From positions 1 through 50,488 of IMG/VR virus record IMGVR_UViG_3300025327_000042: 50,488 nucleotides of DNA; one strand, written 5' to 3'. How positions within the stretch are numbered: the stretch's first letter is position 1; each line of letters opens with the position of its first letter. This DNA comes from a virus. A model generated the notes under the pieces. It saw only the letters and a program-made list of their open reading frames with translations. It made no database searches and was not told where the DNA came from. The translations under genes and the position numbers were made by a program. Of this stretch, positions 1 through 50,488 are shown one piece after another.

Positions 1-595
1 TAGTCTCCCAGCGCGGGCTATCGGCCTCGGCCTTGGTCGCGGCAGCCTTGGCCCGCAGCTCTTCCTGGTAGAACATCTGGACTTCGAGAAGGTCAGGGAA
101 GGGACGGCCCGCTGCGTGCTCCTCGGCGGAGATACGTTCGGCGTCGGCCTTGGGGACGACGGGGAGGTCAAGGAAGAGGGATTGTGGAGTCTGGACGAGA
201 CCGGCCAGGATCTCAGTGGCTTGCTCACCTACCAGCTCGGCAGTCTCGATGGGATGTAGCAATGACTGGCCGAGCATCTGCGGGGCGTTGAGGATGGAGC
301 GAGCCATCTCGGAGCCGGGCATGCGAGTCAGAGCTGCGGGTGGGATAGCGCCTGGCGCTGTCCTCTCGGGGATGATGAAGCCGGGGCTGCGGGTGGGGCC
401 AGCCATGCCGCCACCTGCGACAGGGTACCCTGCCTGTAGCCTGGCTAGCTTGGGATTCGCCTGGGTGCGGATAGCGTCCCGGATAGCCTCAAGGTCTTCC
501 GTAGCACCGGCCCTGGACAGCGCCTCGATAAGCTCGTCGGGGACATCTAGCGCGACAGCCTCAAGAACGTCCGCGTCCGAGAGTACCCGGCCCAC
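1..595 (-). CDS. Large ejection-type virion protein, N-terminal fragment (allele 1)
   Basis: Partial gene running off the left edge. It starts with GTG at 595-593, directly after the stop of the 596-1774 gene. The readable ~198 residues match the N-terminus of the 1423-residue protein at 45768-50039, including the shared stretches LQAGYPVAGGG and SPRWET. The two versions differ most in about the first 40 residues. It is probably an alternative allele of that gene, cut by the contig end, and not a second gene. Confidence 0.8.
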   Translation of the reverse strand, partial: MGRVLSDADVLEAVALDVPDELIEALSRAGATEDLEAIRDAIRTQANPKLARLQAGYPVAGGGMAGPTRSPGFIIPERTAPGAIPPAALTRMPGSEMARSILNAPQMLGQSLLHPIETAELVGEQATEILAGLVQTPQSLFLDLPVVPKADAERISAEEHAAGRPFPDLLEVQMFYQEELRAKAAATKAEADSPRWET

Positions 596-1036
596 TTACT
601 CCTCCGGCTTGATAACAGCCCGCTTTATACCCGCGTTTACTTTCTCTATGAGTGCCTGTTCGCGGGTCTGCCTGGGCGTCGGCCCCGCGGCCTGTTGTAG
701 GAGCTGCGGATACCACTTCGCGAGGAACTGTTCCGTCCCGGCCGGCATCTTGGTGAGGGCGTACTTGATCGCGGAGGCTTGCTGCGCGGGGGTGTAGTTG
801 GTGGGGACTGTCTCTAGGACGCGGTTACCATTCTCGTCGAACCGTTCAATCGAGGTCTTATCGACTCCAGGCTGATTGAGCAGGTAGGCATTGAAATGGC
901 TAGTAAGAAGCCGGTCGAATGCGGGTGCGTTGGCGATACCGAGCTGCCCGAGGTCAACCTCGATAGGCGTGGGCTGGCCCTTCTCGTGGATAGCGGCGAA
1001 CTCCTTGGCCTTGGTCTTGCCCGCAGCGGCGGCGAT
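1..1036. repeat. Left copy of diverged terminal repeat
   Basis: This block matches 49445-50488 in the same orientation and covers the same gene junction. About the first 72 bases and the last ~105 bases (from about 930) are identical in the two copies. The middle carries many substitutions and small indels, so the copies differ in length by about 8 bases. The pattern fits a circular genome whose contig passes twice through one locus, once for each of two strain alleles. Confidence 0.85.
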
Positions 1037-1774
1037 AGCTCGCATGTCGAGGCCGACTGAGGCCCCCAACGCCTGCTGCGAGTCGGAGATGTCGGTGCCG
1101 CGAGTGCCCGCCTCCACAGCCATGCCTTGTAAGGTGTTGATCGTCTGGATGAGATCACGGCCACTAGCTGCCTCGGGGAGCTTCCCCTCGATGGCGATGC
1201 GCTTCTTCTCGTCATCACTATACTTGATACCTGTCTTCTGTTCGATAGCGGAGACAGCATCCAACATGGCCGTGGCCTCGGCTGCGGCAGTCTTCGGCTT
1301 GACCTTGGCAGCGGCGAGTTGCTCCTTGGTCAGCTCGGTCTGGGCGAGGCTAGACGCCGTCGCTGCCTGCTCGCGGAGCACGCTGGGGGGCTCCTCGCGG
1401 GTGATGGTCTTGCGAGTCCTGCCAGGTGCGACAGCAATCCCCATTTCGCGGGTCACGTCGGGGGTGACGGTGGGGGGCAGGGTCTCCTGGGGGAGACCGC
1501 CCAGGACAGGGCCTAGGATGGAACGTAGCTCAGGGTCAGCCTGCACGCCGTTGATGAGTGCCTCCTGTTGATCCTTGGATAGCTCGGCACCCTTGAGGAT
1601 GAGCTGGAGACGACTCGCAGCATCCTCGCGGCGCTTCTGCTGTTCCTTTTCCTTCTGCTGGCGGCGCAGCTCTAGCCCGCGGGTGATGGAGTCAGCTAGC
1701 TGCGGCCCGATCTGACCGTAGAAGTCAGGGCCGTAGGATTCGCCGGGGCCGAGAGGGGGGTAGTAGATGGGCAT
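596..1774 (-). CDS. Predicted internal virion or ejection protein (392 aa)
   Basis: No family recognised. The protein is hydrophilic and rich in Ala, Glu, Gln and Lys. A charged coiled-coil-like stretch (QQKEKEQQKRRE) lies near residue 40, and the middle is Ala/Thr-rich and probably helical. It starts one base after the upstream 263-aa gene ends, and the giant virion protein follows immediately on the same strand. In podoviruses this position, after the nozzle and before the largest protein, usually holds ejection proteins; that role is inferred from context. A second, diverged copy of its C-terminal part is at 50039-50488. Confidence 0.7.
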   Translation of the reverse strand: MPIYYPPLGPGESYGPDFYGQIGPQLADSITRGLELRRQQKEKEQQKRREDAASRLQLILKGAELSKDQQEALINGVQADPELRSILGPVLGGLPQETLPPTVTPDVTREMGIAVAPGRTRKTITREEPPSVLREQAATASSLAQTELTKEQLAAAKVKPKTAAAEATAMLDAVSAIEQKTGIKYSDDEKKRIAIEGKLPEAASGRDLIQTINTLQGMAVEAGTRGTDISDSQQALGASVGLDMRAIAAAAGKTKAKEFAAIHEKGQPTPIEVDLGQLGIANAPAFDRLLTSHFNAYLLNQPGVDKTSIERFDENGNRVLETVPTNYTPAQQASAIKYALTKMPAGTEQFLAKWYPQLLQQAAGPTPRQTREQALIEKVNAGIKRAVIKPEE

Positions 1775-2566
1775 TTACTTTTTGCCGCCCATAGCCGGCG
1801 CCGCTGCCATCAACCCCTGCCCCATCATGCTACTCTTGCCAGGGCGGTAGCTAGGCTGGTAGAAGGGCAGGCCGGAGATCCCACCTGCCGCGCCCTGGAT
1901 GGCCTGGAGGGGGAACGCCTGTTGGAACTGTGAGCCTTGGAGGGTCTGGCCAATGGGACCTTCGAGTGCGCCAAGCATCTGACCAGGTAACCCCAACGAC
2001 TGTCCCACGGCCGCACTCCGCGCTGAGATCGCCGCTGGCAACGCGCCGCCGTAGATGTTCGCCATGTTCTCGCCTAGCCCGGCCTCTAACCCACCTCTCA
2101 GGTTACTGAGCTGTTCGAGCATGTTCGAGCCACTCAAGGTGCCTGTGAACGCACCCTGCTCGCGTAGCCCCGCCGCGCCACGCTCGAAGCTACGCTCCAG
2201 CCCGGGTCGAAGGTAGGATTCGATCTGGCCTGTGAAGTTAGGGAGATATCCGGTCGCCGCGCCTTCGGTCAGGCCCGTCAACCCCTGTCCAAACGCGCTC
2301 CCTACGCCGCCCAACTGTGGCATGAGTGAGCTGAGGAGCGCCTGCTGTCCCACGTCAGCCTGGTACCCCGCGCCCGGCGTGAAGCCACTGAAATCCAGGT
2401 TCTCCAACCCCCGTCCTGCTGTCTGGCTGAAGATGTTGAGGAGGGATTCGAGCCCGGCAGGGAGCTGAGGCGAAGGGTTACGCCGTCCACCCTTGCCGCC
2501 CATCATCCCACCCACGAGGGAGGTGGCGATAGGGATGACATACGGTGCGGCAGCAGCCCAACCCAT
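1775..2566 (-). CDS. Predicted small ejection/pilot protein (263 aa)
   Basis: A Gly/Ala/Leu-rich protein with a hydrophobic N-terminus (residues ~4-22, a possible membrane segment) followed by a Gly-Lys patch. The rest has repeated amphipathic glycine-rich segments with many Gln and no cysteines. This composition and the place between the GNAT-like gene and larger internal proteins resemble podovirus pilot or ejection proteins such as the P22 gp7 class. The function is inferred from composition and order, with no recognised motif. Genes abut on both sides, so it is in the late operon. Confidence 0.65.
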   Translation of the reverse strand: MGWAAAAPYVIPIATSLVGGMMGGKGGRRNPSPQLPAGLESLLNIFSQTAGRGLENLDFSGFTPGAGYQADVGQQALLSSLMPQLGGVGSAFGQGLTGLTEGAATGYLPNFTGQIESYLRPGLERSFERGAAGLREQGAFTGTLSGSNMLEQLSNLRGGLEAGLGENMANIYGGALPAAISARSAAVGQSLGLPGQMLGALEGPIGQTLQGSQFQQAFPLQAIQGAAGGISGLPFYQPSYRPGKSSMMGQGLMAAAPAMGGKK

Positions 2567-3088
2567 CTAGCTACCCTCTTGGGGGATGCCTAGATCATCC
2601 CGGTGGATCTCGTACCAGTAGGTATCCTCGGCGATACCATTATAGTGTACCTGACCCCGGATGAGACCTCTACGCACCATCCCCATGCGCTCCGCCAGAC
2701 TCTGAGCTGCCTCGTTGGTCGTGCGAACGAACCCGTCGATCACGAGGAGGTCATTGGTAAGAATGGCGACTCGGGCTGCGGCCTCCCAGAGGGCTCGCAC
2801 ACGAGACTCAGGTGCAAACTCCTGCGTGGTATCCCACTTCGCAGTGAATACCTGCGCTCTCCAGCCGGGGACAGTGTACAGGAACGCGAGCATCCCCTTC
2901 CCGTCCTCCAGGTCGAAGACTAGATTCATGGGATTACAGAACTGGCTGATATACCACTGGCCGGGGTTCTGATAGACCTTGTTCTCGTCGGGCCAGAAGT
3001 CTTCTACATGACTCACCTTCGCGGCAAGTATCTTGTGCTCCTCGACATCATTCGGCGCGACTATGCGTAGACCTGGAATCTTAGCCAC
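2567..3088 (-). CDS. GNAT-like acetyltransferase-fold virion-associated protein
   Basis: 173 aa with a GTG start at 3088. The C-terminal half (about residues 105-165) has the look of a GNAT fold: a strand ending in DGFVRTTNEAA, a helix with LAERMGM, then RRGLIRGQVHYNG and WYEI. GNAT-fold proteins of this size are often found beside podovirus tail and ejection genes; T7 gp13 is a comparable case. Whether it binds acetyl-CoA is uncertain because a clean P-loop-like Q/RxxGxG/A motif is not obvious. It overlaps the short gene upstream by 8 bases. Confidence 0.6.
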   Translation of the reverse strand: MAKIPGLRIVAPNDVEEHKILAAKVSHVEDFWPDENKVYQNPGQWYISQFCNPMNLVFDLEDGKGMLAFLYTVPGWRAQVFTAKWDTTQEFAPESRVRALWEAAARVAILTNDLLVIDGFVRTTNEAAQSLAERMGMVRRGLIRGQVHYNGIAEDTYWYEIHRDDLGIPQEGS

Positions 3089-3209
3089 GGTACACCCTCA
3101 ACCAGCGGTCATGGCCTAGCTCGTCACACGCGAAACATCTCGGGCGGATACATACCCGCCGTACACGAGCAAAGTAGACCACAGTCTCCTCCCAGAGGTG
3201 GAATCCCAA
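3081..3209 (-). CDS. Small cysteine-containing protein, TTG start (42 aa)
   Basis: This open frame fills the otherwise empty gap between the 92-aa gene and the GNAT-like gene. The start would be TTG at 3209, with AGGA about 11 bases upstream. The C-terminal part has CIRPRCFACDELGHDRW, a zinc-binding-like cluster with three Cys and a His. Its stop overlaps the GTG of the next gene, as in translational coupling. The rare start codon lowers confidence. Confidence 0.4.
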   Translation of the reverse strand: MGFHLWEETVVYFARVRRVCIRPRCFACDELGHDRWLRVYRG

Positions 3210-3222
3210 CTTACATAGTATC

Positions 3223-3501
3223 CTACTCAACCTTCGCCTCACACGCCCGAACTGCACGTACTAGCTTCCTGCCATCGCCACTACGCAGATACCGTCCAAA
3301 CGCACAGTCCACACACGAGCTGAATGTACTGTGACACTGATCGCATTCCAGCGAGACGCTACAGATGGAGGCGGAGGATGGCGTCTGGACTGGTGTCTGT
3401 GTCATGGCTAACCACCGATATCCTGTGACCGACACGGCACTGGTCAGAATCGCCAGCCATACGCCAGGTAGATTAGGTAGATTGGGTCTCATCTTAGACA
3501 T
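3223..3501 (-). CDS. Small membrane or secreted Cys-rich protein (92 aa)
   Basis: The chosen ATG at 3501 overlaps the stop of the nozzle gene; a GTG at 3513 would add four residues. A hydrophobic segment near residues 14-32 looks like a signal anchor, and the rest has six cysteines, including CDQC and SCVDC. Unknown function. The combination of one N-terminal membrane segment and paired Cys is seen in some phage lysis-accessory proteins, but no family is recognised. Confidence 0.5.
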   Translation of the reverse strand: MSKMRPNLPNLPGVWLAILTSAVSVTGYRWLAMTQTPVQTPSSASICSVSLECDQCHSTFSSCVDCAFGRYLRSGDGRKLVRAVRACEAKVE

Positions 3502-5167
3502 TCGCTTGCCCACTCCCTGCGATAGAGAACTCCAGCCGGAGTCCCCATATCTGCATGTTGTTGCTATTACCGTTCGACACTCGTACCTGGAACCAGGTGC
3601 CCGGGAGTACAGTCGTGTAGGTCTTGGTTACAATGCGACCGATACTCGTCCCTCCGCCTACACTACCACCCGTGCTGATGTTCAGCCATGTCATCCCACC
3701 ATCGGTAGACACCCCTACTGTCGGCACCCACGAGCCGACGTTCTTGAAGATGACATGTACATCTTGTAACACCAATGTCGTATGTGAGTCGAGCGGCTTA
3801 CCGGTGGCGGAGGTGAGGTCACCGGGAGCGATAGCAGCAGTGTAGTACGTAGCCCCGATAGGCGCACCCGCGTCGGTCGTCGCAGAGCCGTCGATGTGCC
3901 GGGTCGCGCCACCGCTGGTACCGATGACAATCGTCCGGCCAGATGCCGACCCTAGCATGGAGGACCAGGTGGAGAATGGCAGGTTGGTCCACGTGCCATA
4001 CACACCCAAGCTAGTCCACGTGAGTGTCCCGGTCGTGGCGAACGGCGTGGCCGCGGTGATCGGCGTGCCGTACAGATATGGTCCATACAGCCTTCGCTCC
4101 CGCACGTTGAACACCCACTCCTCGGTGGGGTAGACCGCGCCATCGAGCGGCAAGAAGAGATGGATCTCGTGCTGGCCGGCATCGTAGTAAGAGTGCGCGA
4201 GCGTTAGTGATGTAGGCGTGATTCGCGGGACCAGGGTCAAGGTAGACTCGTTCGCAACTGGCAACAGCCCCCTCCCGCCATCGTAGAGGTAGAAGCCGTC
4301 ATGTCCCACGAAGAAGTATAGGTCAGGGGTGACCTGGGTGAGCGTGCGAGGGCAGAGCAGCCCGATACCATCCGTGTCGATAGTGTCCCAGCGATAGGGA
4401 GACTGGACTACTCCTGTCGGCGTCCCCACCGCGATCGAGCCGCCGACTGCATCGCCTTTGAACACGCAGATGTTCCCGCCTATCTTGACCGCGTTGACGA
4501 TAGGGAACGCATCGTCGTCGAGGTCGAGAACCCCACTGCCCGTTCCTGTGAGCGTCTCGGGGTTGCCGACGATCGAGTAGTAGACACGTTGGAACTTTCG
4601 GGGCGTGCCTGCGAGAGTCAGGTCGATCACGTTGAAGTATAGTCCCCGCCCTCGATGACCTATGAGAGCCTTGGCACCCCTCAACTTGGCGGCTACAGAC
4701 GCCATCGTGGTGGCCGCTGTTCCCCCACCGGTATACTTGTAGACATCATTCACACCGTTGCAGAAGATAAGTTGGTTAGCCTTGGTGACTCCCCCGGCTA
4801 GCCTCACCATAGCGAATGCCCAGGTGTCGTTGGCGGTGCCGGTCTGGCCACCGACAAGACTCGTCCAAGTCACGCCGTCGTCATACCGTACCGTCGTGCT
4901 GTCCCCTCGGATAGCCTCGGTCACGCCGTCATCGAAATGCGCCAGGAACAGGCCATTCACCGGGCTCGCACCTACGAATGTCCTGAATGCGATGGAGCCT
5001 AACCGGGGCTGGGCCAGGTTGTTCACGAGCCGGCAGTTCTCGGTTCGGGGTGTGGCAGGACCAGACACACGCAGCTCACGGGGCAGCAACGCCTCCGAGG
5101 GCGGATCGAGCATGACAGTCCCCTGCCCGAGGTTCGTGAGCGAGAGAGTGAGACCGCCGGTACGCAC
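3494..5167 (-). CDS. Tail nozzle / packaged-DNA stabilisation protein (P22 gp10-like)
   Basis: 557 aa, almost entirely beta-rich with recurring Gly/Thr/Asp turns. The segment VKIGGNICVFKGDAVGGS followed by FVGHDGFYLYDGG is typical of the beta-propeller tail hub or nozzle family that includes P22 gp10-like proteins, which close the portal after packaging and anchor the fibres. The size fits that family. It lies between a membrane-anchored protein and the ejection genes, the expected place in a podovirus tail module. The start at 5167 shares a base with the previous stop. Confidence 0.65.
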   Translation of the reverse strand: MRTGGLTLSLTNLGQGTVMLDPPSEALLPRELRVSGPATPRTENCRLVNNLAQPRLGSIAFRTFVGASPVNGLFLAHFDDGVTEAIRGDSTTVRYDDGVTWTSLVGGQTGTANDTWAFAMVRLAGGVTKANQLIFCNGVNDVYKYTGGGTAATTMASVAAKLRGAKALIGHRGRGLYFNVIDLTLAGTPRKFQRVYYSIVGNPETLTGTGSGVLDLDDDAFPIVNAVKIGGNICVFKGDAVGGSIAVGTPTGVVQSPYRWDTIDTDGIGLLCPRTLTQVTPDLYFFVGHDGFYLYDGGRGLLPVANESTLTLVPRITPTSLTLAHSYYDAGQHEIHLFLPLDGAVYPTEEWVFNVRERRLYGPYLYGTPITAATPFATTGTLTWTSLGVYGTWTNLPFSTWSSMLGSASGRTIVIGTSGGATRHIDGSATTDAGAPIGATYYTAAIAPGDLTSATGKPLDSHTTLVLQDVHVIFKNVGSWVPTVGVSTDGGMTWLNISTGGSVGGGTSIGRIVTKTYTTVLPGTWFQVRVSNGNSNNMQIWGLRLEFSIAGSGQANV

Positions 5168-5862
5168 TAGAACTGTATCCCCCAGACTGCGGCTACGGCG
5201 AACGTCGTATCGACTGTGCTGCGGATAGGATCGACCCCCACGGTCCAGCCTAGCCGTGAGTGTCGAAGTGGCCGGGGCATGACAGCGAACCGGACTGGCC
5301 TATCCACCCACGCGCGAAATGCCAACTGCGCGTCGTTGCTGAATTGAACCTCGTCCTTGACGTGCTCTGGCTCCAGCTCGATCCGCTGATCCCACTCCTC
5401 GCCAGATAGACTCACGAACACCGAGGTCTTGTACTTCGGCTGGCCGTTGGGGAGGATGGCCAGCGAGAAGTAGGTCTCCGCTGACATCCCCATCACCTGC
5501 ACAGGCCCGGTGGGGCGCGTACCTACAGGCACGTCCACACGGACGGCGGGTGAGTCACACGGGATGATCGTGGTGATGGGTACCTCTACCTGGACGGTCT
5601 TGGTGATGGTACGGGTCAGGACGACAGGCTTGACGCCGGCCTCGATGGCAGCGGGGGGTAGCTCCATCCGCTTCGCTAGCTCCTTCTCCTTCACCACAAG
5701 GGCGTCTCGGTAACCGGCTGCCGCCATCTCCACCTTGGCCTGGGCGGACTTGAGCGCATCGACCTCTCGCTTGTTACAGCCCTGTTGTAGCCCCGCGCCT
5801 GTGGCTAGCAGTACCAGCCCAGCCACGCCCAAGGCCAGCAACTTCACGCTACGTCGTAACAT
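5167..5862 (-). CDS. Membrane-anchored periplasmic-type protein, unknown function (231 aa)
   Basis: Basic N-terminus, then a hydrophobic segment at about residues 9-25 ending in a Cys at residue ~29, so a signal anchor or an imperfect lipoprotein signal. Residues ~35-70 form a charged helix. A Thr/Val-rich strand region with a Cys and then a longer domain ending in aromatic, strand-like segments follow. A signal plus short coiled coil recalls spanins, but the protein is too long and the C-terminus unlike known ones, so the lysis idea is speculative. It lies directly upstream of the nozzle gene. Confidence 0.6.
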   Translation of the reverse strand: MLRRSVKLLALGVAGLVLLATGAGLQQGCNKREVDALKSAQAKVEMAAAGYRDALVVKEKELAKRMELPPAAIEAGVKPVVLTRTITKTVQVEVPITTIIPCDSPAVRVDVPVGTRPTGPVQVMGMSAETYFSLAILPNGQPKYKTSVFVSLSGEEWDQRIELEPEHVKDEVQFSNDAQLAFRAWVDRPVRFAVMPRPLRHSRLGWTVGVDPIRSTVDTTFAVAAVWGIQF

Positions 5863-5962
5863 GCGATCTCCTACGTCGGTGCTTATGATTAGTCCACGCT
5901 GGACAGTCCTCGCCCAGCTCGGAACATTCCCGGTCCTCCTCCCAGGAAGCCCTACCTACCAT
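5849..5962 (-). CDS. Possible overlapping short peptide (37 aa)
   Basis: Open frame from ATG at 5962, inside the stop of the 29-aa peptide, to a TAG inside the 231-aa gene. The product is hydrophilic, with two Cys and a basic C-terminus. A GGTAGG-like sequence and tight overlaps on both sides are the only support. It could equally be chance. Confidence 0.25.
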   Translation of the reverse strand: MVGRASWEEDRECSELGEDCPAWTNHKHRRRRSHVTT

Positions 5963-6045
5963 CTCCGCCTCTTACGACGCAGGTCAGAGAGAGTTACCAT
6001 GGCCAGGGCAGCCGCACCTAGTAGCACTAGCATCACGACCGACAT
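5956..6045 (-). CDS. Very small single-span membrane protein (29 aa)
   Basis: ATG at 6045 lies four bases after the exonuclease stop, with GAGGTAGG just upstream. Residues ~3-19 are a continuous hydrophobic stretch and the last eight residues are nearly all Arg/Lys/Trp, giving a clear N-out, positive-inside orientation. Tiny membrane proteins of this shape occur in phage lysis regions, but function is unknown. Confidence 0.45.
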   Translation of the reverse strand: MSVVMLVLLGAAALAMVTLSDLRRKRRRW

Positions 6046-6048
6046 CGC

Positions 6049-6570
6049 CTACCTCGTAATGTGGACCAGGAGTTGCTTGGTCCTGTCTAGTACCTCTTCT
6101 AATACTAGCACGTCTTGTTGGCAGTGCAGCACGATCTCACGGAACGCCTTCTTATCCCCGTCAGCCGCGGCCTGCCACATCTCACGGGGGACATCGTACT
6201 TGCGGTTCTTGGTCCGCAGGTCTTCGCTCACAGCGGCCAACGAGTGCCCTGCCGTCGCGCATCTGTGAGCGTGCGTGAACTTCATGTCAATGTGCATCTT
6301 CCCGAAGAATGGCGCGATTCCATACCTGGTGGCCTTGGCATCCAGGAACCGCACGTCGAATCGCTTGCCGTACCAGGTGGCGAGGATGTCTACGCTATCC
6401 CACATCTTACGGATATCGCGTAGACACTTCTCCTCGTCCCGCAGCTTGAAGGCTTCGTAGATACGGACCTCCTCCTCGCCCTGGAACTTGAAGCACGCAC
6501 ACAAGAGCCGACCGAAGCTGGCGTTGAGACTGGTCGATTCTATGTCGAAGCATGCGATGTTGAGCGGCAT
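6049..6570 (-). CDS. DnaQ-like DEDD 3'-5' exonuclease (RNase H-like fold)
   Basis: 173 aa matching the single-domain ribonuclease H-like exonuclease family (RNase_H_2/YprB type). Exo I is FDIEST with D9 and E11; Exo II is in ATWYGKRFD with D72; Exo III is HCQQD with H149 and D153. All four acidic ligands and the His are present, so it should be an active two-metal exonuclease on DNA or RNA. It sits in the late structural and lysis region between small membrane proteins, far from the replication genes, so a packaging, repair or host-RNA role is possible. The start overlaps the previous stop by one base. Confidence 0.8.
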   Translation of the reverse strand: MPLNIACFDIESTSLNASFGRLLCACFKFQGEEEVRIYEAFKLRDEEKCLRDIRKMWDSVDILATWYGKRFDVRFLDAKATRYGIAPFFGKMHIDMKFTHAHRCATAGHSLAAVSEDLRTKNRKYDVPREMWQAAADGDKKAFREIVLHCQQDVLVLEEVLDRTKQLLVHITR

Positions 6571-6875
6571 TACTCCACCTTCCCCATTCTGGCCATTTCT
6601 AGCCTCATGTCACGGATCTCTCTCAGGATCTCCGTGTCCTTAGCAGACGAATCCGCCATCTTGACGATCGCCTCTACCGCGCGGAGATCGTGCTTCTCCA
6701 AGGCTTCGCACATCTTCTTGGTGGCATGGGAGACGATGGTTAAATGCTCCCGGTCGGTGGAAGAGAACCCATTCCCCCGTTTCTGCCGCCACATGGTATA
6801 GGCAATGAATCCGCCTAGGGCTAGTCCAGCCCCTGAGGCGTTGCTGATGAACTGTAGGAACTCATTCATGGACAC
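6570..6875 (-). CDS. Single-span membrane protein, holin-like candidate (101 aa)
   Basis: Short N-terminus, one hydrophobic segment at ~residues 12-30 (Gly/Ala-rich, ending YTMW), then a basic RQKR stop-transfer and a long charged, probably helical C-terminal domain. One-span proteins with a charged cytoplasmic helix occur among pinholin, holin and antiholin candidates. Its place next to other membrane peptides in the late operon fits this, but no motif proves it, and the endolysin is on the other strand. Confidence 0.5.
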   Translation of the reverse strand: MSMNEFLQFISNASGAGLALGGFIAYTMWRQKRGNGFSSTDREHLTIVSHATKKMCEALEKHDLRAVEAIVKMADSSAKDTEILREIRDMRLEMARMGKVE

Positions 6876-6876
6876 C

Positions 6877-7113
6877 TCACACGGGTAGTCGCTTGGATCG
6901 AAGCCAGTCGTAGAGGCTGGGTGGAATCTCCGCCTCGCACATGATAAGAGGGGTGTTACCGGTGTCCTGGATGTTGCACTTCCTCCCCTCCGAGTCGAAC
7001 ACGTCGAAACTCACGGAGATGAGCAGGTGGCTGATCCTGCGCCCGCGGTTAGCTGTGGCGGCAGGTGTCACAGGCTCTCTTGCATTAGCACCAGCTTCTA
7101 CATCGGCACTCAT
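6877..7113 (-). CDS. Hypothetical protein (78 aa)
   Basis: Unknown. The first 25 residues are Ala-rich and probably unstructured; the rest looks like a small alpha/beta domain (LLISVSFDVFD, then EIPPSLYDWLRS). It is one base from the gene downstream and 12 from the one upstream, so co-transcribed with the fibre genes. Confidence 0.5.
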   Translation of the reverse strand: MSADVEAGANAREPVTPAATANRGRRISHLLISVSFDVFDSEGRKCNIQDTGNTPLIMCEAEIPPSLYDWLRSKRLPV

Positions 7114-7125
7114 ACAGGTCTCCTT

Positions 7126-7338
7126 TTACGGAACATCCACGTCGGTGAATCCGACCGTGCCAGAGAGCGCCCCGATCTCCCCGTCCCGCACGGCACGGCG
7201 GATCTGGTCTCTGATCCATCGCTTGGCGAACTGGGCCTTGGTGACGCCCAGCGCGGCATTCCAGCCACCGAGGGCAGCGATGCCGTCGAGCACGCGAGTG
7301 AGCTGGGCATCCGGGATCGTGATGGTGAAGCTGGCCAT
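7126..7338 (-). CDS. Small phage protein of the ITIPDA type (70 aa)
   Basis: The frame is open much further upstream into the fibre gene, but ATG at 7338 has a good GGAGAG ribosome site and lies just after the fibre stop. The protein begins with a strand and FTITIPDAQLTRVLDG, followed by helices with KAQFAKRWIRDQI. Short proteins of this form are common beside phage fibre and tail genes; their function is not known to me. Confidence 0.7.
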   Translation of the reverse strand: MASFTITIPDAQLTRVLDGIAALGGWNAALGVTKAQFAKRWIRDQIRRAVRDGEIGALSGTVGFTDVDVP

Positions 7339-7348
7339 AGTTGCTCTC

Positions 7349-10300
7349 CTATACCTGAATGCCCTGGGTCCGGTCGAACTTGTAGACGGTGCCGTTGGCG
7401 GCGGCCCCACCGTTGGCCCCAGGTAGGCCGGTACCAACACCTGCGCCGCCATTGCCAAACGTGCCTCCGAGTGCTTGGTACGTGACTCCGTTGCCGAAGG
7501 AATCCGAAACGATGTAGAGCAAGCCACCCGCTCCTCCACCGCCACCCGCTCCTCCGCCTGCGTTGCCGCCGGTTCCGGCTGCACCGTTGCCACCCTTCGC
7601 CCCGTCAGCGCCGATCACCCCACCGGTTCCAGTGATAAACCTGGCCCAGATACCGAGGACTCCAGCCGAGCCGCCACCACCTCCACCACCGCCCCCTGCC
7701 GCGGCCCCAGGAGTATCGCCGCCACCGGCCCCACCTCCACCGCCGCCAGCACCACCTTGAATAAAGGCGATGGATGTCCGGTTCATGGTCGTGGCGCCGA
7801 ACTGGCGAAACTTGAACCGATTGAAGACTCCAGCATTTCCACCGGCCCCACCGCCTCCACTGGCTCCGGTTCCGCCTATTCCGCCCGCGGCGCCTTGACC
7901 ACCATCGCCGGTGGACTGGCCACCATTGCTTCCTCCCGCGCCTGCGTCAAGATCCCCATCGGCGCCGTTGCCGCCACCAGCTCCCGTCCCTAGCGTCGAA
8001 CCGACCCCGGCTCCTCCACCGTTTCCACGGGCCGCGCCAACAGCATCCAACCCAACACCGGGGGTTGTCGCATTACCCTGCTTGATGTTCCCGTTGACGA
8101 TAAGGTTCTGCTTGACGAAGATTTTGTAGCCGCCGTTCCACAACGTCACGCCACTGTTGATCTGTAGATCGTTGTAGTAAGCGTCGGAGCCTAGCGTCGT
8201 GTTCACAGTCACGACGAAGTTCCCATCACTCCCGTCCCCGTAGATTCCCACGCTCGCGTCGTCCGCCCACTGGCCCGTCACCCCATCGGTCTTGATCTTG
8301 AGCACCTTCCCAGCCGAGGGCGTGTTGTCGTTGATCGGGATGACAGTGCCGGTGGAGCTGCGAAGCTTGTTCGCCGCGATGTCGTTGTCGTTGGCGACGG
8401 CGGTCATGCCGTGTACGGTCTGGATGCCAAGCACGCCATCGTTGCTGACGACCCGGAACGCCTCCTCCCAAAATCCACCACCTGCATCGTGTTGCAGCGC
8501 CCAAGCCGAGTAGCCATCCGGGGAGCCGTCCACGTCGCCCTTCACAACGGCTCGCCAGTTCTCGATGGTAGCATCCACATCGAGCGACCATTCGAGCCAG
8601 TTGCTCAGCACGTCGCTGCCGGCAGCGCCCATGCGGATGAGGACACCCGCCGCCGGGGTGTTGCCGGGATCGAATGTGTGGAGACCAGTCCACAGGGCCG
8701 GCGTCGCGCTCGATATCTGCGAGCCTGTATCCGTGATGCTACTGTCTCCGATCGCAGCCGCCCCCGTGAACTTGGCAAGCCGATTCGTGGTGCCCGGCCC
8801 GATGCCGCTCACCGCCCCCAGCGTGGTCAGCCGGACCTCGACCCCTGTCGCCGCTCCGTCGCTGTCGAAGTAACACAGCTCGGTCCTACCACCGAAGTCC
8901 TTGGTGTAGAGCTTCCCCTCATTGGCAACATGGACAGGCGTAGTCGTCTCTCGGAAACCCATTCTCCCGGACGTATCAAGCCGATTCAGAAGCACCGCTC
9001 CTGACGATAGGTGGCGTATAGGATCGCCTGTTTGTGAACCAATCTGTTGGAACGTAAGATTCACCGCGCCTACGGTGTTGGTGCGAAGCGTGGCCGCTCC
9101 CGTCGCAGCGATCCCCAACATGGGGTTTGGGTTCGCAAATTGATATACGTCTAGTATGTTGGCCGTCTGTGCGCTGTGCCCGACGACACCAAGCGCGACC
9201 TGACCAGGATTCGCAACGTTATCAAGTTCCAGCGAGAAATTGCCAAAGACCTGTGCAGGTTCGCCACCGGCGCCCGTGATCCCCGAACCAGCGTTGAGGT
9301 CGATGTATGTGTTCGCCGCCTGTACACCAAGGTAACTATCGGCGTCAAACCCGAAACGGGCTTGTTCGACGTTGGCGTCTCGGACCTCAAGTCGCGCGGT
9401 GGCCGGCCCGGTCCATCCCAACGACAGCTTGTTAGCCGAGTCGAGGTTAGTGAGGACTGTGCCACCAGCATCCTTGCCATGGACCAGGTCGAACCCACCT
9501 CCACCAGCCGGAGCATCCAAGTAGTTCGTACCGTCGTAGAAGCTGTTGTCGAGATACCCCCACACTGTACCAATAGTGGCCGTGGAGTGAGAGGAGTGGA
9601 AGATGAGGACTTCGCCGTAGTGGACTTGGTGATGAATTACTGTGTCCTCGTTGTTAGCTGTGTGACCTAAAAAGGCGTATTGATAAGCTACTGAAGTGTC
9701 ACCTACTACTGATGTTGGAGTCAACACCGCATTCCGATACCACATCTCTACAGTACCGCCCGTCTTTCGGACAGTAACACGGGCGTACTTTTCTGTTCCA
9801 ATAGTGGGGTTCGTGAACGTCACACTAGGGATGGGCGTTGGGACACCTTGCCGCTGACGATATCGAACTAGTGTGGTGGCACTTCCAATAGTTATCTCTG
9901 GAGGTACATTAAGAGGGTTAGCAGGCAGGAAAAACTCGCAGTCACCGCCCAACAGGATTCTGCCAGTATCTACAGGGTCTGTCATATTGACTACAAAATA
10001 CATTGTGAAGTTGGCGGCCGAGTGGAAAGCCGGCCAAACAAGCGGGTCTATGCGGCCGAACAGACGAAGGGGAAACGATCCATTAGTCTTAGTGCTGACA
10101 ACCGGTCTCCCATTTGGTAATGCAGTCGGTTGTCCTGCACCAGCACCAGCAACATTCCACCAGGTTGGGTCACTGAATGTGGGGTCTTGATCCGTCCGCT
10201 CGTGCCGTGTGTTGCCGCTGTGATCGTACCAGTACGCGCCCAGGCCGGCCCCGTTACCTAGCGTAGAGTTGTCAAACCCATCAGCGTTCGAGCCCTTATA

Positions 10301-11116
10301 CCAGATGAACGGACCCAATGCTGCGATGCTTGCCTCGCTAGCACCGGCCTTGACGTTCACCCGTGCGGTCGGCGAAGCATCGTTGAAGCCCCAACGGAAG
10401 TCCTTGTCTGTCACGGTGCGGAGTGTCGTCCCATCCGTATCGAACATCTGGGCGTAGGCGAGGGTCTGACCTGTTCGTGCGAAGAGTCGTAGTGGCACTA
10501 GGTTCGACGATGGTCGGAAGTCGTGCTGGTTGGTCCAATCAGGCGCGATAGCCTCGTCCAGCTTGTGCCGATGGTCGGATCGAGCCGCGTTGGCCGAGAC
10601 GCCTTCTAGATTCCCCTGGAGGTCTACCAGGACAGGCACGCCGCCGAGACCACCCGGCCCCCCCGCTGGAAACACACTTGCCGTGGACCACCATTGGGCA
10701 GCGTCGCCTACCACTGTCAACGTGAGAAACTGTACCGTCAGGACCTTGGTGTTCGTGTTGTCGATCAGCTCGGCCCCGTGGGCTTGAACGGTGACGGTGT
10801 TGGCGGTAGAGTCTGACTTCTTGACTGTGACACGCCGGTTGATGGCCTGGAGGGCAGGCGGCAGGGTCACCACGATAGCCCCGCTGGTTGCGTCGGCTAT
10901 GATGACAGTCTCGTCATTGACGGTGTAGGAAGCAGTGACCGTGACGGTCCTGTCCTCGATCCAATCGGCGAGGAGAGCTGTCTTGCTATGGATGGTCTTG
11001 AATTGCCGATCCAGCGCATCTACCAGCCTGGTCTCCCAGCGAGCAGGGTCTCCCACCGTCGCGCGTGGGAGCGCTGGTACGTAAGGTGAGAGAGCTGCTT
11101 CCTCGCGGATGGCCAT
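7349..11116 (-). CDS. Large tail fibre / receptor-binding adhesin with polyglycine tip (1255 aa)
   Basis: Domains from the N-terminus: a helical virion-attachment part (1-55); a beta domain typical of phage fibres (~56-150); a linker with DHRH; a jelly-roll-like lectin/LamG-type region (~290-530) with many aromatic residues; further fibre repeats; a shaft; and a C-terminal glycine-rich region from about residue 1040 to 1245 with runs of up to nine Gly and many GxGG repeats. Such tips resemble the polyglycine-II adhesin tips of gp38-type phage proteins, which bind host outer-membrane receptors. Host-range role is inferred. The gene follows the 284-aa fibre gene by nine bases. Confidence 0.8.
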   Translation of the reverse strand: MAIREEAALSPYVPALPRATVGDPARWETRLVDALDRQFKTIHSKTALLADWIEDRTVTVTASYTVNDETVIIADATSGAIVVTLPPALQAINRRVTVKKSDSTANTVTVQAHGAELIDNTNTKVLTVQFLTLTVVGDAAQWWSTASVFPAGGPGGLGGVPVLVDLQGNLEGVSANAARSDHRHKLDEAIAPDWTNQHDFRPSSNLVPLRLFARTGQTLAYAQMFDTDGTTLRTVTDKDFRWGFNDASPTARVNVKAGASEASIAALGPFIWYKGSNADGFDNSTLGNGAGLGAYWYDHSGNTRHERTDQDPTFSDPTWWNVAGAGAGQPTALPNGRPVVSTKTNGSFPLRLFGRIDPLVWPAFHSAANFTMYFVVNMTDPVDTGRILLGGDCEFFLPANPLNVPPEITIGSATTLVRYRQRQGVPTPIPSVTFTNPTIGTEKYARVTVRKTGGTVEMWYRNAVLTPTSVVGDTSVAYQYAFLGHTANNEDTVIHHQVHYGEVLIFHSSHSTATIGTVWGYLDNSFYDGTNYLDAPAGGGGFDLVHGKDAGGTVLTNLDSANKLSLGWTGPATARLEVRDANVEQARFGFDADSYLGVQAANTYIDLNAGSGITGAGGEPAQVFGNFSLELDNVANPGQVALGVVGHSAQTANILDVYQFANPNPMLGIAATGAATLRTNTVGAVNLTFQQIGSQTGDPIRHLSSGAVLLNRLDTSGRMGFRETTTPVHVANEGKLYTKDFGGRTELCYFDSDGAATGVEVRLTTLGAVSGIGPGTTNRLAKFTGAAAIGDSSITDTGSQISSATPALWTGLHTFDPGNTPAAGVLIRMGAAGSDVLSNWLEWSLDVDATIENWRAVVKGDVDGSPDGYSAWALQHDAGGGFWEEAFRVVSNDGVLGIQTVHGMTAVANDNDIAANKLRSSTGTVIPINDNTPSAGKVLKIKTDGVTGQWADDASVGIYGDGSDGNFVVTVNTTLGSDAYYNDLQINSGVTLWNGGYKIFVKQNLIVNGNIKQGNATTPGVGLDAVGAARGNGGGAGVGSTLGTGAGGGNGADGDLDAGAGGSNGGQSTGDGGQGAAGGIGGTGASGGGGAGGNAGVFNRFKFRQFGATTMNRTSIAFIQGGAGGGGGGAGGGDTPGAAAGGGGGGGGGSAGVLGIWARFITGTGGVIGADGAKGGNGAAGTGGNAGGGAGGGGGAGGLLYIVSDSFGNGVTYQALGGTFGNGGAGVGTGLPGANGGAAANGTVYKFDRTQGIQV

Positions 11117-11125
11117 TGGTGACCT

Positions 11126-11980
11126 CTAGCTGGCCAGCTCTAGTATCGTAAGAACCCGCTCTCTTACAGAGAGGCCATTCTGTGTGAGAGTCAGATCATA
11201 GGTATAGGTCGTGTCCGGTGCGAGCCCGGTGTCAACAAAGGAGAATCCGTAGGGACCCGTCTGGTCGAGCGTCCACGTGAAGTTTTGGAGATCCCCCCCA
11301 TCTCGCTTGAACTTGAGCGTTATCGGGGTCGCTGCGCCGCCTATGATGAGAAACGAGTAATGACAGTGTACATTCCCAGGGCTCTTGCCAGTAGTAAACG
11401 TGGTACTGAGAATGGAGGTCTCGCCGCTTATAGGTCCGAGAACGCCTGCCGCCTGTGCAAAGGTGTTCGCTGTCGCGGCCTTGGACACCAGCTTGGACCG
11501 TAGGACTGCGGCAGACCCTATCTTGTCGGACGTGACAGCGGCATCGGCCAGGTCAGCTGTTTCCAGTGACCCGGCCGGGAGGGTGATAGCCCCGGCGTCT
11601 ACCTGTAGCCCGTCTGTCGTGACCTGTAGCTTCCGAACCTTGGTCACCGATCCAGTAACGCCCGTCTGGAAGTCTACCCCGGGAGAGGCGTGGCTGCGGT
11701 CCTTGAAGATGAAGTCCTTGAGAGTCCCACTCGGTGCAGTGTCAGCGTAAACGTAGAACTCGTTAGCCGCCGCACCCGTCCCACCTGACTGTTGCTCGGC
11801 CCCGCACACGTGCCGGCCAGTGTTGGTGAGAGAGGCATCCCCGTCAGGCTCCCAGAAATGCCCGCCGTTACGTGTCCGCTCATCCACCATCTTCTTGAGA
11901 TCAGCGATCTCCTGCGCCCCGTTAGCGGGGTTGTCACTTCCTGCGGGCGATAGACGATTCCAAGTTGTACCTACAGGCAT
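11126..11980 (-). CDS. Tail fibre-type protein (284 aa)
   Basis: The N-terminus (GTTWNRLSPAGSDNPANG) followed by a conserved helix and short strands is typical of phage fibre or baseplate-proximal proteins. The middle has GSLETADLADAAVTSDKIG, a motif frequent in fibre shafts just before a C-terminal beta domain. The last ~100 residues are predicted beta sandwich. It lies between the adaptor and the big adhesin and could connect the adhesin to the tail. Confidence 0.7.
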   Translation of the reverse strand: MPVGTTWNRLSPAGSDNPANGAQEIADLKKMVDERTRNGGHFWEPDGDASLTNTGRHVCGAEQQSGGTGAAANEFYVYADTAPSGTLKDFIFKDRSHASPGVDFQTGVTGSVTKVRKLQVTTDGLQVDAGAITLPAGSLETADLADAAVTSDKIGSAAVLRSKLVSKAATANTFAQAAGVLGPISGETSILSTTFTTGKSPGNVHCHYSFLIIGGAATPITLKFKRDGGDLQNFTWTLDQTGPYGFSFVDTGLAPDTTYTYDLTLTQNGLSVRERVLTILELAS

Positions 11981-11989
11981 GTCGGCCTC

Positions 11990-12721
11990 CTACCAAGTGC
12001 TACCAACCGGGATGTTACGCCTCGGCCCGGCGAGCCCACTATACGCCGCCTCCTCTTGAGGCGACTTACGCTCCGCGATGAACTGCATGAACTTAGATTC
12101 GTACTCCTGGGCCTTCTCGGGCCACTCTAACAGCGCGGCGCCCTCGGCTGCCGCTGCATACCATATCGCCGTGTGCCAGGCATCGGGGATGATGGGGGTG
12201 CCAGTCGAGCCGCTGTCGGTGGACAGCTCGACCGGATACTTGTAAGTGTACTCATACACGCTGATGTTGTCGGCAGCCACACCCGGTCGCTTGTCGATGT
12301 AGTAGCCAGCCACGCCGCCACCCCCGGCTGGGCACCAGCGGGTCGGCCGGCCGACCGCGTCGGGATCTAGCCCGAGGATCTCCCGCCTCGATGTGCGCCG
12401 CAGCCCCACGTTGTTCGTCCGGTCATAGACATCCATGACATAGACGACACCGGCCGTGAAGGGGATCACGAAGTTATTGGCCATCGCGAGCCCGTAGGTG
12501 CGGCTGTCACGAGATTCCAGCTCGAAGAAGCGGAGTAGTCTATACTGCGGCTGGGCCAGCCCGGGCCTCGATACGACCCCCTGGAACGTACACAGCCGTC
12601 TATACCCGCTGTTGACTCGATCGTTGTACCAGGAATCGTCGATGACAATGCCTGTACTGGACGACCTGTTGCCAAGTGCCTGCTTGGTGAGTGATCTAAG
12701 TTGTGCTCGTGTAAGTGCCAT
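11990..12721 (-). CDS. Head-tail adaptor protein (243 aa)
   Basis: ATG at 12721 is preferred over an upstream TTG. The N-terminal helix set, with STGIVIDDSWYNDRVNSGYRRLC, fits the podovirus adaptor family (SU10/P22 gp4-type fold), in which a helical bundle docks under the portal. The C-terminal half has PDAWHTAIWYAAAAEGAALLEWPEKAQ in the usual position. Size is typical. It lies between minor head proteins and fibres. Confidence 0.65.
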   Translation of the reverse strand: MALTRAQLRSLTKQALGNRSSSTGIVIDDSWYNDRVNSGYRRLCTFQGVVSRPGLAQPQYRLLRFFELESRDSRTYGLAMANNFVIPFTAGVVYVMDVYDRTNNVGLRRTSRREILGLDPDAVGRPTRWCPAGGGGVAGYYIDKRPGVAADNISVYEYTYKYPVELSTDSGSTGTPIIPDAWHTAIWYAAAAEGAALLEWPEKAQEYESKFMQFIAERKSPQEEAAYSGLAGPRRNIPVGSTW

Positions 12722-12797
12722 CTGCAACCCCCAAACTGGTTAGGCCAGCAGGCGATGGGTGTGGTGACCTATGGCATAGTATCAGTGATTGCCCCGG

Positions 12798-13016
12798 TTA
12801 TGGCTCGGGAGGGTTGTACTCGGGGCGAAGCCGCCATCGCTGGAGGAACTGGTCGTGATCGGGCTCGTCTACGTCGTCGGCCGCGCGGAGGATGTTATAG
12901 AAAGGATCGCGGGTGATGTTGGATTCTTTGATTAGCTCACCGGTCGCCTCGTCTACATACGACCGCTTGAACTCGATGGGACCTTTGCCGTTCTCGGGGG
13001 GGTAGACCTGTGCCAT
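12798..13016 (-). CDS. Hypothetical protein (72 aa)
   Basis: Unknown, hydrophilic and acidic, with Pro at both ends and a helix in the middle. Good spacing to the gene upstream. The 70-base gap downstream before the adaptor gene holds no frame I would call. Confidence 0.5.
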   Translation of the reverse strand: MAQVYPPENGKGPIEFKRSYVDEATGELIKESNITRDPFYNILRAADDVDEPDHDQFLQRWRLRPEYNPPEP

Positions 13017-13024
13017 GGCATCCT

Positions 13025-13588
13025 CTAGGTGAAATCAACCGGCGCCAGCACGACCGTGCAGTCAGTGTTCATAATGAGAATCCGCAGGTTTCGGAATGGC
13101 GCGGGGTAGCCGTAGGCGAGGATCGTGGGTGTGGCCGCTGACAGGTTGGCCTGTGTCTTACGAAAGAACACCCCCACGTTGGCCCAGACAGTGTAGCCGG
13201 CGAGAGCAGCCGTGGTCGTGGGGGCCTCTGCGACTTCCAGCACCGCGCCGCCGCTCACGATCGCGTTGATCGTGAACCGCTTGAGACCGTTAGCGCCAGT
13301 AGTGTTCGCTTGTAGGCAAGTCACCACGTCACCGACCTGGAAGCCATCCGCTGTCCATGTACCCACCGACCGTAGGATCGTGTTGGGGCTGGCTGCTGTG
13401 AAGGTCAAGTTCCCCACCGAACTCGACTTCACATAATGCCGCCCCGTGTCGGTGCTGAGGACAAGGCTGTTCGTGACATCCGCCGCGCCTACCCGGTTCA
13501 CTACCAACGCGGTGAGAGCCAGCTTCCCCGGCACCACGTCATCTGCGGCGGTCATTCGGATCAAGCTACCTGCTACTGTTACAGCCAT
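13025..13588 (-). CDS. Minor virion protein, larger member of tandem family (187 aa)
   Basis: The frame is open upstream, but ATG at 13588, just after the stop of the 90-aa gene, gives an N-terminus (MAVTVAGSLIRMTAADDVV) that matches the 100-aa gene at 14128-14430. The C-terminus LRILIMNTDCTVVLAPV has the same strand pattern as the ends of the three shorter genes. It looks like a duplicated or expanded member with a beta-rich insert. Role unknown, probably capsid or tail decoration. Confidence 0.65.
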   Translation of the reverse strand: MAVTVAGSLIRMTAADDVVPGKLALTALVVNRVGAADVTNSLVLSTDTGRHYVKSSSVGNLTFTAASPNTILRSVGTWTADGFQVGDVVTCLQANTTGANGLKRFTINAIVSGGAVLEVAEAPTTTAALAGYTVWANVGVFFRKTQANLSAATPTILAYGYPAPFRNLRILIMNTDCTVVLAPVDFT

Positions 13589-13592
13589 GTGA

Positions 13593-13865
13593 TTACACCG
13601 TACGTACGATAAGGGTAGAGTTAGTACCCAACGCGGCGAGCTGTACACTGTCTGCCGCGAAGGGCGTGGCGAAGTTGAACGAGGTCGTCGTGTTAGCCCC
13701 GCTGTCGGTGGCCGTGTAGAAGGTCAACCCGTTGATCTGGATGGTCAATGTGCCGCCTGTATCACCCGTGATGATGATGAGTTGGAGAATCTTGACAGGC
13801 TCATTTATCGCGTCATTCAGCGCCCACAACCAGAACATCCCGCTACCGCTAGTGGTAACTGACAT
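13593..13865 (-). CDS. Small beta-rich virion protein, tandem paralog 3 (90 aa)
   Basis: Beta-rich, closest to the neighbour at 13869-14138: both have SGSGxFxLW near the start, GDTGGT in the middle, and end with VDS(L/V)-x8-TN-x6-TV. The gene order and spacing of three to four bases show a local duplication series. No known domain recognised; a decoration or fibre-like role is inferred. Confidence 0.65.
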   Translation of the reverse strand: MSVTTSGSGMFWLWALNDAINEPVKILQLIIITGDTGGTLTIQINGLTFYTATDSGANTTTSFNFATPFAADSVQLAALGTNSTLIVRTV

Positions 13866-13868
13866 GAT

Positions 13869-14138
13869 CTATACCGTAGTTACCATTAGTATCACATTCG
13901 TCCCGACAGCACTGAGAGATAGGCTGTCTACAGCCAGCGGCGTGGGGAAATTGAACTCGCCAGTCTGACCGGCACTTATAACCGCACTCCAGAACGTCAC
14001 GCCGTTGAGAGTCACGGTGGAAGTCCCGCCAGTGTCCCCGGAGATGAACGATAGCTTCTGTATGCGAGCAGGGACCGGTAAGGTGTCACCCACCTCCCAT
14101 AGGTAGAACAGCCCACTGCCCGCGCTACTAGTTGACAC
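13869..14138 (-). CDS. Small beta-rich virion protein, tandem paralog 2 (89 aa)
   Basis: GTG start at 14138 inside the end of the preceding gene, with GAGG a few bases upstream. It shares the GDTGGT core, VTFWSAV and the C-terminal VDSLSLSAVGTNV pattern with the genes on either side. Similarity to the 13593 product is clearly stronger than to the 14128 product. Function unknown. Confidence 0.65.
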   Translation of the reverse strand: MSTSSAGSGLFYLWEVGDTLPVPARIQKLSFISGDTGGTSTVTLNGVTFWSAVISAGQTGEFNFPTPLAVDSLSLSAVGTNVILMVTTV

Positions 14139-14430
14139 TTCGCCTCGCTTGGTTACGACTTCCCGGGAGGATGATAACGGTCACGTTGGTGCCGAGTGTG
14201 GTGACCGTCAGGCTATCCACCGACGTGCCGCTGGCAAACAGCGGGAAGCCGCTGGTTATGCCATTCGCCGTGGGTGTGCCACTCCACACCGTTATGCCGT
14301 TTGCTGTGATGGTGGTCGCGCCGCTCGTGGCGCCAGTGCTAAAGAACAGACGGTCGATGGCCAGACGGCTGGTGATACTGTCCCCCGCAGCCGTGAGCGT
14401 GATGATCTCGCCTTGTATGGCAACGGCCAT
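14128..14430 (-). CDS. Small beta-rich virion protein, tandem paralog 1 (100 aa)
   Basis: Starts MAVAIQGEIITLTAAGDS and carries TGATSGATTITANGITVW and VDSLTVTTLGTNVTVII, aligning with paralogs 2 and 3 over its length, with a short basic tail added. GGAGGGGAG precedes the ATG. The N-terminus is shared with the 187-aa gene, so it links the two sub-types of the family. Confidence 0.65.
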   Translation of the reverse strand: MAVAIQGEIITLTAAGDSITSRLAIDRLFFSTGATSGATTITANGITVWSGTPTANGITSGFPLFASGTSVDSLTVTTLGTNVTVIILPGSRNQARRSVN

Positions 14431-14434
14431 CCAT

Positions 14435-14611
14435 CTACTCCCCTCCGTCCCCCGTCAGCGAATGGGACAGCAACGCCGCGACAGATGCGATCGACGCGGC
14501 TGTGAGGGCGAGCCAGGTGGGGATGACGCCGATGGCCGCAGCGATGGGTGCGGCGGCAGCTCCAACGATCGCCGCCATGAGTCCTGCCCACTTAGGTAAT
14601 GGCTTCATCAT
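14435..14611 (-). CDS. Two-span small membrane protein, holin-like candidate (58 aa)
   Basis: Two hydrophobic segments (about residues 10-30 and 33-49), rich in Ala, separated by a Pro-Thr-Trp turn, with a basic N-terminus and a short acidic C-terminus. Two-span proteins of ~60 aa are typical of class II holins, but there is no endolysin gene beside it and it lies amid virion genes. It starts right before the 64-aa gene ends, within two bases. Confidence 0.55.
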   Translation of the reverse strand: MMKPLPKWAGLMAAIVGAAAAPIAAAIGVIPTWLALTAASIASVAALLSHSLTGDGGE

Positions 14612-14612
14612 G

Positions 14613-14807
14613 TCACTTCCCCTTCGACATCTTCTTGAAGGTCTTCGCTAGGACAGCCTGCTTCTTGGTCTTCGCGCTGGCCTGCGAGCCGGGCTTGGTC
14701 ACCTTAGCTGCGTACTCTTGAACTCCCATCCCAGCCGCCTTGGCCTTCGCGGTGAATGCGCCCTTCTTGAGGTTGGCTGCTTTGATCCACTCGCGAACGA
14801 CGGCCAT
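14613..14807 (-). CDS. Very basic small protein (64 aa)
   Basis: About a third of the residues are Lys or Arg, with many Ala. Patterns such as AKAKAAG and KTKKQA suggest a nucleic-acid-binding helix. It could be a head-internal DNA-binding protein or a small regulator. Three bases after the 96-aa gene; no family recognised. Confidence 0.6.
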   Translation of the reverse strand: MAVVREWIKAANLKKGAFTAKAKAAGMGVQEYAAKVTKPGSQASAKTKKQAVLAKTFKKMSKGK

Positions 14808-14809
14808 GG

Positions 14810-15100
14810 TTAACGACGCTCACCGTAGGGGGCGGATAGCTTGCGCCGGGTCTTCGAGACGGGCTTCTTGGGAGGAGGCGGAGGCGGTTTAACCCCCCTC
14901 TCCACCTTGGCCTCCGGGATGGGCTCGTAGTCTTTGAGCCGAATGCGGACCTGCTCAGCGTCACTCTTCGAGATTGCCGACCTGTCCTTCGGCGCCTTCA
15001 TCATCCCCCCGCCAGCGAGTGGATACCCCATCTCCAGCCGGGCCTTGCGTTCCCTCGCACGCTGGCCGAACTCCTTGGTGCCGACCCTAATGACCGCCAT
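14810..15100 (-). CDS. Basic virion-region protein (96 aa)
   Basis: Starts MAVIRVGTKEFGQRARERKA and has a proline-rich stretch (KPPPPPPKKP) near residue 75 followed by a basic tail. It contains the phrase YPLAGGGMM, similar to YPVAGGG in the giant protein, perhaps a shared short linear motif. Function unknown; probably a minor virion or head-completion protein by position. Confidence 0.6.
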   Translation of the reverse strand: MAVIRVGTKEFGQRARERKARLEMGYPLAGGGMMKAPKDRSAISKSDAEQVRIRLKDYEPIPEAKVERGVKPPPPPPKKPVSKTRRKLSAPYGERR

Positions 15101-15112
15101 GTGACCTACCTC

Positions 15113-15559
15113 TTAGTCGTTGGCCTTATCGGCGTTGACGTGGCCCTTGACATGGAACACGGCCCACACGGACAGGTTAGTTACCGCCTCTGTTGCCACA
15201 GTCGTCATGTTGACCGTCAGGATGTTATTCTTCGCCTGCTCTCGGCGAGCGGCCGTGAAGTTTACAGCCCCAACAGCAGAGGCCGTCACGGACTGTAGAT
15301 CGGCGGCGAGCACGTTGGCCGTTCCGTCGTTTACGTTGACAGTCGGACGAGACGCGCCACCGGAGCTGGTTACGACGCCGACAATGATCTGCTCCAAACG
15401 ACAGTCTTGTGGCAGCAGGTACTTGCCAATGACCGTGGTGGCTGCGCCTGGCGTAACGGCTGTGGCCCCGGTGGTGCCGAGTAGGACCGTGCTGTAGCCT
15501 CCGGCATTCGGGCCACCAAAGTCCCCGCGTCCGTAGAGATGAGCTGGAAGAGAGGGCAT
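15113..15559 (-). CDS. Minor capsid/decoration protein (148 aa)
   Basis: Beta-rich, Thr/Ala/Val-rich protein with a flexible N-terminus (YGRGDFGGPNAGG) and strand-heavy remainder ending with a small charged tail. By position, two genes after the capsid protein, it is probably a capsid decoration or head protein. No catalytic motif seen. Confidence 0.6.
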   Translation of the reverse strand: MPSLPAHLYGRGDFGGPNAGGYSTVLLGTTGATAVTPGAATTVIGKYLLPQDCRLEQIIVGVVTSSGGASRPTVNVNDGTANVLAADLQSVTASAVGAVNFTAARREQAKNNILTVNMTTVATEAVTNLSVWAVFHVKGHVNADKAND

Positions 15560-15607
15560 GCTATCTACCTCCAGTGCTGGGGCGGGGGTGACCCGCCCCT
15601 CACTAGA

Positions 15608-16159
15608 TCACGCGAGCACGTTGGTGAACACGCTCCGCTCTACCATGAAGTAGACGCGGGGGTTGATGGTTCCCGTGGTCGTGCTGGAACTGTACGACTT
15701 ACCGCGGAGCTGTTCCCTGGCCGGGGCGAGCACTAGAATGTCACCCGCGGTGTCAGCAGCGTCGATGGCGCAGATCGCCTCGACAGTCAGCTCGACAAGA
15801 TCGAAGTCGGCCCCGAAGGTCGAGGCGTAGTCGGTGAGCACCCCGACCTGATCGGTGGTCGCCCCGCCAACGAAACTACCGATGAAGATTGCGCCAGGAG
15901 TCGCCAGGTTAACTAGGACGATATCAGCATCGCCAGCGGATGCAGGCGCCGTGATCTTGTCCGCGGCAAACCCGATGATCGTATCCTGGGTAGGGTCGGT
16001 GTTTCCGTCTACGATCTTGCCAGACGAGTAGACAATGCAGTCCCCGGGTACGATCACCTCGGAGTTAGCCAGCGGCATGGCGATGGCCGAGCTGAGCGTG
16101 GCGCCCCCCTGCGAAACATAAGGGACGATAGGAGCGGTTGTACCTACTGTGATAGCCAT
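15608..16159 (-). CDS. Capsid decoration-type protein (183 aa)
   Basis: Immediately follows the major capsid gene (14 bases apart). It is beta-rich with SSAIAMPLANSEVIVPGDCIVY and GDADIVLVNL, resembling small head-stabilising proteins with a beta-tulip fold. Such proteins often share the capsid gene's neighbourhood. No motif beyond composition and place supports this. Confidence 0.6.
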   Translation of the reverse strand: MAITVGTTAPIVPYVSQGGATLSSAIAMPLANSEVIVPGDCIVYSSGKIVDGNTDPTQDTIIGFAADKITAPASAGDADIVLVNLATPGAIFIGSFVGGATTDQVGVLTDYASTFGADFDLVELTVEAICAIDAADTAGDILVLAPAREQLRGKSYSSSTTTGTINPRVYFMVERSVFTNVLA

Positions 16160-16173
16160 TTAGTCAATCCTCC

Positions 16174-17139
16174 TTATGCTCCGGGGCACCCGTCCCAGCC
16201 GAGCCAGTGGACAGGCTGACCGACGAACCGCTCCAGCCCGACAAAGATCGCGATTCGCTTGCGCCGATCATCGAACGAATCGAAGAACGGCCGCTTGCGC
16301 CACAGGAACTCGGCGAAGTGTCGCTGAGCCTGGACGAGCCACATGTCGGAGCCGGACTCGTCGGAGAGGTAGGCGTCGGCGATGACATTCACCGCGCCCG
16401 CGGTCACGTTGGTCACACGGTTGGCGGTGTCAGGACGATCAGTGGACCGTAGCAACTCCAGCGCGTCGTACTCGAAGTCCGCCGTGACGTAGAGGGTCTT
16501 AGGCTTGGCAAACGCCGGGATTCGCAGCCCCTGGTCGTTCTTCCACTTCCGCATGCGGATGAAGCTGGCGCGGAGGGAAGTGAGGTTGAGGTCTACATCG
16601 ACTGAGGGCCGGTTGGCCTGAGCAGGCCCCTGGGCACCAACGATCGAGGCGTGAGAAGTCGCGATGAAGGCCGAGCCATCGGGTAGCACAGTGAACGTAC
16701 TCGTGTCGAACCCGTTGATAAAGGGACTGTGGGCTTCAATCTCCAGCCGCTCGGCGAGAGAGTCAGCGATCCCATTCCCTACCTCTCGGATGGCCGACCC
16801 GTTATTCAGGTAGAGGTCATCCTCCCAGGCTTCCATCGAGACCTCAGCCCCGATGGCGTAGACCTTGGGCGTGAGCCGCTTCGTGCCGGCCGGGCCACCG
16901 CCGATGCCGGCCGCGGCCGACTCTAGCGGGTCGAAGGACTGGATATCGGCGCCTTCCGGCTTCTCCACCGCGATGGGCAGACCCGTCGCAGCCGCGTAAT
17001 CCTCGAACTTGCGGTTGGTGGTGCCCATGTTGTAGTAGGACGTATAAGTCGTCTCACGACCCATGAGGTTGGCACCGATGATCGCCCTGAGCCCCGGCGC
17101 GAGATGGTTGGCAAAAGAACCTGTTAGAACTGGCGGCAT
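16174..17139 (-). CDS. Major capsid protein (HK97 fold)
   Basis: 321 aa, a normal length for an HK97-fold subunit without a fused scaffold. An N-arm, the FEDYAAATGLPIAVEKPEGAD E-loop-like region, a spine helix around residues 120-140, and a C-terminal part (MWLVQAQRHFAEFLWRKRP, then RRKRIAIFVGLERFVG) fit the P- and A-domain pattern. It lies downstream of the scaffold and upstream of decoration genes, with AGGAGG before ATG. Assembly may depend on the GroES-like protein encoded three genes upstream. Confidence 0.75.
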   Translation of the reverse strand: MPPVLTGSFANHLAPGLRAIIGANLMGRETTYTSYYNMGTTNRKFEDYAAATGLPIAVEKPEGADIQSFDPLESAAAGIGGGPAGTKRLTPKVYAIGAEVSMEAWEDDLYLNNGSAIREVGNGIADSLAERLEIEAHSPFINGFDTSTFTVLPDGSAFIATSHASIVGAQGPAQANRPSVDVDLNLTSLRASFIRMRKWKNDQGLRIPAFAKPKTLYVTADFEYDALELLRSTDRPDTANRVTNVTAGAVNVIADAYLSDESGSDMWLVQAQRHFAEFLWRKRPFFDSFDDRRKRIAIFVGLERFVGQPVHWLGWDGCPGA

Positions 17140-17162
17140 GTTAGCCTCCTATCGACGCGGCG

Positions 17163-17687
17163 CTAACGCCGAGCCCCCGTGTACCCCACGCGATTCGTGG
17201 ATTCACGGGTCGCGTGTCGCTTGCGATCGGTGTAGTCATCCTCAGTCTCGTATACGACCGGCCTGATACCCTTGCGGTCGATGGCAGACATGTAGGCGTC
17301 CTCGACGCCGGCCGATCTCTCCGCTTGCTCGCGCTTACGATCCGCCAGCCGCTGCTCGCGCTCTTCTAGTGAGATGTAGGCGAGCACGCATCCCTGCGGC
17401 CCGTCGCCGACCATAATTCGATCATGCGTCGAGTTGTAGTAGCTGGAGTTAAGCCCCAGCTCCTCGATGAGGGCCATGGTCTTCTCCTTGCCCTCGCCGC
17501 CGAATAGGGTGTAGCCGGGGAACATCGTCCCCTTCATGGTCTTGAGAGCCAGGTTACGGGCGCTGAACGTCAGCCAGCGTAGGTAACGTCCCTTCTCCTT
17601 CCAGATCCCACCGGGCGCGGAGGGGATGTAGAAGATGTCAGGGACAACCTGAGCCGTAGGTGCCGTGGCGACCGGGACGACTTCCAT
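17163..17687 (-). CDS. Head-region protein of unknown function (174 aa)
   Basis: ATG at 17687 with GGGAGG upstream is preferred to the longer frame from 17753; it overlaps the scaffold stop by one base. N-terminal half contains GGIWKEKGRYLRWLTFSARNLALKTMKG, then a helical charged region (LEEREQRLADRKREQAERS) and a basic tail. It lies between scaffold and capsid, so a head assembly accessory role is likely but unproven. Confidence 0.65.
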   Translation of the reverse strand: MEVVPVATAPTAQVVPDIFYIPSAPGGIWKEKGRYLRWLTFSARNLALKTMKGTMFPGYTLFGGEGKEKTMALIEELGLNSSYYNSTHDRIMVGDGPQGCVLAYISLEEREQRLADRKREQAERSAGVEDAYMSAIDRKGIRPVVYETEDDYTDRKRHATRESTNRVGYTGARR

Positions 17688-18508
17688 CAGAACCTCCCTG
17701 GCTTGATATTGATGCGGCCGCGTTCGGGTAGCTGCTCGTCCATGAACGGGCAATCGAAGATGCCTTGATCGGTAGTGTACGCCTCGACAGTCTTCTTGGC
17801 TTTCTTGTACTGCTCGATGTTGAGGTCGTGAGCCTTGACTACAGCGAGGTCGATCTCGGAGAGGCCGGTAGTTAGCTCTGTACCGGCACTGCCACGAGAG
17901 CCGGCCGCGAGCGGCGCTAGCCGTCCCTTATACTCCTCCTCGATCTTCTTGCGAATCTCAGCTTCCTTCTCGACCAGGATCTCGTCTTGGTGAGCGGCAC
18001 GCACTCGGCGAGCTGCGTCCTCCCACTCGGCATGGAGAAGTCGCTTGTCAGAGGGAAGGCCCTGAACGATAGCCTCTACCTCCTTGCCCCAGCGGTCGAA
18101 CACATCCTTGTTATCGGACCGGACATCTCGCTTGGTGGACTCTACCATGTGCCTGTAAGTAGGGGTCGTGGTGGGGTCGATCTGGCTGCTGGCGTTCTGC
18201 TTGGACAGCCACATGGCAAACTTGGACATGGCCTCGGTGGCCTTGCCCTCTTGGTAGAGCGCGTCACACTCGGCAGATAGCTTAGCGAACTCCTCGGCAG
18301 GGTCCTTCGCAGCGGGGATGGCAATAGGCGCAGGTGCGGGCACCTGAGCCGCCCGTGCGTCGGACAACGCCTTGAGGAAGTCCTCTCTCGACTTCTTCGC
18401 GTCCTCGGCCAGAGCCTTGACGGCGTCGAGGGTAGGATCGGGCTTAGGGTCGGTTACCTTGGTGGGATCGTCGTCAGCGGCCTTGGTGGGGTCAATCGGC
18501 TCCGGCAT
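17687..18508 (-). CDS. Scaffold protein of the head (273 aa)
   Basis: ATG at 18508 with GGGAG seven bases upstream is chosen; the frame extends further but into the preceding gene. The N-terminus is acidic and Pro/Lys-rich (PTKAADDDPTKVTDPKPDP), then long charged helices (about residues 25-210) with EEYKGRL, a Gly-rich hinge, and a short C-terminal domain. A highly charged coiled coil directly upstream of the capsid gene is the normal signature of a scaffold. Confidence 0.7.
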   Translation of the reverse strand: MPEPIDPTKAADDDPTKVTDPKPDPTLDAVKALAEDAKKSREDFLKALSDARAAQVPAPAPIAIPAAKDPAEEFAKLSAECDALYQEGKATEAMSKFAMWLSKQNASSQIDPTTTPTYRHMVESTKRDVRSDNKDVFDRWGKEVEAIVQGLPSDKRLLHAEWEDAARRVRAAHQDEILVEKEAEIRKKIEEEYKGRLAPLAAGSRGSAGTELTTGLSEIDLAVVKAHDLNIEQYKKAKKTVEAYTTDQGIFDCPFMDEQLPERGRINIKPGRF

Positions 18509-18785
18509 CTTCACTCCCGGCACGGCTGGATTTGCGAATCTCCCGTCGTGCATATTCAATGAAGTCAGATAACAGTAGAGTAGCACGCTCCGCCCCGTAT
18601 ACGACACCCTGGGCTTTGCATATCTCGGACAGGTCCCTGGAGTTGTGGAGGACGCCTTCGTGGGGGGTCATGCTGTTCTCGACCGCGGGGAGGATCACCC
18701 CCTGCCAGAGACGGGACTTTTCCAGAGCTTCTGCCTGGTGGAGAAGCTCGATCAAGTCGCCCGTGGGTATATCCCGCCACTTCAT
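18492..18785 (-). CDS. Hypothetical helical protein (97 aa)
   Basis: Unknown. Starts MKWRDIPTGDLIELLHQAEALEKS and is predicted mostly helical. It overlaps the scaffold start by 17 bases and directly follows the 49-aa peptide, so it belongs to the head operon. Confidence 0.6.
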   Translation of the reverse strand: MKWRDIPTGDLIELLHQAEALEKSRLWQGVILPAVENSMTPHEGVLHNSRDLSEICKAQGVVYGAERATLLLSDFIEYARREIRKSSRAGSEDAGAD

Positions 18786-18935
18786 CTAGACAGGGTCCAT
18801 CCCGTCGGAGCTAAGCGTGAGGGGCGCGATCGGATCGGAGCCGTCCATGATGATAGCCGCGGTCGGGAACGTGTCTGGACCTTCTGAGATGAAGCCCATC
18901 AGGAGCCACATGAACAGGATGCTACTCGTCAACAT
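18786..18935 (-). CDS. Small membrane-anchored peptide (49 aa)
   Basis: ATG at 18935 lies within the 3' end of the GroES-like gene and the stop is next to the following ATG. Residues ~4-17 are hydrophobic (ILFMWLLMGFI) and the rest is acidic and soluble, like a signal peptide followed by a short external segment. Too short for family assignment. Confidence 0.5.
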   Translation of the reverse strand: MLTSSILFMWLLMGFISEGPDTFPTAAIIMDGSDPIAPLTLSSDGMDPV

Positions 18936-19248
18936 ATGCCATCACCTCGCCTTCTCCGATTATGAAGTAGGGGGTCTCACGCTCGCCGTCCCAGATCGGG
19001 GTCCCGGCGAACTCGTTTACTATGATCCTGCCGCCTGGCTTGATAGCACGGTCCACACCTGGCCCCACGCTTATCACCTCCGCGATGAGCCCGTAGATCC
19101 GTCGATTCGAGTCGGACTGTGCGGGGATGACTAGCCCGTGCGCGACTTGGATCTCATTCCCGCCCGTGAGAGGCTGCGGCTTGTGGACTACTATCCGCGG
19201 GCCGAAGGGCTTTACGGTGTTGATGAAGGGTAGATTACCGTCCACCAC
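18922..19248 (-). CDS. GroES-like co-chaperonin (cpn10)
   Basis: 108 aa, close to the ~97 aa of bacterial GroES. It follows the family pattern: VKPFGPRIVVHKP (12-24, the first strand), a mobile-loop-like segment with HGLVIPA (38-43), EVISVGPGV (57-65), KPGGRIIVNEFAGTPI (70-85) and a closing strand with YFIIGEGEVMAYV (94-106). A co-chaperonin caps the host GroEL chamber. Its place between portal and scaffold suggests help in folding the capsid protein, as T4 gp31 does for gp23. GTG start, overlapping the portal end by 14 bases. Confidence 0.88.
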   Translation of the reverse strand: MVDGNLPFINTVKPFGPRIVVHKPQPLTGGNEIQVAHGLVIPAQSDSNRRIYGLIAEVISVGPGVDRAIKPGGRIIVNEFAGTPIWDGERETPYFIIGEGEVMAYVDE

Positions 19249-21160
19249 CGCCTCCCATCATCGCCCCGCCCATGCCCGCACCTGGCATGGCACCACCTGG
19301 CATGGCACCGGCCTGCATTGTCTGTTGAGCCTGTTGAAGCAGCTCCGCCAGGTCCGCCACCGCCGGCAGGACCTCACTCGGGTTCTGGACGCTGTCCACC
19401 GTGTTAAGCAACGCCTTCACGCCATTCTCCATCTTCTGCGCGATGAGAAGTACAGCGGCCTGTAAGGGCGGCGGCAACTGCATCGCCATCTGCGCGTACT
19501 GGATGAGCGCCTGGTAATACCCCATGAGCATCTGGTTCACTGACATGAGTTCCATCTTACGCTGCTCCATGGTAGTGGCAGCGTCTTGGGCACTGATAGT
19601 CAACACGAACTGTTGCCGCGTGGATGTGTCAGTGGGGACGAACACAGCCTCGTTGAACAGCGCGGCCTCTGCTGGGTCGAGCACGGCTGCGAGGGTCTCG
19701 ATGGGCGGGCGGCGCTTCCAGAGGTCGCCTGTCAGGTAGGCCATGTCACGCAGTACGTTAGCGAAAGATCGGATGGCGTTCGCTGCGATCACCCTCCCCT
19801 CGCGTTGGATGGACAGCCCCAACGACGCGGGTACGCGCTTGCCGGTCTCCACGGTCCCGATCGCGCTCTCGTCCAACCCTAACATCCTCGACACGTACTG
19901 CCGCGTGTTGGTCTCCTGTACGAGCGCGATCTCGACGCCCTTGGCGTCGCCGAGTGCTGTGAGAATGACATCCTCGGCGGGATTCTCGGTGGTGTAGGTG
20001 TCGCCCGGGTTGACGGGCTCCTCGCCGCCTAGCTCGGCCTCGGCGCCAGTACCAGCCTTCAGCCCTATCAAGTGCGCGGTGGCTCTCTTCGCGGCTTCGA
20101 TGCCAAGGTTGTGGATCATGTCAGTCTCGTCCTGCGCTCCCTCCAGCTTCTCACACACGCCTTGACCGCGAGCCTTGGTGGAGTCGGGGTCATTGTCGAA
20201 CTTGGCGATGAAGATGGGACGGATGCCGAGGGGTGTAGGGTTATAAGCACAGCGCAGTATCGTCGCCGAGTCGATGTGCCAGGTCAGGACTACCGCGGTG
20301 GGGAAGCCTGTATAGCCCTTCGCGCCTGCTGGCTCTACGCAGTAATCTAGATATAGTTCAGCTAGATCATGCTCGCGCAACTTGACGGGCTGGTTGACCT
20401 GGTCGGTGCTGTAGTAGTGCGCGACGTTGGCGAGCGCGTCGGGGTAGAAGTGCTTGGCAGCCTCCCATGCCTTCATGTCGAACCAGGTCATCTTGTACTG
20501 GTGCCCGACAATAGGCATGGACTGTGTGTCATCACCGTAGCCATCGACGTAGATCAGGTCGTTCAACCGGATGAAGTCCCAGCGAACGCGCGTCTGGGCG
20601 GGCTGGAGTGCAGGGAGGCCATCCAGCCCTGTTGCGTAGCGAGGTAACTTGACCTCTTCGTAGACCTTGAAGCCGGCGGTGCCAACATTCGTCGCCTCAT
20701 CGCCACCCTTCTCGACTGCTTGCGCGCCGCCTAGTCCGCGAGGCGAGTCAAACTCCGCCTGGAACACCTTAGCATAGGCCGCGGCAATGCGATTCAGGTC
20801 GATCCCCTCGAAGGTCTTGGACTTGAGCGGGATGGCCGCGATGACAGGCTTCTGCTCGACGACGGCCTGGCGGATGCGCGCGCGAATGGCGGCGGCTGCC
20901 CAGATGGTCAACGGGGTGGAGAGGTTGGACGCGCCTGTGCGGAATGGCGGCTTGGAACTCTCGCCGCGGAGGGTCTTCCTCCACTTGTTCGTCCGCTTCT
21001 CGACGTCGTCGTTGCGAGCACGGATCAACTCGGGTATGTAGGCCCGCAACCAGCTTGTCAACTCGGTCTTCCGCTCGTCCGACAACTCGATCAGCGAGGG
21101 GAGCTGCGAGAAAGTCTCGCTTGACTCCGCGTCTATCTTGACCTTCACGTCATCAACCAT
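19235..21160 (-). CDS. Portal protein (641 aa)
   Basis: ATG at 21160 has GAGG at good spacing; a GTG six bases earlier is the alternative. Length and order (after large terminase, before scaffold and capsid) are typical of podovirus portals. Features include the N-terminal EKRTNKWRKTLRGE helix, an Arg/Ala-rich wing, a central region with WDFIRLNDLIYVDGYGDD, and a long helical stem near 380-480. The C-terminus is an unusual Gly/Met-rich tail (repeated PGGAMPG and MMGGGGG). Confidence 0.8.
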   Translation of the reverse strand: MVDDVKVKIDAESSETFSQLPSLIELSDERKTELTSWLRAYIPELIRARNDDVEKRTNKWRKTLRGESSKPPFRTGASNLSTPLTIWAAAAIRARIRQAVVEQKPVIAAIPLKSKTFEGIDLNRIAAAYAKVFQAEFDSPRGLGGAQAVEKGGDEATNVGTAGFKVYEEVKLPRYATGLDGLPALQPAQTRVRWDFIRLNDLIYVDGYGDDTQSMPIVGHQYKMTWFDMKAWEAAKHFYPDALANVAHYYSTDQVNQPVKLREHDLAELYLDYCVEPAGAKGYTGFPTAVVLTWHIDSATILRCAYNPTPLGIRPIFIAKFDNDPDSTKARGQGVCEKLEGAQDETDMIHNLGIEAAKRATAHLIGLKAGTGAEAELGGEEPVNPGDTYTTENPAEDVILTALGDAKGVEIALVQETNTRQYVSRMLGLDESAIGTVETGKRVPASLGLSIQREGRVIAANAIRSFANVLRDMAYLTGDLWKRRPPIETLAAVLDPAEAALFNEAVFVPTDTSTRQQFVLTISAQDAATTMEQRKMELMSVNQMLMGYYQALIQYAQMAMQLPPPLQAAVLLIAQKMENGVKALLNTVDSVQNPSEVLPAVADLAELLQQAQQTMQAGAMPGGAMPGAGMGGAMMGGGGGR

Positions 21161-21171
21161 ATCCACCTCGA

Positions 21172-22989
21172 CTAGATCGACACACCGGTGCGGTCAGCTC
21201 GGAGAACCTTCATCGCTCGGCGATGCATCCTACCGGCCCGCAACTTGTCACTGTCTGCACCACCGTATGACCTCAAGAAGATTTCCTCAGCCTGTGCTGC
21301 CGAGTCTATCCAATCCATTGTACCAGTTGGGAAGTGGCGAATCTCATAGCCAGGGAGCTGGAGGCCGGCACGGACGTAGAGGAGACCTTGACCGAGGATG
21401 TGCCCTACCCGTCGCTTACCACGGTCGATCTTGGCGAACCCCTGCGCGGGGGGTAGCATCTCGATCTCGGGGATGCGTAGCTTCGGGTGCCGGGGTGTGC
21501 CATCACGGGTTACCACAGCTGCCAGTCGTATCGCCGATGCCATGTATGTCTGCGCCGCGACCTTCTCGATGACGGGCTTGATGGATTTCCCGTGGATCTT
21601 GCTCACCATGTCCTCGTACAGCTCGATGAACTGCCAGACAGACTCGTCGGGGCCGTACCTGTCTGCGCGAATGTCGATGTTGAACCGGCGTCCGGTGGCA
21701 CGATCCTTGGCGAACCAGGAGATGCAGGTACGCGCGGCGGTTTTCTCCTGGGAAGAGGCCGGGTCCACCGAGAGCACGTGTGGATCGAGCGTGCCGAGAG
21801 GGATGATCTCCTCGTGGGAGCCCTCGGTGGGGATGATAATGGACCAGAGACGCTCCAGCACGCCGTTTACCCGTACTGGCGCGATGTCGAGCGTGAAGTA
21901 TCGCAGCTTGCTAACGTCGAGGTCGCTGGATTTGGTAGGGTCGTTGAGCCGCTGAGCCGCGAATATGACAGGCCCTTCCTCACGTTCTAGCCTCGCCAGC
22001 GATTCCTTGTCAGGATACGGCCCTTCCTTCCACAGTGACTCATCGGTGGGGGCACAGCCCTGCCGCTCGTCGTCAGACCCCCAGCGGCCACAGGACCCCA
22101 GGCCATGCACGTAGCAGCGGAATACACCCCGCCGCCAGACGGCCCAATCGGTGTAGTCGCTGTGGATCATCGAGTTGACATCGTCGAGAGTCCAGCGATT
22201 CCCCTCGTCGATGACGAAGCCGGCGTCCGGGTGCGCTGGATCGCGGTGCGAAAGCAGGCCGGGCGCTGTCTTGACCCAATCACGTAGTCTCGCCATCTCG
22301 CCGGAGGAATGCCAGTTGTGGTCCCCCACGAGATCGTTGACGATAAGCCCATCGAGCCGGCCTCCGACGATGGCAGTCTCCGTGCCGACGGCGAGCAGGA
22401 ATCCACCGACTAGGTCCAGCTGCCTCCTACCTGGTATGAACATCTCCTCGTCATTGAAGCAGCCGTAGTCGGTGCGGAGCGGGTTGTCCCAGATGGTTTC
22501 GAGGTAGAGCCAGCGGTAGAGGGGGTTGGCCAGGTAGAAACGCCGAATCGACCCGGTGAACCTCGTCGCGGCCTTCTTGGTGTCACCTGCGATGGCGATC
22601 CGATTGTCGGCCCCCTTGATGTGTGGATGTGCGAGAAGGAAGGTCTCGGCACGCTCGATCTCGTTGGGATGGTCGTAACGTTCATCGGGGCGCTGGACAC
22701 CGAGCCAGGGTGGGACGGATCGGGTGTTGCCGGTGGACTTGATATAGCCGCGAGGGTCCTCTAGCAGTCCTCTCTTGTGCTCGCATACGACCCACTGAAT
22801 CCAGTCTTGCCGCTCTTTGAAGACCTCCGGGGTCATGGTGTTCTTGGGTTCGTTATAGCAGACCAACAGCTTCGTGAAGGTGTAGAGGCTGCGACGGGTC
22901 GCTGCTCGCAGGGCCGCGCGAGTTTTCCAGTCGTCCGACGCTATGATCGCGTCGATGTCGGTCCGGGTAAGGTCCTCGGGGCCGGACAT
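21172..22989 (-). CDS. Terminase large subunit (605 aa)
   Basis: DNA packaging motor. A Walker A-like loop is DPRGYIKST (78-86), a variant of the PRGxxKST form used by many phage terminases. The B-type strand is at GRLDGLIVNDLVGD. The nuclease domain begins at VLSVDPASSQ (the first metal-binding Asp near residue 405) and continues with DIRADRYGPDES and HGKSIKPVIEKVAAQ. Full-length ATPase plus nuclease. ATG one base after the preceding stop. Confidence 0.88.
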   Translation of the reverse strand: MSGPEDLTRTDIDAIIASDDWKTRAALRAATRRSLYTFTKLLVCYNEPKNTMTPEVFKERQDWIQWVVCEHKRGLLEDPRGYIKSTGNTRSVPPWLGVQRPDERYDHPNEIERAETFLLAHPHIKGADNRIAIAGDTKKAATRFTGSIRRFYLANPLYRWLYLETIWDNPLRTDYGCFNDEEMFIPGRRQLDLVGGFLLAVGTETAIVGGRLDGLIVNDLVGDHNWHSSGEMARLRDWVKTAPGLLSHRDPAHPDAGFVIDEGNRWTLDDVNSMIHSDYTDWAVWRRGVFRCYVHGLGSCGRWGSDDERQGCAPTDESLWKEGPYPDKESLARLEREEGPVIFAAQRLNDPTKSSDLDVSKLRYFTLDIAPVRVNGVLERLWSIIIPTEGSHEEIIPLGTLDPHVLSVDPASSQEKTAARTCISWFAKDRATGRRFNIDIRADRYGPDESVWQFIELYEDMVSKIHGKSIKPVIEKVAAQTYMASAIRLAAVVTRDGTPRHPKLRIPEIEMLPPAQGFAKIDRGKRRVGHILGQGLLYVRAGLQLPGYEIRHFPTGTMDWIDSAAQAEEIFLRSYGGADSDKLRAGRMHRRAMKVLRADRTGVSI

Positions 22990-23334
22990 CTAGGTGACCT
23001 TGTGGAGGGATTCGAGGTGGGCGTCGAGGTCGGTGAAGACCCCGCGCGCTACTTCTGGTCGTGGCAGCTTGCTGGGGTGTACGACAGGAGGCTCTACGTC
23101 CTGTAGATGCCGGTAGAATTGATAGGCCGAGTCGTCTACCCCGGCCTCGGCGAGCCGTTCCTTGAGCTGTTTCATGGCCCGCACGCCAATTCGCTGGACA
23201 GACTGAGCGTCATATCGACGGATCTCGGAGAGCGGGACATCGAGCAGGTTGGCCCATTTCTCACAGAGGGCGTTCAACTCGTCAGCGACGGCTGCCCAGG
23301 AGAGCAGCTTATTGGGTAGCTTCGGCGTTGCCAT
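22990..23334 (-). CDS. Hypothetical protein between terminase subunits (114 aa)
   Basis: Unknown; helical, with PLSEIRRYDAQSVQRIGVRAMKQLKER. It overlaps the small terminase stop by 26 bases and abuts the large terminase start. Its position suggests a packaging-associated role, with no sequence support. Confidence 0.6.
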   Translation of the reverse strand: MATPKLPNKLLSWAAVADELNALCEKWANLLDVPLSEIRRYDAQSVQRIGVRAMKQLKERLAEAGVDDSAYQFYRHLQDVEPPVVHPSKLPRPEVARGVFTDLDAHLESLHKVT

Positions 23335-24085
23335 CCACAGGTGCTCCTTGCTCTGTTACGTACCCATCGAGCACGTCGCTCAGATCGACCCCCGACTCAC
23401 GCAGGACACCCTGGATGAACGCGGCCTTGTCGGCGGTGATGTTGATGGTGTTGGTGGTAGCTCCTGGCCCACCCCCCTTGGGCTCAAGGTGGTTGAACGC
23501 TGCCACGGACGCGTCCACCCCAGCCTTGAGCATGGTCGCTTTGAGTCGGCCACCGTTGCTGTCCGCGTCCTGGATATGGCCATGGACGGCTTCCATGACC
23601 TCGCCCAGGAGCGTCTGCGCGCGGGTTACCAATGCTCCCTTACGCACGATCGAGGGTGCTTTCTCGTCCTTGATGAGCCCGGAGATGTCGGTCTTGATCT
23701 TGTCTCGTTCACGGATGTATATTTCCTGGAGCCGCGGGTCCATCATCATGTGGCGGATGCGCTTGGTAGCTAGGCCCTGGGAGGCCGCGATCTCCCGGAC
23801 CGACTGGCCGGCGATCACACGCAACGCGATGTCGTGGTATCGGGCGTCTACTATGACCCTGGGAGAGCCGCCGCCGAGACCATCATTTCGTGCCGAGAGG
23901 GTGCGAGCCAGCCAGTGCTCCTTGTTGGCAAAGTCGTACCCTGGGACCAGTTCTGTGGAAGATAGGGCCGCGGCAACCGCGCGCGCGGGAGTCGGATTGT
24001 CGTGGCCGGGTAAATGCCCGCCCTCGCTTGCGTCGCTAGCAACGCCCGACTCTTGCTCAGGAGGGCGATTCTCGGTATTCGGCAT
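23309..24085 (-). CDS. Terminase small subunit (258 aa)
   Basis: The N-terminal ~90 residues are low complexity. A helix-turn-helix follows at VREIAASQGLATKRIRHMM, preceded by YHDIALRVIAG, as in DNA-recognition domains of small terminases. A charged helical oligomerisation region and a Gly/Ala C-terminus come next. ATG at 24085 is used because the longer frame to 24115 would run through a promoter-like -10/-35 pair; no clear ribosome site precedes either start. Confidence 0.7.
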   Translation of the reverse strand: MPNTENRPPEQESGVASDASEGGHLPGHDNPTPARAVAAALSSTELVPGYDFANKEHWLARTLSARNDGLGGGSPRVIVDARYHDIALRVIAGQSVREIAASQGLATKRIRHMMMDPRLQEIYIRERDKIKTDISGLIKDEKAPSIVRKGALVTRAQTLLGEVMEAVHGHIQDADSNGGRLKATMLKAGVDASVAAFNHLEPKGGGPGATTNTINITADKAAFIQGVLRESGVDLSDVLDGYVTEQGAPVDGNAEATQ

Positions 24086-24097
24086 GGCTGAGCGGGG

Positions 24098-24126
24098 AGG
24101 ATACCATATCGTCATCGAGTTGTCAA
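24098..24126 (-). promoter_or_regulatory. Sigma70-like promoter for the late minus-strand operon
   Basis: On the minus strand TTGACA (24126-24121) is followed after 17 bases by TATCCT (24103-24098). The -35 is consensus and the -10 matches four of six. The predicted start of transcription is around 24091, only about six bases before the ATG at 24085, so the small terminase mRNA would be nearly leaderless. Confidence 0.4.
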
Positions 24127-24275
24127 GGACTGTGACAGAGCGTTGGCAGATATGGACAAGTGCAACCAGGTCTACATGGGGCGACTAGTCACCGGCCGGC
24201 GACAAAAAGTGTCACTGAAAATCTGCCGCTGATGAACTTGGTGGGGGGTCATCGGGGGGGCTTATACTATGCGTG

Positions 24276-24291
24276 AGGGGGGGCACCCCCT
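24276..24291. promoter_or_regulatory. GC hairpin
   Basis: AGGGGG and CCCCCT pair around a four-base loop. It is placed just downstream of TATACT at 24263-24268. No T-tract follows, so it is more likely an attenuator or regulatory structure than a terminator. Confidence 0.35.
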
Positions 24292-24420
24292 GCCTCTTCA
24301 TCGTGGCGAGTTGACCCCTCCCCCTGGCATGGACAAGGCGATGGTATGGCATGGCATGGTATTTGCTTCCGATGCAAGGGTCATGCCGGCCCTTGTCCGT
24401 TATACTGGCCTGTCCGTTAG

Positions 24421-24469
24421 TAAGGGACATGGAAGGAAAGCGGACGGGACCAATGCCTCATGTCCCTTA
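24421..24469. repeat. 11-bp perfect inverted repeat
   Basis: TAAGGGACATG (24421-24431) and CATGTCCCTTA (24459-24469) are exact inverted copies with 27 bases between them. It could be a protein-binding site pair or a large stem-loop in RNA starting further upstream. Confidence 0.6.
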
Positions 24470-24482
24470 TCGTCGCACGATA
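24468..24482. promoter_or_regulatory. 15-bp palindrome, candidate operator
   Basis: TATCGT-cgc-ACGATA is a perfect 6-bp dyad with a three-base spacer. It shares two bases with the end of the 11-bp inverted repeat. The form and length fit a dimeric repressor site. Confidence 0.5.
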
Positions 24483-24633
24483 TGACAGACAATGGCATGT
24501 TCGCGCCATGGCCGTGAGAGAAAGGGCAGTATCTCCATCTTTCCCGCCTGGCATGGGACATGCTAGATGAACGGATGGAGGTAAACATGACCATGAACAC
24601 GAACAGGCGAGGTCGAGGTCGAGGTACTAGGCC

Positions 24634-24822
24634 ATGACGAGAAACTGTGGAGAGTTGGAGCGGGAGGTTTTGGCTTCCCGTGCGACGCGGACGCGAGTTA
24701 GGGATGCGTTACGTCTTTTCGACCTCGCCGATCCGGTGGACGCGGTGGATGATTGCCGGCTCGTTCTGGCAGTGTTGGAGGAGCGACTCCAGCACTTGCA
24801 GGATGAAGGAGAGAAAACATGA
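24634..24822 (+). CDS. Hypothetical small helical protein (62 aa)
   Basis: Charged, helical; begins MTRNCGELEREVLA and ends in a coiled-coil-like segment (LVLAVLEERLQHLQDE). Ends with an ATGA overlap into the next gene. First gene of a two-gene plus-strand unit. A tandem GAGGTC repeat lies upstream in place of a classic Shine-Dalgarno. Confidence 0.55.
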   Translation: MTRNCGELEREVLASRATRTRVRDALRLFDLADPVDAVDDCRLVLAVLEERLQHLQDEGEKT

Positions 24823-25022
24823 GAACGAACATGAGAGGTAACAGAGCCTATGCCCGCGCCTACGTGACCTACCATCCGATAGAGGGGGTCTGGCGGGTCC
24901 GGTTCGTCCGACCGATCTTCGAGACGGCGATCGGCGAGTACACCGAGGACCGCATGGACCGGGAGACTGCTATCGCGCGAGCTAGGGCCGATGCGGTGGG
25001 CGTCGTGGTGTTGTCATCCTGA
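24819..25022 (+). CDS. Hypothetical small protein (67 aa)
   Basis: Unknown; a short beta domain (YHPIEGVWRVRFVRPIF) followed by a helix. Coupled to the previous gene through ATGA, preceded by GGAGAG. Convergent with the minus-strand zinc-ribbon gene 29 bases downstream. Confidence 0.6.
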   Translation: MRTNMRGNRAYARAYVTYHPIEGVWRVRFVRPIFETAIGEYTEDRMDRETAIARARADAVGVVVLSS

Positions 25023-25025
25023 GCG

Positions 25026-25043
25026 CGAGGGGGACCTCCCTCG
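25026..25043. terminator. Hairpin between convergent genes
   Basis: CGAGGG and CCCTCG pair with a six-base loop in the 29-base gap between converging genes. No U-tract follows on either strand, so termination efficiency is unclear. Confidence 0.35.
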
Positions 25044-25051
25044 ACCTCTTC

Positions 25052-25339
25052 TCAGACCTCTCCCCGGCTCTCCCCCGGCTCTCTCCCCGCTTCTATATCC
25101 CAGCAATCGTCACAGAAAGCGGATGAAAGCAGGCCGTGGTTATGGCGAGCTAAGGGCACGTGGCAGACACGGCAGGTCGTTCGAGGGTATGTCTCGCGGC
25201 GAAGCGCAAGGCTAGTCAACCTGATACACTCCTGACACTCATCCGCGCCCGTGGGCGTCCCCATGGTACCGTGCACGTCCCACCTGTGGAAGTCGAGGTC
25301 GCGGACGGCTCGCATTCTATCGTCGGCTTGCATGTTCAT
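25052..25339 (-). CDS. Zinc-ribbon protein (95 aa)
   Basis: ATG at 25339 forms an ATGA overlap with the preceding stop; the longer frame is not needed. Three CxxC pairs are seen (CQEC, CRVC, CDDC), two of them spaced like a zinc ribbon, on a short helical N-terminus. Likely a DNA- or RNA-binding or scaffold protein of unknown role. Last gene of the leftward island. Confidence 0.7.
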   Translation of the reverse strand: MNMQADDRMRAVRDLDFHRWDVHGTMGTPTGADECQECIRLTSLALRRETYPRTTCRVCHVPLARHNHGLLSSAFCDDCWDIEAGREPGESRGEV

Positions 25340-25545
25340 CGCTCCGGCTCGCATCCCGGCATGTAGTCGTAACCATCGAACCATGCGTTCGGTCCCGTGC
25401 TATGGGATGAGGTATCCTCCCGAGCACAATGCTCCTGTGCCTCTGCCAGGGTGACCCTATCGCGGATCGTTCGCGTGCTCCGTGGCGCGACCCGGTAGAA
25501 GCGGATGATACGGTAGATTCGCGGCGCATCGCACGGCGCGTTCAT
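25336..25545 (-). CDS. Small conserved phage protein (69 aa)
   Basis: The central part RVTLAEAQEHCAREDTSS followed by AWFDGY matches a short protein seen repeatedly in phage genomes (EAQ.HC.REDTSS.....WFDGY). Function unknown. It starts within the stop of the 29-aa peptide (ATGA) and ends in ATGA with the zinc-ribbon gene, so it is in the middle of a coupled chain. Confidence 0.75.
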   Translation of the reverse strand: MNAPCDAPRIYRIIRFYRVAPRSTRTIRDRVTLAEAQEHCAREDTSSHSTGPNAWFDGYDYMPGCEPER

Positions 25546-25631
25546 AGGTCACTGTCCTCCATGATACTGGCCATGGTAACTAGAAGTAGCAATATCCCCA
25601 TGCCTAACAGTGCTAGCTGCATTTTGTTCAT
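25542..25631 (-). CDS. Small membrane peptide (29 aa)
   Basis: ATG at 25631 with GGAGGATA eight bases upstream. Residues 5-22 are one hydrophobic helix (ALLGMGILLLLVTM) followed by a short acidic tail. ATGA overlap with the next gene. The 128 bases upstream contain only an open frame with a weak TTG start; I do not call it. Confidence 0.55.
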   Translation of the reverse strand: MNKMQLALLGMGILLLLVTMASIMEDSDL

Positions 25632-25759
25632 GTTCTATATCCTCCGCCGCGACCATCCCACACACTCCCCGGCAGGTCAAGGTCTGCAACCCATGCGCTA
25701 TACAGAGTCAACCTACTCGTCCGGTCGCCACGCCCGCCCGGCGGAAATATCCTCCCTCC

Positions 25760-25873
25760 CTAGCCTAGCACCTTCACGACCTGCCCGTCCACGACACGGA
25801 CGCGAGCATACCCTTCGATACTGGTATCCCCGTTCTCAGGCGCGGGGAAAGGACCTGGTGAAAACACGGTCAC
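25760..25873 (-). CDS. Very small protein, GTG start (37 aa)
   Basis: GTG at 25873 has AGGAG seven bases upstream, directly after the previous gene's stop; the longer frame covering the neighbour is an artefact. C-terminal part GYARVRVVDGQVVKVLG looks like a short beta hairpin protein. Unknown function. Confidence 0.5.
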   Translation of the reverse strand: MTVFSPGPFPAPENGDTSIEGYARVRVVDGQVVKVLG

Positions 25874-25883
25874 CGTTCGACTC

Positions 25884-26141
25884 CTATGCAACCATGGACA
25901 AGACACGGACACGCCCGTCCACCTTGCGCACGGTAGCGTACCAGTTGTCACGGTGACCGGCGTTAGGCGTGCAGGTGTAGAGACCGTCTGGTACTTGCCG
26001 AAGGACAGTCGGCTCCCGTCCTGCCTCACACTGCGCGATGAATCCGCGCGGGGTGACGTAAGGGACAGATAGCAGGCTAGCGGCTAGCCTGGGGACGTTG
26101 AATCCATGGCCGGGAACGAGGGTCCGCGTGTAGCGCGCCAT
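25884..26141 (-). CDS. Hypothetical protein (85 aa)
   Basis: Starts MARYTRTLVPGHGFNVPRLA and has a beta-strand-rich end (NWYATVRKVDGRVRVL). This end resembles the end of the 37-aa protein downstream (VRVVDGQVVKVL), suggesting a partial duplication. Unknown role. Confidence 0.6.
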   Translation of the reverse strand: MARYTRTLVPGHGFNVPRLAASLLSVPYVTPRGFIAQCEAGREPTVLRQVPDGLYTCTPNAGHRDNWYATVRKVDGRVRVLSMVA

Positions 26142-26149
26142 GGTCGGGG

Positions 26150-26410
26150 TTACTCGGCCTTTCCGTCTGCCAGGGCAGCCTTGACCGCTTGCGCCGCGAC
26201 TTCGGCAGCGCCCTTGGCTAGAATCGCGTCCGCCGTGACAAGGTCAAACAGGCCACGCCTCCCGATACTGACATAGACCCGCCCGTTTTTGTGAGACTTC
26301 CACGCGCCGATTTTGACGCCGTTGAAGGTACCGCCTTCATACGGCGTTCCTGCAGCAGGCTTCTTTTCTTTGCCAGCCTCGGACGTAGTGAAGGTAGCCA
26401 GGATTCCCAT
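26150..26410 (-). CDS. Hypothetical small protein (86 aa)
   Basis: ATG at 26410 with GGGAG upstream is preferred over an ATG 12 bases earlier or the much longer frame. The core is a compact beta domain (YEGGTFNGVKIGAWKSHKNGRVYVSIGRRG) followed by Ala-rich helix. First gene of the leftward island reading away from the control region. Confidence 0.65.
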   Translation of the reverse strand: MGILATFTTSEAGKEKKPAAGTPYEGGTFNGVKIGAWKSHKNGRVYVSIGRRGLFDLVTADAILAKGAAEVAAQAVKAALADGKAE

Positions 26411-26539
26411 TAGGTCGCTCCCTTTCATGTTCGCCTTGGGGGTCATTCCCCAGGGGGTCCGGTCACGAGGACCGGTTCCAGCTTGCACCTAGCATGTCCC
26501 ATGCCACGACCCCCAGCGTGGAAAGACAGCGACATTTAC

Positions 26540-26555
26540 GTGTCAAACCTGACAC
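26540..26555. promoter_or_regulatory. Palindromic site 1: GTGTCA-4-TGACAC
   Basis: A perfect 6-bp dyad around AACC. Its reverse complement matches the site at 27060-27077 over almost all positions, so the two are the same element in opposite orientation, about 520 bp apart. Confidence 0.6.
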
Positions 26556-26680
26556 AATCCAAAGCTCTGAATCCAATTACTCGGGTTCATCCAGATTCTT
26601 GGAGATCGTCCCCTTTTCAGGACACAGTGTAACCTTTTCGGCCACCTCCCACTCTGTAGGGAACGGGATCACAGCATGCG

Positions 26681-26711
26681 TGTCACGACATGTCACGACT
26701 CAAAATGACAT
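26681..26711. repeat. Direct TGTCACGAC repeats plus ATGTCA-10-TGACAT
   Basis: TGTCACGACA and TGTCACGACT are tandem with a 10-base period (26681-26700). The second copy and the following TGACAT form a dyad (arms ATGTCA and TGACAT, spacer 10, 26690-26711). The same dyad, with the AAAATGACAT half conserved, recurs at 26979-27000. Confidence 0.6.
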
Positions 26712-26746
26712 GGTAACCCCTTTGTTTTCAACCAGTTGACCGGGAA

Positions 26747-26769
26747 TGTCACGTGTCACCGAGTGTCAC
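26747..26769. repeat. Three tandem TGTCAC units
   Basis: TGTCAC at 26747, 26754 and 26764. The last two share GTGTCACC with a 10-bp period. The array lies just left of the AT-rich core. Confidence 0.6.
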
Positions 26770-26808
26770 CGCGTCCCTGAGAAAGGGTCAAGGCAAAGTT
26801 AAGGCTGT

Positions 26809-26866
26809 ATAAGATCGGTAGTAGATTATATAAGGTATAATACTTAAAATTATAGATGACTAACAC
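26809..26866. other. AT-rich core of the control region
   Basis: Roughly 58 bases composed mostly of A and T (TATATAAG, TATAATAC, TTAAAATTATAG) in a GC-rich genome. Contains TATAAT at 26836-26841, but without a convincing -35. It could be a DNA-unwinding element between iteron groups, or overlapping promoters. Confidence 0.55.
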
Positions 26867-26978
26867 GCGTAGAGCCTCCCCTATATAACTGCACTTTCGG
26901 GTCCTTCCACCTTAAGGCAGGGTGACATCGTGACAATGTCATTTTTGGGCCTAACCCGCTGATAAGGCTGGGGATAGC

Positions 26979-27008
26979 ATGTCACAACCGAAAATGACAT
27001 TCGTGACA
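26979..27008. repeat. Second ATGTCA-10-TGACAT dyad with GTGACA
   Basis: ATGTCA-CAACCGAAAA-TGACAT repeats the 26690-26711 element, followed by GTGACA at 27003. A reversed AAAATGACAT lies at 26936-26945 with GTGACA words at 26922 and 26930. Confidence 0.55.
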
Positions 27009-27013
27009 TAGAT

Positions 27014-27056
27014 CCCGATCCCCAGCGTACGGGATCGGGGAATCTCAAGCTTTTTT
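27014..27056 (+). terminator. Strong hairpin followed by T6, possible terminator
   Basis: CCCGATCCC (27014-27022) and GGGATCGGG (27031-27039) form a perfect 9-bp stem with an eight-base loop. TTTTTT follows at 27051-27056, 12 bases later, longer than usual. It could isolate the control region from the rightward promoter. Confidence 0.4.
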
Positions 27057-27059
27057 CAG

Positions 27060-27077
27060 TGTGTCGGGTTTGACACA
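27060..27077. promoter_or_regulatory. Palindromic site 2: TGTGTC-6-GACACA
   Basis: An inverted repeat with 6-bp arms and spacer GGGTTT, matching site 1 (26540-26555) in reverse complement. It lies about 60 bases upstream of the rightward promoter. Confidence 0.6.
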
Positions 27078-27100
27078 TAGGGCGATAAGGCAGCGAAAGG

Positions 27101-27114
27101 TTGACTTAGGTCAA
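27101..27114. promoter_or_regulatory. TTGAC-4-GTCAA inverted repeat, possible operator
   Basis: A 5-bp dyad around TTAG just upstream of the rightward promoter. Further GGTC and CTTGACC words follow, so the promoter could be covered by a repressor bound here. Confidence 0.4.
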
Positions 27115-27134
27115 GCGTCGCCGGGAGGTCTGGC

Positions 27135-27163
27135 TTGACCTGGGCCGGGCGAGAGTGTAAATT
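27135..27163 (+). promoter_or_regulatory. Rightward early promoter
   Basis: TTGACC (27135-27140), 17-base spacer, TAAATT (27158-27163). The -35 matches consensus in five of six and the -10 in four of six. Expected start near 27170, about 45 bases before the GTG of the first gene. It overlaps a longer open frame, which argues against starts upstream of 27201. Confidence 0.55.
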
Positions 27164-27215
27164 GGCCGGGCTCGGTGGAGCCGGGGAAGCCAAGGACCGC
27201 ATGGAGGGACGTGCA

Positions 27216-27416
27216 GTGGCGGAACGCGAACCGGGGATCAAGGTGAAGGTGAAACGAGGGGTTATCACCGCGGAGGAGGGGATACGGGAGTTGGAGGAGA
27301 AGGCGGGTACTCCCCTAGCGGTAGATAGGGTCAGACGTACTAACACGTACAGATGGTTAGCGAAGCGTGTAGTGTCGAAGCGTGCAGTGTCTACGCGTGG
27401 AGGAGGCAAGCCATGA
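27216..27416 (+). CDS. First early-operon protein, basic, helical (66 aa)
   Basis: GTG at 27216 has GGAGGGAC six bases upstream; ATG at 27201 is an alternative. The N-terminus has a short KVKVK strand, then EEGIRELEEKAG and a basic C-terminus (RWLAKRVVSKRAVS). Small, basic and first after the promoter: could be a regulator or DNA-binding protein. Ends with ATGA overlap. Confidence 0.6.
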   Translation: MAEREPGIKVKVKRGVITAEEGIRELEEKAGTPLAVDRVRRTNTYRWLAKRVVSKRAVSTRGGGKP

Positions 27417-27901
27417 TGAGCGGGAACGCGATACGTAACTTGCAGCTAGAGGCAGCGGCAAGAGCGGCACGAGTAGGTGTGACTCCACTGGTGATCTGGC
27501 CGGAGGATAATGTTGCAGATGTAATCAGACACATCCCCAATATAGGCGACTATATCCCGAAGGGCTGGCGGTTGGATAGTACCATGTTCGTGGATAAGAC
27601 AGGGCTGGGCGCTACTTATGAACCCGCCATGACCTTCGAGAGGCTGTGCGAAGAGATCAAGGCGGGGAAGGGTTATGCGATAGTCGAGGAGGGGCAGTTT
27701 CAGGTCTACATCGGCGAATTTACGCCCCCGCGTGCCGTTCCTGCCTCCCACATCGCCTACAATGTCCACGTTCCCACCAAGAAACGGGTATCCAAGCCGT
27801 CTGGGAAGCCCGCCGTTAAGCGACCGAAGCGTAAGGCTACCCTCGATAGTCCTGCCGACGAATATGGGCTGGAGAGGGCAGCGGCAACGCGGAGGAGGTA
27901 G
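27413..27901 (+). CDS. Hypothetical protein (162 aa)
   Basis: GGAGGAGG precedes the ATG at 27413, which overlaps the previous stop. Soluble alpha/beta core (VADVIRHIPNIGDYIPKGW and GYAIVEEGQFQVYIGEF), followed by a basic linker (KKRVSKPSGKPAVKRPKRK) and an acidic end. No family recognised. Confidence 0.65.
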   Translation: MMSGNAIRNLQLEAAARAARVGVTPLVIWPEDNVADVIRHIPNIGDYIPKGWRLDSTMFVDKTGLGATYEPAMTFERLCEEIKAGKGYAIVEEGQFQVYIGEFTPPRAVPASHIAYNVHVPTKKRVSKPSGKPAVKRPKRKATLDSPADEYGLERAAATRRR

Positions 27902-27904
27902 AAC

Positions 27905-28105
27905 ATGAGCGCACCATTCGACTCGGCAGACAGGATCATCGCCTACGAACAGGGCGAGCTAGAAGAAGAGCAAGTAATCGAACTATTTCAACACTTGGTG
28001 GACACTGGCCTAGCCTGGCAACTACAGGGTAGCTATGGTCGCGCAGCAAAGGAGCTAATAGAAGCGGGGTTAGTGTCACTACCGAAGGGAGGGTGGGATG
28101 TATAA
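27905..28105 (+). CDS. Small conserved phage protein (66 aa)
   Basis: The pattern IIAYEQGELEEEQVIELFQ, then LVDTGLAWQLQGSYGR and ELIEAGLV, is a short helical family found widely in phages (DUF7417-like). Function unknown; presumably a regulator or host-takeover protein. Ribosome site AGGAGG eight bases upstream of ATG. Confidence 0.8.
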   Translation: MSAPFDSADRIIAYEQGELEEEQVIELFQHLVDTGLAWQLQGSYGRAAKELIEAGLVSLPKGGWDV

Positions 28106-28406
28106 GATCCAGGCAGCGCACATGAAACAGATGCTAGAGCATCTACTCTATCCAAGTGAGGGAGGCTTCACCTACGACCTAGACAACGAGAAGTTCCTTA
28201 CGCCGACTAGTGGCTTCGCGGTGGGAGGTTCTCCTTATCCCACTGGTATCCTGGGAGGATGGCTGGAGGGGGAATACGTCTACCTTGACGACGTGGATAT
28301 CCTGGGCAGTAGGGAAGGCGCGATTCGACTAGCGAATGCGCGAGACGAGAAGGCCATCTATGACTTCGCCTCGAAAGAGTCGGTGTACGTGAAGGTGGCG
28401 GCATGA
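28098..28406 (+). CDS. Conserved phage protein (102 aa)
   Basis: Overlaps the previous gene by eight bases. Begins with a helix, then SGFAVGGSPYP and WLEGEYVYLDDVDIL, a beta-rich mid-part, and ends with helices. Similar short proteins are common in early regions of phage genomes, role unknown. Confidence 0.65.
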   Translation: MYKIQAAHMKQMLEHLLYPSEGGFTYDLDNEKFLTPTSGFAVGGSPYPTGILGGWLEGEYVYLDDVDILGSREGAIRLANARDEKAIYDFASKESVYVKVAA

Positions 28407-28597
28407 TGATGCTGCGCGAGGCACTAGAAGAGGCGGTGGATACGATGGAGTACACTGCCAGACGCTTGGAACATGCGGGTTTCTCGCATGCGGCGCTAGA
28501 TGGTACTGTAAGAAGATGCAAGAAGGTGTTGCGCAAGAAGGTGTTGCGGGAGACCGCGGAGCCTAGAAAGCGGCGTGTTGACACGCGAGAGCCATGA
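28403..28597 (+). CDS. Small basic helical protein (64 aa)
   Basis: ATG is coupled by overlap to the previous stop. N-terminal amphipathic helix (REALEEAVDTMEYTARRLEHA), C-terminal run of Lys and Arg with an imperfect repeat (KKVLRKKVLR). Likely DNA- or RNA-binding or a small regulator. Confidence 0.6.
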   Translation: MMMLREALEEAVDTMEYTARRLEHAGFSHAALDGTVRRCKKVLRKKVLRETAEPRKRRVDTREP

Positions 28598-29229
28598 CTA
28601 CCATGACTACCATGACTACATTCTTCCCCTGCAGCCCACGACCATTACCGCCCGATAACTGTCTCGTCCCGCACCGTAGACTGCGTATCCGTCCCGCACG
28701 GATAGACCACAACCAGGTCAGGCGGATCATGCGAGCCTACAAACGCGCCTCGAATGACGGTCATGGATGGTATCATCGTGCCTACACCGCATGCGAAAGG
28801 ATATCAAGGCAAACGGGGAGACCGGTAGAGGTAGTCGCGGCAGTTGTGGCGGCGCTCTCCCCCGCGTGCAAGTGGGAACGTAACCTACAAGATGCTAAGG
28901 CCCTATGTAGCGGTGACAAGACACGGTGTCAGACTTACAGGGCCAACGTCTCCAAGGCAAAGCGCATACTCGCCGGGGAACCGCCCGAGCGTGTACTAGG
29001 TGGGCGCAAGGTGAGGACGTTCCTAGGGCTTATCTTGCACCCCTGGCGGGGAGATGTCGTGTGTGTGGATAGACACGCGAAGGCTGTCGCAGGGGAGACC
29101 CGACTGCTGACCGACTACCGCTACCGATGCGTCGAAGCGGCATACCTGTGGGCGGCACGGAAGCTGGGGATGCTACCGTGTCAAGTGCAGGCTGTGACTT
29201 GGGTTGACTGGCGAGTTGCGCCGTTTTGA
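28594..29229 (+). CDS. Conserved phage protein, HhH-glycosylase-like pattern (211 aa)
   Basis: ATG is the first of three repeats of ATGACTACC, giving MTTMTTMTT, so translation may start at any of three ATGs. The core has AAVVAALSPACKWERNLQDA, KAKRILAGEPPERVLGG, KVRTFLG and VVCVDRHA, typical of a family of unknown phage proteins (possibly DUF7178) that resembles helix-hairpin-helix DNA glycosylases, with the Asp of VDRHA in the place of the catalytic residue. The activity is inferred. Confidence 0.7.
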   Translation: MTTMTTMTTFFPCSPRPLPPDNCLVPHRRLRIRPARIDHNQVRRIMRAYKRASNDGHGWYHRAYTACERISRQTGRPVEVVAAVVAALSPACKWERNLQDAKALCSGDKTRCQTYRANVSKAKRILAGEPPERVLGGRKVRTFLGLILHPWRGDVVCVDRHAKAVAGETRLLTDYRYRCVEAAYLWAARKLGMLPCQVQAVTWVDWRVAPF

Positions 29230-29240
29230 GGGAGGTAGAC

Positions 29241-29471
29241 ATGGACATTGGTAAGAACCTAGCGCGCGCGAGGAGAGCACGTGCGGCACTCAGGTGCTAC
29301 GTGGAACGTGCTGGGACCACACAGGGGAGTGTAGCTCTAGACGAGGCTCTAGACGAGACCGATGTAATCGATCTTGTGACTGACTTGTACCACCTGTGTC
29401 ACCAGAATGGCTGGCCTTTCGATCCTAGAATAGCGCAAGGACACTTCATGGAGGAGGCTGGGCTAGCATGA
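29241..29471 (+). CDS. Hypothetical helical protein (76 aa)
   Basis: ATG at 29241 behind GGGAGGT is preferred. Basic N-terminus, then an acidic middle (ALDEALDETDVIDLV) and a Cys-containing end. Unknown. Ends in an ATGA overlap with the next zinc-ribbon gene. Confidence 0.6.
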   Translation: MDIGKNLARARRARAALRCYVERAGTTQGSVALDEALDETDVIDLVTDLYHLCHQNGWPFDPRIAQGHFMEEAGLA

Positions 29472-29638
29472 CAGAGATGACCAACAACAAAGTCGAACTT
29501 CTCTGTCTGGGTTGTAGTAAGATGATATATCTAGAGAAGGCTAAGCTAGATGGACATACTAACTTTCTGCACTACTACTGCGTAGACTGTCAGACGGCAA
29601 GGTGGAAAGAGCGGCTGTTTAACGATAACATGGGATAG
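29468..29638 (+). CDS. Small zinc-ribbon protein (56 aa)
   Basis: Too short for a typical 60-residue cut-off but well supported: ATGA overlap upstream, CLGC and CVDC pairs separated by 24 residues, basic helix after the second pair (RWKERL). A short treble-clef or ribbon protein of unknown role; likely nucleic-acid or protein interaction. Confidence 0.65.
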   Translation: MTEMTNNKVELLCLGCSKMIYLEKAKLDGHTNFLHYYCVDCQTARWKERLFNDNMG

Positions 29639-29650
29639 GGAGATAAGGAC

Positions 29651-29821
29651 ATGACCAAGAAAGATTACGTGAAGTTTGCGGAGATGTTGCGGACGATACC
29701 GCTAGAGGGACCGGCCTTGTGTTACTGGAACCATGTTGTGGAGGGTGTCGCCGACATCTTCGCAGCGGATAACCCTAACTTTGACCGGGTGCGGTTCGTG
29801 CGTGCGTGTCGGGACATGTAG
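29651..29821 (+). CDS. Small conserved phage protein (56 aa)
   Basis: Begins MTKKDYVKFAEMLRTIP and ends with FAADNPNFDRVRFVRAC, a short family very common in actinobacterial, proteobacterial and other phages (KKDY...ADNPRFDRxRFxxAC). Function unknown. Good GGAGATAAGGAC sequence upstream. Confidence 0.8.
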   Translation: MTKKDYVKFAEMLRTIPLEGPALCYWNHVVEGVADIFAADNPNFDRVRFVRACRDM

Positions 29822-29826
29822 CATCA

Positions 29827-29877
29827 ATGCGCCTGAAGACGGTTAGAGAGTTGCGGGAGGCGTTGGAGGGGTTATGA
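29827..29877 (+). pseudogene. Truncated N-terminus of a KTVxELREAL-type gene (16 aa)
   Basis: Starts with ATG six bases after the previous stop; MRLKTVRELREALEGL then TGA. The same opening begins longer phage proteins that continue with PDD...PV, so this seems a decayed remnant, or a premature stop. Nothing recognisable follows in any frame up to the gene at 29955. Confidence 0.4.
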
Positions 29878-29954
29878 TGGCGAACTTGGGTGGATAAGTG
29901 TACCAACCACAGTCTTATCTAGTAGTTAGGATCAAGTAGGAGTGCGGAGAGGTG

Positions 29955-30191
29955 ATGCCACGTAGCAGGCGAGTCAAGATAGACATAGTGGGGCTGCTGG
30001 ATGGCGCTACCACTGAAAAGATCCATGTCCTGCTAGAACAGGACGCGGCCGGTCGCTGGTACTTCGATGTCCGGCCATTCCGGCGGCGGGTTGGGTGGAG
30101 GTTGCCGCTGGCAGACGTGGTTCGGCTTGTGGTACTATCGATCATCAAGGCTGAGGCGAGAATGGAAAGGACGAGGAATGCGTCGTACTAG
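29955..30191 (+). CDS. Hypothetical basic protein (78 aa)
   Basis: ATG at 29955 (a GTG at 29952 is an alternative) with GGAGAG nearby. N-terminus SRRVKIDIVGLLDGATTEK, a hydrophobic strand-rich middle, and an amphipathic helix at the end. Unknown. Confidence 0.6.
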   Translation: MPRSRRVKIDIVGLLDGATTEKIHVLLEQDAAGRWYFDVRPFRRRVGWRLPLADVVRLVVLSIIKAEARMERTRNASY

Positions 30192-30203
30192 GAAGGAGTG
30201 AAC

Positions 30204-30461
30204 ATGACTATCAATCCCGCCAGCCCCCTCTACGCAACTATCGAGGTGGGGTGTAGAGATGCGCCATCGGACTGCCGAAAGTCGAGTCGTAGTGGCACGG
30301 ACTATGCTATCCTGGATGTTGCTGGTCCGTGGGGCGTCGCGCGGCTGTGGGTGGAAGAGGACGGGTCGATCGAGGTTACCTTCACTCGGACGTTGCCGAG
30401 ATCGGCGGCGGACAGTCAACCAGAAGAGAAGTGGGAGGTGCTAGGGACATGGCAGAAATAA
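30204..30461 (+). CDS. Hypothetical protein (85 aa)
   Basis: ATG at 30204 with AAGGAG five bases upstream. Short N-terminal segment with CRDAPSDC, then an alternating beta pattern (DVAGPWGVARLWVEEDGSI). Overlaps the next gene by 13 bases. Confidence 0.6.
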   Translation: MTINPASPLYATIEVGCRDAPSDCRKSSRSGTDYAILDVAGPWGVARLWVEEDGSIEVTFTRTLPRSAADSQPEEKWEVLGTWQK

Positions 30462-30838
30462 GGACCGTAGTGGGAGCTATGCTGGACGGGTTAGCGCAAC
30501 TGAGCGACACGCTGCTCGCAGCGGACGCGGAACTGCGTGCACGGGAGACGAGCGAGGACAGGAAGATCAGGCTGGTTTTGGCGGGCTATGCGACAGCATA
30601 TCTAACGAATAGCCTGCTGGCACTACGCAAGGCATACGTGAACCTCTGTCTCCTGGAAAACGTTGTGACTCGCCCGGCCGGGGCACTGACTGATGCCGGG
30701 ACACGGGCTAACGTCGTCGAGGCAATAACCGATGAAGCCACAGCCCTGTTTGAGCCCGCGAAGGCACGCTTACTAAAGACAGTTCTGACCATGTTTCCGT
30801 TCTCCGACATGAGGAATGTCAGGGAGACGGAGAACTAG
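30449..30838 (+). CDS. Hypothetical helical protein (129 aa)
   Basis: Nearly all-helical from start to end (MLDGLAQLSDTLLAADAELR and YATAYLTNSLLALRKAYVN), suggesting a small helical bundle. GGGAGG lies upstream of the ATG within the previous gene. No family assignment. Confidence 0.6.
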   Translation: MAEIRTVVGAMLDGLAQLSDTLLAADAELRARETSEDRKIRLVLAGYATAYLTNSLLALRKAYVNLCLLENVVTRPAGALTDAGTRANVVEAITDEATALFEPAKARLLKTVLTMFPFSDMRNVRETEN

Positions 30839-30851
30839 ATGAGGAGACTAC

Positions 30852-31208
30852 GTGTTCAAGAATGAGCTGAGCTATGCTGCCGGGGTGATGGACGCGGTGG
30901 GGAGGTTCTACATCGGACCTAACGGGGCGGTGGTGAAGACTCTCAAGATCCATCCCGTCGTGATGGGACAGTTGGTGGCGATCTTGGGGGGTGTCGGTAG
31001 CACGTTGCGGTCAACCTGGCACTGTCCCGCTGGGCAGCAGAGAGAGGTCTGTGCTAAGCTGCTGCCGTATCTGATCGCACGCCGGAGTGAAGCGAGTGTC
31101 GTGTTGCAGTATCGGCTGACACAGCCTACTAGGAAACCCGGCTGGAAGATAACGGCCGCGGTTCGGCGGTTTAGGGAGAAGCTGGTAGCGCTACGGGGTG
31201 CCAAGTGA
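30852..31208 (+). CDS. Degenerate LAGLIDADG homing-endonuclease-like protein (118 aa)
   Basis: GTG start. Residues 9-17 (AAGVMDAVG) correspond to the LAGLIDADG helix, with Val16 where the catalytic acid should be, and are followed by GRFYI, the usual first strand. Later text matches the rest of a single-domain LAGLIDADG fold, including KLLPYLIARRSEASVVL. Probably inactive, either a decayed mobile endonuclease or a domesticated DNA-binding protein. No intron or intein is visible nearby. Confidence 0.65.
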   Translation: MFKNELSYAAGVMDAVGRFYIGPNGAVVKTLKIHPVVMGQLVAILGGVGSTLRSTWHCPAGQQREVCAKLLPYLIARRSEASVVLQYRLTQPTRKPGWKITAAVRRFREKLVALRGAK

Positions 31209-31361
31209 CTCTCTGACGCGGCTGGGCGATCATACAGCATGACGGGAAGGCACTCTCTTGGTCCCCAGGTGACCCAAGGCTATTTACGCAATGTCCGCGT
31301 CGCCGTCGAGGTGAGGATCGTCGAGGGAGGTAGGCATGAGTGAACCGCATGGGGCAAAGCC
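31209..31361 (+). other. Short intergenic segment with leader-type peptides
   Basis: 153 bases without a defended gene. A 34-residue open frame lies at 31239-31343. A 10-residue frame (31336-31368, GGGAGGTAGGC upstream) ends inside the start of the following gene, so its translation could regulate that gene. Both are weak. Confidence 0.35.
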
Positions 31362-31595
31362 ATGCTAGACGCAGAAGCCCGGGCTATGGAGCTGCCGGAT
31401 GACTCCGCCGTGTGTTCGACTTGTGCCGCGGTGACTTGCGAGCTGGCCGTAGGGCAGGCCCTTATGGAGGAGGGCTGGAGCACGGCCGAGCAGTTGCGCG
31501 TGGGTAGGGAGGTGAAGGATCTGGTCGAGGCGCTTCTACCCCAGGAAGGCGAGCCGTGTGGGAGACACAGGTTGAAGAAGGAGGATTACGAATGA
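31362..31595 (+). CDS. Hypothetical protein with CSTC motif (77 aa)
   Basis: Helical, with two pairs of Cys near residues 19-29 (CSTCAAVTC) and one near the end; could be a zinc-binding helical protein. ATG overlaps a 10-residue leader frame; no Shine-Dalgarno right before it. Ends with ATGA into the next. Confidence 0.6.
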   Translation: MLDAEARAMELPDDSAVCSTCAAVTCELAVGQALMEEGWSTAEQLRVGREVKDLVEALLPQEGEPCGRHRLKKEDYE

Positions 31596-31735
31596 AGCAT
31601 CGGTACATCGTAGTGTCAGCAGAGCCCGGTCCCCGTGTACAGGTAGAAGACGGCGTCGCGTCCCTACAGGGCCGGTGTCGTAACGGCTCTTGGTACCGCC
31701 TGGTAAACCTGTACAAGGATGGCGAGGTTGCATAA
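31592..31735 (+). CDS. Small beta-rich protein (47 aa)
   Basis: Coupled via ATGA to the previous gene with AGGAGG upstream. Looks like a small SH3-like barrel (YIVVSAEPGPRVQVEDGVA, then GSWYRLVNLYKDGEV). No assignment; stop directly abuts the ATPase start. Confidence 0.5.
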   Translation: MKHRYIVVSAEPGPRVQVEDGVASLQGRCRNGSWYRLVNLYKDGEVA

Positions 31736-32641
31736 ATGATCTCGCCAACCACCATCACCCGCGGTACGCCTACACGAACCATGATCCCCGGGCTCACACA
31801 ATCCGCCCCTGAGATAGTTGAGACGGAGCCGGAGGATGTCCGGCTGTCATTGCTAGCACAAGGAGATAGCGGGACGGGCAAGACAGAGGGCATCCGACGC
31901 CTCCTGCTCGCCGGCTACAACGTCGTTGTCCTGGCCATCGAAGCGAAGATGCAGAGGTTGTTGGCTCTCCGGCCACAGACTGTCTACATCGACGGGCCGG
32001 TGATCGAGCGCGTGACGGGTACGAAGCGCCCGCCAACCATCGACGAGAAGTATCAGCGTCTCATCGCGTTCAAGGAGGCGCTGGCGGAGGGTAAGTATAG
32101 AGAACACAAGGGTAAACCCATCGACATCATCGCGGGGGATGGTGTCATGGAGGTCATGGATATCATCAAGGCGTACCGGCTAAAGAACATCCCCATCTCC
32201 AAGTCTACAGGGGAGAAGAACACTTACGCGGCCTACGACCAGATCGGGACGGACGGGGTGGATTTCATCAAGGCGTGCAAGGTTGCGGCTAGTGAGGTGT
32301 CGCGGCAGTATGGTATGCCACCTGTGGGGATGTACTGGACATGCGGGGAGGAGTATGAGCCGGCCGCGGGGAAGTACGTACCCATTCTGCCGGGGCGGAT
32401 CGCGCCTCGGGCGTTGCCTTACCAGTTCGAGGCGATCTTGAGACTCGCGGTCGAGCGCGGGGCGGACGGGCAGCCGGTCTTTGTGGCTCACACGGTCGCC
32501 AGCGAGCAGTGGGTCGCCAAGAGCCCGCCCGGTGTGCTAGACTCTCGCATCGCCGGGCCTGTGGGAGCCGGCGCGCCGGACATGGGCGTCATCTGGAAGC
32601 AGCTGTTAGACTATTACATGATCGGAGAGGCGGACAAGTGA
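31736..32641 (+). CDS. RecA-like AAA ATPase (AAA_24 / Sak4-like)
   Basis: 301 aa. Walker A is GDSGTGKT at 43-50; a Walker B-like strand IDIIAGDGV is near residue 130; later segments PVGMYWTCGEEY and PYQFEAILRLAV fit the phage nucleotide-binding family that includes Sak4-type recombinases. In many phages such a gene is followed by a candidate ssDNA-binding protein and a Cas4-type nuclease, as here. Role: annealing or strand exchange during replication and repair, inferred. Confidence 0.75.
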   Translation: MISPTTITRGTPTRTMIPGLTQSAPEIVETEPEDVRLSLLAQGDSGTGKTEGIRRLLLAGYNVVVLAIEAKMQRLLALRPQTVYIDGPVIERVTGTKRPPTIDEKYQRLIAFKEALAEGKYREHKGKPIDIIAGDGVMEVMDIIKAYRLKNIPISKSTGEKNTYAAYDQIGTDGVDFIKACKVAASEVSRQYGMPPVGMYWTCGEEYEPAAGKYVPILPGRIAPRALPYQFEAILRLAVERGADGQPVFVAHTVASEQWVAKSPPGVLDSRIAGPVGAGAPDMGVIWKQLLDYYMIGEADK

Positions 32642-32766
32642 GCACGAGCCGGGTGGGCAAGGTGATCGGCATGGCGTCCGACATTCTCTATTGGGGGTGC
32701 GTGGTCACGATCATCGTAGCGGTCCTGTACTTTCTGATGACCGTCGATCCTGTCGGAGGTAAGTGA
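32638..32766 (+). CDS. Small single-span membrane protein (42 aa)
   Basis: GTG at 32638 shares bases with the ATPase stop, with GGAGAGG seven to eight bases upstream. Residues ~16-37 form one hydrophobic helix (YWGCVVTIIVAVLYFLM). Unknown; may be a superinfection-type or regulatory membrane peptide. Confidence 0.5.
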   Translation: MSTSRVGKVIGMASDILYWGCVVTIIVAVLYFLMTVDPVGGK

Positions 32767-32768
32767 AG

Positions 32769-32900
32769 ATGACAAAGACAAGGGTAATCCGCGAGCTAGA
32801 ACAGTTAGAGAAGAGGCTGGGGGACCTAGCCAACACGATCCTCCGGGAAGGTATCACGGATGGACCGGAGCCGTTTCCTGGAGGAAAGAATGTCGAGTGA
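32769..32900 (+). CDS. Small helical protein (43 aa)
   Basis: ATG follows the previous stop closely. N-terminal 30 residues are a charged amphipathic helix (RELEQLEKRLGDLANTI) and the end is Pro/Gly-rich. Overlaps the next gene by 11 bases. Confidence 0.5.
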   Translation: MTKTRVIRELEQLEKRLGDLANTILREGITDGPEPFPGGKNVE

Positions 32901-33072
32901 TGTGGACGCGGCGGTGCGTGCAGCGTTCATCGCCGCACGTGACAAGCGCGGGAGTATGATGACTCACGAGCTAGCGTTCCTCGACGGGGCGGTGTGGGCG
33001 TATGAGCGCATGGAGTGCATGGCGAGAGCTGTCGAAGCCTATAAGATGGAAACAGGGGAGAATGAGGGATGA
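32890..33072 (+). CDS. Hypothetical helical protein (60 aa)
   Basis: ATG at 32890 with GGAGGAAAG upstream chosen over the ATG at 32860. Helical throughout, with AAFIAARDKRG and AVWAYERMECMARAVEAY. Unknown function. ATGA into the HTH gene. Confidence 0.6.
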   Translation: MSSDVDAAVRAAFIAARDKRGSMMTHELAFLDGAVWAYERMECMARAVEAYKMETGENEG

Positions 33073-33419
33073 ATGTAGACGAGTGGGCAGCCACGGTGCG
33101 AGGCTTCGCACAGCTACGGCAGATATCGGGCTCCGCTGAGCCGCCTGGCTTTACACTTCCACCGGCAACGGGGCTGGCACAGCTTCGGGAGTTATCCGAC
33201 CACCTGCACATCGCTGAGGTGCCTGGCAGTAACAGGATGTCTGGTGCGGGGTTCGAGGGAGCCGCACGCTTCACCCGCGCCCGCACCGTGAATCAAGTAG
33301 CTAAGCGGCTAGGTGTCACCGCGCCTACTGTCTACTGCCATATCAACAAGCTAGCAGGATCTATTACCTCCCTCCCTGGACATAAGTACCAGGCTACGTC
33401 GAATGGAGCGACAAAGTAA
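33069..33419 (+). CDS. Helix-turn-helix DNA-binding protein (116 aa)
   Basis: The C-terminal ~45 residues contain TVNQVAKRLGVTAPTVYCHIN, a clear HTH of the transcription-regulator/transposase type. The N-terminal half is Pro/Gly-rich with a repeated AQLR(Q/E)(I/L)S. Likely a regulator or replication-initiation factor, given its place beside the ATPase and candidate ssDNA-binding genes, and a candidate to bind the repeats at 26.5-27.1 kb. Confidence 0.65.
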   Translation: MNVDEWAATVRGFAQLRQISGSAEPPGFTLPPATGLAQLRELSDHLHIAEVPGSNRMSGAGFEGAARFTRARTVNQVAKRLGVTAPTVYCHINKLAGSITSLPGHKYQATSNGATK

Positions 33420-33640
33420 TGTCCGTCTTCAAGAGTGATTACAATGGGTGGGAGGTTGATCTGGGCGATCCGGCTATCAAAGCCCAGCTGGGTGAGCAGT
33501 TGAGGGTAACCCGCGAGGAGCTGACCGCGGCCATCAACATGGAGAACGTGAGTGACCGACTGTTCGCGCGCATTCTCAAGAACCGCAGCAAAGCACACCA
33601 ACTACTCCTGGAAAGGGTTCCAGGATCTAAAGGAGAATAG
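33419..33640 (+). CDS. Hypothetical protein (73 aa)
   Basis: Starts TAATG against the HTH gene. Helical with the phrase VTREELTAAINMENVSDRLF and a basic end. No assignment; probably in the recombination block. Confidence 0.6.
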   Translation: MSVFKSDYNGWEVDLGDPAIKAQLGEQLRVTREELTAAINMENVSDRLFARILKNRSKAHQLLLERVPGSKGE

Positions 33641-33645
33641 AGTCC

Positions 33646-34332
33646 ATGCCTAACAGTTACGAAGATGCCTTGGGGGAGTATCAGGCTTTCGGTGATGCGA
33701 GGATCGTCCTGCCCGCGTCCATGTATCCCGTCAAGCTGGCGATCCGCGATGTCAAGACCACGGATGTTCAGAATGAGGGAGCGGAGAACGAGTTCGGTGG
33801 CGTCCCCTTCGTCGATCTTGTCGGCGACATCTATGCCGGGCCGTTCAGCGGAGAGTCTATCCAGGCCCGCCTCAAAATGCAGCCTGGGAAGTCAGGTGGC
33901 CTGCTCGGCTTCCTCAAGGGTGCGACGAAGACTATCACCCGGCAGCCCGCAGCGAGTGAGATCCTGGCGAAGTTCTTTGACTTCTCGCATCTGGGCCAAG
34001 GTGACCCCAAGGACAAGGCGTATCGCACCGCCGTCCGCGAAGCCCTGCGGGATCAGTTCTGGCAGATGGAGCCTGCTCAGCGACTAGAGTTCATGCTCAA
34101 GTATCTGCGGGTCCAGCAGTGGGATCAGAAGTCAGTCATCGCGCAGGTGGGGGTACGGGAGTACGACAGTAACAACATCAACCCGGTGACTGGCCAGCCG
34201 TATGTCAACACGGTCAATACGTGGCAGGGGTTCTTCGACGTGACCGACCCGGCTAAGGGACTGGCCTTTGTCAACTCCGTGGAGTTCCCCAAGCAGGCCG
34301 CGTGGGCAGCGGAGATGGGAGTGGGGCAGTGA
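33646..34332 (+). CDS. Candidate single-stranded DNA-binding protein (228 aa)
   Basis: AAAGGAG upstream of ATG. The N-terminal region is beta-rich (MYPVKLAIRDVKTTDVQNEG, then VPFVDLVGDIYAGPFSG), as in an OB-type fold; a Gly/Lys-rich linker (QPGKSGGLLGFLKG) and a helical C-terminus follow. Genes in this place after a Sak4-like ATPase commonly encode ssDNA-binding proteins, for example DUF669-type. Assignment rests on context and strand pattern only. Confidence 0.45.
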   Translation: MPNSYEDALGEYQAFGDARIVLPASMYPVKLAIRDVKTTDVQNEGAENEFGGVPFVDLVGDIYAGPFSGESIQARLKMQPGKSGGLLGFLKGATKTITRQPAASEILAKFFDFSHLGQGDPKDKAYRTAVREALRDQFWQMEPAQRLEFMLKYLRVQQWDQKSVIAQVGVREYDSNNINPVTGQPYVNTVNTWQGFFDVTDPAKGLAFVNSVEFPKQAAWAAEMGVGQ

Positions 34333-34502
34333 TCGGTCTCTGGGAGGGCGACCAGGAGGAGGATGAGAGGGTGGATGATCTCTCCTGCGGATCGCTCATT
34401 CCTGCCGTCGAGCCGCCCGAGAGTCTGGTTCTGTATGATGCCCGCGGAACTGAGCTGCGACGACAGAGAGTGGTTGGGTTCAGACAGCGGGGTGGGCGAT
34501 GA
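34329..34502 (+). CDS. Hypothetical acidic protein (57 aa)
   Basis: GTG at 34329, with GGGAG upstream, overlaps the preceding stop. Very acidic first half (EGDQEEDERVDD), then PESLVLYDARGTELRRQ. Part of the coupled chain. Confidence 0.55.
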   Translation: MIGLWEGDQEEDERVDDLSCGSLIPAVEPPESLVLYDARGTELRRQRVVGFRQRGGR

Positions 34503-34804
34503 CCGGGGCAATCACACTGTTCGTCGCGCTGGCCATAACTAGCCCGCCGAGGCTGGAGGTGGCAGGGTTAGCAAAGCCTCCCGTGATACGGCTAGAGGAC
34601 GGGAGCCGCGGGGTGCAGGTAGGAGTGAAGTTTCCCGTGTCGCAGCATGTTGGGGTGTACGGGATGATGACGCACTTGCCGAGTATAACAGGGCACGTGG
34701 AGCTGGGACACGGGTATACGATGCCGTTCACGTTGACCGCGAGACCAGTGTACAACGTGGGAGTGAGCATCGACGTGCCGGTGGGGCGGAAGCGAGATCG
34801 GTAG
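34499..34804 (+). CDS. Hypothetical protein with signal-like N-terminus (101 aa)
   Basis: ATGA overlap upstream. Residues 1-14 are hydrophobic (MTGAITLFVALAIT), then a beta-rich part (YGMMTHLPSITGHVELGHGY) with membrane-strand-like pattern. Might be secreted or membrane-associated; unknown. Confidence 0.55.
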   Translation: MTGAITLFVALAITSPPRLEVAGLAKPPVIRLEDGSRGVQVGVKFPVSQHVGVYGMMTHLPSITGHVELGHGYTMPFTLTARPVYNVGVSIDVPVGRKRDR

Positions 34805-34805
34805 T

Positions 34806-34910
34806 ATGACTACGCACCGTGCGCCCGCTCGCCCACGGTGTTTTGTCGAGGGGCGGTCCTGGGAACACGACGGCCTGGGATCGCCCCGAGGCGTAGGAGC
34901 TGAGGGATGA
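34806..34910 (+). CDS. Possible small basic peptide (34 aa)
   Basis: ATG follows the previous TAG by one base and ends with ATGA into the next gene. Arg/Pro-rich with a single Cys. Little else to support it. Confidence 0.35.
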   Translation: MTTHRAPARPRCFVEGRSWEHDGLGSPRGVGAEG

Positions 34911-35107
34911 AGAAGCCGAAACGCAGCAAGCGGCCGAAGAGGCGCCGCAACTACATCTGGGTTGTGGAGGGTGAGTTCGGTTGGGGTTGGCAATCTACCC
35001 CGGCCGTCGGGGTCACCCGGATTGAGGCCACGGAGGAGCGGCGCTCCTGGGCCGCACAGAATCCAAGCGATCGTTTCCGCATCGTGAAGTACGAGGCGGT
35101 CCGATGA
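34907..35107 (+). CDS. Small basic protein (66 aa)
   Basis: N-terminus of 14 nearly all Lys/Arg/Pro residues, then a compact Trp-rich domain (WVVEGEFGWGWQS) and a basic end. Likely nucleic-acid binding. Coupled to neighbours by ATGA overlaps on both sides. Confidence 0.6.
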   Translation: MKKPKRSKRPKRRRNYIWVVEGEFGWGWQSTPAVGVTRIEATEERRSWAAQNPSDRFRIVKYEAVR

Positions 35108-35478
35108 GGCGAGAAACGAGAGGGTTGGTGACGCTGGTCGGCGTTGGTGCCGCGATGGCTGTCGCCGTGATAATGAGTCTGCACTTAAGACCACACAAGC
35201 CAGCAGTCCCTACGTTGACAGGAGTCAGCTCTCTTCGCCCGCCCGAGCTGCTAGCGCCGATGACGCGGATCAAGTGTACCGGGTTCGGCTTCGATCTACG
35301 GCCGGCTGCGGAAGGCGCGGGCGTTCTGCACGTGGACGAGGCGACGATTTCCGAGCTGTTCCTGGACGTGCAATGCAAGGACAGCGCGGCGGTGCGGGTG
35401 ACACTCAGAGGCGAGGAGCATGTCATCGTCCGGTGGGATGGGCGTGTGGAGATTTACGGGCCGGGGGTGATGAGATGA
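35104..35478 (+). CDS. Single-span membrane protein with external beta domain (124 aa)
   Basis: Residues ~8-25 are a hydrophobic anchor after a basic start; the remaining domain is beta-rich with two Cys (IKCTGFGF and DVQCKDS), which could be disulfide bonded outside the membrane. Unknown role. Confidence 0.55.
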   Translation: MRRETRGLVTLVGVGAAMAVAVIMSLHLRPHKPAVPTLTGVSSLRPPELLAPMTRIKCTGFGFDLRPAAEGAGVLHVDEATISELFLDVQCKDSAAVRVTLRGEEHVIVRWDGRVEIYGPGVMR

Positions 35479-35861
35479 AGCGATACACGCCGGTCGTAGG
35501 CGATTGCAGCTTGACTCACGCCACATGTCCGCAAGGCGTGACCCACCGCATCGACTACGAGGAGCGGGCGGATGGGGAGTGGTGCCGAGCCTCTGAGGTC
35601 GATGCCGAGATCCAGCGGCTGCATAAGCGGATCATCGACCTCCACACCGCCGCGGCCTACAGATGCGAGGCTCACGAGGACGAGGAGGCGGCTGGGATCT
35701 GCCCGTGCTGCGAGCGGGCGGAGGTGGCGCGGCTCCGGGCTGCGTTGGATCTCTCGGTGCGTGGTGAGATGGAGGAGACGGCGCGGCGGATGGATCTGGA
35801 GCAGGAGATCGAGCGGCGCAAAGACCGTTCACTTTGGCCACCAGCGAGGAAGGTGACATGA
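35475..35861 (+). CDS. Coiled-coil protein with Cys pair (128 aa)
   Basis: ATG at 35475 chosen in the 3' end of the previous gene. N-terminal domain with Cys, then CEAHEDEE, CPCCE, and a long C-terminal charged helix (RRMDLEQEIERRKD). Could be a zinc-binding coiled-coil regulator; no family recognised. Confidence 0.6.
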   Translation: MKRYTPVVGDCSLTHATCPQGVTHRIDYEERADGEWCRASEVDAEIQRLHKRIIDLHTAAAYRCEAHEDEEAAGICPCCERAEVARLRAALDLSVRGEMEETARRMDLEQEIERRKDRSLWPPARKVT

Positions 35862-36121
35862 CCGGCAAGCTACCGGTCGTATTCTGGGCGACGAGGGAAG
35901 AGTGTGAAGCGGTGCAGCGCACGTTTGGTCTGAGTGGCCCCGTCTCCGTTGGCGAGAAGGTTCGTGAGGCGTGCGCCACCGCCATCACCGCCGCCGTCGA
36001 AGGGAAGGGAGGAGCGATCGGAGGGTGGCTTAATGAAGGAGCGAGCGTGTTCCGTCGAGAGCGGTTTTATCCTGCGCGCCGCGTCCTCGTCGTGCCGATG
36101 GAGGATGAAGCTGCGCCATGA
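35858..36121 (+). CDS. Hypothetical protein (87 aa)
   Basis: ATGA overlap, AGGAAGG upstream. Starts with a strand then helix (VVFWATREECEAVQRTFGL). Unknown. Ends with ATGA into the HNH gene. Confidence 0.6.
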   Translation: MTGKLPVVFWATREECEAVQRTFGLSGPVSVGEKVREACATAITAAVEGKGGAIGGWLNEGASVFRRERFYPARRVLVVPMEDEAAP

Positions 36122-36558
36122 GAACCCGCCCGCTGGAGATCCGATTGTGGGAGAAGATTGACAAGCGCGGCCCTGACGACTGCTGGCCGTGGCGTGCATA
36201 TAAGAGTCGGGACGGCTACGGGCGCGTACAGGTCGGCCGACGGTGCTTGAATGCCCACCGAATCGCATACTCGTTAATTCATGGTACTCTTCCGGTTAGC
36301 CTAACAATAGATCACCTCTGCCGTAACCGAGCGTGCTGCAACCCAAGGCACATGGAGCCCGTTCCACTTCGGTTGAACATTCTGCGCGGATTCAGCCCCG
36401 CGGCCGACCATGCGAAGCAAACCCACTGCATCCGTGGGCACGAGTTCACGGCTGAGAACACGAAGCGGCAATCCAACGGCGGGAGGTCGTGCAGAATCTG
36501 CGGCCGGCTCATGGACAGACTCTCATATCATCGTCGAAAGGAGAGCAGGGGTGTCTAA
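36118..36558 (+). CDS. HNH endonuclease (146 aa)
   Basis: Typical HNH of the phage homing type: AHRIAYSLIHG (residues 46-56), IDHLCRNRACCNPRHMEPV (64-82) with H66, N75 and H78, and a C-terminal CxxGH...CxxC zinc-binding domain (CIRGHEFTAEN, CRICG). It is a free-standing endonuclease; no intron or intein beside it. Likely a mobile element among hypothetical genes, or a DNA-packaging-related nuclease, though far from terminase. Confidence 0.85.
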   Translation: MRTRPLEIRLWEKIDKRGPDDCWPWRAYKSRDGYGRVQVGRRCLNAHRIAYSLIHGTLPVSLTIDHLCRNRACCNPRHMEPVPLRLNILRGFSPAADHAKQTHCIRGHEFTAENTKRQSNGGRSCRICGRLMDRLSYHRRKESRGV

Positions 36559-36817
36559 AGAGGAAATCCTGGCGCACGTCGCTCGACTCGACCTGGCGCG
36601 GAAGCAGCTTGAACGCGAGCTGGCTCCGCGCATTCCGTCGGTCGATGCTGACTTCTACTACGGCGCGCTGGACCGCCTCACGGCCGCGTGGGCGCTGCGG
36701 CTGCTAACCCGCGTGGGCCACGCAGAAGGGCACCAGGCGTGCATGAGATGCCAAAAGTACCGCAAGCTCGCCGACGCGCTGGTCGCGGACCTCGGGGAAG
36801 CAGGGAGGATGGTGTGA
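36551..36817 (+). CDS. Hypothetical helical protein (88 aa)
   Basis: GTG at 36551 with AAAGGAG seven bases upstream. Helical with EEILAHVARLDLARKQLERELA and a CMRCQ pair. It overlaps the end of the HNH gene by eight bases. Confidence 0.55.
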   Translation: MSKEEILAHVARLDLARKQLERELAPRIPSVDADFYYGALDRLTAAWALRLLTRVGHAEGHQACMRCQKYRKLADALVADLGEAGRMV

Positions 36818-37104
36818 CGCGGTACAGGAAAAAGCCCATTGTCGTCGAAGCGTTCCAGATGACCGAAGCGCGGCGCTCGGATAGCAGTGAGTGGCCGTCG
36901 TGGCTCAATGATGCGTGGAATCGCACCGGCGAAGGTGCTCTCTGGATTGACACGGATGACCCCGACGGCCTGCGCTTGGTCCTCGGCACGAAGGAGGGAG
37001 TCCACCGCGTCTCGTGGAACGATTGGATCATCCGCGGTATCGAGGGTGAGTTGTACGCCTGCTCGCCGACCATCTTCGCAATGACATACGAACCTGCACC
37101 ATGA
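36814..37104 (+). CDS. Conserved YRKKPIVVEAFQ phage protein (96 aa)
   Basis: Begins TRYRKKPIVVEAFQMTE, the signature of a small family found across many phage genomes, and ends with a W-rich conserved domain (DWIIRGIEGELYACSPTIF). Function unknown. GTG start overlaps the previous stop. Confidence 0.8.
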   Translation: MTRYRKKPIVVEAFQMTEARRSDSSEWPSWLNDAWNRTGEGALWIDTDDPDGLRLVLGTKEGVHRVSWNDWIIRGIEGELYACSPTIFAMTYEPAP

Positions 37105-37195
37105 CACGACGGCGCGTGTCGCAAGTGCAGGGCGGTTGGCTGATTTCTCGTTGTGGGACCCATCATATGGACATTACTAGGAATAGGAGGTTACT

Positions 37196-38107
37196 GTGCC
37201 CATCGTAGGCTGGATCTGTCCCATTCACAGAGATGAGGTAAGTTTCGATCACTTCGACACGTGTAATGCGTTACAGGGGAGAGCGGCTTACTCTCCCTGG
37301 CTCGCACGGTTCGCCGCGGAGAAGATTCTCAAGGACACGAGGCATCTCTCCCTCGATCTCACAGCTACACGTGTGCTCGGCTGCCCTCGTGCTACCTACC
37401 TACAGACACAGTTCAGTTATCATGTAGACCCATCCAAGCGCGCGCTGATGGATAGGGGCACGGCGTTGCACGGTGTCGCGGCGACCATGATGGGAGACCG
37501 CTGGGGCACCGAACATACCGATCTCGTCAGGATGACCCTGGTGGGCAAGCTGTTCGGCCACGACATCAGCGCAGCCGCGGACGCGATCCGTAAGGATCTA
37601 GGCGAGATCGTGGATCATAAGTTTCCATCTGACTTCTCCGTGCAGTATCGCAAGAAGAAGCAGGGTCGGCTGCGGCTGTCCGACAAGGTAGGCGGCAACT
37701 ACGTCGCGCAGTTGAACATCGAGAGGCTGTTACTGGCACAGCAACCTTGGGCCGTCGAGGCGGGGTATGATCCTGGCAATGTCCTGCTGACTGTGTGGGA
37801 TCACGCGACCGGGTCAAATGATCCCCCCGAGCCCCTCGCGGTGGATCATGTGGAGGAGGATGAGTTGGCCAGCTTCCATCCTAGCGGAGGGGATGCGACG
37901 GTAGTTGACATTGTGGAGGAGCTGACGTTCGCCAAGCAACAGGAGGTCGTGCCGGCACAGACCATCGTGGAGAAAGAGCAGCGTGCGGCTAGCCTCTTAC
38001 TAGTGGGCGAGACACAGATGGATGGGAAGAAGTGCGCTAGTTACTGTGATGTCGAGCCTGCATGTACTAAGCTATTAAGGAAGTACGGGAGGCCGGCCAT
38101 AACATGA
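37196..38107 (+). CDS. Cas4-like RecB-family nuclease (303 aa)
   Basis: GTG start with TAGGAGGT upstream. N-terminal LGCPRATYL (C63) and C-terminal KCASYCDVEPAC (C280, C284, C290) give the four Cys of the Fe-S cluster in Cas4/AddB-type nucleases; the nuclease core has MDRGTALHGV (H92), an acidic strand and DLGEIVDHKF (D140-x-K142). Phage Cas4-like enzymes resect DNA ends, here next to AAA ATPase and replication genes. No cas1, cas2 or CRISPR array, so not a CRISPR system. Confidence 0.75.
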   Translation: MPIVGWICPIHRDEVSFDHFDTCNALQGRAAYSPWLARFAAEKILKDTRHLSLDLTATRVLGCPRATYLQTQFSYHVDPSKRALMDRGTALHGVAATMMGDRWGTEHTDLVRMTLVGKLFGHDISAAADAIRKDLGEIVDHKFPSDFSVQYRKKKQGRLRLSDKVGGNYVAQLNIERLLLAQQPWAVEAGYDPGNVLLTVWDHATGSNDPPEPLAVDHVEEDELASFHPSGGDATVVDIVEELTFAKQQEVVPAQTIVEKEQRAASLLLVGETQMDGKKCASYCDVEPACTKLLRKYGRPAIT

Positions 38108-38135
38108 CACGCCTAGTGTGTGCTGGGAGATGGAA

Positions 38136-38333
38136 GTGAGACTGGAGACCGTGACTGAGTATCTTGCTCGCGGGGGCCACATTACCCGTGTGCCGTCGGG
38201 CATGAGCAGCAGGAATCTCAAGGAGGAGTACAGTGACCGGCTAGTTTGGCTCTGGGGGCCAGGGTATCGGGAGAGGCGGGAGCAGGCACGGTTACAGGGG
38301 CGATGGAACACGGAGCGAACTCCCAAGCCATGA
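38136..38333 (+). CDS. Small conserved phage protein (65 aa)
   Basis: GTG at 38136 with GGGAG six bases upstream chosen; ATG at 38130 is alternative. TVTEYLARGGHITRVPSG is typical of small phage proteins of unknown function. Overlaps the polymerase start by four bases. Confidence 0.7.
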   Translation: MRLETVTEYLARGGHITRVPSGMSSRNLKEEYSDRLVWLWGPGYRERREQARLQGRWNTERTPKP

Positions 38334-40330
38334 GCAAACTAGTTCCAGGTTACGGCCCCTTCACCGCCCCGCTCCTCGTCATAGGTGAGGCGCCTGGGAA
38401 GGAGGAGGTACTGGAGGGCCGGCCGTTCGTTGGCGCCTCGGGCTGGCATCTGCGAAGGTTCATCAAGGCAGCGGGGCTGGATCCGGAGGCCGATTGCCGG
38501 TATGACAATGTCATTCCCTACAACCTAGGAGCCCTCCCCAAGTCGGCCGGGGGGCTGCGTAAGGTGGTGGAGGAGCATTGGGACCACCTGGGGGATACGC
38601 TAGCAAGAACGACTGCGCGGGCTGTGTTGCTGGTAGGCAGGGCAGCATTGCTGCGATTGACAGGTAAGACTGGCATCCTACGGGAACACGGATCGGTCTA
38701 CATGATCGGCACCCCCATGATCGCCACTGTCCACCCCGCGGCCGTGTTGAGAACTAAGCTAGAGTCATACTGGCCGCTGGTCGAACGGGCTGTCAGTAGA
38801 GCCTGTGACTACGCGAGGGGGATGCCGTTCGATCTGGGCGCGCAACACCCACCGTGGGAGTACGTGGGGGCGCGGCAGTTGGATGCGGCCTTGTCTACTG
38901 CTAAAATCGTCGCGATCGACACGGAGTTCGACGAGCGGACGAACCGCCCGTTCCTGGTCGGTCTCACGGTGAACGGGTACAGTGTAATGTCATGTAAGCC
39001 GACGACCGATGTCGTGCTGGTGCTCAAGAAGCATATGCTACGTCGTGATCTACACAAGATCATGCACCACGCGCCCGCGGACATCACAGCTCTGCTGACA
39101 CTAGACATCGACACCGCCCCGCCTGTGTTCGATACGATGCTAGCTCACTCGACCTGCTACTCGGATCTGCCAGTAGGGTTGTCGTCCGTCACGCTCTTCC
39201 ATCTGCATCACTGGTGTAACTGGAAGGACATGCCGCATGATGATCCTCGCTACAATGCTATAGATGTGATGGCAACGTGGAGGGTACATGGATTGCAGAT
39301 CGGTGAGCTACATCGGCTAGGTCTGACGGAGGTCTATCACAAGGAGGTCCTCCCGGCCATGGCCTACACGATGGCGATGGAGGCGAGGGGGTTGCAGGTA
39401 GATCACGACCGCAGCCTGGCGCTGGTGAGCAGTGCGCGAATCGAGCAGCGCCGGTTGATGAGTACCGTGCGAGACGGCGCTGGGGCTATCTTTGAACGTC
39501 GCAGGAGGCCGCTGGAGACAGACCGAGATGTCCAACTTACAGAGATCGCGACCATCGAGGGGCAGCATAACCGTGAAGTGGTCTCCTATTGCCTGACCCA
39601 TGACACCTACGTTGGCCTGGCCAAGAAGAAGTTCGGTGAGTGTGCCTGCCCTGACATCTACAACCATCCCTGGAACGTAGAGCGCCGTGCAGTTCTAGCC
39701 GCGAAGAGAAAGCTGGTCGCCTCCATCTCGACCAAGATCAAACGCTGGACGCCTGGGTCTACCATGAAACGTGCGCGGGGCGGCAAGATGGTAGAGGCCC
39801 CCACAGGATTCGACCCGGGCAACAATGATCACCTACGGTGGTTGCTCTACGATAAGAACGCGCTCGCCCTGCCCCCGCAGCGAAAGCGAGACGAACATGG
39901 TAGTCTCACGCTCACGGCCAACGCTGACGCGATCGCCAGGCTGCTCGCCCACAAGGCAGTACAATCCAGGCCAGACATGGTAGAGTTACTTGGTGCCATC
40001 AAGCAATACCAGCACCTTGACAAGATGGTATCCACCTTCTACCAGCCACGTGTGGACGAGCACGGTGTGGCACACCCGGAGTTACGGATCTTCGGGACGG
40101 GGACGGGTAGACCCGCTGGTGGCCCGGACTCAGACCTCTTCGACAAGAGGAAGTCCAGCTATTCATACAACGTGCTCAACATACCCGAAGAGGCACGGTC
40201 CATATATGTGCCACACGATAGGCTAGATATAGCTAGCCTGCACGTCGCGTATAAGGAGCACCTGGATGACCTGAAAGACGACATCGAAGACTCTGCGGGG
40301 CAGGCCAGAGAGGGAGGAGAACTTCTGTAA
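38330..40330 (+). CDS. DNA polymerase I family, N-half: UDG-like, 3'-5' exonuclease, and thumb/TGR region (666 aa)
   Basis: ATG at 38330. Residues 1-160: uracil-DNA-glycosylase-like domain with GEAPG (19-23), GRPFVGASG and HPAAVLR (135-141). Residues ~190-330: proofreading exonuclease with AIDTEF (D197, E199), D251 and YNAID (Y308, D312). Then the polymerase thumb and finger entry, ending with FGTGTGRPAGGP and VLNIPEEARSIYVPHD. The catalytic palm is missing and is supplied by the next large gene. UDG-polymerase fusions are known from SPO1-like phages. Divided gene; see findings. Confidence 0.85.
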   Translation: MSKLVPGYGPFTAPLLVIGEAPGKEEVLEGRPFVGASGWHLRRFIKAAGLDPEADCRYDNVIPYNLGALPKSAGGLRKVVEEHWDHLGDTLARTTARAVLLVGRAALLRLTGKTGILREHGSVYMIGTPMIATVHPAAVLRTKLESYWPLVERAVSRACDYARGMPFDLGAQHPPWEYVGARQLDAALSTAKIVAIDTEFDERTNRPFLVGLTVNGYSVMSCKPTTDVVLVLKKHMLRRDLHKIMHHAPADITALLTLDIDTAPPVFDTMLAHSTCYSDLPVGLSSVTLFHLHHWCNWKDMPHDDPRYNAIDVMATWRVHGLQIGELHRLGLTEVYHKEVLPAMAYTMAMEARGLQVDHDRSLALVSSARIEQRRLMSTVRDGAGAIFERRRRPLETDRDVQLTEIATIEGQHNREVVSYCLTHDTYVGLAKKKFGECACPDIYNHPWNVERRAVLAAKRKLVASISTKIKRWTPGSTMKRARGGKMVEAPTGFDPGNNDHLRWLLYDKNALALPPQRKRDEHGSLTLTANADAIARLLAHKAVQSRPDMVELLGAIKQYQHLDKMVSTFYQPRVDEHGVAHPELRIFGTGTGRPAGGPDSDLFDKRKSSYSYNVLNIPEEARSIYVPHDRLDIASLHVAYKEHLDDLKDDIEDSAGQAREGGELL

Positions 40331-40433
40331 GCTGTGCTGTGATTACAAGGCGAGTGTGTGTACGAGGTGTGGGCGGTGTGAGGAGTGTAGGTGCAAGCCG
40401 TGGTGCGAGAGGGGGGAGAGGGCGAGGAGATGA
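40275..40433 (+). pseudogene. Cysteine-rich open frame between polymerase halves, no usable start
   Basis: In the +1 frame relative to the polymerase, this frame has seven CxxC/CxC-type cysteine pairs and motifs (for example FCKLCC, VCTRCGRCEECRC, KPWCE) and ends by ATGA overlap with the next gene. Upstream AAGGAG and ATG-ACC are followed by TGA at codon 3. An SD-like GGGAGGAG precedes CTT at the end of the polymerase ORF. Either a frameshifted C-tail of the polymerase half, a recoded gene, or a decayed zinc-ribbon gene. Confidence 0.4.
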
Positions 40434-41407
40434 GCGACCGTTGCTTCGTGAGCGCTGATTGGATCAACGTCGAGGGACGCCTGACAGCACACTTCTCGGG
40501 CGACCCTGTCCTCACGGCTGAGCTGGACGCCGAGCTGTCCGGTGGTCACAAAGTCCACGCGCTGAATGCCGCGCTCATCTACGACATCGACCCGGCTGAT
40601 GCTAAGACACACCTGGTCATGCTAAAGGGGCAGATGCGACCTGCCTACGATGCCGGTAAACGACAGACACACAGGTGGAACTATGGGGGTGGGCCACGGA
40701 ACATGGCGGAGACCTTCTGGCTGCCCCTCGACTTCTGTAAGGCCGTGGACGCCAAGCTATCGGCAAAGTATAGCGGCGTGGCAGAGTGGAGGAAGAGGCT
40801 GGTGGATCATGTGTTCGGACTGTTCCTGTACGCGTGTGGGAACTGCAGCTACCAACAGGAGGAGAGAGGAACGTGCCCGAACTGCTCGCGGCGGGGCGTG
40901 GCTGTCCCGTTGCGGTATGCAGGCGTGGTGGAACAACCTGCTCGCATGCTCTACACGCCCTTCGGCAGGCTGCGTCGGTACCCTGGCAAGCGCAAGCACG
41001 GGATGAATGCAGTCGCGGCACAACTGCCACAGGGGTCCGGCGCTAGCATGTGGTATCGTACCTTCGATCTGTTGCACAGCCCGGGGATAGCGGGACCTCC
41101 TGGCAGGCTGGTCTGGGACACGGACGGCTATACTTACAGTGACCTGCTCACCGCTGCCCAGGACACGTTCGTGGTCGCTGGCACCTACGACTCCTTCCTG
41201 ATGGAGTGTCCTACCAGGGACGCCGGGAAAGTGCTAGAATGGTTGGTCTGGTGCATGGAGCAACCATGGTCAGAGCTAGGCGGCAAGAGGTTCCCCGCGG
41301 AGGGCTCGGTCGGGGGGAATTGGGAGAAGTGGCATGAGCGGAACAACCCGGGGGGGCTCAGGGAAGTTGCCGTCAGACCTCTTAGTGTTAGTAACCCCTA
41401 CATGTGA
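40430..41407 (+). CDS. DNA polymerase I family, C-half (palm/fingers, 325 aa)
   Basis: Starts MSDRCFVSADWINVEGRL, so motif A (D10) is only ten residues from the N-terminus. A variant O-helix (K77 and Y85-G86), a zinc-ribbon insertion (C136, C139, C149, C152), TPFGRLRRYP, the QGSGAS helix, and motif C as TYDSFLMEC (Y253-D254-S255) follow. The joint with the N-half falls at a precise alignment point in the family. Same reading phase as the N-half, so the two may descend from a single gene. Confidence 0.85.
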   Translation: MSDRCFVSADWINVEGRLTAHFSGDPVLTAELDAELSGGHKVHALNAALIYDIDPADAKTHLVMLKGQMRPAYDAGKRQTHRWNYGGGPRNMAETFWLPLDFCKAVDAKLSAKYSGVAEWRKRLVDHVFGLFLYACGNCSYQQEERGTCPNCSRRGVAVPLRYAGVVEQPARMLYTPFGRLRRYPGKRKHGMNAVAAQLPQGSGASMWYRTFDLLHSPGIAGPPGRLVWDTDGYTYSDLLTAAQDTFVVAGTYDSFLMECPTRDAGKVLEWLVWCMEQPWSELGGKRFPAEGSVGGNWEKWHERNNPGGLREVAVRPLSVSNPYM

Positions 41408-41516
41408 GTGCTGCGACGGCCGTCCAGCAACGATCTGCGATGACTGTTTCCAAGAGGGCTTGCAACGACATTACGAGGAGGGATTCCGCGATGGGAAAGA
41501 GAGCAGGGAAGACTAG
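41334..41516 (+). CDS. Zinc-ribbon protein overlapping polymerase end (60 aa)
   Basis: ATG with GGAGAAG upstream, 74 bases inside the polymerase C-half in another frame. CECC and CDDC pairs separated by eight residues, then a basic-acidic helix (GLQRHYEEGFRDG). The deep overlap is unusual for this genome. Confidence 0.6.
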   Translation: MSGTTRGGSGKLPSDLLVLVTPTCECCDGRPATICDDCFQEGLQRHYEEGFRDGKESRED

Positions 41517-41706
41517 CTTGAAGGTCGCGCCGATCGAGATAGACCTGCATGGTATCATGGCAGATAAGGTGGAAGTCGGCGTGACCTATGGCGTGCAGCG
41601 AGCGTATAAGTACACGAGTAAACCAGATGAGGCGACTATCATCGAGGCGATCCACAACGCGGTGATGAACGAGCTAGCAAACTTGTTCGTGTGGGGGGAT
41701 GAGTAG
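41491..41706 (+). CDS. Hypothetical protein (71 aa)
   Basis: ATG at 41491 with GAGGAGGG upstream chosen over earlier Met. Alternating strand-helix (KVAPIEIDLHGIMADK, VEVGVTYGVQRAYK) then helix. Unknown. Confidence 0.6.
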   Translation: MGKRAGKTSLKVAPIEIDLHGIMADKVEVGVTYGVQRAYKYTSKPDEATIIEAIHNAVMNELANLFVWGDE

Positions 41707-41708
41707 TC

Positions 41709-41954
41709 ATGGCATCACCTATCGTACCCCGTTCGTGGGATGCCCATCTTACTCGACACGAAGCTTGCAGTGGTGTGTTGACCTCCATGGGCGATGTCAT
41801 CTGGTGTGCTAGGTGTGGGGAGGAGTGGCGCGGCAGCATGGCGCCTTACGCGAAGTGGCCGCCCCCGGGGGGTCGTGCTAGAGACGAATACGAGGCCCGC
41901 TTTGTAAGCTGCCCCAGCTGGCGCTGCTCCTGCTGTGGAGCCTACATTGAGTGA
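41709..41954 (+). CDS. Zinc-ribbon protein (81 aa)
   Basis: CARCGEEW and CSCCG near the ends and Cys at 20 and 68 form two zinc-binding pairs. ATG is preceded by GGGGATGAGTAGTC. Ends in overlap with the next gene. Function unknown. Confidence 0.65.
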   Translation: MASPIVPRSWDAHLTRHEACSGVLTSMGDVIWCARCGEEWRGSMAPYAKWPPPGGRARDEYEARFVSCPSWRCSCCGAYIE

Positions 41955-42159
41955 ACTCTCCCTCCGCCCCATCCCCATCTGCCGCCACTGCAACCGTGAG
42001 CTGGTGATGGAGGCTGTGGCGAAGTACGGGGGGAGATTGTCTGTCGTGCTACGTTGCCCCAAGCACGGCACGTTCGATCCGATGAACAAGAGAGCGTATA
42101 GGCAGGCACTAGTAGGCAATAAACTACAGCCCACGGTGGGTCACAGGAGCCCGCGATAG
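41947..42159 (+). CDS. Small zinc-ribbon protein, TTG start (70 aa)
   Basis: TTG at 41947 with TGGAG six bases upstream, in the stop overlap of the preceding gene; a GTG at 41935 is an alternative. CRHC and LRCPKHG pairs with a strand-rich middle (YGGRLSVVLR). Unknown role. Confidence 0.6.
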   Translation: MSELSLRPIPICRHCNRELVMEAVAKYGGRLSVVLRCPKHGTFDPMNKRAYRQALVGNKLQPTVGHRSPR

Positions 42160-42267
42160 ATGTCGCGAGGTTATTGGGACACAAGTCGAGCGCGCCAGCT
42201 CTGGGGCTGGCAGTTCGGCTTTTATGTGTGTCGAGGTATAACTCGTGGCCGTTTCGAGAGGCGCTAA
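42160..42267 (+). CDS. Possible small protein (35 aa)
   Basis: ATG directly follows the previous TAG and the stop is three bases from the helicase start. Trp/Arg-rich with an aromatic stretch (WGWQFGFYVC). Fits the gene spacing but too short to assign. Confidence 0.4.
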   Translation: MSRGYWDTSRARQLWGWQFGFYVCRGITRGRFERR

Positions 42268-42270
42268 CGT

Positions 42271-43695
42271 GTGGACAGCCTTGAAGTCTACCGGGAACAG
42301 TTGGACCAGCTCCTCGATGTTGCCATCAACGTCGAGGGGGACGAGGAACTTCTAGGGAAGGTCGTAGCACTCGCGAACATCACGCACGCGAATGCCACCC
42401 CGGCCGAGTGGGAGTCCCTTTGTCAGCGCATCCGCACGGTCTTCAATATCGATGAGCACGACCTCGCGCGGGCGTTGGGGGTAACGACACCACCCGACAA
42501 GAGTGTCCCGCTCGCAGCGCCCGTTTCTTTCGAGTCGTTGGTAACAGATGGGTGGTTCGGCCGGTACCTGGAATACACAGCCGAGTCAGAGGCCCCCGCG
42601 CAATTCCACTTCGGTGCGATGGCGGCGTGTATATCAGGGGCGCTGGCGAGACGCCCGCTGATCCAGTGGTCGGTGGCACCCACCTACCCTAACCTGTATG
42701 TACTACTGATAGGGCCTACAGGATCACGGAAGTCGTCGGCGATGAAGATGGCGGGGAGTCTAGTCACACGAGCGTTCCCGACGACCAACATCCTACCCTC
42801 CGAGGGCTCACAGCAAGGCTATGCACGAGCCCTACGACGCCGCTATGCCGAGACGGCCCGGGCCGCGGACGGCCTCATACTGGCATCCGAGTACGGCGTG
42901 CTGGTAGGTAAGGACAAGTATAAGACCGAGCTGGCAAAGTGGCTGACCGACTGGTACGACTGCCCGGACAAGTGGTCGAGGGCACTTTCCATGGAGGAGT
43001 TCTACGAGCTGGACAATGTATACCTGTGCCTGTGCGGATGTTCCACGATGAGTTGGCTGTTGGACCTGCCCCCCGACGCTGTGAAGGGCGGGCATCTACC
43101 ACGCCACATCCCCTTCGAGGCGGCAGGGAGACGGCATCGAATGGCACTGCCCAAGTTCGATGAGCGGCTGGCCGCTGAGCTGATCGAGTCTCTGGGGGTG
43201 CGCCTCAAGACGGTCATGGAGCACATGGCGTTTGATCCCAGCGCCGAGAAGTATCTCGTGTCCTGGTATGAGGGCGAGCTATGTCGCCAGGAAGGGGCTA
43301 CCCAGGATGAGCAGGTGCTGGCCTGGTACGCTCGCAAGCAGGCGCACGTTATCAAGTTGGCGGTCGTCTGGCAAGTCGCCGATGGTGGCCCGCCCGACGC
43401 GCTCCAGGCTGAGTGGTTGCATCGGGCACGACTTGTCCTTGACTGGTGCGATTCGACGGTGTACAATGTCTACCGGCAACTCGGTGTCACCGAGGAGGGC
43501 GCGCCCGTGGAGGCTGTGTTGAGGTTCATCCAGAGCAGAGGCGGAAAGGCTCAGCAGTCTGACATAGTCCGCGCGTTCAGGAACAGGTACAACGCCGGCC
43601 GGGTGAAGGGGGCGTTGCAGACGCTCGCGGCCGCGAGGATGCTGCTGGAACGTAAAGGCCCTGCCTGGTTGGGCTCGGTGTGGGAGGTGAGATGA
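42271..43695 (+). CDS. Replicative helicase/primase-type ATPase (DUF3987-like, 474 aa)
   Basis: Walker A is GPTGSRKSS at 148-156. The segments QFHFGAMAACISGALARRP and APTYPNLYVLL before it, and the downstream LILASEYGVL and LCGCSTMSWLL, follow the DUF3987 phage helicase pattern. A winged-helix-like C-terminus (GGKAQQSDIVRAFRNRYN) could bind DNA. It follows the polymerase genes; probably the phage replicative helicase. GTG start, GAGAGG upstream. Confidence 0.7.
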   Translation: MDSLEVYREQLDQLLDVAINVEGDEELLGKVVALANITHANATPAEWESLCQRIRTVFNIDEHDLARALGVTTPPDKSVPLAAPVSFESLVTDGWFGRYLEYTAESEAPAQFHFGAMAACISGALARRPLIQWSVAPTYPNLYVLLIGPTGSRKSSAMKMAGSLVTRAFPTTNILPSEGSQQGYARALRRRYAETARAADGLILASEYGVLVGKDKYKTELAKWLTDWYDCPDKWSRALSMEEFYELDNVYLCLCGCSTMSWLLDLPPDAVKGGHLPRHIPFEAAGRRHRMALPKFDERLAAELIESLGVRLKTVMEHMAFDPSAEKYLVSWYEGELCRQEGATQDEQVLAWYARKQAHVIKLAVVWQVADGGPPDALQAEWLHRARLVLDWCDSTVYNVYRQLGVTEEGAPVEAVLRFIQSRGGKAQQSDIVRAFRNRYNAGRVKGALQTLAAARMLLERKGPAWLGSVWEVR

Positions 43696-43913
43696 CGGAG
43701 TACCAGAAACTACACGAGCTAGCTGCCGGGCTGGGGGCCGCGATTCCTAACCGTGAGCTGACTACTGACAGCTACGGCTCCTACCTGCTACAGCTCATCG
43801 AGGCGTTGTATGATTATACCGAGCGACTAGAGAACAGGATCGCCGAGCTAGAGTTCCCCGGGATGGAGTATCCTGGTCCTGGTAAGGCGCGCGACGATGC
43901 CCAACCGAAGTAA
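43692..43913 (+). CDS. Hypothetical helical protein (73 aa)
   Basis: ATGA overlap after the helicase, with GGGAGG upstream. Helical (SYLLQLIEALYDYTERLENRIAEL), then Pro/Gly-rich end. Coiled-coil type, unknown. Confidence 0.6.
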   Translation: MTEYQKLHELAAGLGAAIPNRELTTDSYGSYLLQLIEALYDYTERLENRIAELEFPGMEYPGPGKARDDAQPK

Positions 43914-44067
43914 ACAGGGGGGTAAGGGGAAGAAGTCTCGTCGTGTATCTGGCCTCGGCGTGAAGCGAGTCCGCGGCAAGGCTAGTAAACCCCGCGGTAT
44001 GATCGGCAGTTCGAGGATGTTTCCAGGTAGCTGGTGGCAGGGGCATGACTTTCTGGGGGGACGGTGA
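43897..44067 (+). CDS. Very basic small protein (56 aa)
   Basis: Overlaps the previous gene by 17 bases. First 35 residues are Lys/Arg/Gly-rich (KQGGKGKKSRRVSG and KRVRGKASK), the rest aromatic (SWWQGHDFLGG). Likely a nucleic-acid-binding peptide. The 64 bases after it carry no gene. Confidence 0.55.
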   Translation: MPNRSKQGGKGKKSRRVSGLGVKRVRGKASKPRGMIGSSRMFPGSWWQGHDFLGGR

Positions 44068-44131
44068 ACACGGATAACATGGTAGTCAAGGACTACGGGT
44101 AAACCGGTAATTATCTATCAGGAGGGAACAC

Positions 44132-44419
44132 ATGAAACTCATCCACATCCGTCTGAACGGACCCGGGGGGTATGCCATCCCCATCACCTTCTCCGACCTG
44201 TTCATCTTCGGGGGGCTGCATAAGCAGCGAGCAGGTGACACAGTCGAGGTGCTCACCGCATTTATCGACCGCTGGAAGCACTGTAAGGTCCACTACAACG
44301 ACCTCACCGCGCCCACCCCGGGCAACGTCGTGGCCGCGCTGCGGCAACTCAGGACCTGGGCGGGGGAATGTCCTGATGAGAGCTGGGAGGTCGAGGTGAA
44401 GGAATGCGTGGCACCGTAG
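44132..44419 (+). CDS. Hypothetical protein (95 aa)
   Basis: AGGAGGGA upstream of ATG. Compact alpha/beta protein (KLIHIRLNGPGGYAIPITFSD, then DTVEVLTAFIDRWKH). Overlaps the following gene by 16 bases. Confidence 0.6.
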   Translation: MKLIHIRLNGPGGYAIPITFSDLFIFGGLHKQRAGDTVEVLTAFIDRWKHCKVHYNDLTAPTPGNVVAALRQLRTWAGECPDESWEVEVKECVAP

Positions 44420-44595
44420 CTAAGAGACTTCGTGACGAGGCATCCGTCAGGGCGACCAGCCGTGACATGCACATCCTGCATGTCGGCCGCAAGGGGGACA
44501 GAGATACGATCATGTACGCGCCAGGACATCCCCGACGACTCTACCAGGACATCAAGACATGGTACAAGCGGTCGTTCACTTCTACCAGGACGTAG
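44404..44595 (+). CDS. Small conserved phage protein (63 aa)
   Basis: Starts MRGTVAKRLRDEA and ends with RRLYQDIKTWYKRSF, typical of a short basic phage family. Role unknown. ATG lies inside the preceding gene. Confidence 0.65.
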   Translation: MRGTVAKRLRDEASVRATSRDMHILHVGRKGDRDTIMYAPGHPRRLYQDIKTWYKRSFTSTRT

Positions 44596-44597
44596 TC

Positions 44598-44696
44598 ATG
44601 GACTGCCCGCTGTGCAGTGGGAAGCTAGTTGTGATACACTGCAAGTTGGTGTGTCCCTGGTGTCACCTTATCGTGGAGAACTGCAATGGAGACTGA
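44598..44696 (+). CDS. Small zinc-ribbon protein (32 aa)
   Basis: ATG at 44598 with AGGACG upstream. CPLC, HCKLVC, CPWCH and a final Cys form a compact ribbon typical of phage zinc-binding peptides. Too short for most gene finders. Abuts the endolysin. Confidence 0.6.
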   Translation: MDCPLCSGKLVVIHCKLVCPWCHLIVENCNGD

Positions 44697-44698
44697 CC

Positions 44699-45154
44699 AT
44701 GCCTAAACTCACGAATGCTACATGTACCCAGACCTTCTACCTTGCGTTAGCGATCTGGCGGGAAGCACGGGGAGAGCCACAGCTTGGTAGGACTGCGGTG
44801 GGGTACTCCATACTCAATCGCGTGGCCCGACCATCGTGGTGGGGCCGCACAGTTGACGAGGTCATCACGAAGAAATGGCAGTATTCGTCCCTGACTGATC
44901 CCCGCGACAAGCAGCTCACTCGCTGGCCCTTGCTCAGTGATACCTCCTGGCAGGAGTGTCTAGGCGTGGCGATGCAGCTCTTGTTCCCGGGGGTCGCCGC
45001 CGCGCCAGTAGACAATCCCGTCCCCGGCGCTGACTCGTACTACGATGTAAGTATCACCGCCCCGAAGTGGACCGTTACAGCTCGCAAGTGCGGGCAGGTG
45101 GGACGGATCATCTTCTACGATGTTGACCATGACTACGAGAAGGAGGAGAAATGA
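44699..45154 (+). CDS. Endolysin: SleB-type cell wall hydrolase (151 aa)
   Basis: ALAIWREARGEPQLGRTAVG (17-36) with the presumed catalytic Glu22 and SILNRV match the Hydrolase_2/SleB lytic-transglycosylase-like domain. The W-rich segment (RPSWWGRTVDEV) and KKWQYSSLTDP are in family order. No signal peptide, so release depends on a holin. It lies on the plus strand, not in the late minus-strand operon. Confidence 0.8.
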   Translation: MPKLTNATCTQTFYLALAIWREARGEPQLGRTAVGYSILNRVARPSWWGRTVDEVITKKWQYSSLTDPRDKQLTRWPLLSDTSWQECLGVAMQLLFPGVAAAPVDNPVPGADSYYDVSITAPKWTVTARKCGQVGRIIFYDVDHDYEKEEK

Positions 45155-45642
45155 AGCGCGCGATCGTGATAACCGTGATCGAACTGGTAGCACTGGTAGG
45201 CTGGCTAGCGATGGGGGGATTCGGAGTCGGCCCGGCACTCTTCCTACTGGCCGGACTCATTGGCGAGCACGTCGTGTCGAGTAGGTTGAGGGGCGGGCTA
45301 GGCAAGGTCGTGGCACTCAGCGGGTCCGAGGCGATCATCTGGGTCCTGTGGCTGGCTATCGCCGGGGTGAATCCTGTAGCAGCCGCCATCTTCCTCTTCG
45401 CCACCATGTTCGTGCAGCACAACGTCGAGCTGAGTTCGTTCTCGGAGACGCCCATCAAGGGCTTCCTGTTCAACCGCCGGTCACTCGACATCACCGCGCT
45501 GGAGACGGTCGGGGGAGCAGTGTGGTTGGCGCTTGTCCAGGCCGGCCGGCCGGTGATCGGGGCGATCGTGCTGGCTGGTACGCTCCTGTTTGAGCACATT
45601 TCACAGGGTAAGAAGCTGGGGGTGCTGAGTAATCATGGTTGA
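45151..45642 (+). CDS. Membrane protein with three repeated helical hairpins, holin candidate (163 aa)
   Basis: Three ~40-residue units, each with hydrophobic helix, W-L-A, turn, second hydrophobic helix, and Glu/Gln-His near its end (GEHVV, VQHNV, FEHIS). Units at about 8-43, 58-93 and 113-150. About six membrane helices. Its start overlaps the endolysin stop (ATGA), which makes a holin or lysis role plausible though unusual. Confidence 0.65.
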   Translation: MKRAIVITVIELVALVGWLAMGGFGVGPALFLLAGLIGEHVVSSRLRGGLGKVVALSGSEAIIWVLWLAIAGVNPVAAAIFLFATMFVQHNVELSSFSETPIKGFLFNRRSLDITALETVGGAVWLALVQAGRPVIGAIVLAGTLLFEHISQGKKLGVLSNHG

Positions 45643-45823
45643 CCTCTGGCATGGCAAGCCCGTGACTGAAATGGACCGCGAGGAACTTATCAAGGCCCTA
45701 CGTGACTCTTGGGCGCTGTTTCATGCGGAGCGGGCCGTGCATAGCCACCAGCTAGACTTCATGCTAGCTACTGGCCCGCCCGATAGCCAGCTCGTGCCGC
45801 CCCCGACACCTGCCGACCCTTGA
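45635..45823 (+). CDS. Small helical protein (62 aa)
   Basis: Overlaps the membrane protein by eight bases and its last 56 bases overlap the convergent giant gene. Starts MVDLWHGKPVTEMDREELIKAL, helical, with a Pro-rich end. Ends the plus-strand block. Confidence 0.55.
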   Translation: MVDLWHGKPVTEMDREELIKALRDSWALFHAERAVHSHQLDFMLATGPPDSQLVPPPTPADP

Positions 45824-48800
45824 TCCTGAAGACCTCTTCGTTGGCCCAGGCGTGGACTCGGCCGCGCCACTTGGCCTTGAGGTCATCGGGGATGTCATCC
45901 TCCAGGCGGCGCTCGACGTAAGCTCTCCGCTCCTCGGCGGTTCGGTTCGACATGTCTACCAACCCCGCCGCGATGTTCCGTGCCAGCTCGCGGGCTTCTA
46001 CCTCGTCGTCACGGCCGGGTCGCATCTTCGCGGCGCGCGCGAGCGGTGACGGTCCCACCAATGGCTCCTGACCAATCCCCATGAGAGCCGTGTATGTGGC
46101 ATTCGCCCAGGGCTCGCGGAAGGGGCGGGGGCCTGGCACACCGCTAGCCAGCTCCTTCGCGAGCGCGATAGGCTCGGTCAGAGGGAGGATCTTGGGGATG
46201 GCTGCTGCCACACGGCGCTTGACCTTCTCACCGCCCATGGCTGTCTCAGCTACCTGGATCTGCTCACCCGTGCGAGAGACGCGAGGGGAGCGGCCCGTCG
46301 CGAGAATCCATGCGCCTTGCGCGCCCGCATGGACCCGACCCGTGATTGCATTCGCCATGCCAATGGTCCAGTCACCTACCAACTCTAGCCCTCTATCACC
46401 CCGCGCGATGCCGTCTATGAGTGCCTTCGCGCCTGTGTAGACGAGCGCGCGGCCATGCAACGGCGAGATGTTGCGAACCTTGAAGCTGACTGTCCGGTCA
46501 GTCGGCTTGCCCGCGAAGCGGTTAGGGTAGACCACGATGTCGTCCGCCGAGTGGCCCTCTGCCATTAGCTCCCACGTCCACTTGCCGGTCATAAACTTGT
46601 TGATGAGCGCAGGGTAGAGGATCAACATCTCGAAGTTGTTCCAAACGAGGTTCCAATGGATGTCCCGCCACATGTGCTCGCCGATGAATTGGGCAGCGGC
46701 TTTGGAGCTACCCTGCTTGACACCTTCCATGATCGCACGGGAGGGGACCGTCGCGAGGTCGGTGAGTGGCCGGGTCCCCTCGTATAGGAACTGAGCAGAC
46801 GACCTCAACGACGAGACTAGCGCAGCCGCGAACGGGTCGCCTACAACAGGGATGTTACGGAGCATCTTCACGGCGGTGGGCGCGAGGGCTTCGACGTAGG
46901 TGCCGGAGCGAGCGTTGACCTCGTAAGCAGCCTCCGCCACGGTGACCGGCTTGCCATCCATCTCGGACTGTATACGGATCGCCTCGGCCAGGATAGTACG
47001 CAACCGCGTCTCGAAGCCGGCAGGGAGTGGGAATGGGATAACCCCGCCGCTCTTCCCCTCACCGGGCGGACCGAACACCCGCCACTTCGGCCAGACGATC
47101 TCGGTGAGACCCTCGATAGCGTGAAGTGTCGCACGCCCTATCGGCGACTCCCGCATCTGATCGCGGATAGCTTGAGTCTTGATGGACTTGTCGGCGAGCG
47201 TGTACTCTTCTAGCTGGCTAGTTCGGAGCGCCCCGTACTTTGCGTTCTCCTGGTAGGCGGCGGTCCACTTCGGCCCCGACATGCTGCGGGCTTCCTGGTA
47301 GAGCGCCCACGTCTTGCCGATCGCGGTACGCGCAAGTAGCCGGCGCGTTCGCGTGGACAGCACCTTGGCAATAGCCGGGTGGGCAAGGGCGTTACCGAAC
47401 ACGATAACCGAGTGGCCGTAACCTTCGGCGGGTGATGCCAACTGCCAACCTGTCATCGTCCGTGTGAACGGCCCTATCCACGGGACCTCGGAAATGTTGT
47501 AGCCGGGGATTCCCTTGGTTGCACCGGGGACCCCCTCGCCGAAGTAGCCGGAGACAAGGTTGTAGGTGTCAGCGACGGGTTTGGGCACGCGAATCTCGCC
47601 GGATATGAACGCGCCCTTTTCGGTGCGAGAGAGCAGCTTACCCTTCAATTCAGCGGCGAGAGTAGCACCTTCCGCCCCCACAATGTCCGCAGCGATCTTC
47701 TTACCGAGAGTCGTCGTGCGAGTGACAGTTTCATGGAGCTGTGGCAGGCGAACGGTGATGGATACTACCGGCACTGCCTTGCCGCCGAACATGACCTCCT
47801 TGGGGATCTCACCTGCAACAGGATCAACCTGTACCTTATGCCGCATGACCTCTTCACGGAACTCGTTATACTTGGCCTTGCCGTAACGGTCGGTCATATC
47901 CTCGGTGAGGATCTTCTCGAAGTCACCAAGGTATAGTTCCTCTGCTGCTGTGAGACGGCGGGCTGCACGCGCGCGCTGAGCACCAGGCTGCATGCGGCGT
48001 CCACCGGCACCGTAGCCTATAGTACGTACCTCTCCCAGGTTGATGAACTCGCCTTCCAGCGCCACGTATCGTCGTAGGCTAGCATGTCGCGTAGGATCAA
48101 ACCTGATGAGCGGGACATATATGCCAGGCCGCTTGGTTGTGATCCCTGCTGGCTCAAGCCACTTCTCTAACTCAGGTTGGATAGTGGACTTGTAGGCTTC
48201 GACCGCTTCGGACATGCCCTTGCGAGTCATAATGCGAGTTCGTTCGAGGTCGGTCAGTCTTGTCAGCTTGACATTGGGAAAGAGATCCGGCTGGGCGAGA
48301 GCATGTGCCGCGGCATCGTCGAACGCGAGGCGGAGGAAGTCGTCTGCCATGTCACCAGTCTTGATGTAGGTCTTGTACCAGGGCTTGACCCGGTTCTCGA
48401 TGAAGTTGAACCGGACCGCGCCCTTGGCAGCGCCGACTTCCATCGCGTGTGCGAATAGGGGACGGGCGTTGGGTTCGTCCAGGAGCCACCAGTGCTGGGG
48501 CTTAGCGCCGAACTGTGCTTCCCAGGCGGTGCCGAGGCCGGTGAGGAATGATTCGACTCGATGCGCGAGCGCGGGGATAGCCGTCGCACCTGTAGACGAC
48601 TTCAACACGTTCGAGACGATATTGCTTACATCGAGACCCGTCGCAGCGGCGAGTGTCTCGCCACCGCCACCTGACATGATAGAACCCATGAGGTCGGTGG
48701 GGGGCAGCTCCAAGGTCATCTGGTCGCGGAGGACAGCGTATACCTGCTCCGGCGATAGTCCCTCCACCTCGACAGCCTTAGCTAGTTTCTCGGACATGGT

Positions 48801-50039
48801 CTTGAGAGCCTCATCGATGAGAGTGAGGCGAGCGGGGAGGGGACCTTCGCGTGTGGCTACATCAGCGTCGAACGCCGCCCGTGCCTCCTTGATAGCCGCG
48901 AGTCGATCGGGGATGGACTTGGTCGCATCGAGGGCGGTCTCAAGAGGCACGTCCCAGGTACCGGGCGGACTATATGGCGGGATCTCACGGGGCTCGAAGA
49001 CGGACGAGGGCACGAGTGGGTGGGCCTCGGCCTGGGCGGCAGCTCGGCTCTTGATGACTTCATTAGCGGCCTTGACTGCGGCAACGGGATCTAACGGCGC
49101 GATGTTGTATGGGTAGACATCAGCGAGGGCAGCGGTCGCCTCGGCAGGGGTCTCTCCCTTACGCAGCTTGATGGTGGGTACATCCTTGTTCATGTTCAAG
49201 TCGACGAACGCGCGGACGGCCTCGGGGGAGGGGCGGGGGATGGCAGGTGGACCAGCCGGTGACACGGCCGTCTCAGGCGTGGACGGTACGACCTCCTTGA
49301 GCGCAGCCTCACCCCCCGTGCGCTTGAACTTCGCCAGGAGTCCCACGTTGATCCCGAACTCTAACGGTCTGTCACGGATGACCCCGGACGGATCAGTGAT
49401 CGTGTCGTACATCGACTGGACAGGACCCATTACCAGCCCCTTCGTAGTCTCCCAGCGCGGGCTATCGGCCTCGGCCTTGGTCGCGGCAGCCTTGGCCCGC
49501 AGCTCTTCCTGGTAGAGCATCTGGACTTCGAGAAGGTCAGGGAAGGGACGGCCCGCTGCGCGCTCCTCGGCAGAGATACGTTCTGCATCTGCCTTGGGGA
49601 CGACAGGCAGGTCGAGGAATAACGACTGTGGAGCCTGGACGAGCCCGGCTATGATCTCGGTGGCTTGCTCACCCATCAACTTGGCAGTCTCGACGGGATG
49701 TAGCAGTGCCTGTCCTATCATCTGCGGCGCGTTGAGAATGGAACGACCCATCTCAGCGCCGGGCATGCGAGTCAGAGCTGCGGGTGGGATAGCGCCAGGC
49801 GCTGTCCTCTCTGGGATAATGAGCCCTGGGCTACGAGTAGGCCCGGCTTCGCCGCCACCCGCAACAGGATACCCCGCCTGTAGCCTTGCCATCTTGGGAC
49901 TCGCCGCGGCGAGGACACCGTTCTCTAGTGCTTCCAGGTCCTCCATCGCACCGGCCGATGCCAGCTCGGTGAGTATCTCATCCGGCACGCCGTCCGCGAT
50001 GACCTGCCGGATCTCCTCATCCGATAGGATGCGGCCCAT
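45768..50039 (-). CDS. Giant ejection-type internal virion protein (1423 aa)
   Basis: The longest gene. Mostly helical, hydrophilic, no metal-binding or hydrolase motif I can identify. Several transmembrane-like or amphipathic segments near the C-terminal quarter (NLVWNNFEMLILYPALINKF). Its position at the end of the late operon after two smaller ejection-like genes fits the largest podovirus ejection protein, which forms a channel and may hold host-modifying domains. A diverged N-terminus of a second allele lies at 1-595. Confidence 0.7.
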   Translation of the reverse strand: MGRILSDEEIRQVIADGVPDEILTELASAGAMEDLEALENGVLAAASPKMARLQAGYPVAGGGEAGPTRSPGLIIPERTAPGAIPPAALTRMPGAEMGRSILNAPQMIGQALLHPVETAKLMGEQATEIIAGLVQAPQSLFLDLPVVPKADAERISAEERAAGRPFPDLLEVQMLYQEELRAKAAATKAEADSPRWETTKGLVMGPVQSMYDTITDPSGVIRDRPLEFGINVGLLAKFKRTGGEAALKEVVPSTPETAVSPAGPPAIPRPSPEAVRAFVDLNMNKDVPTIKLRKGETPAEATAALADVYPYNIAPLDPVAAVKAANEVIKSRAAAQAEAHPLVPSSVFEPREIPPYSPPGTWDVPLETALDATKSIPDRLAAIKEARAAFDADVATREGPLPARLTLIDEALKTMSEKLAKAVEVEGLSPEQVYAVLRDQMTLELPPTDLMGSIMSGGGGETLAAATGLDVSNIVSNVLKSSTGATAIPALAHRVESFLTGLGTAWEAQFGAKPQHWWLLDEPNARPLFAHAMEVGAAKGAVRFNFIENRVKPWYKTYIKTGDMADDFLRLAFDDAAAHALAQPDLFPNVKLTRLTDLERTRIMTRKGMSEAVEAYKSTIQPELEKWLEPAGITTKRPGIYVPLIRFDPTRHASLRRYVALEGEFINLGEVRTIGYGAGGRRMQPGAQRARAARRLTAAEELYLGDFEKILTEDMTDRYGKAKYNEFREEVMRHKVQVDPVAGEIPKEVMFGGKAVPVVSITVRLPQLHETVTRTTTLGKKIAADIVGAEGATLAAELKGKLLSRTEKGAFISGEIRVPKPVADTYNLVSGYFGEGVPGATKGIPGYNISEVPWIGPFTRTMTGWQLASPAEGYGHSVIVFGNALAHPAIAKVLSTRTRRLLARTAIGKTWALYQEARSMSGPKWTAAYQENAKYGALRTSQLEEYTLADKSIKTQAIRDQMRESPIGRATLHAIEGLTEIVWPKWRVFGPPGEGKSGGVIPFPLPAGFETRLRTILAEAIRIQSEMDGKPVTVAEAAYEVNARSGTYVEALAPTAVKMLRNIPVVGDPFAAALVSSLRSSAQFLYEGTRPLTDLATVPSRAIMEGVKQGSSKAAAQFIGEHMWRDIHWNLVWNNFEMLILYPALINKFMTGKWTWELMAEGHSADDIVVYPNRFAGKPTDRTVSFKVRNISPLHGRALVYTGAKALIDGIARGDRGLELVGDWTIGMANAITGRVHAGAQGAWILATGRSPRVSRTGEQIQVAETAMGGEKVKRRVAAAIPKILPLTEPIALAKELASGVPGPRPFREPWANATYTALMGIGQEPLVGPSPLARAAKMRPGRDDEVEARELARNIAAGLVDMSNRTAEERRAYVERRLEDDIPDDLKAKWRGRVHAWANEEVFRIKGRQVSGAARAGYRAGQ

Positions 50040-50488
50040 TACTTCTCCGCAGCAGCAGCAGCCTTGCCACCTTCAGTCTTGGCGGCGCGGATCTTGTCGA
50101 GTATGCCCTGCGCGCCGGGGCGGAGCACGGGCGCAGCGGCCATCTGCTGAAGAAGTTGCGGATGCCACTTCGCGAGGAATTGCTCGGTGCCAGCCGGCAT
50201 CTTGGTGATGGCGTACTTGATTGCGGATGCCTGTTGCGCAGGGTTGTAGTTGGTAGGGACGGTCTCTAGGACGCGATTATCATTCTCATCGAACCGCTCG
50301 ATCAAGGTCTTGTCTACGCCGGGCTGGTTGAGCAGGTAGGCGTTGAAATGGCCGGTGAAGAGCCTATCGAACGCGGGCGTGTTGGCGATACCGAGCTGCC
50401 CGAGGTCAACCTCGATAGGCGTGGGCTGGCCCTTCTCGTGGATAGCGGCGAACTCCTTGGCCTTGGTCTTGCCCGCAGCGGCGGCGAT
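49445..50488. repeat. Right copy of diverged terminal repeat
   Basis: Matches 1-1036, as described there. It contains the start of the giant protein and the C-terminal half of the 392-aa protein, so the gene order closes the circle exactly. If the window is joined at either copy, the genome is about 49.4 kb. Confidence 0.85.
50039..50488 (-). CDS. Predicted ejection protein, C-terminal fragment (allele 2)
   Basis: Open through the right edge of the window; 149 residues are readable. Equivalent to the last ~145 residues of the 596-1774 product; shares PAGTEQFLAKW and ETVPTNY but the last 25 residues differ (an Ala-rich tail). The stop overlaps the ATG of the giant gene by one base. Confidence 0.75.
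   Translation of the reverse strand: MAAAAGKTKAKEFAAIHEKGQPTPIEVDLGQLGIANTPAFDRLFTGHFNAYLLNQPGVDKTLIERFDENDNRVLETVPTNYNPAQQASAIKYAITKMPAGTEQFLAKWHPQLLQQMAAAPVLRPGAQGILDKIRAAKTEGGKAAAAAEK

Follow-up and report, generated by a model that had tools for sequence, protein, structure and literature searches.

Replication origins are unknown for most phages represented only by metagenomic sequence, and the locus described here raises the question whether a repeat-rich gap between two divergent gene blocks is the place where replication of such a genome begins. An earlier note, made from the sequence alone, had proposed the gap as a candidate origin. Comparison with relatives, which keep the layout, and with other viruses, in which similar arrays lie beside initiator genes, supports this proposal without proving it. 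The region is probably an iteron-type replication origin of the phage, and perhaps also an operator.

The genome and the divergent gap

The window, i.e. the whole stretch of DNA analysed, is the entire IMG/VR virus record IMGVR_UViG_3300025327_000042 and is 50,488 bases long. Its ends (positions 1-1036 and 49445-50488; 1,036 and 1,044 bases) are 80.7% alike. Another contig, IMGVR_UViG_3300002407_000155 (L002, G001), is 99.8% identical to positions 36476-50327 and continues into positions 1-7797. The two like ends and the contig crossing the join indicate a genome that closes into a circle of about 49.45 kb. The overlap appears to be strain-variable, the sequence pointing to a circular or permuted genome and to an overlap derived from diverged strains. 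It is located where a 1423-aa structural gene begins. A relative, G004, closes by an exact 127-base end repeat.

The phage genes of the window encode the terminase, structural proteins, Sak4/AAA_24, a UDG-exonuclease and polymerase A pair, a DUF3987 primase-helicase and a cell-wall hydrolase. Two separate ORFs make up the polymerase A module, one for the UDG and 3'-5' exonuclease (38246-40330) and one for the polymerase itself (40391-41407). The structural block contains a probable GroES-like (Cpn10) protein at 18922-19248; Pfam recognises one Cpn10 among the window ORFs, and this ORF is the closest match to the GroES of vir526 (E 0.003). An early gene with a DUF7178 domain is also found in Mycobacterium and Streptomyces phages. 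Searches of named phages with the DNA and with the terminase found nothing, and an Rfam search gave no match.

The segment 26489-27200 is the sole divergent gap between the leftward late block and the rightward early block (Table 1). Inspection of the ORFs revealed no credible gene within it, in agreement with the earlier note, and the gap is non-coding. The GC skew of the window bends at about 27 kb and has its minimum as a plateau from about 9 to 26.5 kb, a profile confounded by gene orientation. A sigma-70-like promoter candidate lies between the array and the early block, although matches of its quality are expected by chance in the scan used.

Table 1. Coordinates of the gap features, gene blocks and candidate proteins in the window
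Feature	Position	Strand	Remarks
Large terminase (TerL)	21172-22989		
Leftward structural/late block	26488 down to 1, then across the join 50488 to 45768		in gene direction
First ORF of leftward block	26150..26488	-	112 aa, without family match; left border of gap
Left outer near-palindrome	26540..26555		GTGTCAAACCTGACAC
Site group 1	26681..26711	+	TGTCACGACATGTCACGACTCAAAATGACAT; two TGTCAC (+), one AAAATGACAT
Site group 2	26747..26769	+	three tandem TGTCAC, spacings 7 and 10
AT-rich core	26806..26866		candidate DNA-unwinding element
AT palindrome	26836..26854		TATAATACTTAAAATTATA, at symmetry centre
Site group 3	26922..26945	-	two GTGACA (-), one inverted AAAATGACAT decamer
Site group 4	26980..27008		TGTCACAACCGAAAATGACATTCGTGACA; site order a rough mirror of group 1
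Hairpin	27014..27039		CCCGATCCC-N8-GGGATCGGG
Right outer near-palindrome	27061..27076		GTGTCGGGTTTGACAC; mirrored orientation relative to the left one
Sigma-70-like early-block promoter candidate	27135..27163	+	TTGACC-N17-TAAATT, 9/12 match; outside array
First ORF of rightward block	27201..27416	+	71 aa, basic; right border of gap
Rightward early/replication block	27201-45642		in gene direction
116-aa protein	33069..33419	+	weak HTH match; earlier-proposed binder
DUF3987 helicase/primase-type protein (phrog_14296)	42271..43695	+	Walker A, winged-helix-like C-terminus; candidate initiator

The repeat array and its AT-rich core

The gap contains nine copies of the hexamer TGTCAC/GTGACA, six on the plus strand (26681, 26691, 26747, 26754, 26764 and 26980) and three on the minus strand (26922, 26930 and 27003). 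They occupy 328 bp, in which about 0.3 copies are expected, and their spacings within groups are 10, 7, 10 and 8. The largest number per 340 bp is nine in the window and at most five in 200 dinucleotide-preserving shuffles. The earlier note had described nine hexamers in about 330 bp, seemingly enriched over their surroundings, and both statements hold. The count over the whole window, suggested there as a check, is 44 against a shuffle mean of 28, and 44 was reached in one of 100 shuffles. The word is thus mildly common overall and strongly clustered in the gap, and the outcome named in the earlier note as refuting, hexamer counts in the gap no higher than elsewhere, is not what the counts show. 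An unbiased scan of 6- and 7-mers in 500-bp windows across 50 kb ranks GTGACA in the gap at the top (1.8e-10).

Of the shorter core TGTCA/TGACA there are 15 copies within 611 bp, where 1.54 are expected (Poisson 1e-10); on each side of the AT-rich core these are arranged as an outer near-palindrome and two groups of three. The decamer AAAATGACAT, also reported previously as three copies in both orientations, occurs exactly three times in the whole window, always in the gap (chance 0.03). It contains the second class of site found in the gap, TGTCATTTT. Positions 26978-27000 and 26689-26711 form a direct repeat with 87% identity.

The AT-rich tract noted earlier at 26809-26866 is confirmed; taken as 26806-26866, it contains the lowest-GC 58-bp stretch of the window, with 22% GC compared to a mean of 60%. 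The hexamers flank it and are mostly directed towards it. The sites have their mirror centre at the middle of the AT palindrome (26845), as five oppositely oriented site pairs share a midpoint at 26844-26846; taken alone, this symmetry is borderline (P about 0.05). The hairpin mentioned in the earlier note is real. It is followed by a run of six T (TTTTTT, 27051-27056) and was not called by a terminator scan. The array is real and significantly above background, and an AT-rich element stands beside it, both as expected of an iteron-type origin; the core is a candidate for the unwinding role.

Relatives with the same layout and a changed word

Searches with the terminase identified two relatives, L018 and L019, whose terminases are about 50% identical to that of the window. 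L018 carries 16 copies of TGTCCC(G) at 2395-2916 around an AT core at about 2672-2697, and L019 carries 10 copies at 557-876 around a core at about 695-745. Both arrays lie upstream of the late block, and the TGTCCC(G) word ranked first in an unsupervised k-mer scan of L019. The inner sites across the core are 159 bp apart both in the window and in L018. When the hexamers of the three phages are pooled, 13 point towards the core and 4 away from it on the left, and 17 and 1, respectively, on the right (Fisher 2e-5); the inward orientation is found in each phage. A changed word in a conserved layout is as expected for sites that co-evolve with a phage protein. In L018 the array is flanked by a 470-aa ORF on one side and the late block on the other, both running the same way, so only the window and L019 show the divergent setting clearly.

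Other relatives differ. The 3 kb upstream of the L273 terminase are free of an array, and L020 and L021 have CATATG and CACCCC words in place of the TGTC array. The complete-looking G004 is devoid of both a TGTC array and a detectable DUF3987 homologue, which fits a co-variation of the two, but is a single case. A near-identical contig (L004, the same as L016) has four differences in 1 kb, none of them inside the sites; such contigs are uninformative about constraint because the differences are too few. The large terminase of L021 (9998-12589), and likewise that of L020, has an intein-like insert of about 260 residues, from CNPGEAPILMSD to YVVWGIASSN, which is absent from the window's terminase.

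TGTC[AC]CG arrays in other viruses

Viral contigs were scanned for three CGGGACA or three TGTCACG separated by short spacers. TGTCCCG triplets were found in at least 120 contigs and TGTCACG triplets in at least 120. Arrays of at least five sites among the matches listed were then scored for an initiator-type ORF within 300 bp, which was present at 111 of 198 loci (68/104 for TGTCCCG and 43/94 for TGTCACG). Compared to random positions in the same loci, and again among the matches listed, PrimPol-AAA_25 ORFs adjoin 52 TGTCCCG arrays (15.6 expected) and 28 TGTCACG arrays (9.6 expected), and O/DnaD-like ORFs adjoin 16 (3.0 expected) and 15 (2.9 expected), respectively; some of these arrays may be non-independent relatives. 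Blind clustering of the ORFs neighbouring the listed matches gave as the commonest family proteins of about 620-670 aa, at a median of 74-119 bp from the array, which are the PrimPol-AAA_25 helicases. Among the listed arrays, the median distance beyond the 3' end of the helicase gene is about 55 bp; with an O/DnaD-like gene, the array falls within the gene itself. In one family (L257:1928-3088) the TGTCAC iterons code for part of the O-like protein and are read as a repeated DVTS/VTS peptide.

To avoid circularity, named phages were chosen by helicase similarity alone, the motif being unused. Rhizobium phages 16-3 and RHph_X2_25 have 15 and 16 copies of CGTGACA, respectively, in the gap that follows the helicase gene on its 3' side. 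In 16-3 this gene is p101 and the gap measures 0.4 kb. At the corresponding place, immediately 3' of the helicase-primase gene, Roseobacter phage CRP-823 (L279:4050-4300) has 11 CTACAA and Idiomarinaceae phage 1N2-2 (L282:3960-4290) has 11 GGTACA; these two arrays are probably origins that use other words. Caulobacter phage GB2A and Gordonia phage Trine have no iterons 3' of the helicase gene. These results show that short iterons 3' of a PrimPol-AAA_25 helicase gene are common, not universal, and that TGTCACG is one of several words.

The divergent gaps of distant phages with a DUF3987 helicase (MW202554, vir526, Mel-JY34, MD01 and 119X) contain no TGTC array, and have other enriched words or none. 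In vir526, an archaeal-virus record, all ten GCCGCTA of the genome fall in one 500-bp stretch at about 9001-9500 (L263; P 1e-29), and all five AGGCGCG lie at 43062-43562 (L268), near the divergent gap, as a second word array of this record.

No report of TGTCAC/GGGACA phage origins was found in the open-access literature searched, where the sharing of one heptamer family by the arrays of unrelated initiators looks to be unreported.

Candidate binding proteins

Pfam and profile searches recognised no PrimPol-AAA_25 or O/DnaD-like protein in the window, so the argument rests on the shared word and layout and not on a shared initiator. An 80-aa ORF (32830-33069) was among the best of the chance-level profile matches (E 0.08) and is not believed to be an initiator of the kind found beside the arrays. 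The first guess for the binder would be the DUF3987 helicase, whose C-terminal stretch has a weak DUF7343 match and reads like a winged helix. Its gene is 15 kb away from the array, and its single-sequence AlphaFold model is of low confidence (mean pLDDT 41.5). The earlier note had named the HTH protein at 33069 as a candidate, which the searches do not support. Its Pfam HTH matches are all sub-threshold, it has no homologue in the related records, which are mostly fragments, and its single-sequence model is likewise of low confidence (mean pLDDT 39.8). The DUF3987 helicase appears at least as good a candidate, and the HTH protein, although a possible binder, the weaker one.

Function of the region

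Several findings argue for an origin. The short word that is most enriched in the window clusters around the stretch of lowest GC; L018 and L019 retain the layout with a diverged word, and the pooled sites point inward; the same words adjoin replication-initiator genes elsewhere far above chance; and 16-3 and RHph_X2_25, selected without the motif, carry the CGTGACA array 3' of the helicase gene. The distance of the DUF3987 helicase gene and the absence of a TGTC array from distant DUF3987 phages count against it. From the analysis we infer protein binding, melting of the AT core, a start of replication and the identity of the initiator, as follows. A phage-encoded initiator would bind iterons of the TGTCAC(GA) type, which are grouped in twos and threes at intervals of about one helical turn and lie to either side of the AT core. 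Binding would melt the core, the replicative helicase would load, and the forks would leave towards the early block and the late block. The two divergent promoters on either side of the array may also be under the control of this site.

Since the gap separates the starts of both blocks, regulation alone could explain the sites: a phage regulator would act on TGTCA half-sites, and the array would be a multi-site operator for the early and late promoters and not an origin. The array is in the only divergent gap, an early promoter candidate is present, and the outer near-palindromes resemble dimer operators and contain TTGACA, a -35-like hexamer. However, the sites cluster on the AT core, about 300 bp from either first gene and away from the promoter candidate; elsewhere the same words lie within replication genes or on their 3' side, positions hardly suited to an operator; and Pfam scans of the window ORFs recognised no repressor family. 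We consider a pure operator, the main rival of the origin, unlikely.

A packaging site (pac or cos) bound by the small terminase subunit is very improbable. The array is upstream of the terminase genes, where the late block begins, and the genome assembles as a circle, like headful-packaged genomes, but 3.5 kb separate the array from TerL, no TerS candidate includes it, packaging needs no AT core with inward iterons, and the TGTC arrays of other phages are tied to replication genes and not to the terminase. Still less credence is given to an attachment site or a partition centromere. In the attP of tyrosine recombinases a core is flanked by arms of short repeats, centromeres are arrays of repeats, and the window layout resembles either, with arm-type integrase sites around the AT core in the former case. 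Pfam scans of the main ORFs, which may miss divergent members, revealed no integrase, recombinase, ParA or ParB, and a search of bacterial genomes with the terminase returned no prophage and no relative. That a common word built up by chance in a gap richer in AT is refuted, despite the mild excess of TGTCAC over the window, by clustering far outside the shuffles and by the recurrence of the layout in L018 and L019 with another word.

Beyond the origin reading of this one region, a wider proposal can be offered tentatively. TGTC[AC]CG might be an origin word common to many tailed phages, used by unrelated initiators (PrimPol-AAA_25, O/DnaD-like and here perhaps DUF3987), and in this phage group the origin might have become detached from the gene of its initiator and fused with the region that controls the early and late blocks. 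If this is true, origins can be located in hundreds of viral contigs, and their initiators indicated, by a plain search for TGTC[AC]CG triplets, and the recognition rules of phage initiator-helicases become directly testable.

Comparison with known systems

The L5-type stoperators of cluster A mycobacteriophages have the consensus GGTGGMTGTCAAG with the core TGTCA. This core is common to the window sites, and the DUF7178 early gene is shared with Mycobacterium phages. Stoperators are asymmetric and dispersed over the genome, whereas the window sites are concentrated in a single gap, surround an AT core and have different flanking letters; no GGTGG precedes the TGTCA cores of the gap, and neither the dispersal nor the extended 13-bp consensus is found.

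The iteron origins of plasmids RK2, F and P1 combine repeated initiator sites with an AT-rich unwinding element (PMC4980987); the window has repeated sites beside a candidate element of this kind. Their iterons are 17-19 bp or longer and are bound by a plasmid Rep; the window words are 6-8 bp long, and no such Rep was recognised. The lambda origin consists of iterons and an AT-rich stretch inside gene O, and is bound by the O protein (PMC3349717). Iterons beside an AT-rich stretch are found in the window as well, and the TGTC[AC]CG arrays inside O/DnaD-like genes of other phages are a further likeness to lambda. In lambda, however, four 18-bp iterons are joined to the AT stretch within the gene, whereas the window sites are shorter, lie on both sides of the core and are non-coding, and O/DnaD profiles match no window protein.

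Via a C-terminal domain, the helicases SaPI Rep and Cch2 attach to short iterons placed immediately downstream of the genes encoding them; once bound, they act as helicases (PMC7581432). The window resembles SaPI Rep, SCCmec Cch2 and, by inference, the PrimPol-AAA_25 phages in having many very short tandem iterons about one helical turn apart, and shares the word CGTGACA with Rhizobium phage 16-3. Origins of initiator-helicases have the array directly 3' of the helicase gene, whereas in the window no PrimPol-AAA_25 gene adjoins the array, which is in a divergent gap, 15 kb from the sole helicase-primase candidate, and this candidate belongs to another family, DUF3987. As no PrimPol-AAA_25 protein is recognised, the region would work like a PrimPol-AAA_25 origin and is not classed as one. 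The comparison suggests an origin of a kind already known, which is new for this group of phages.
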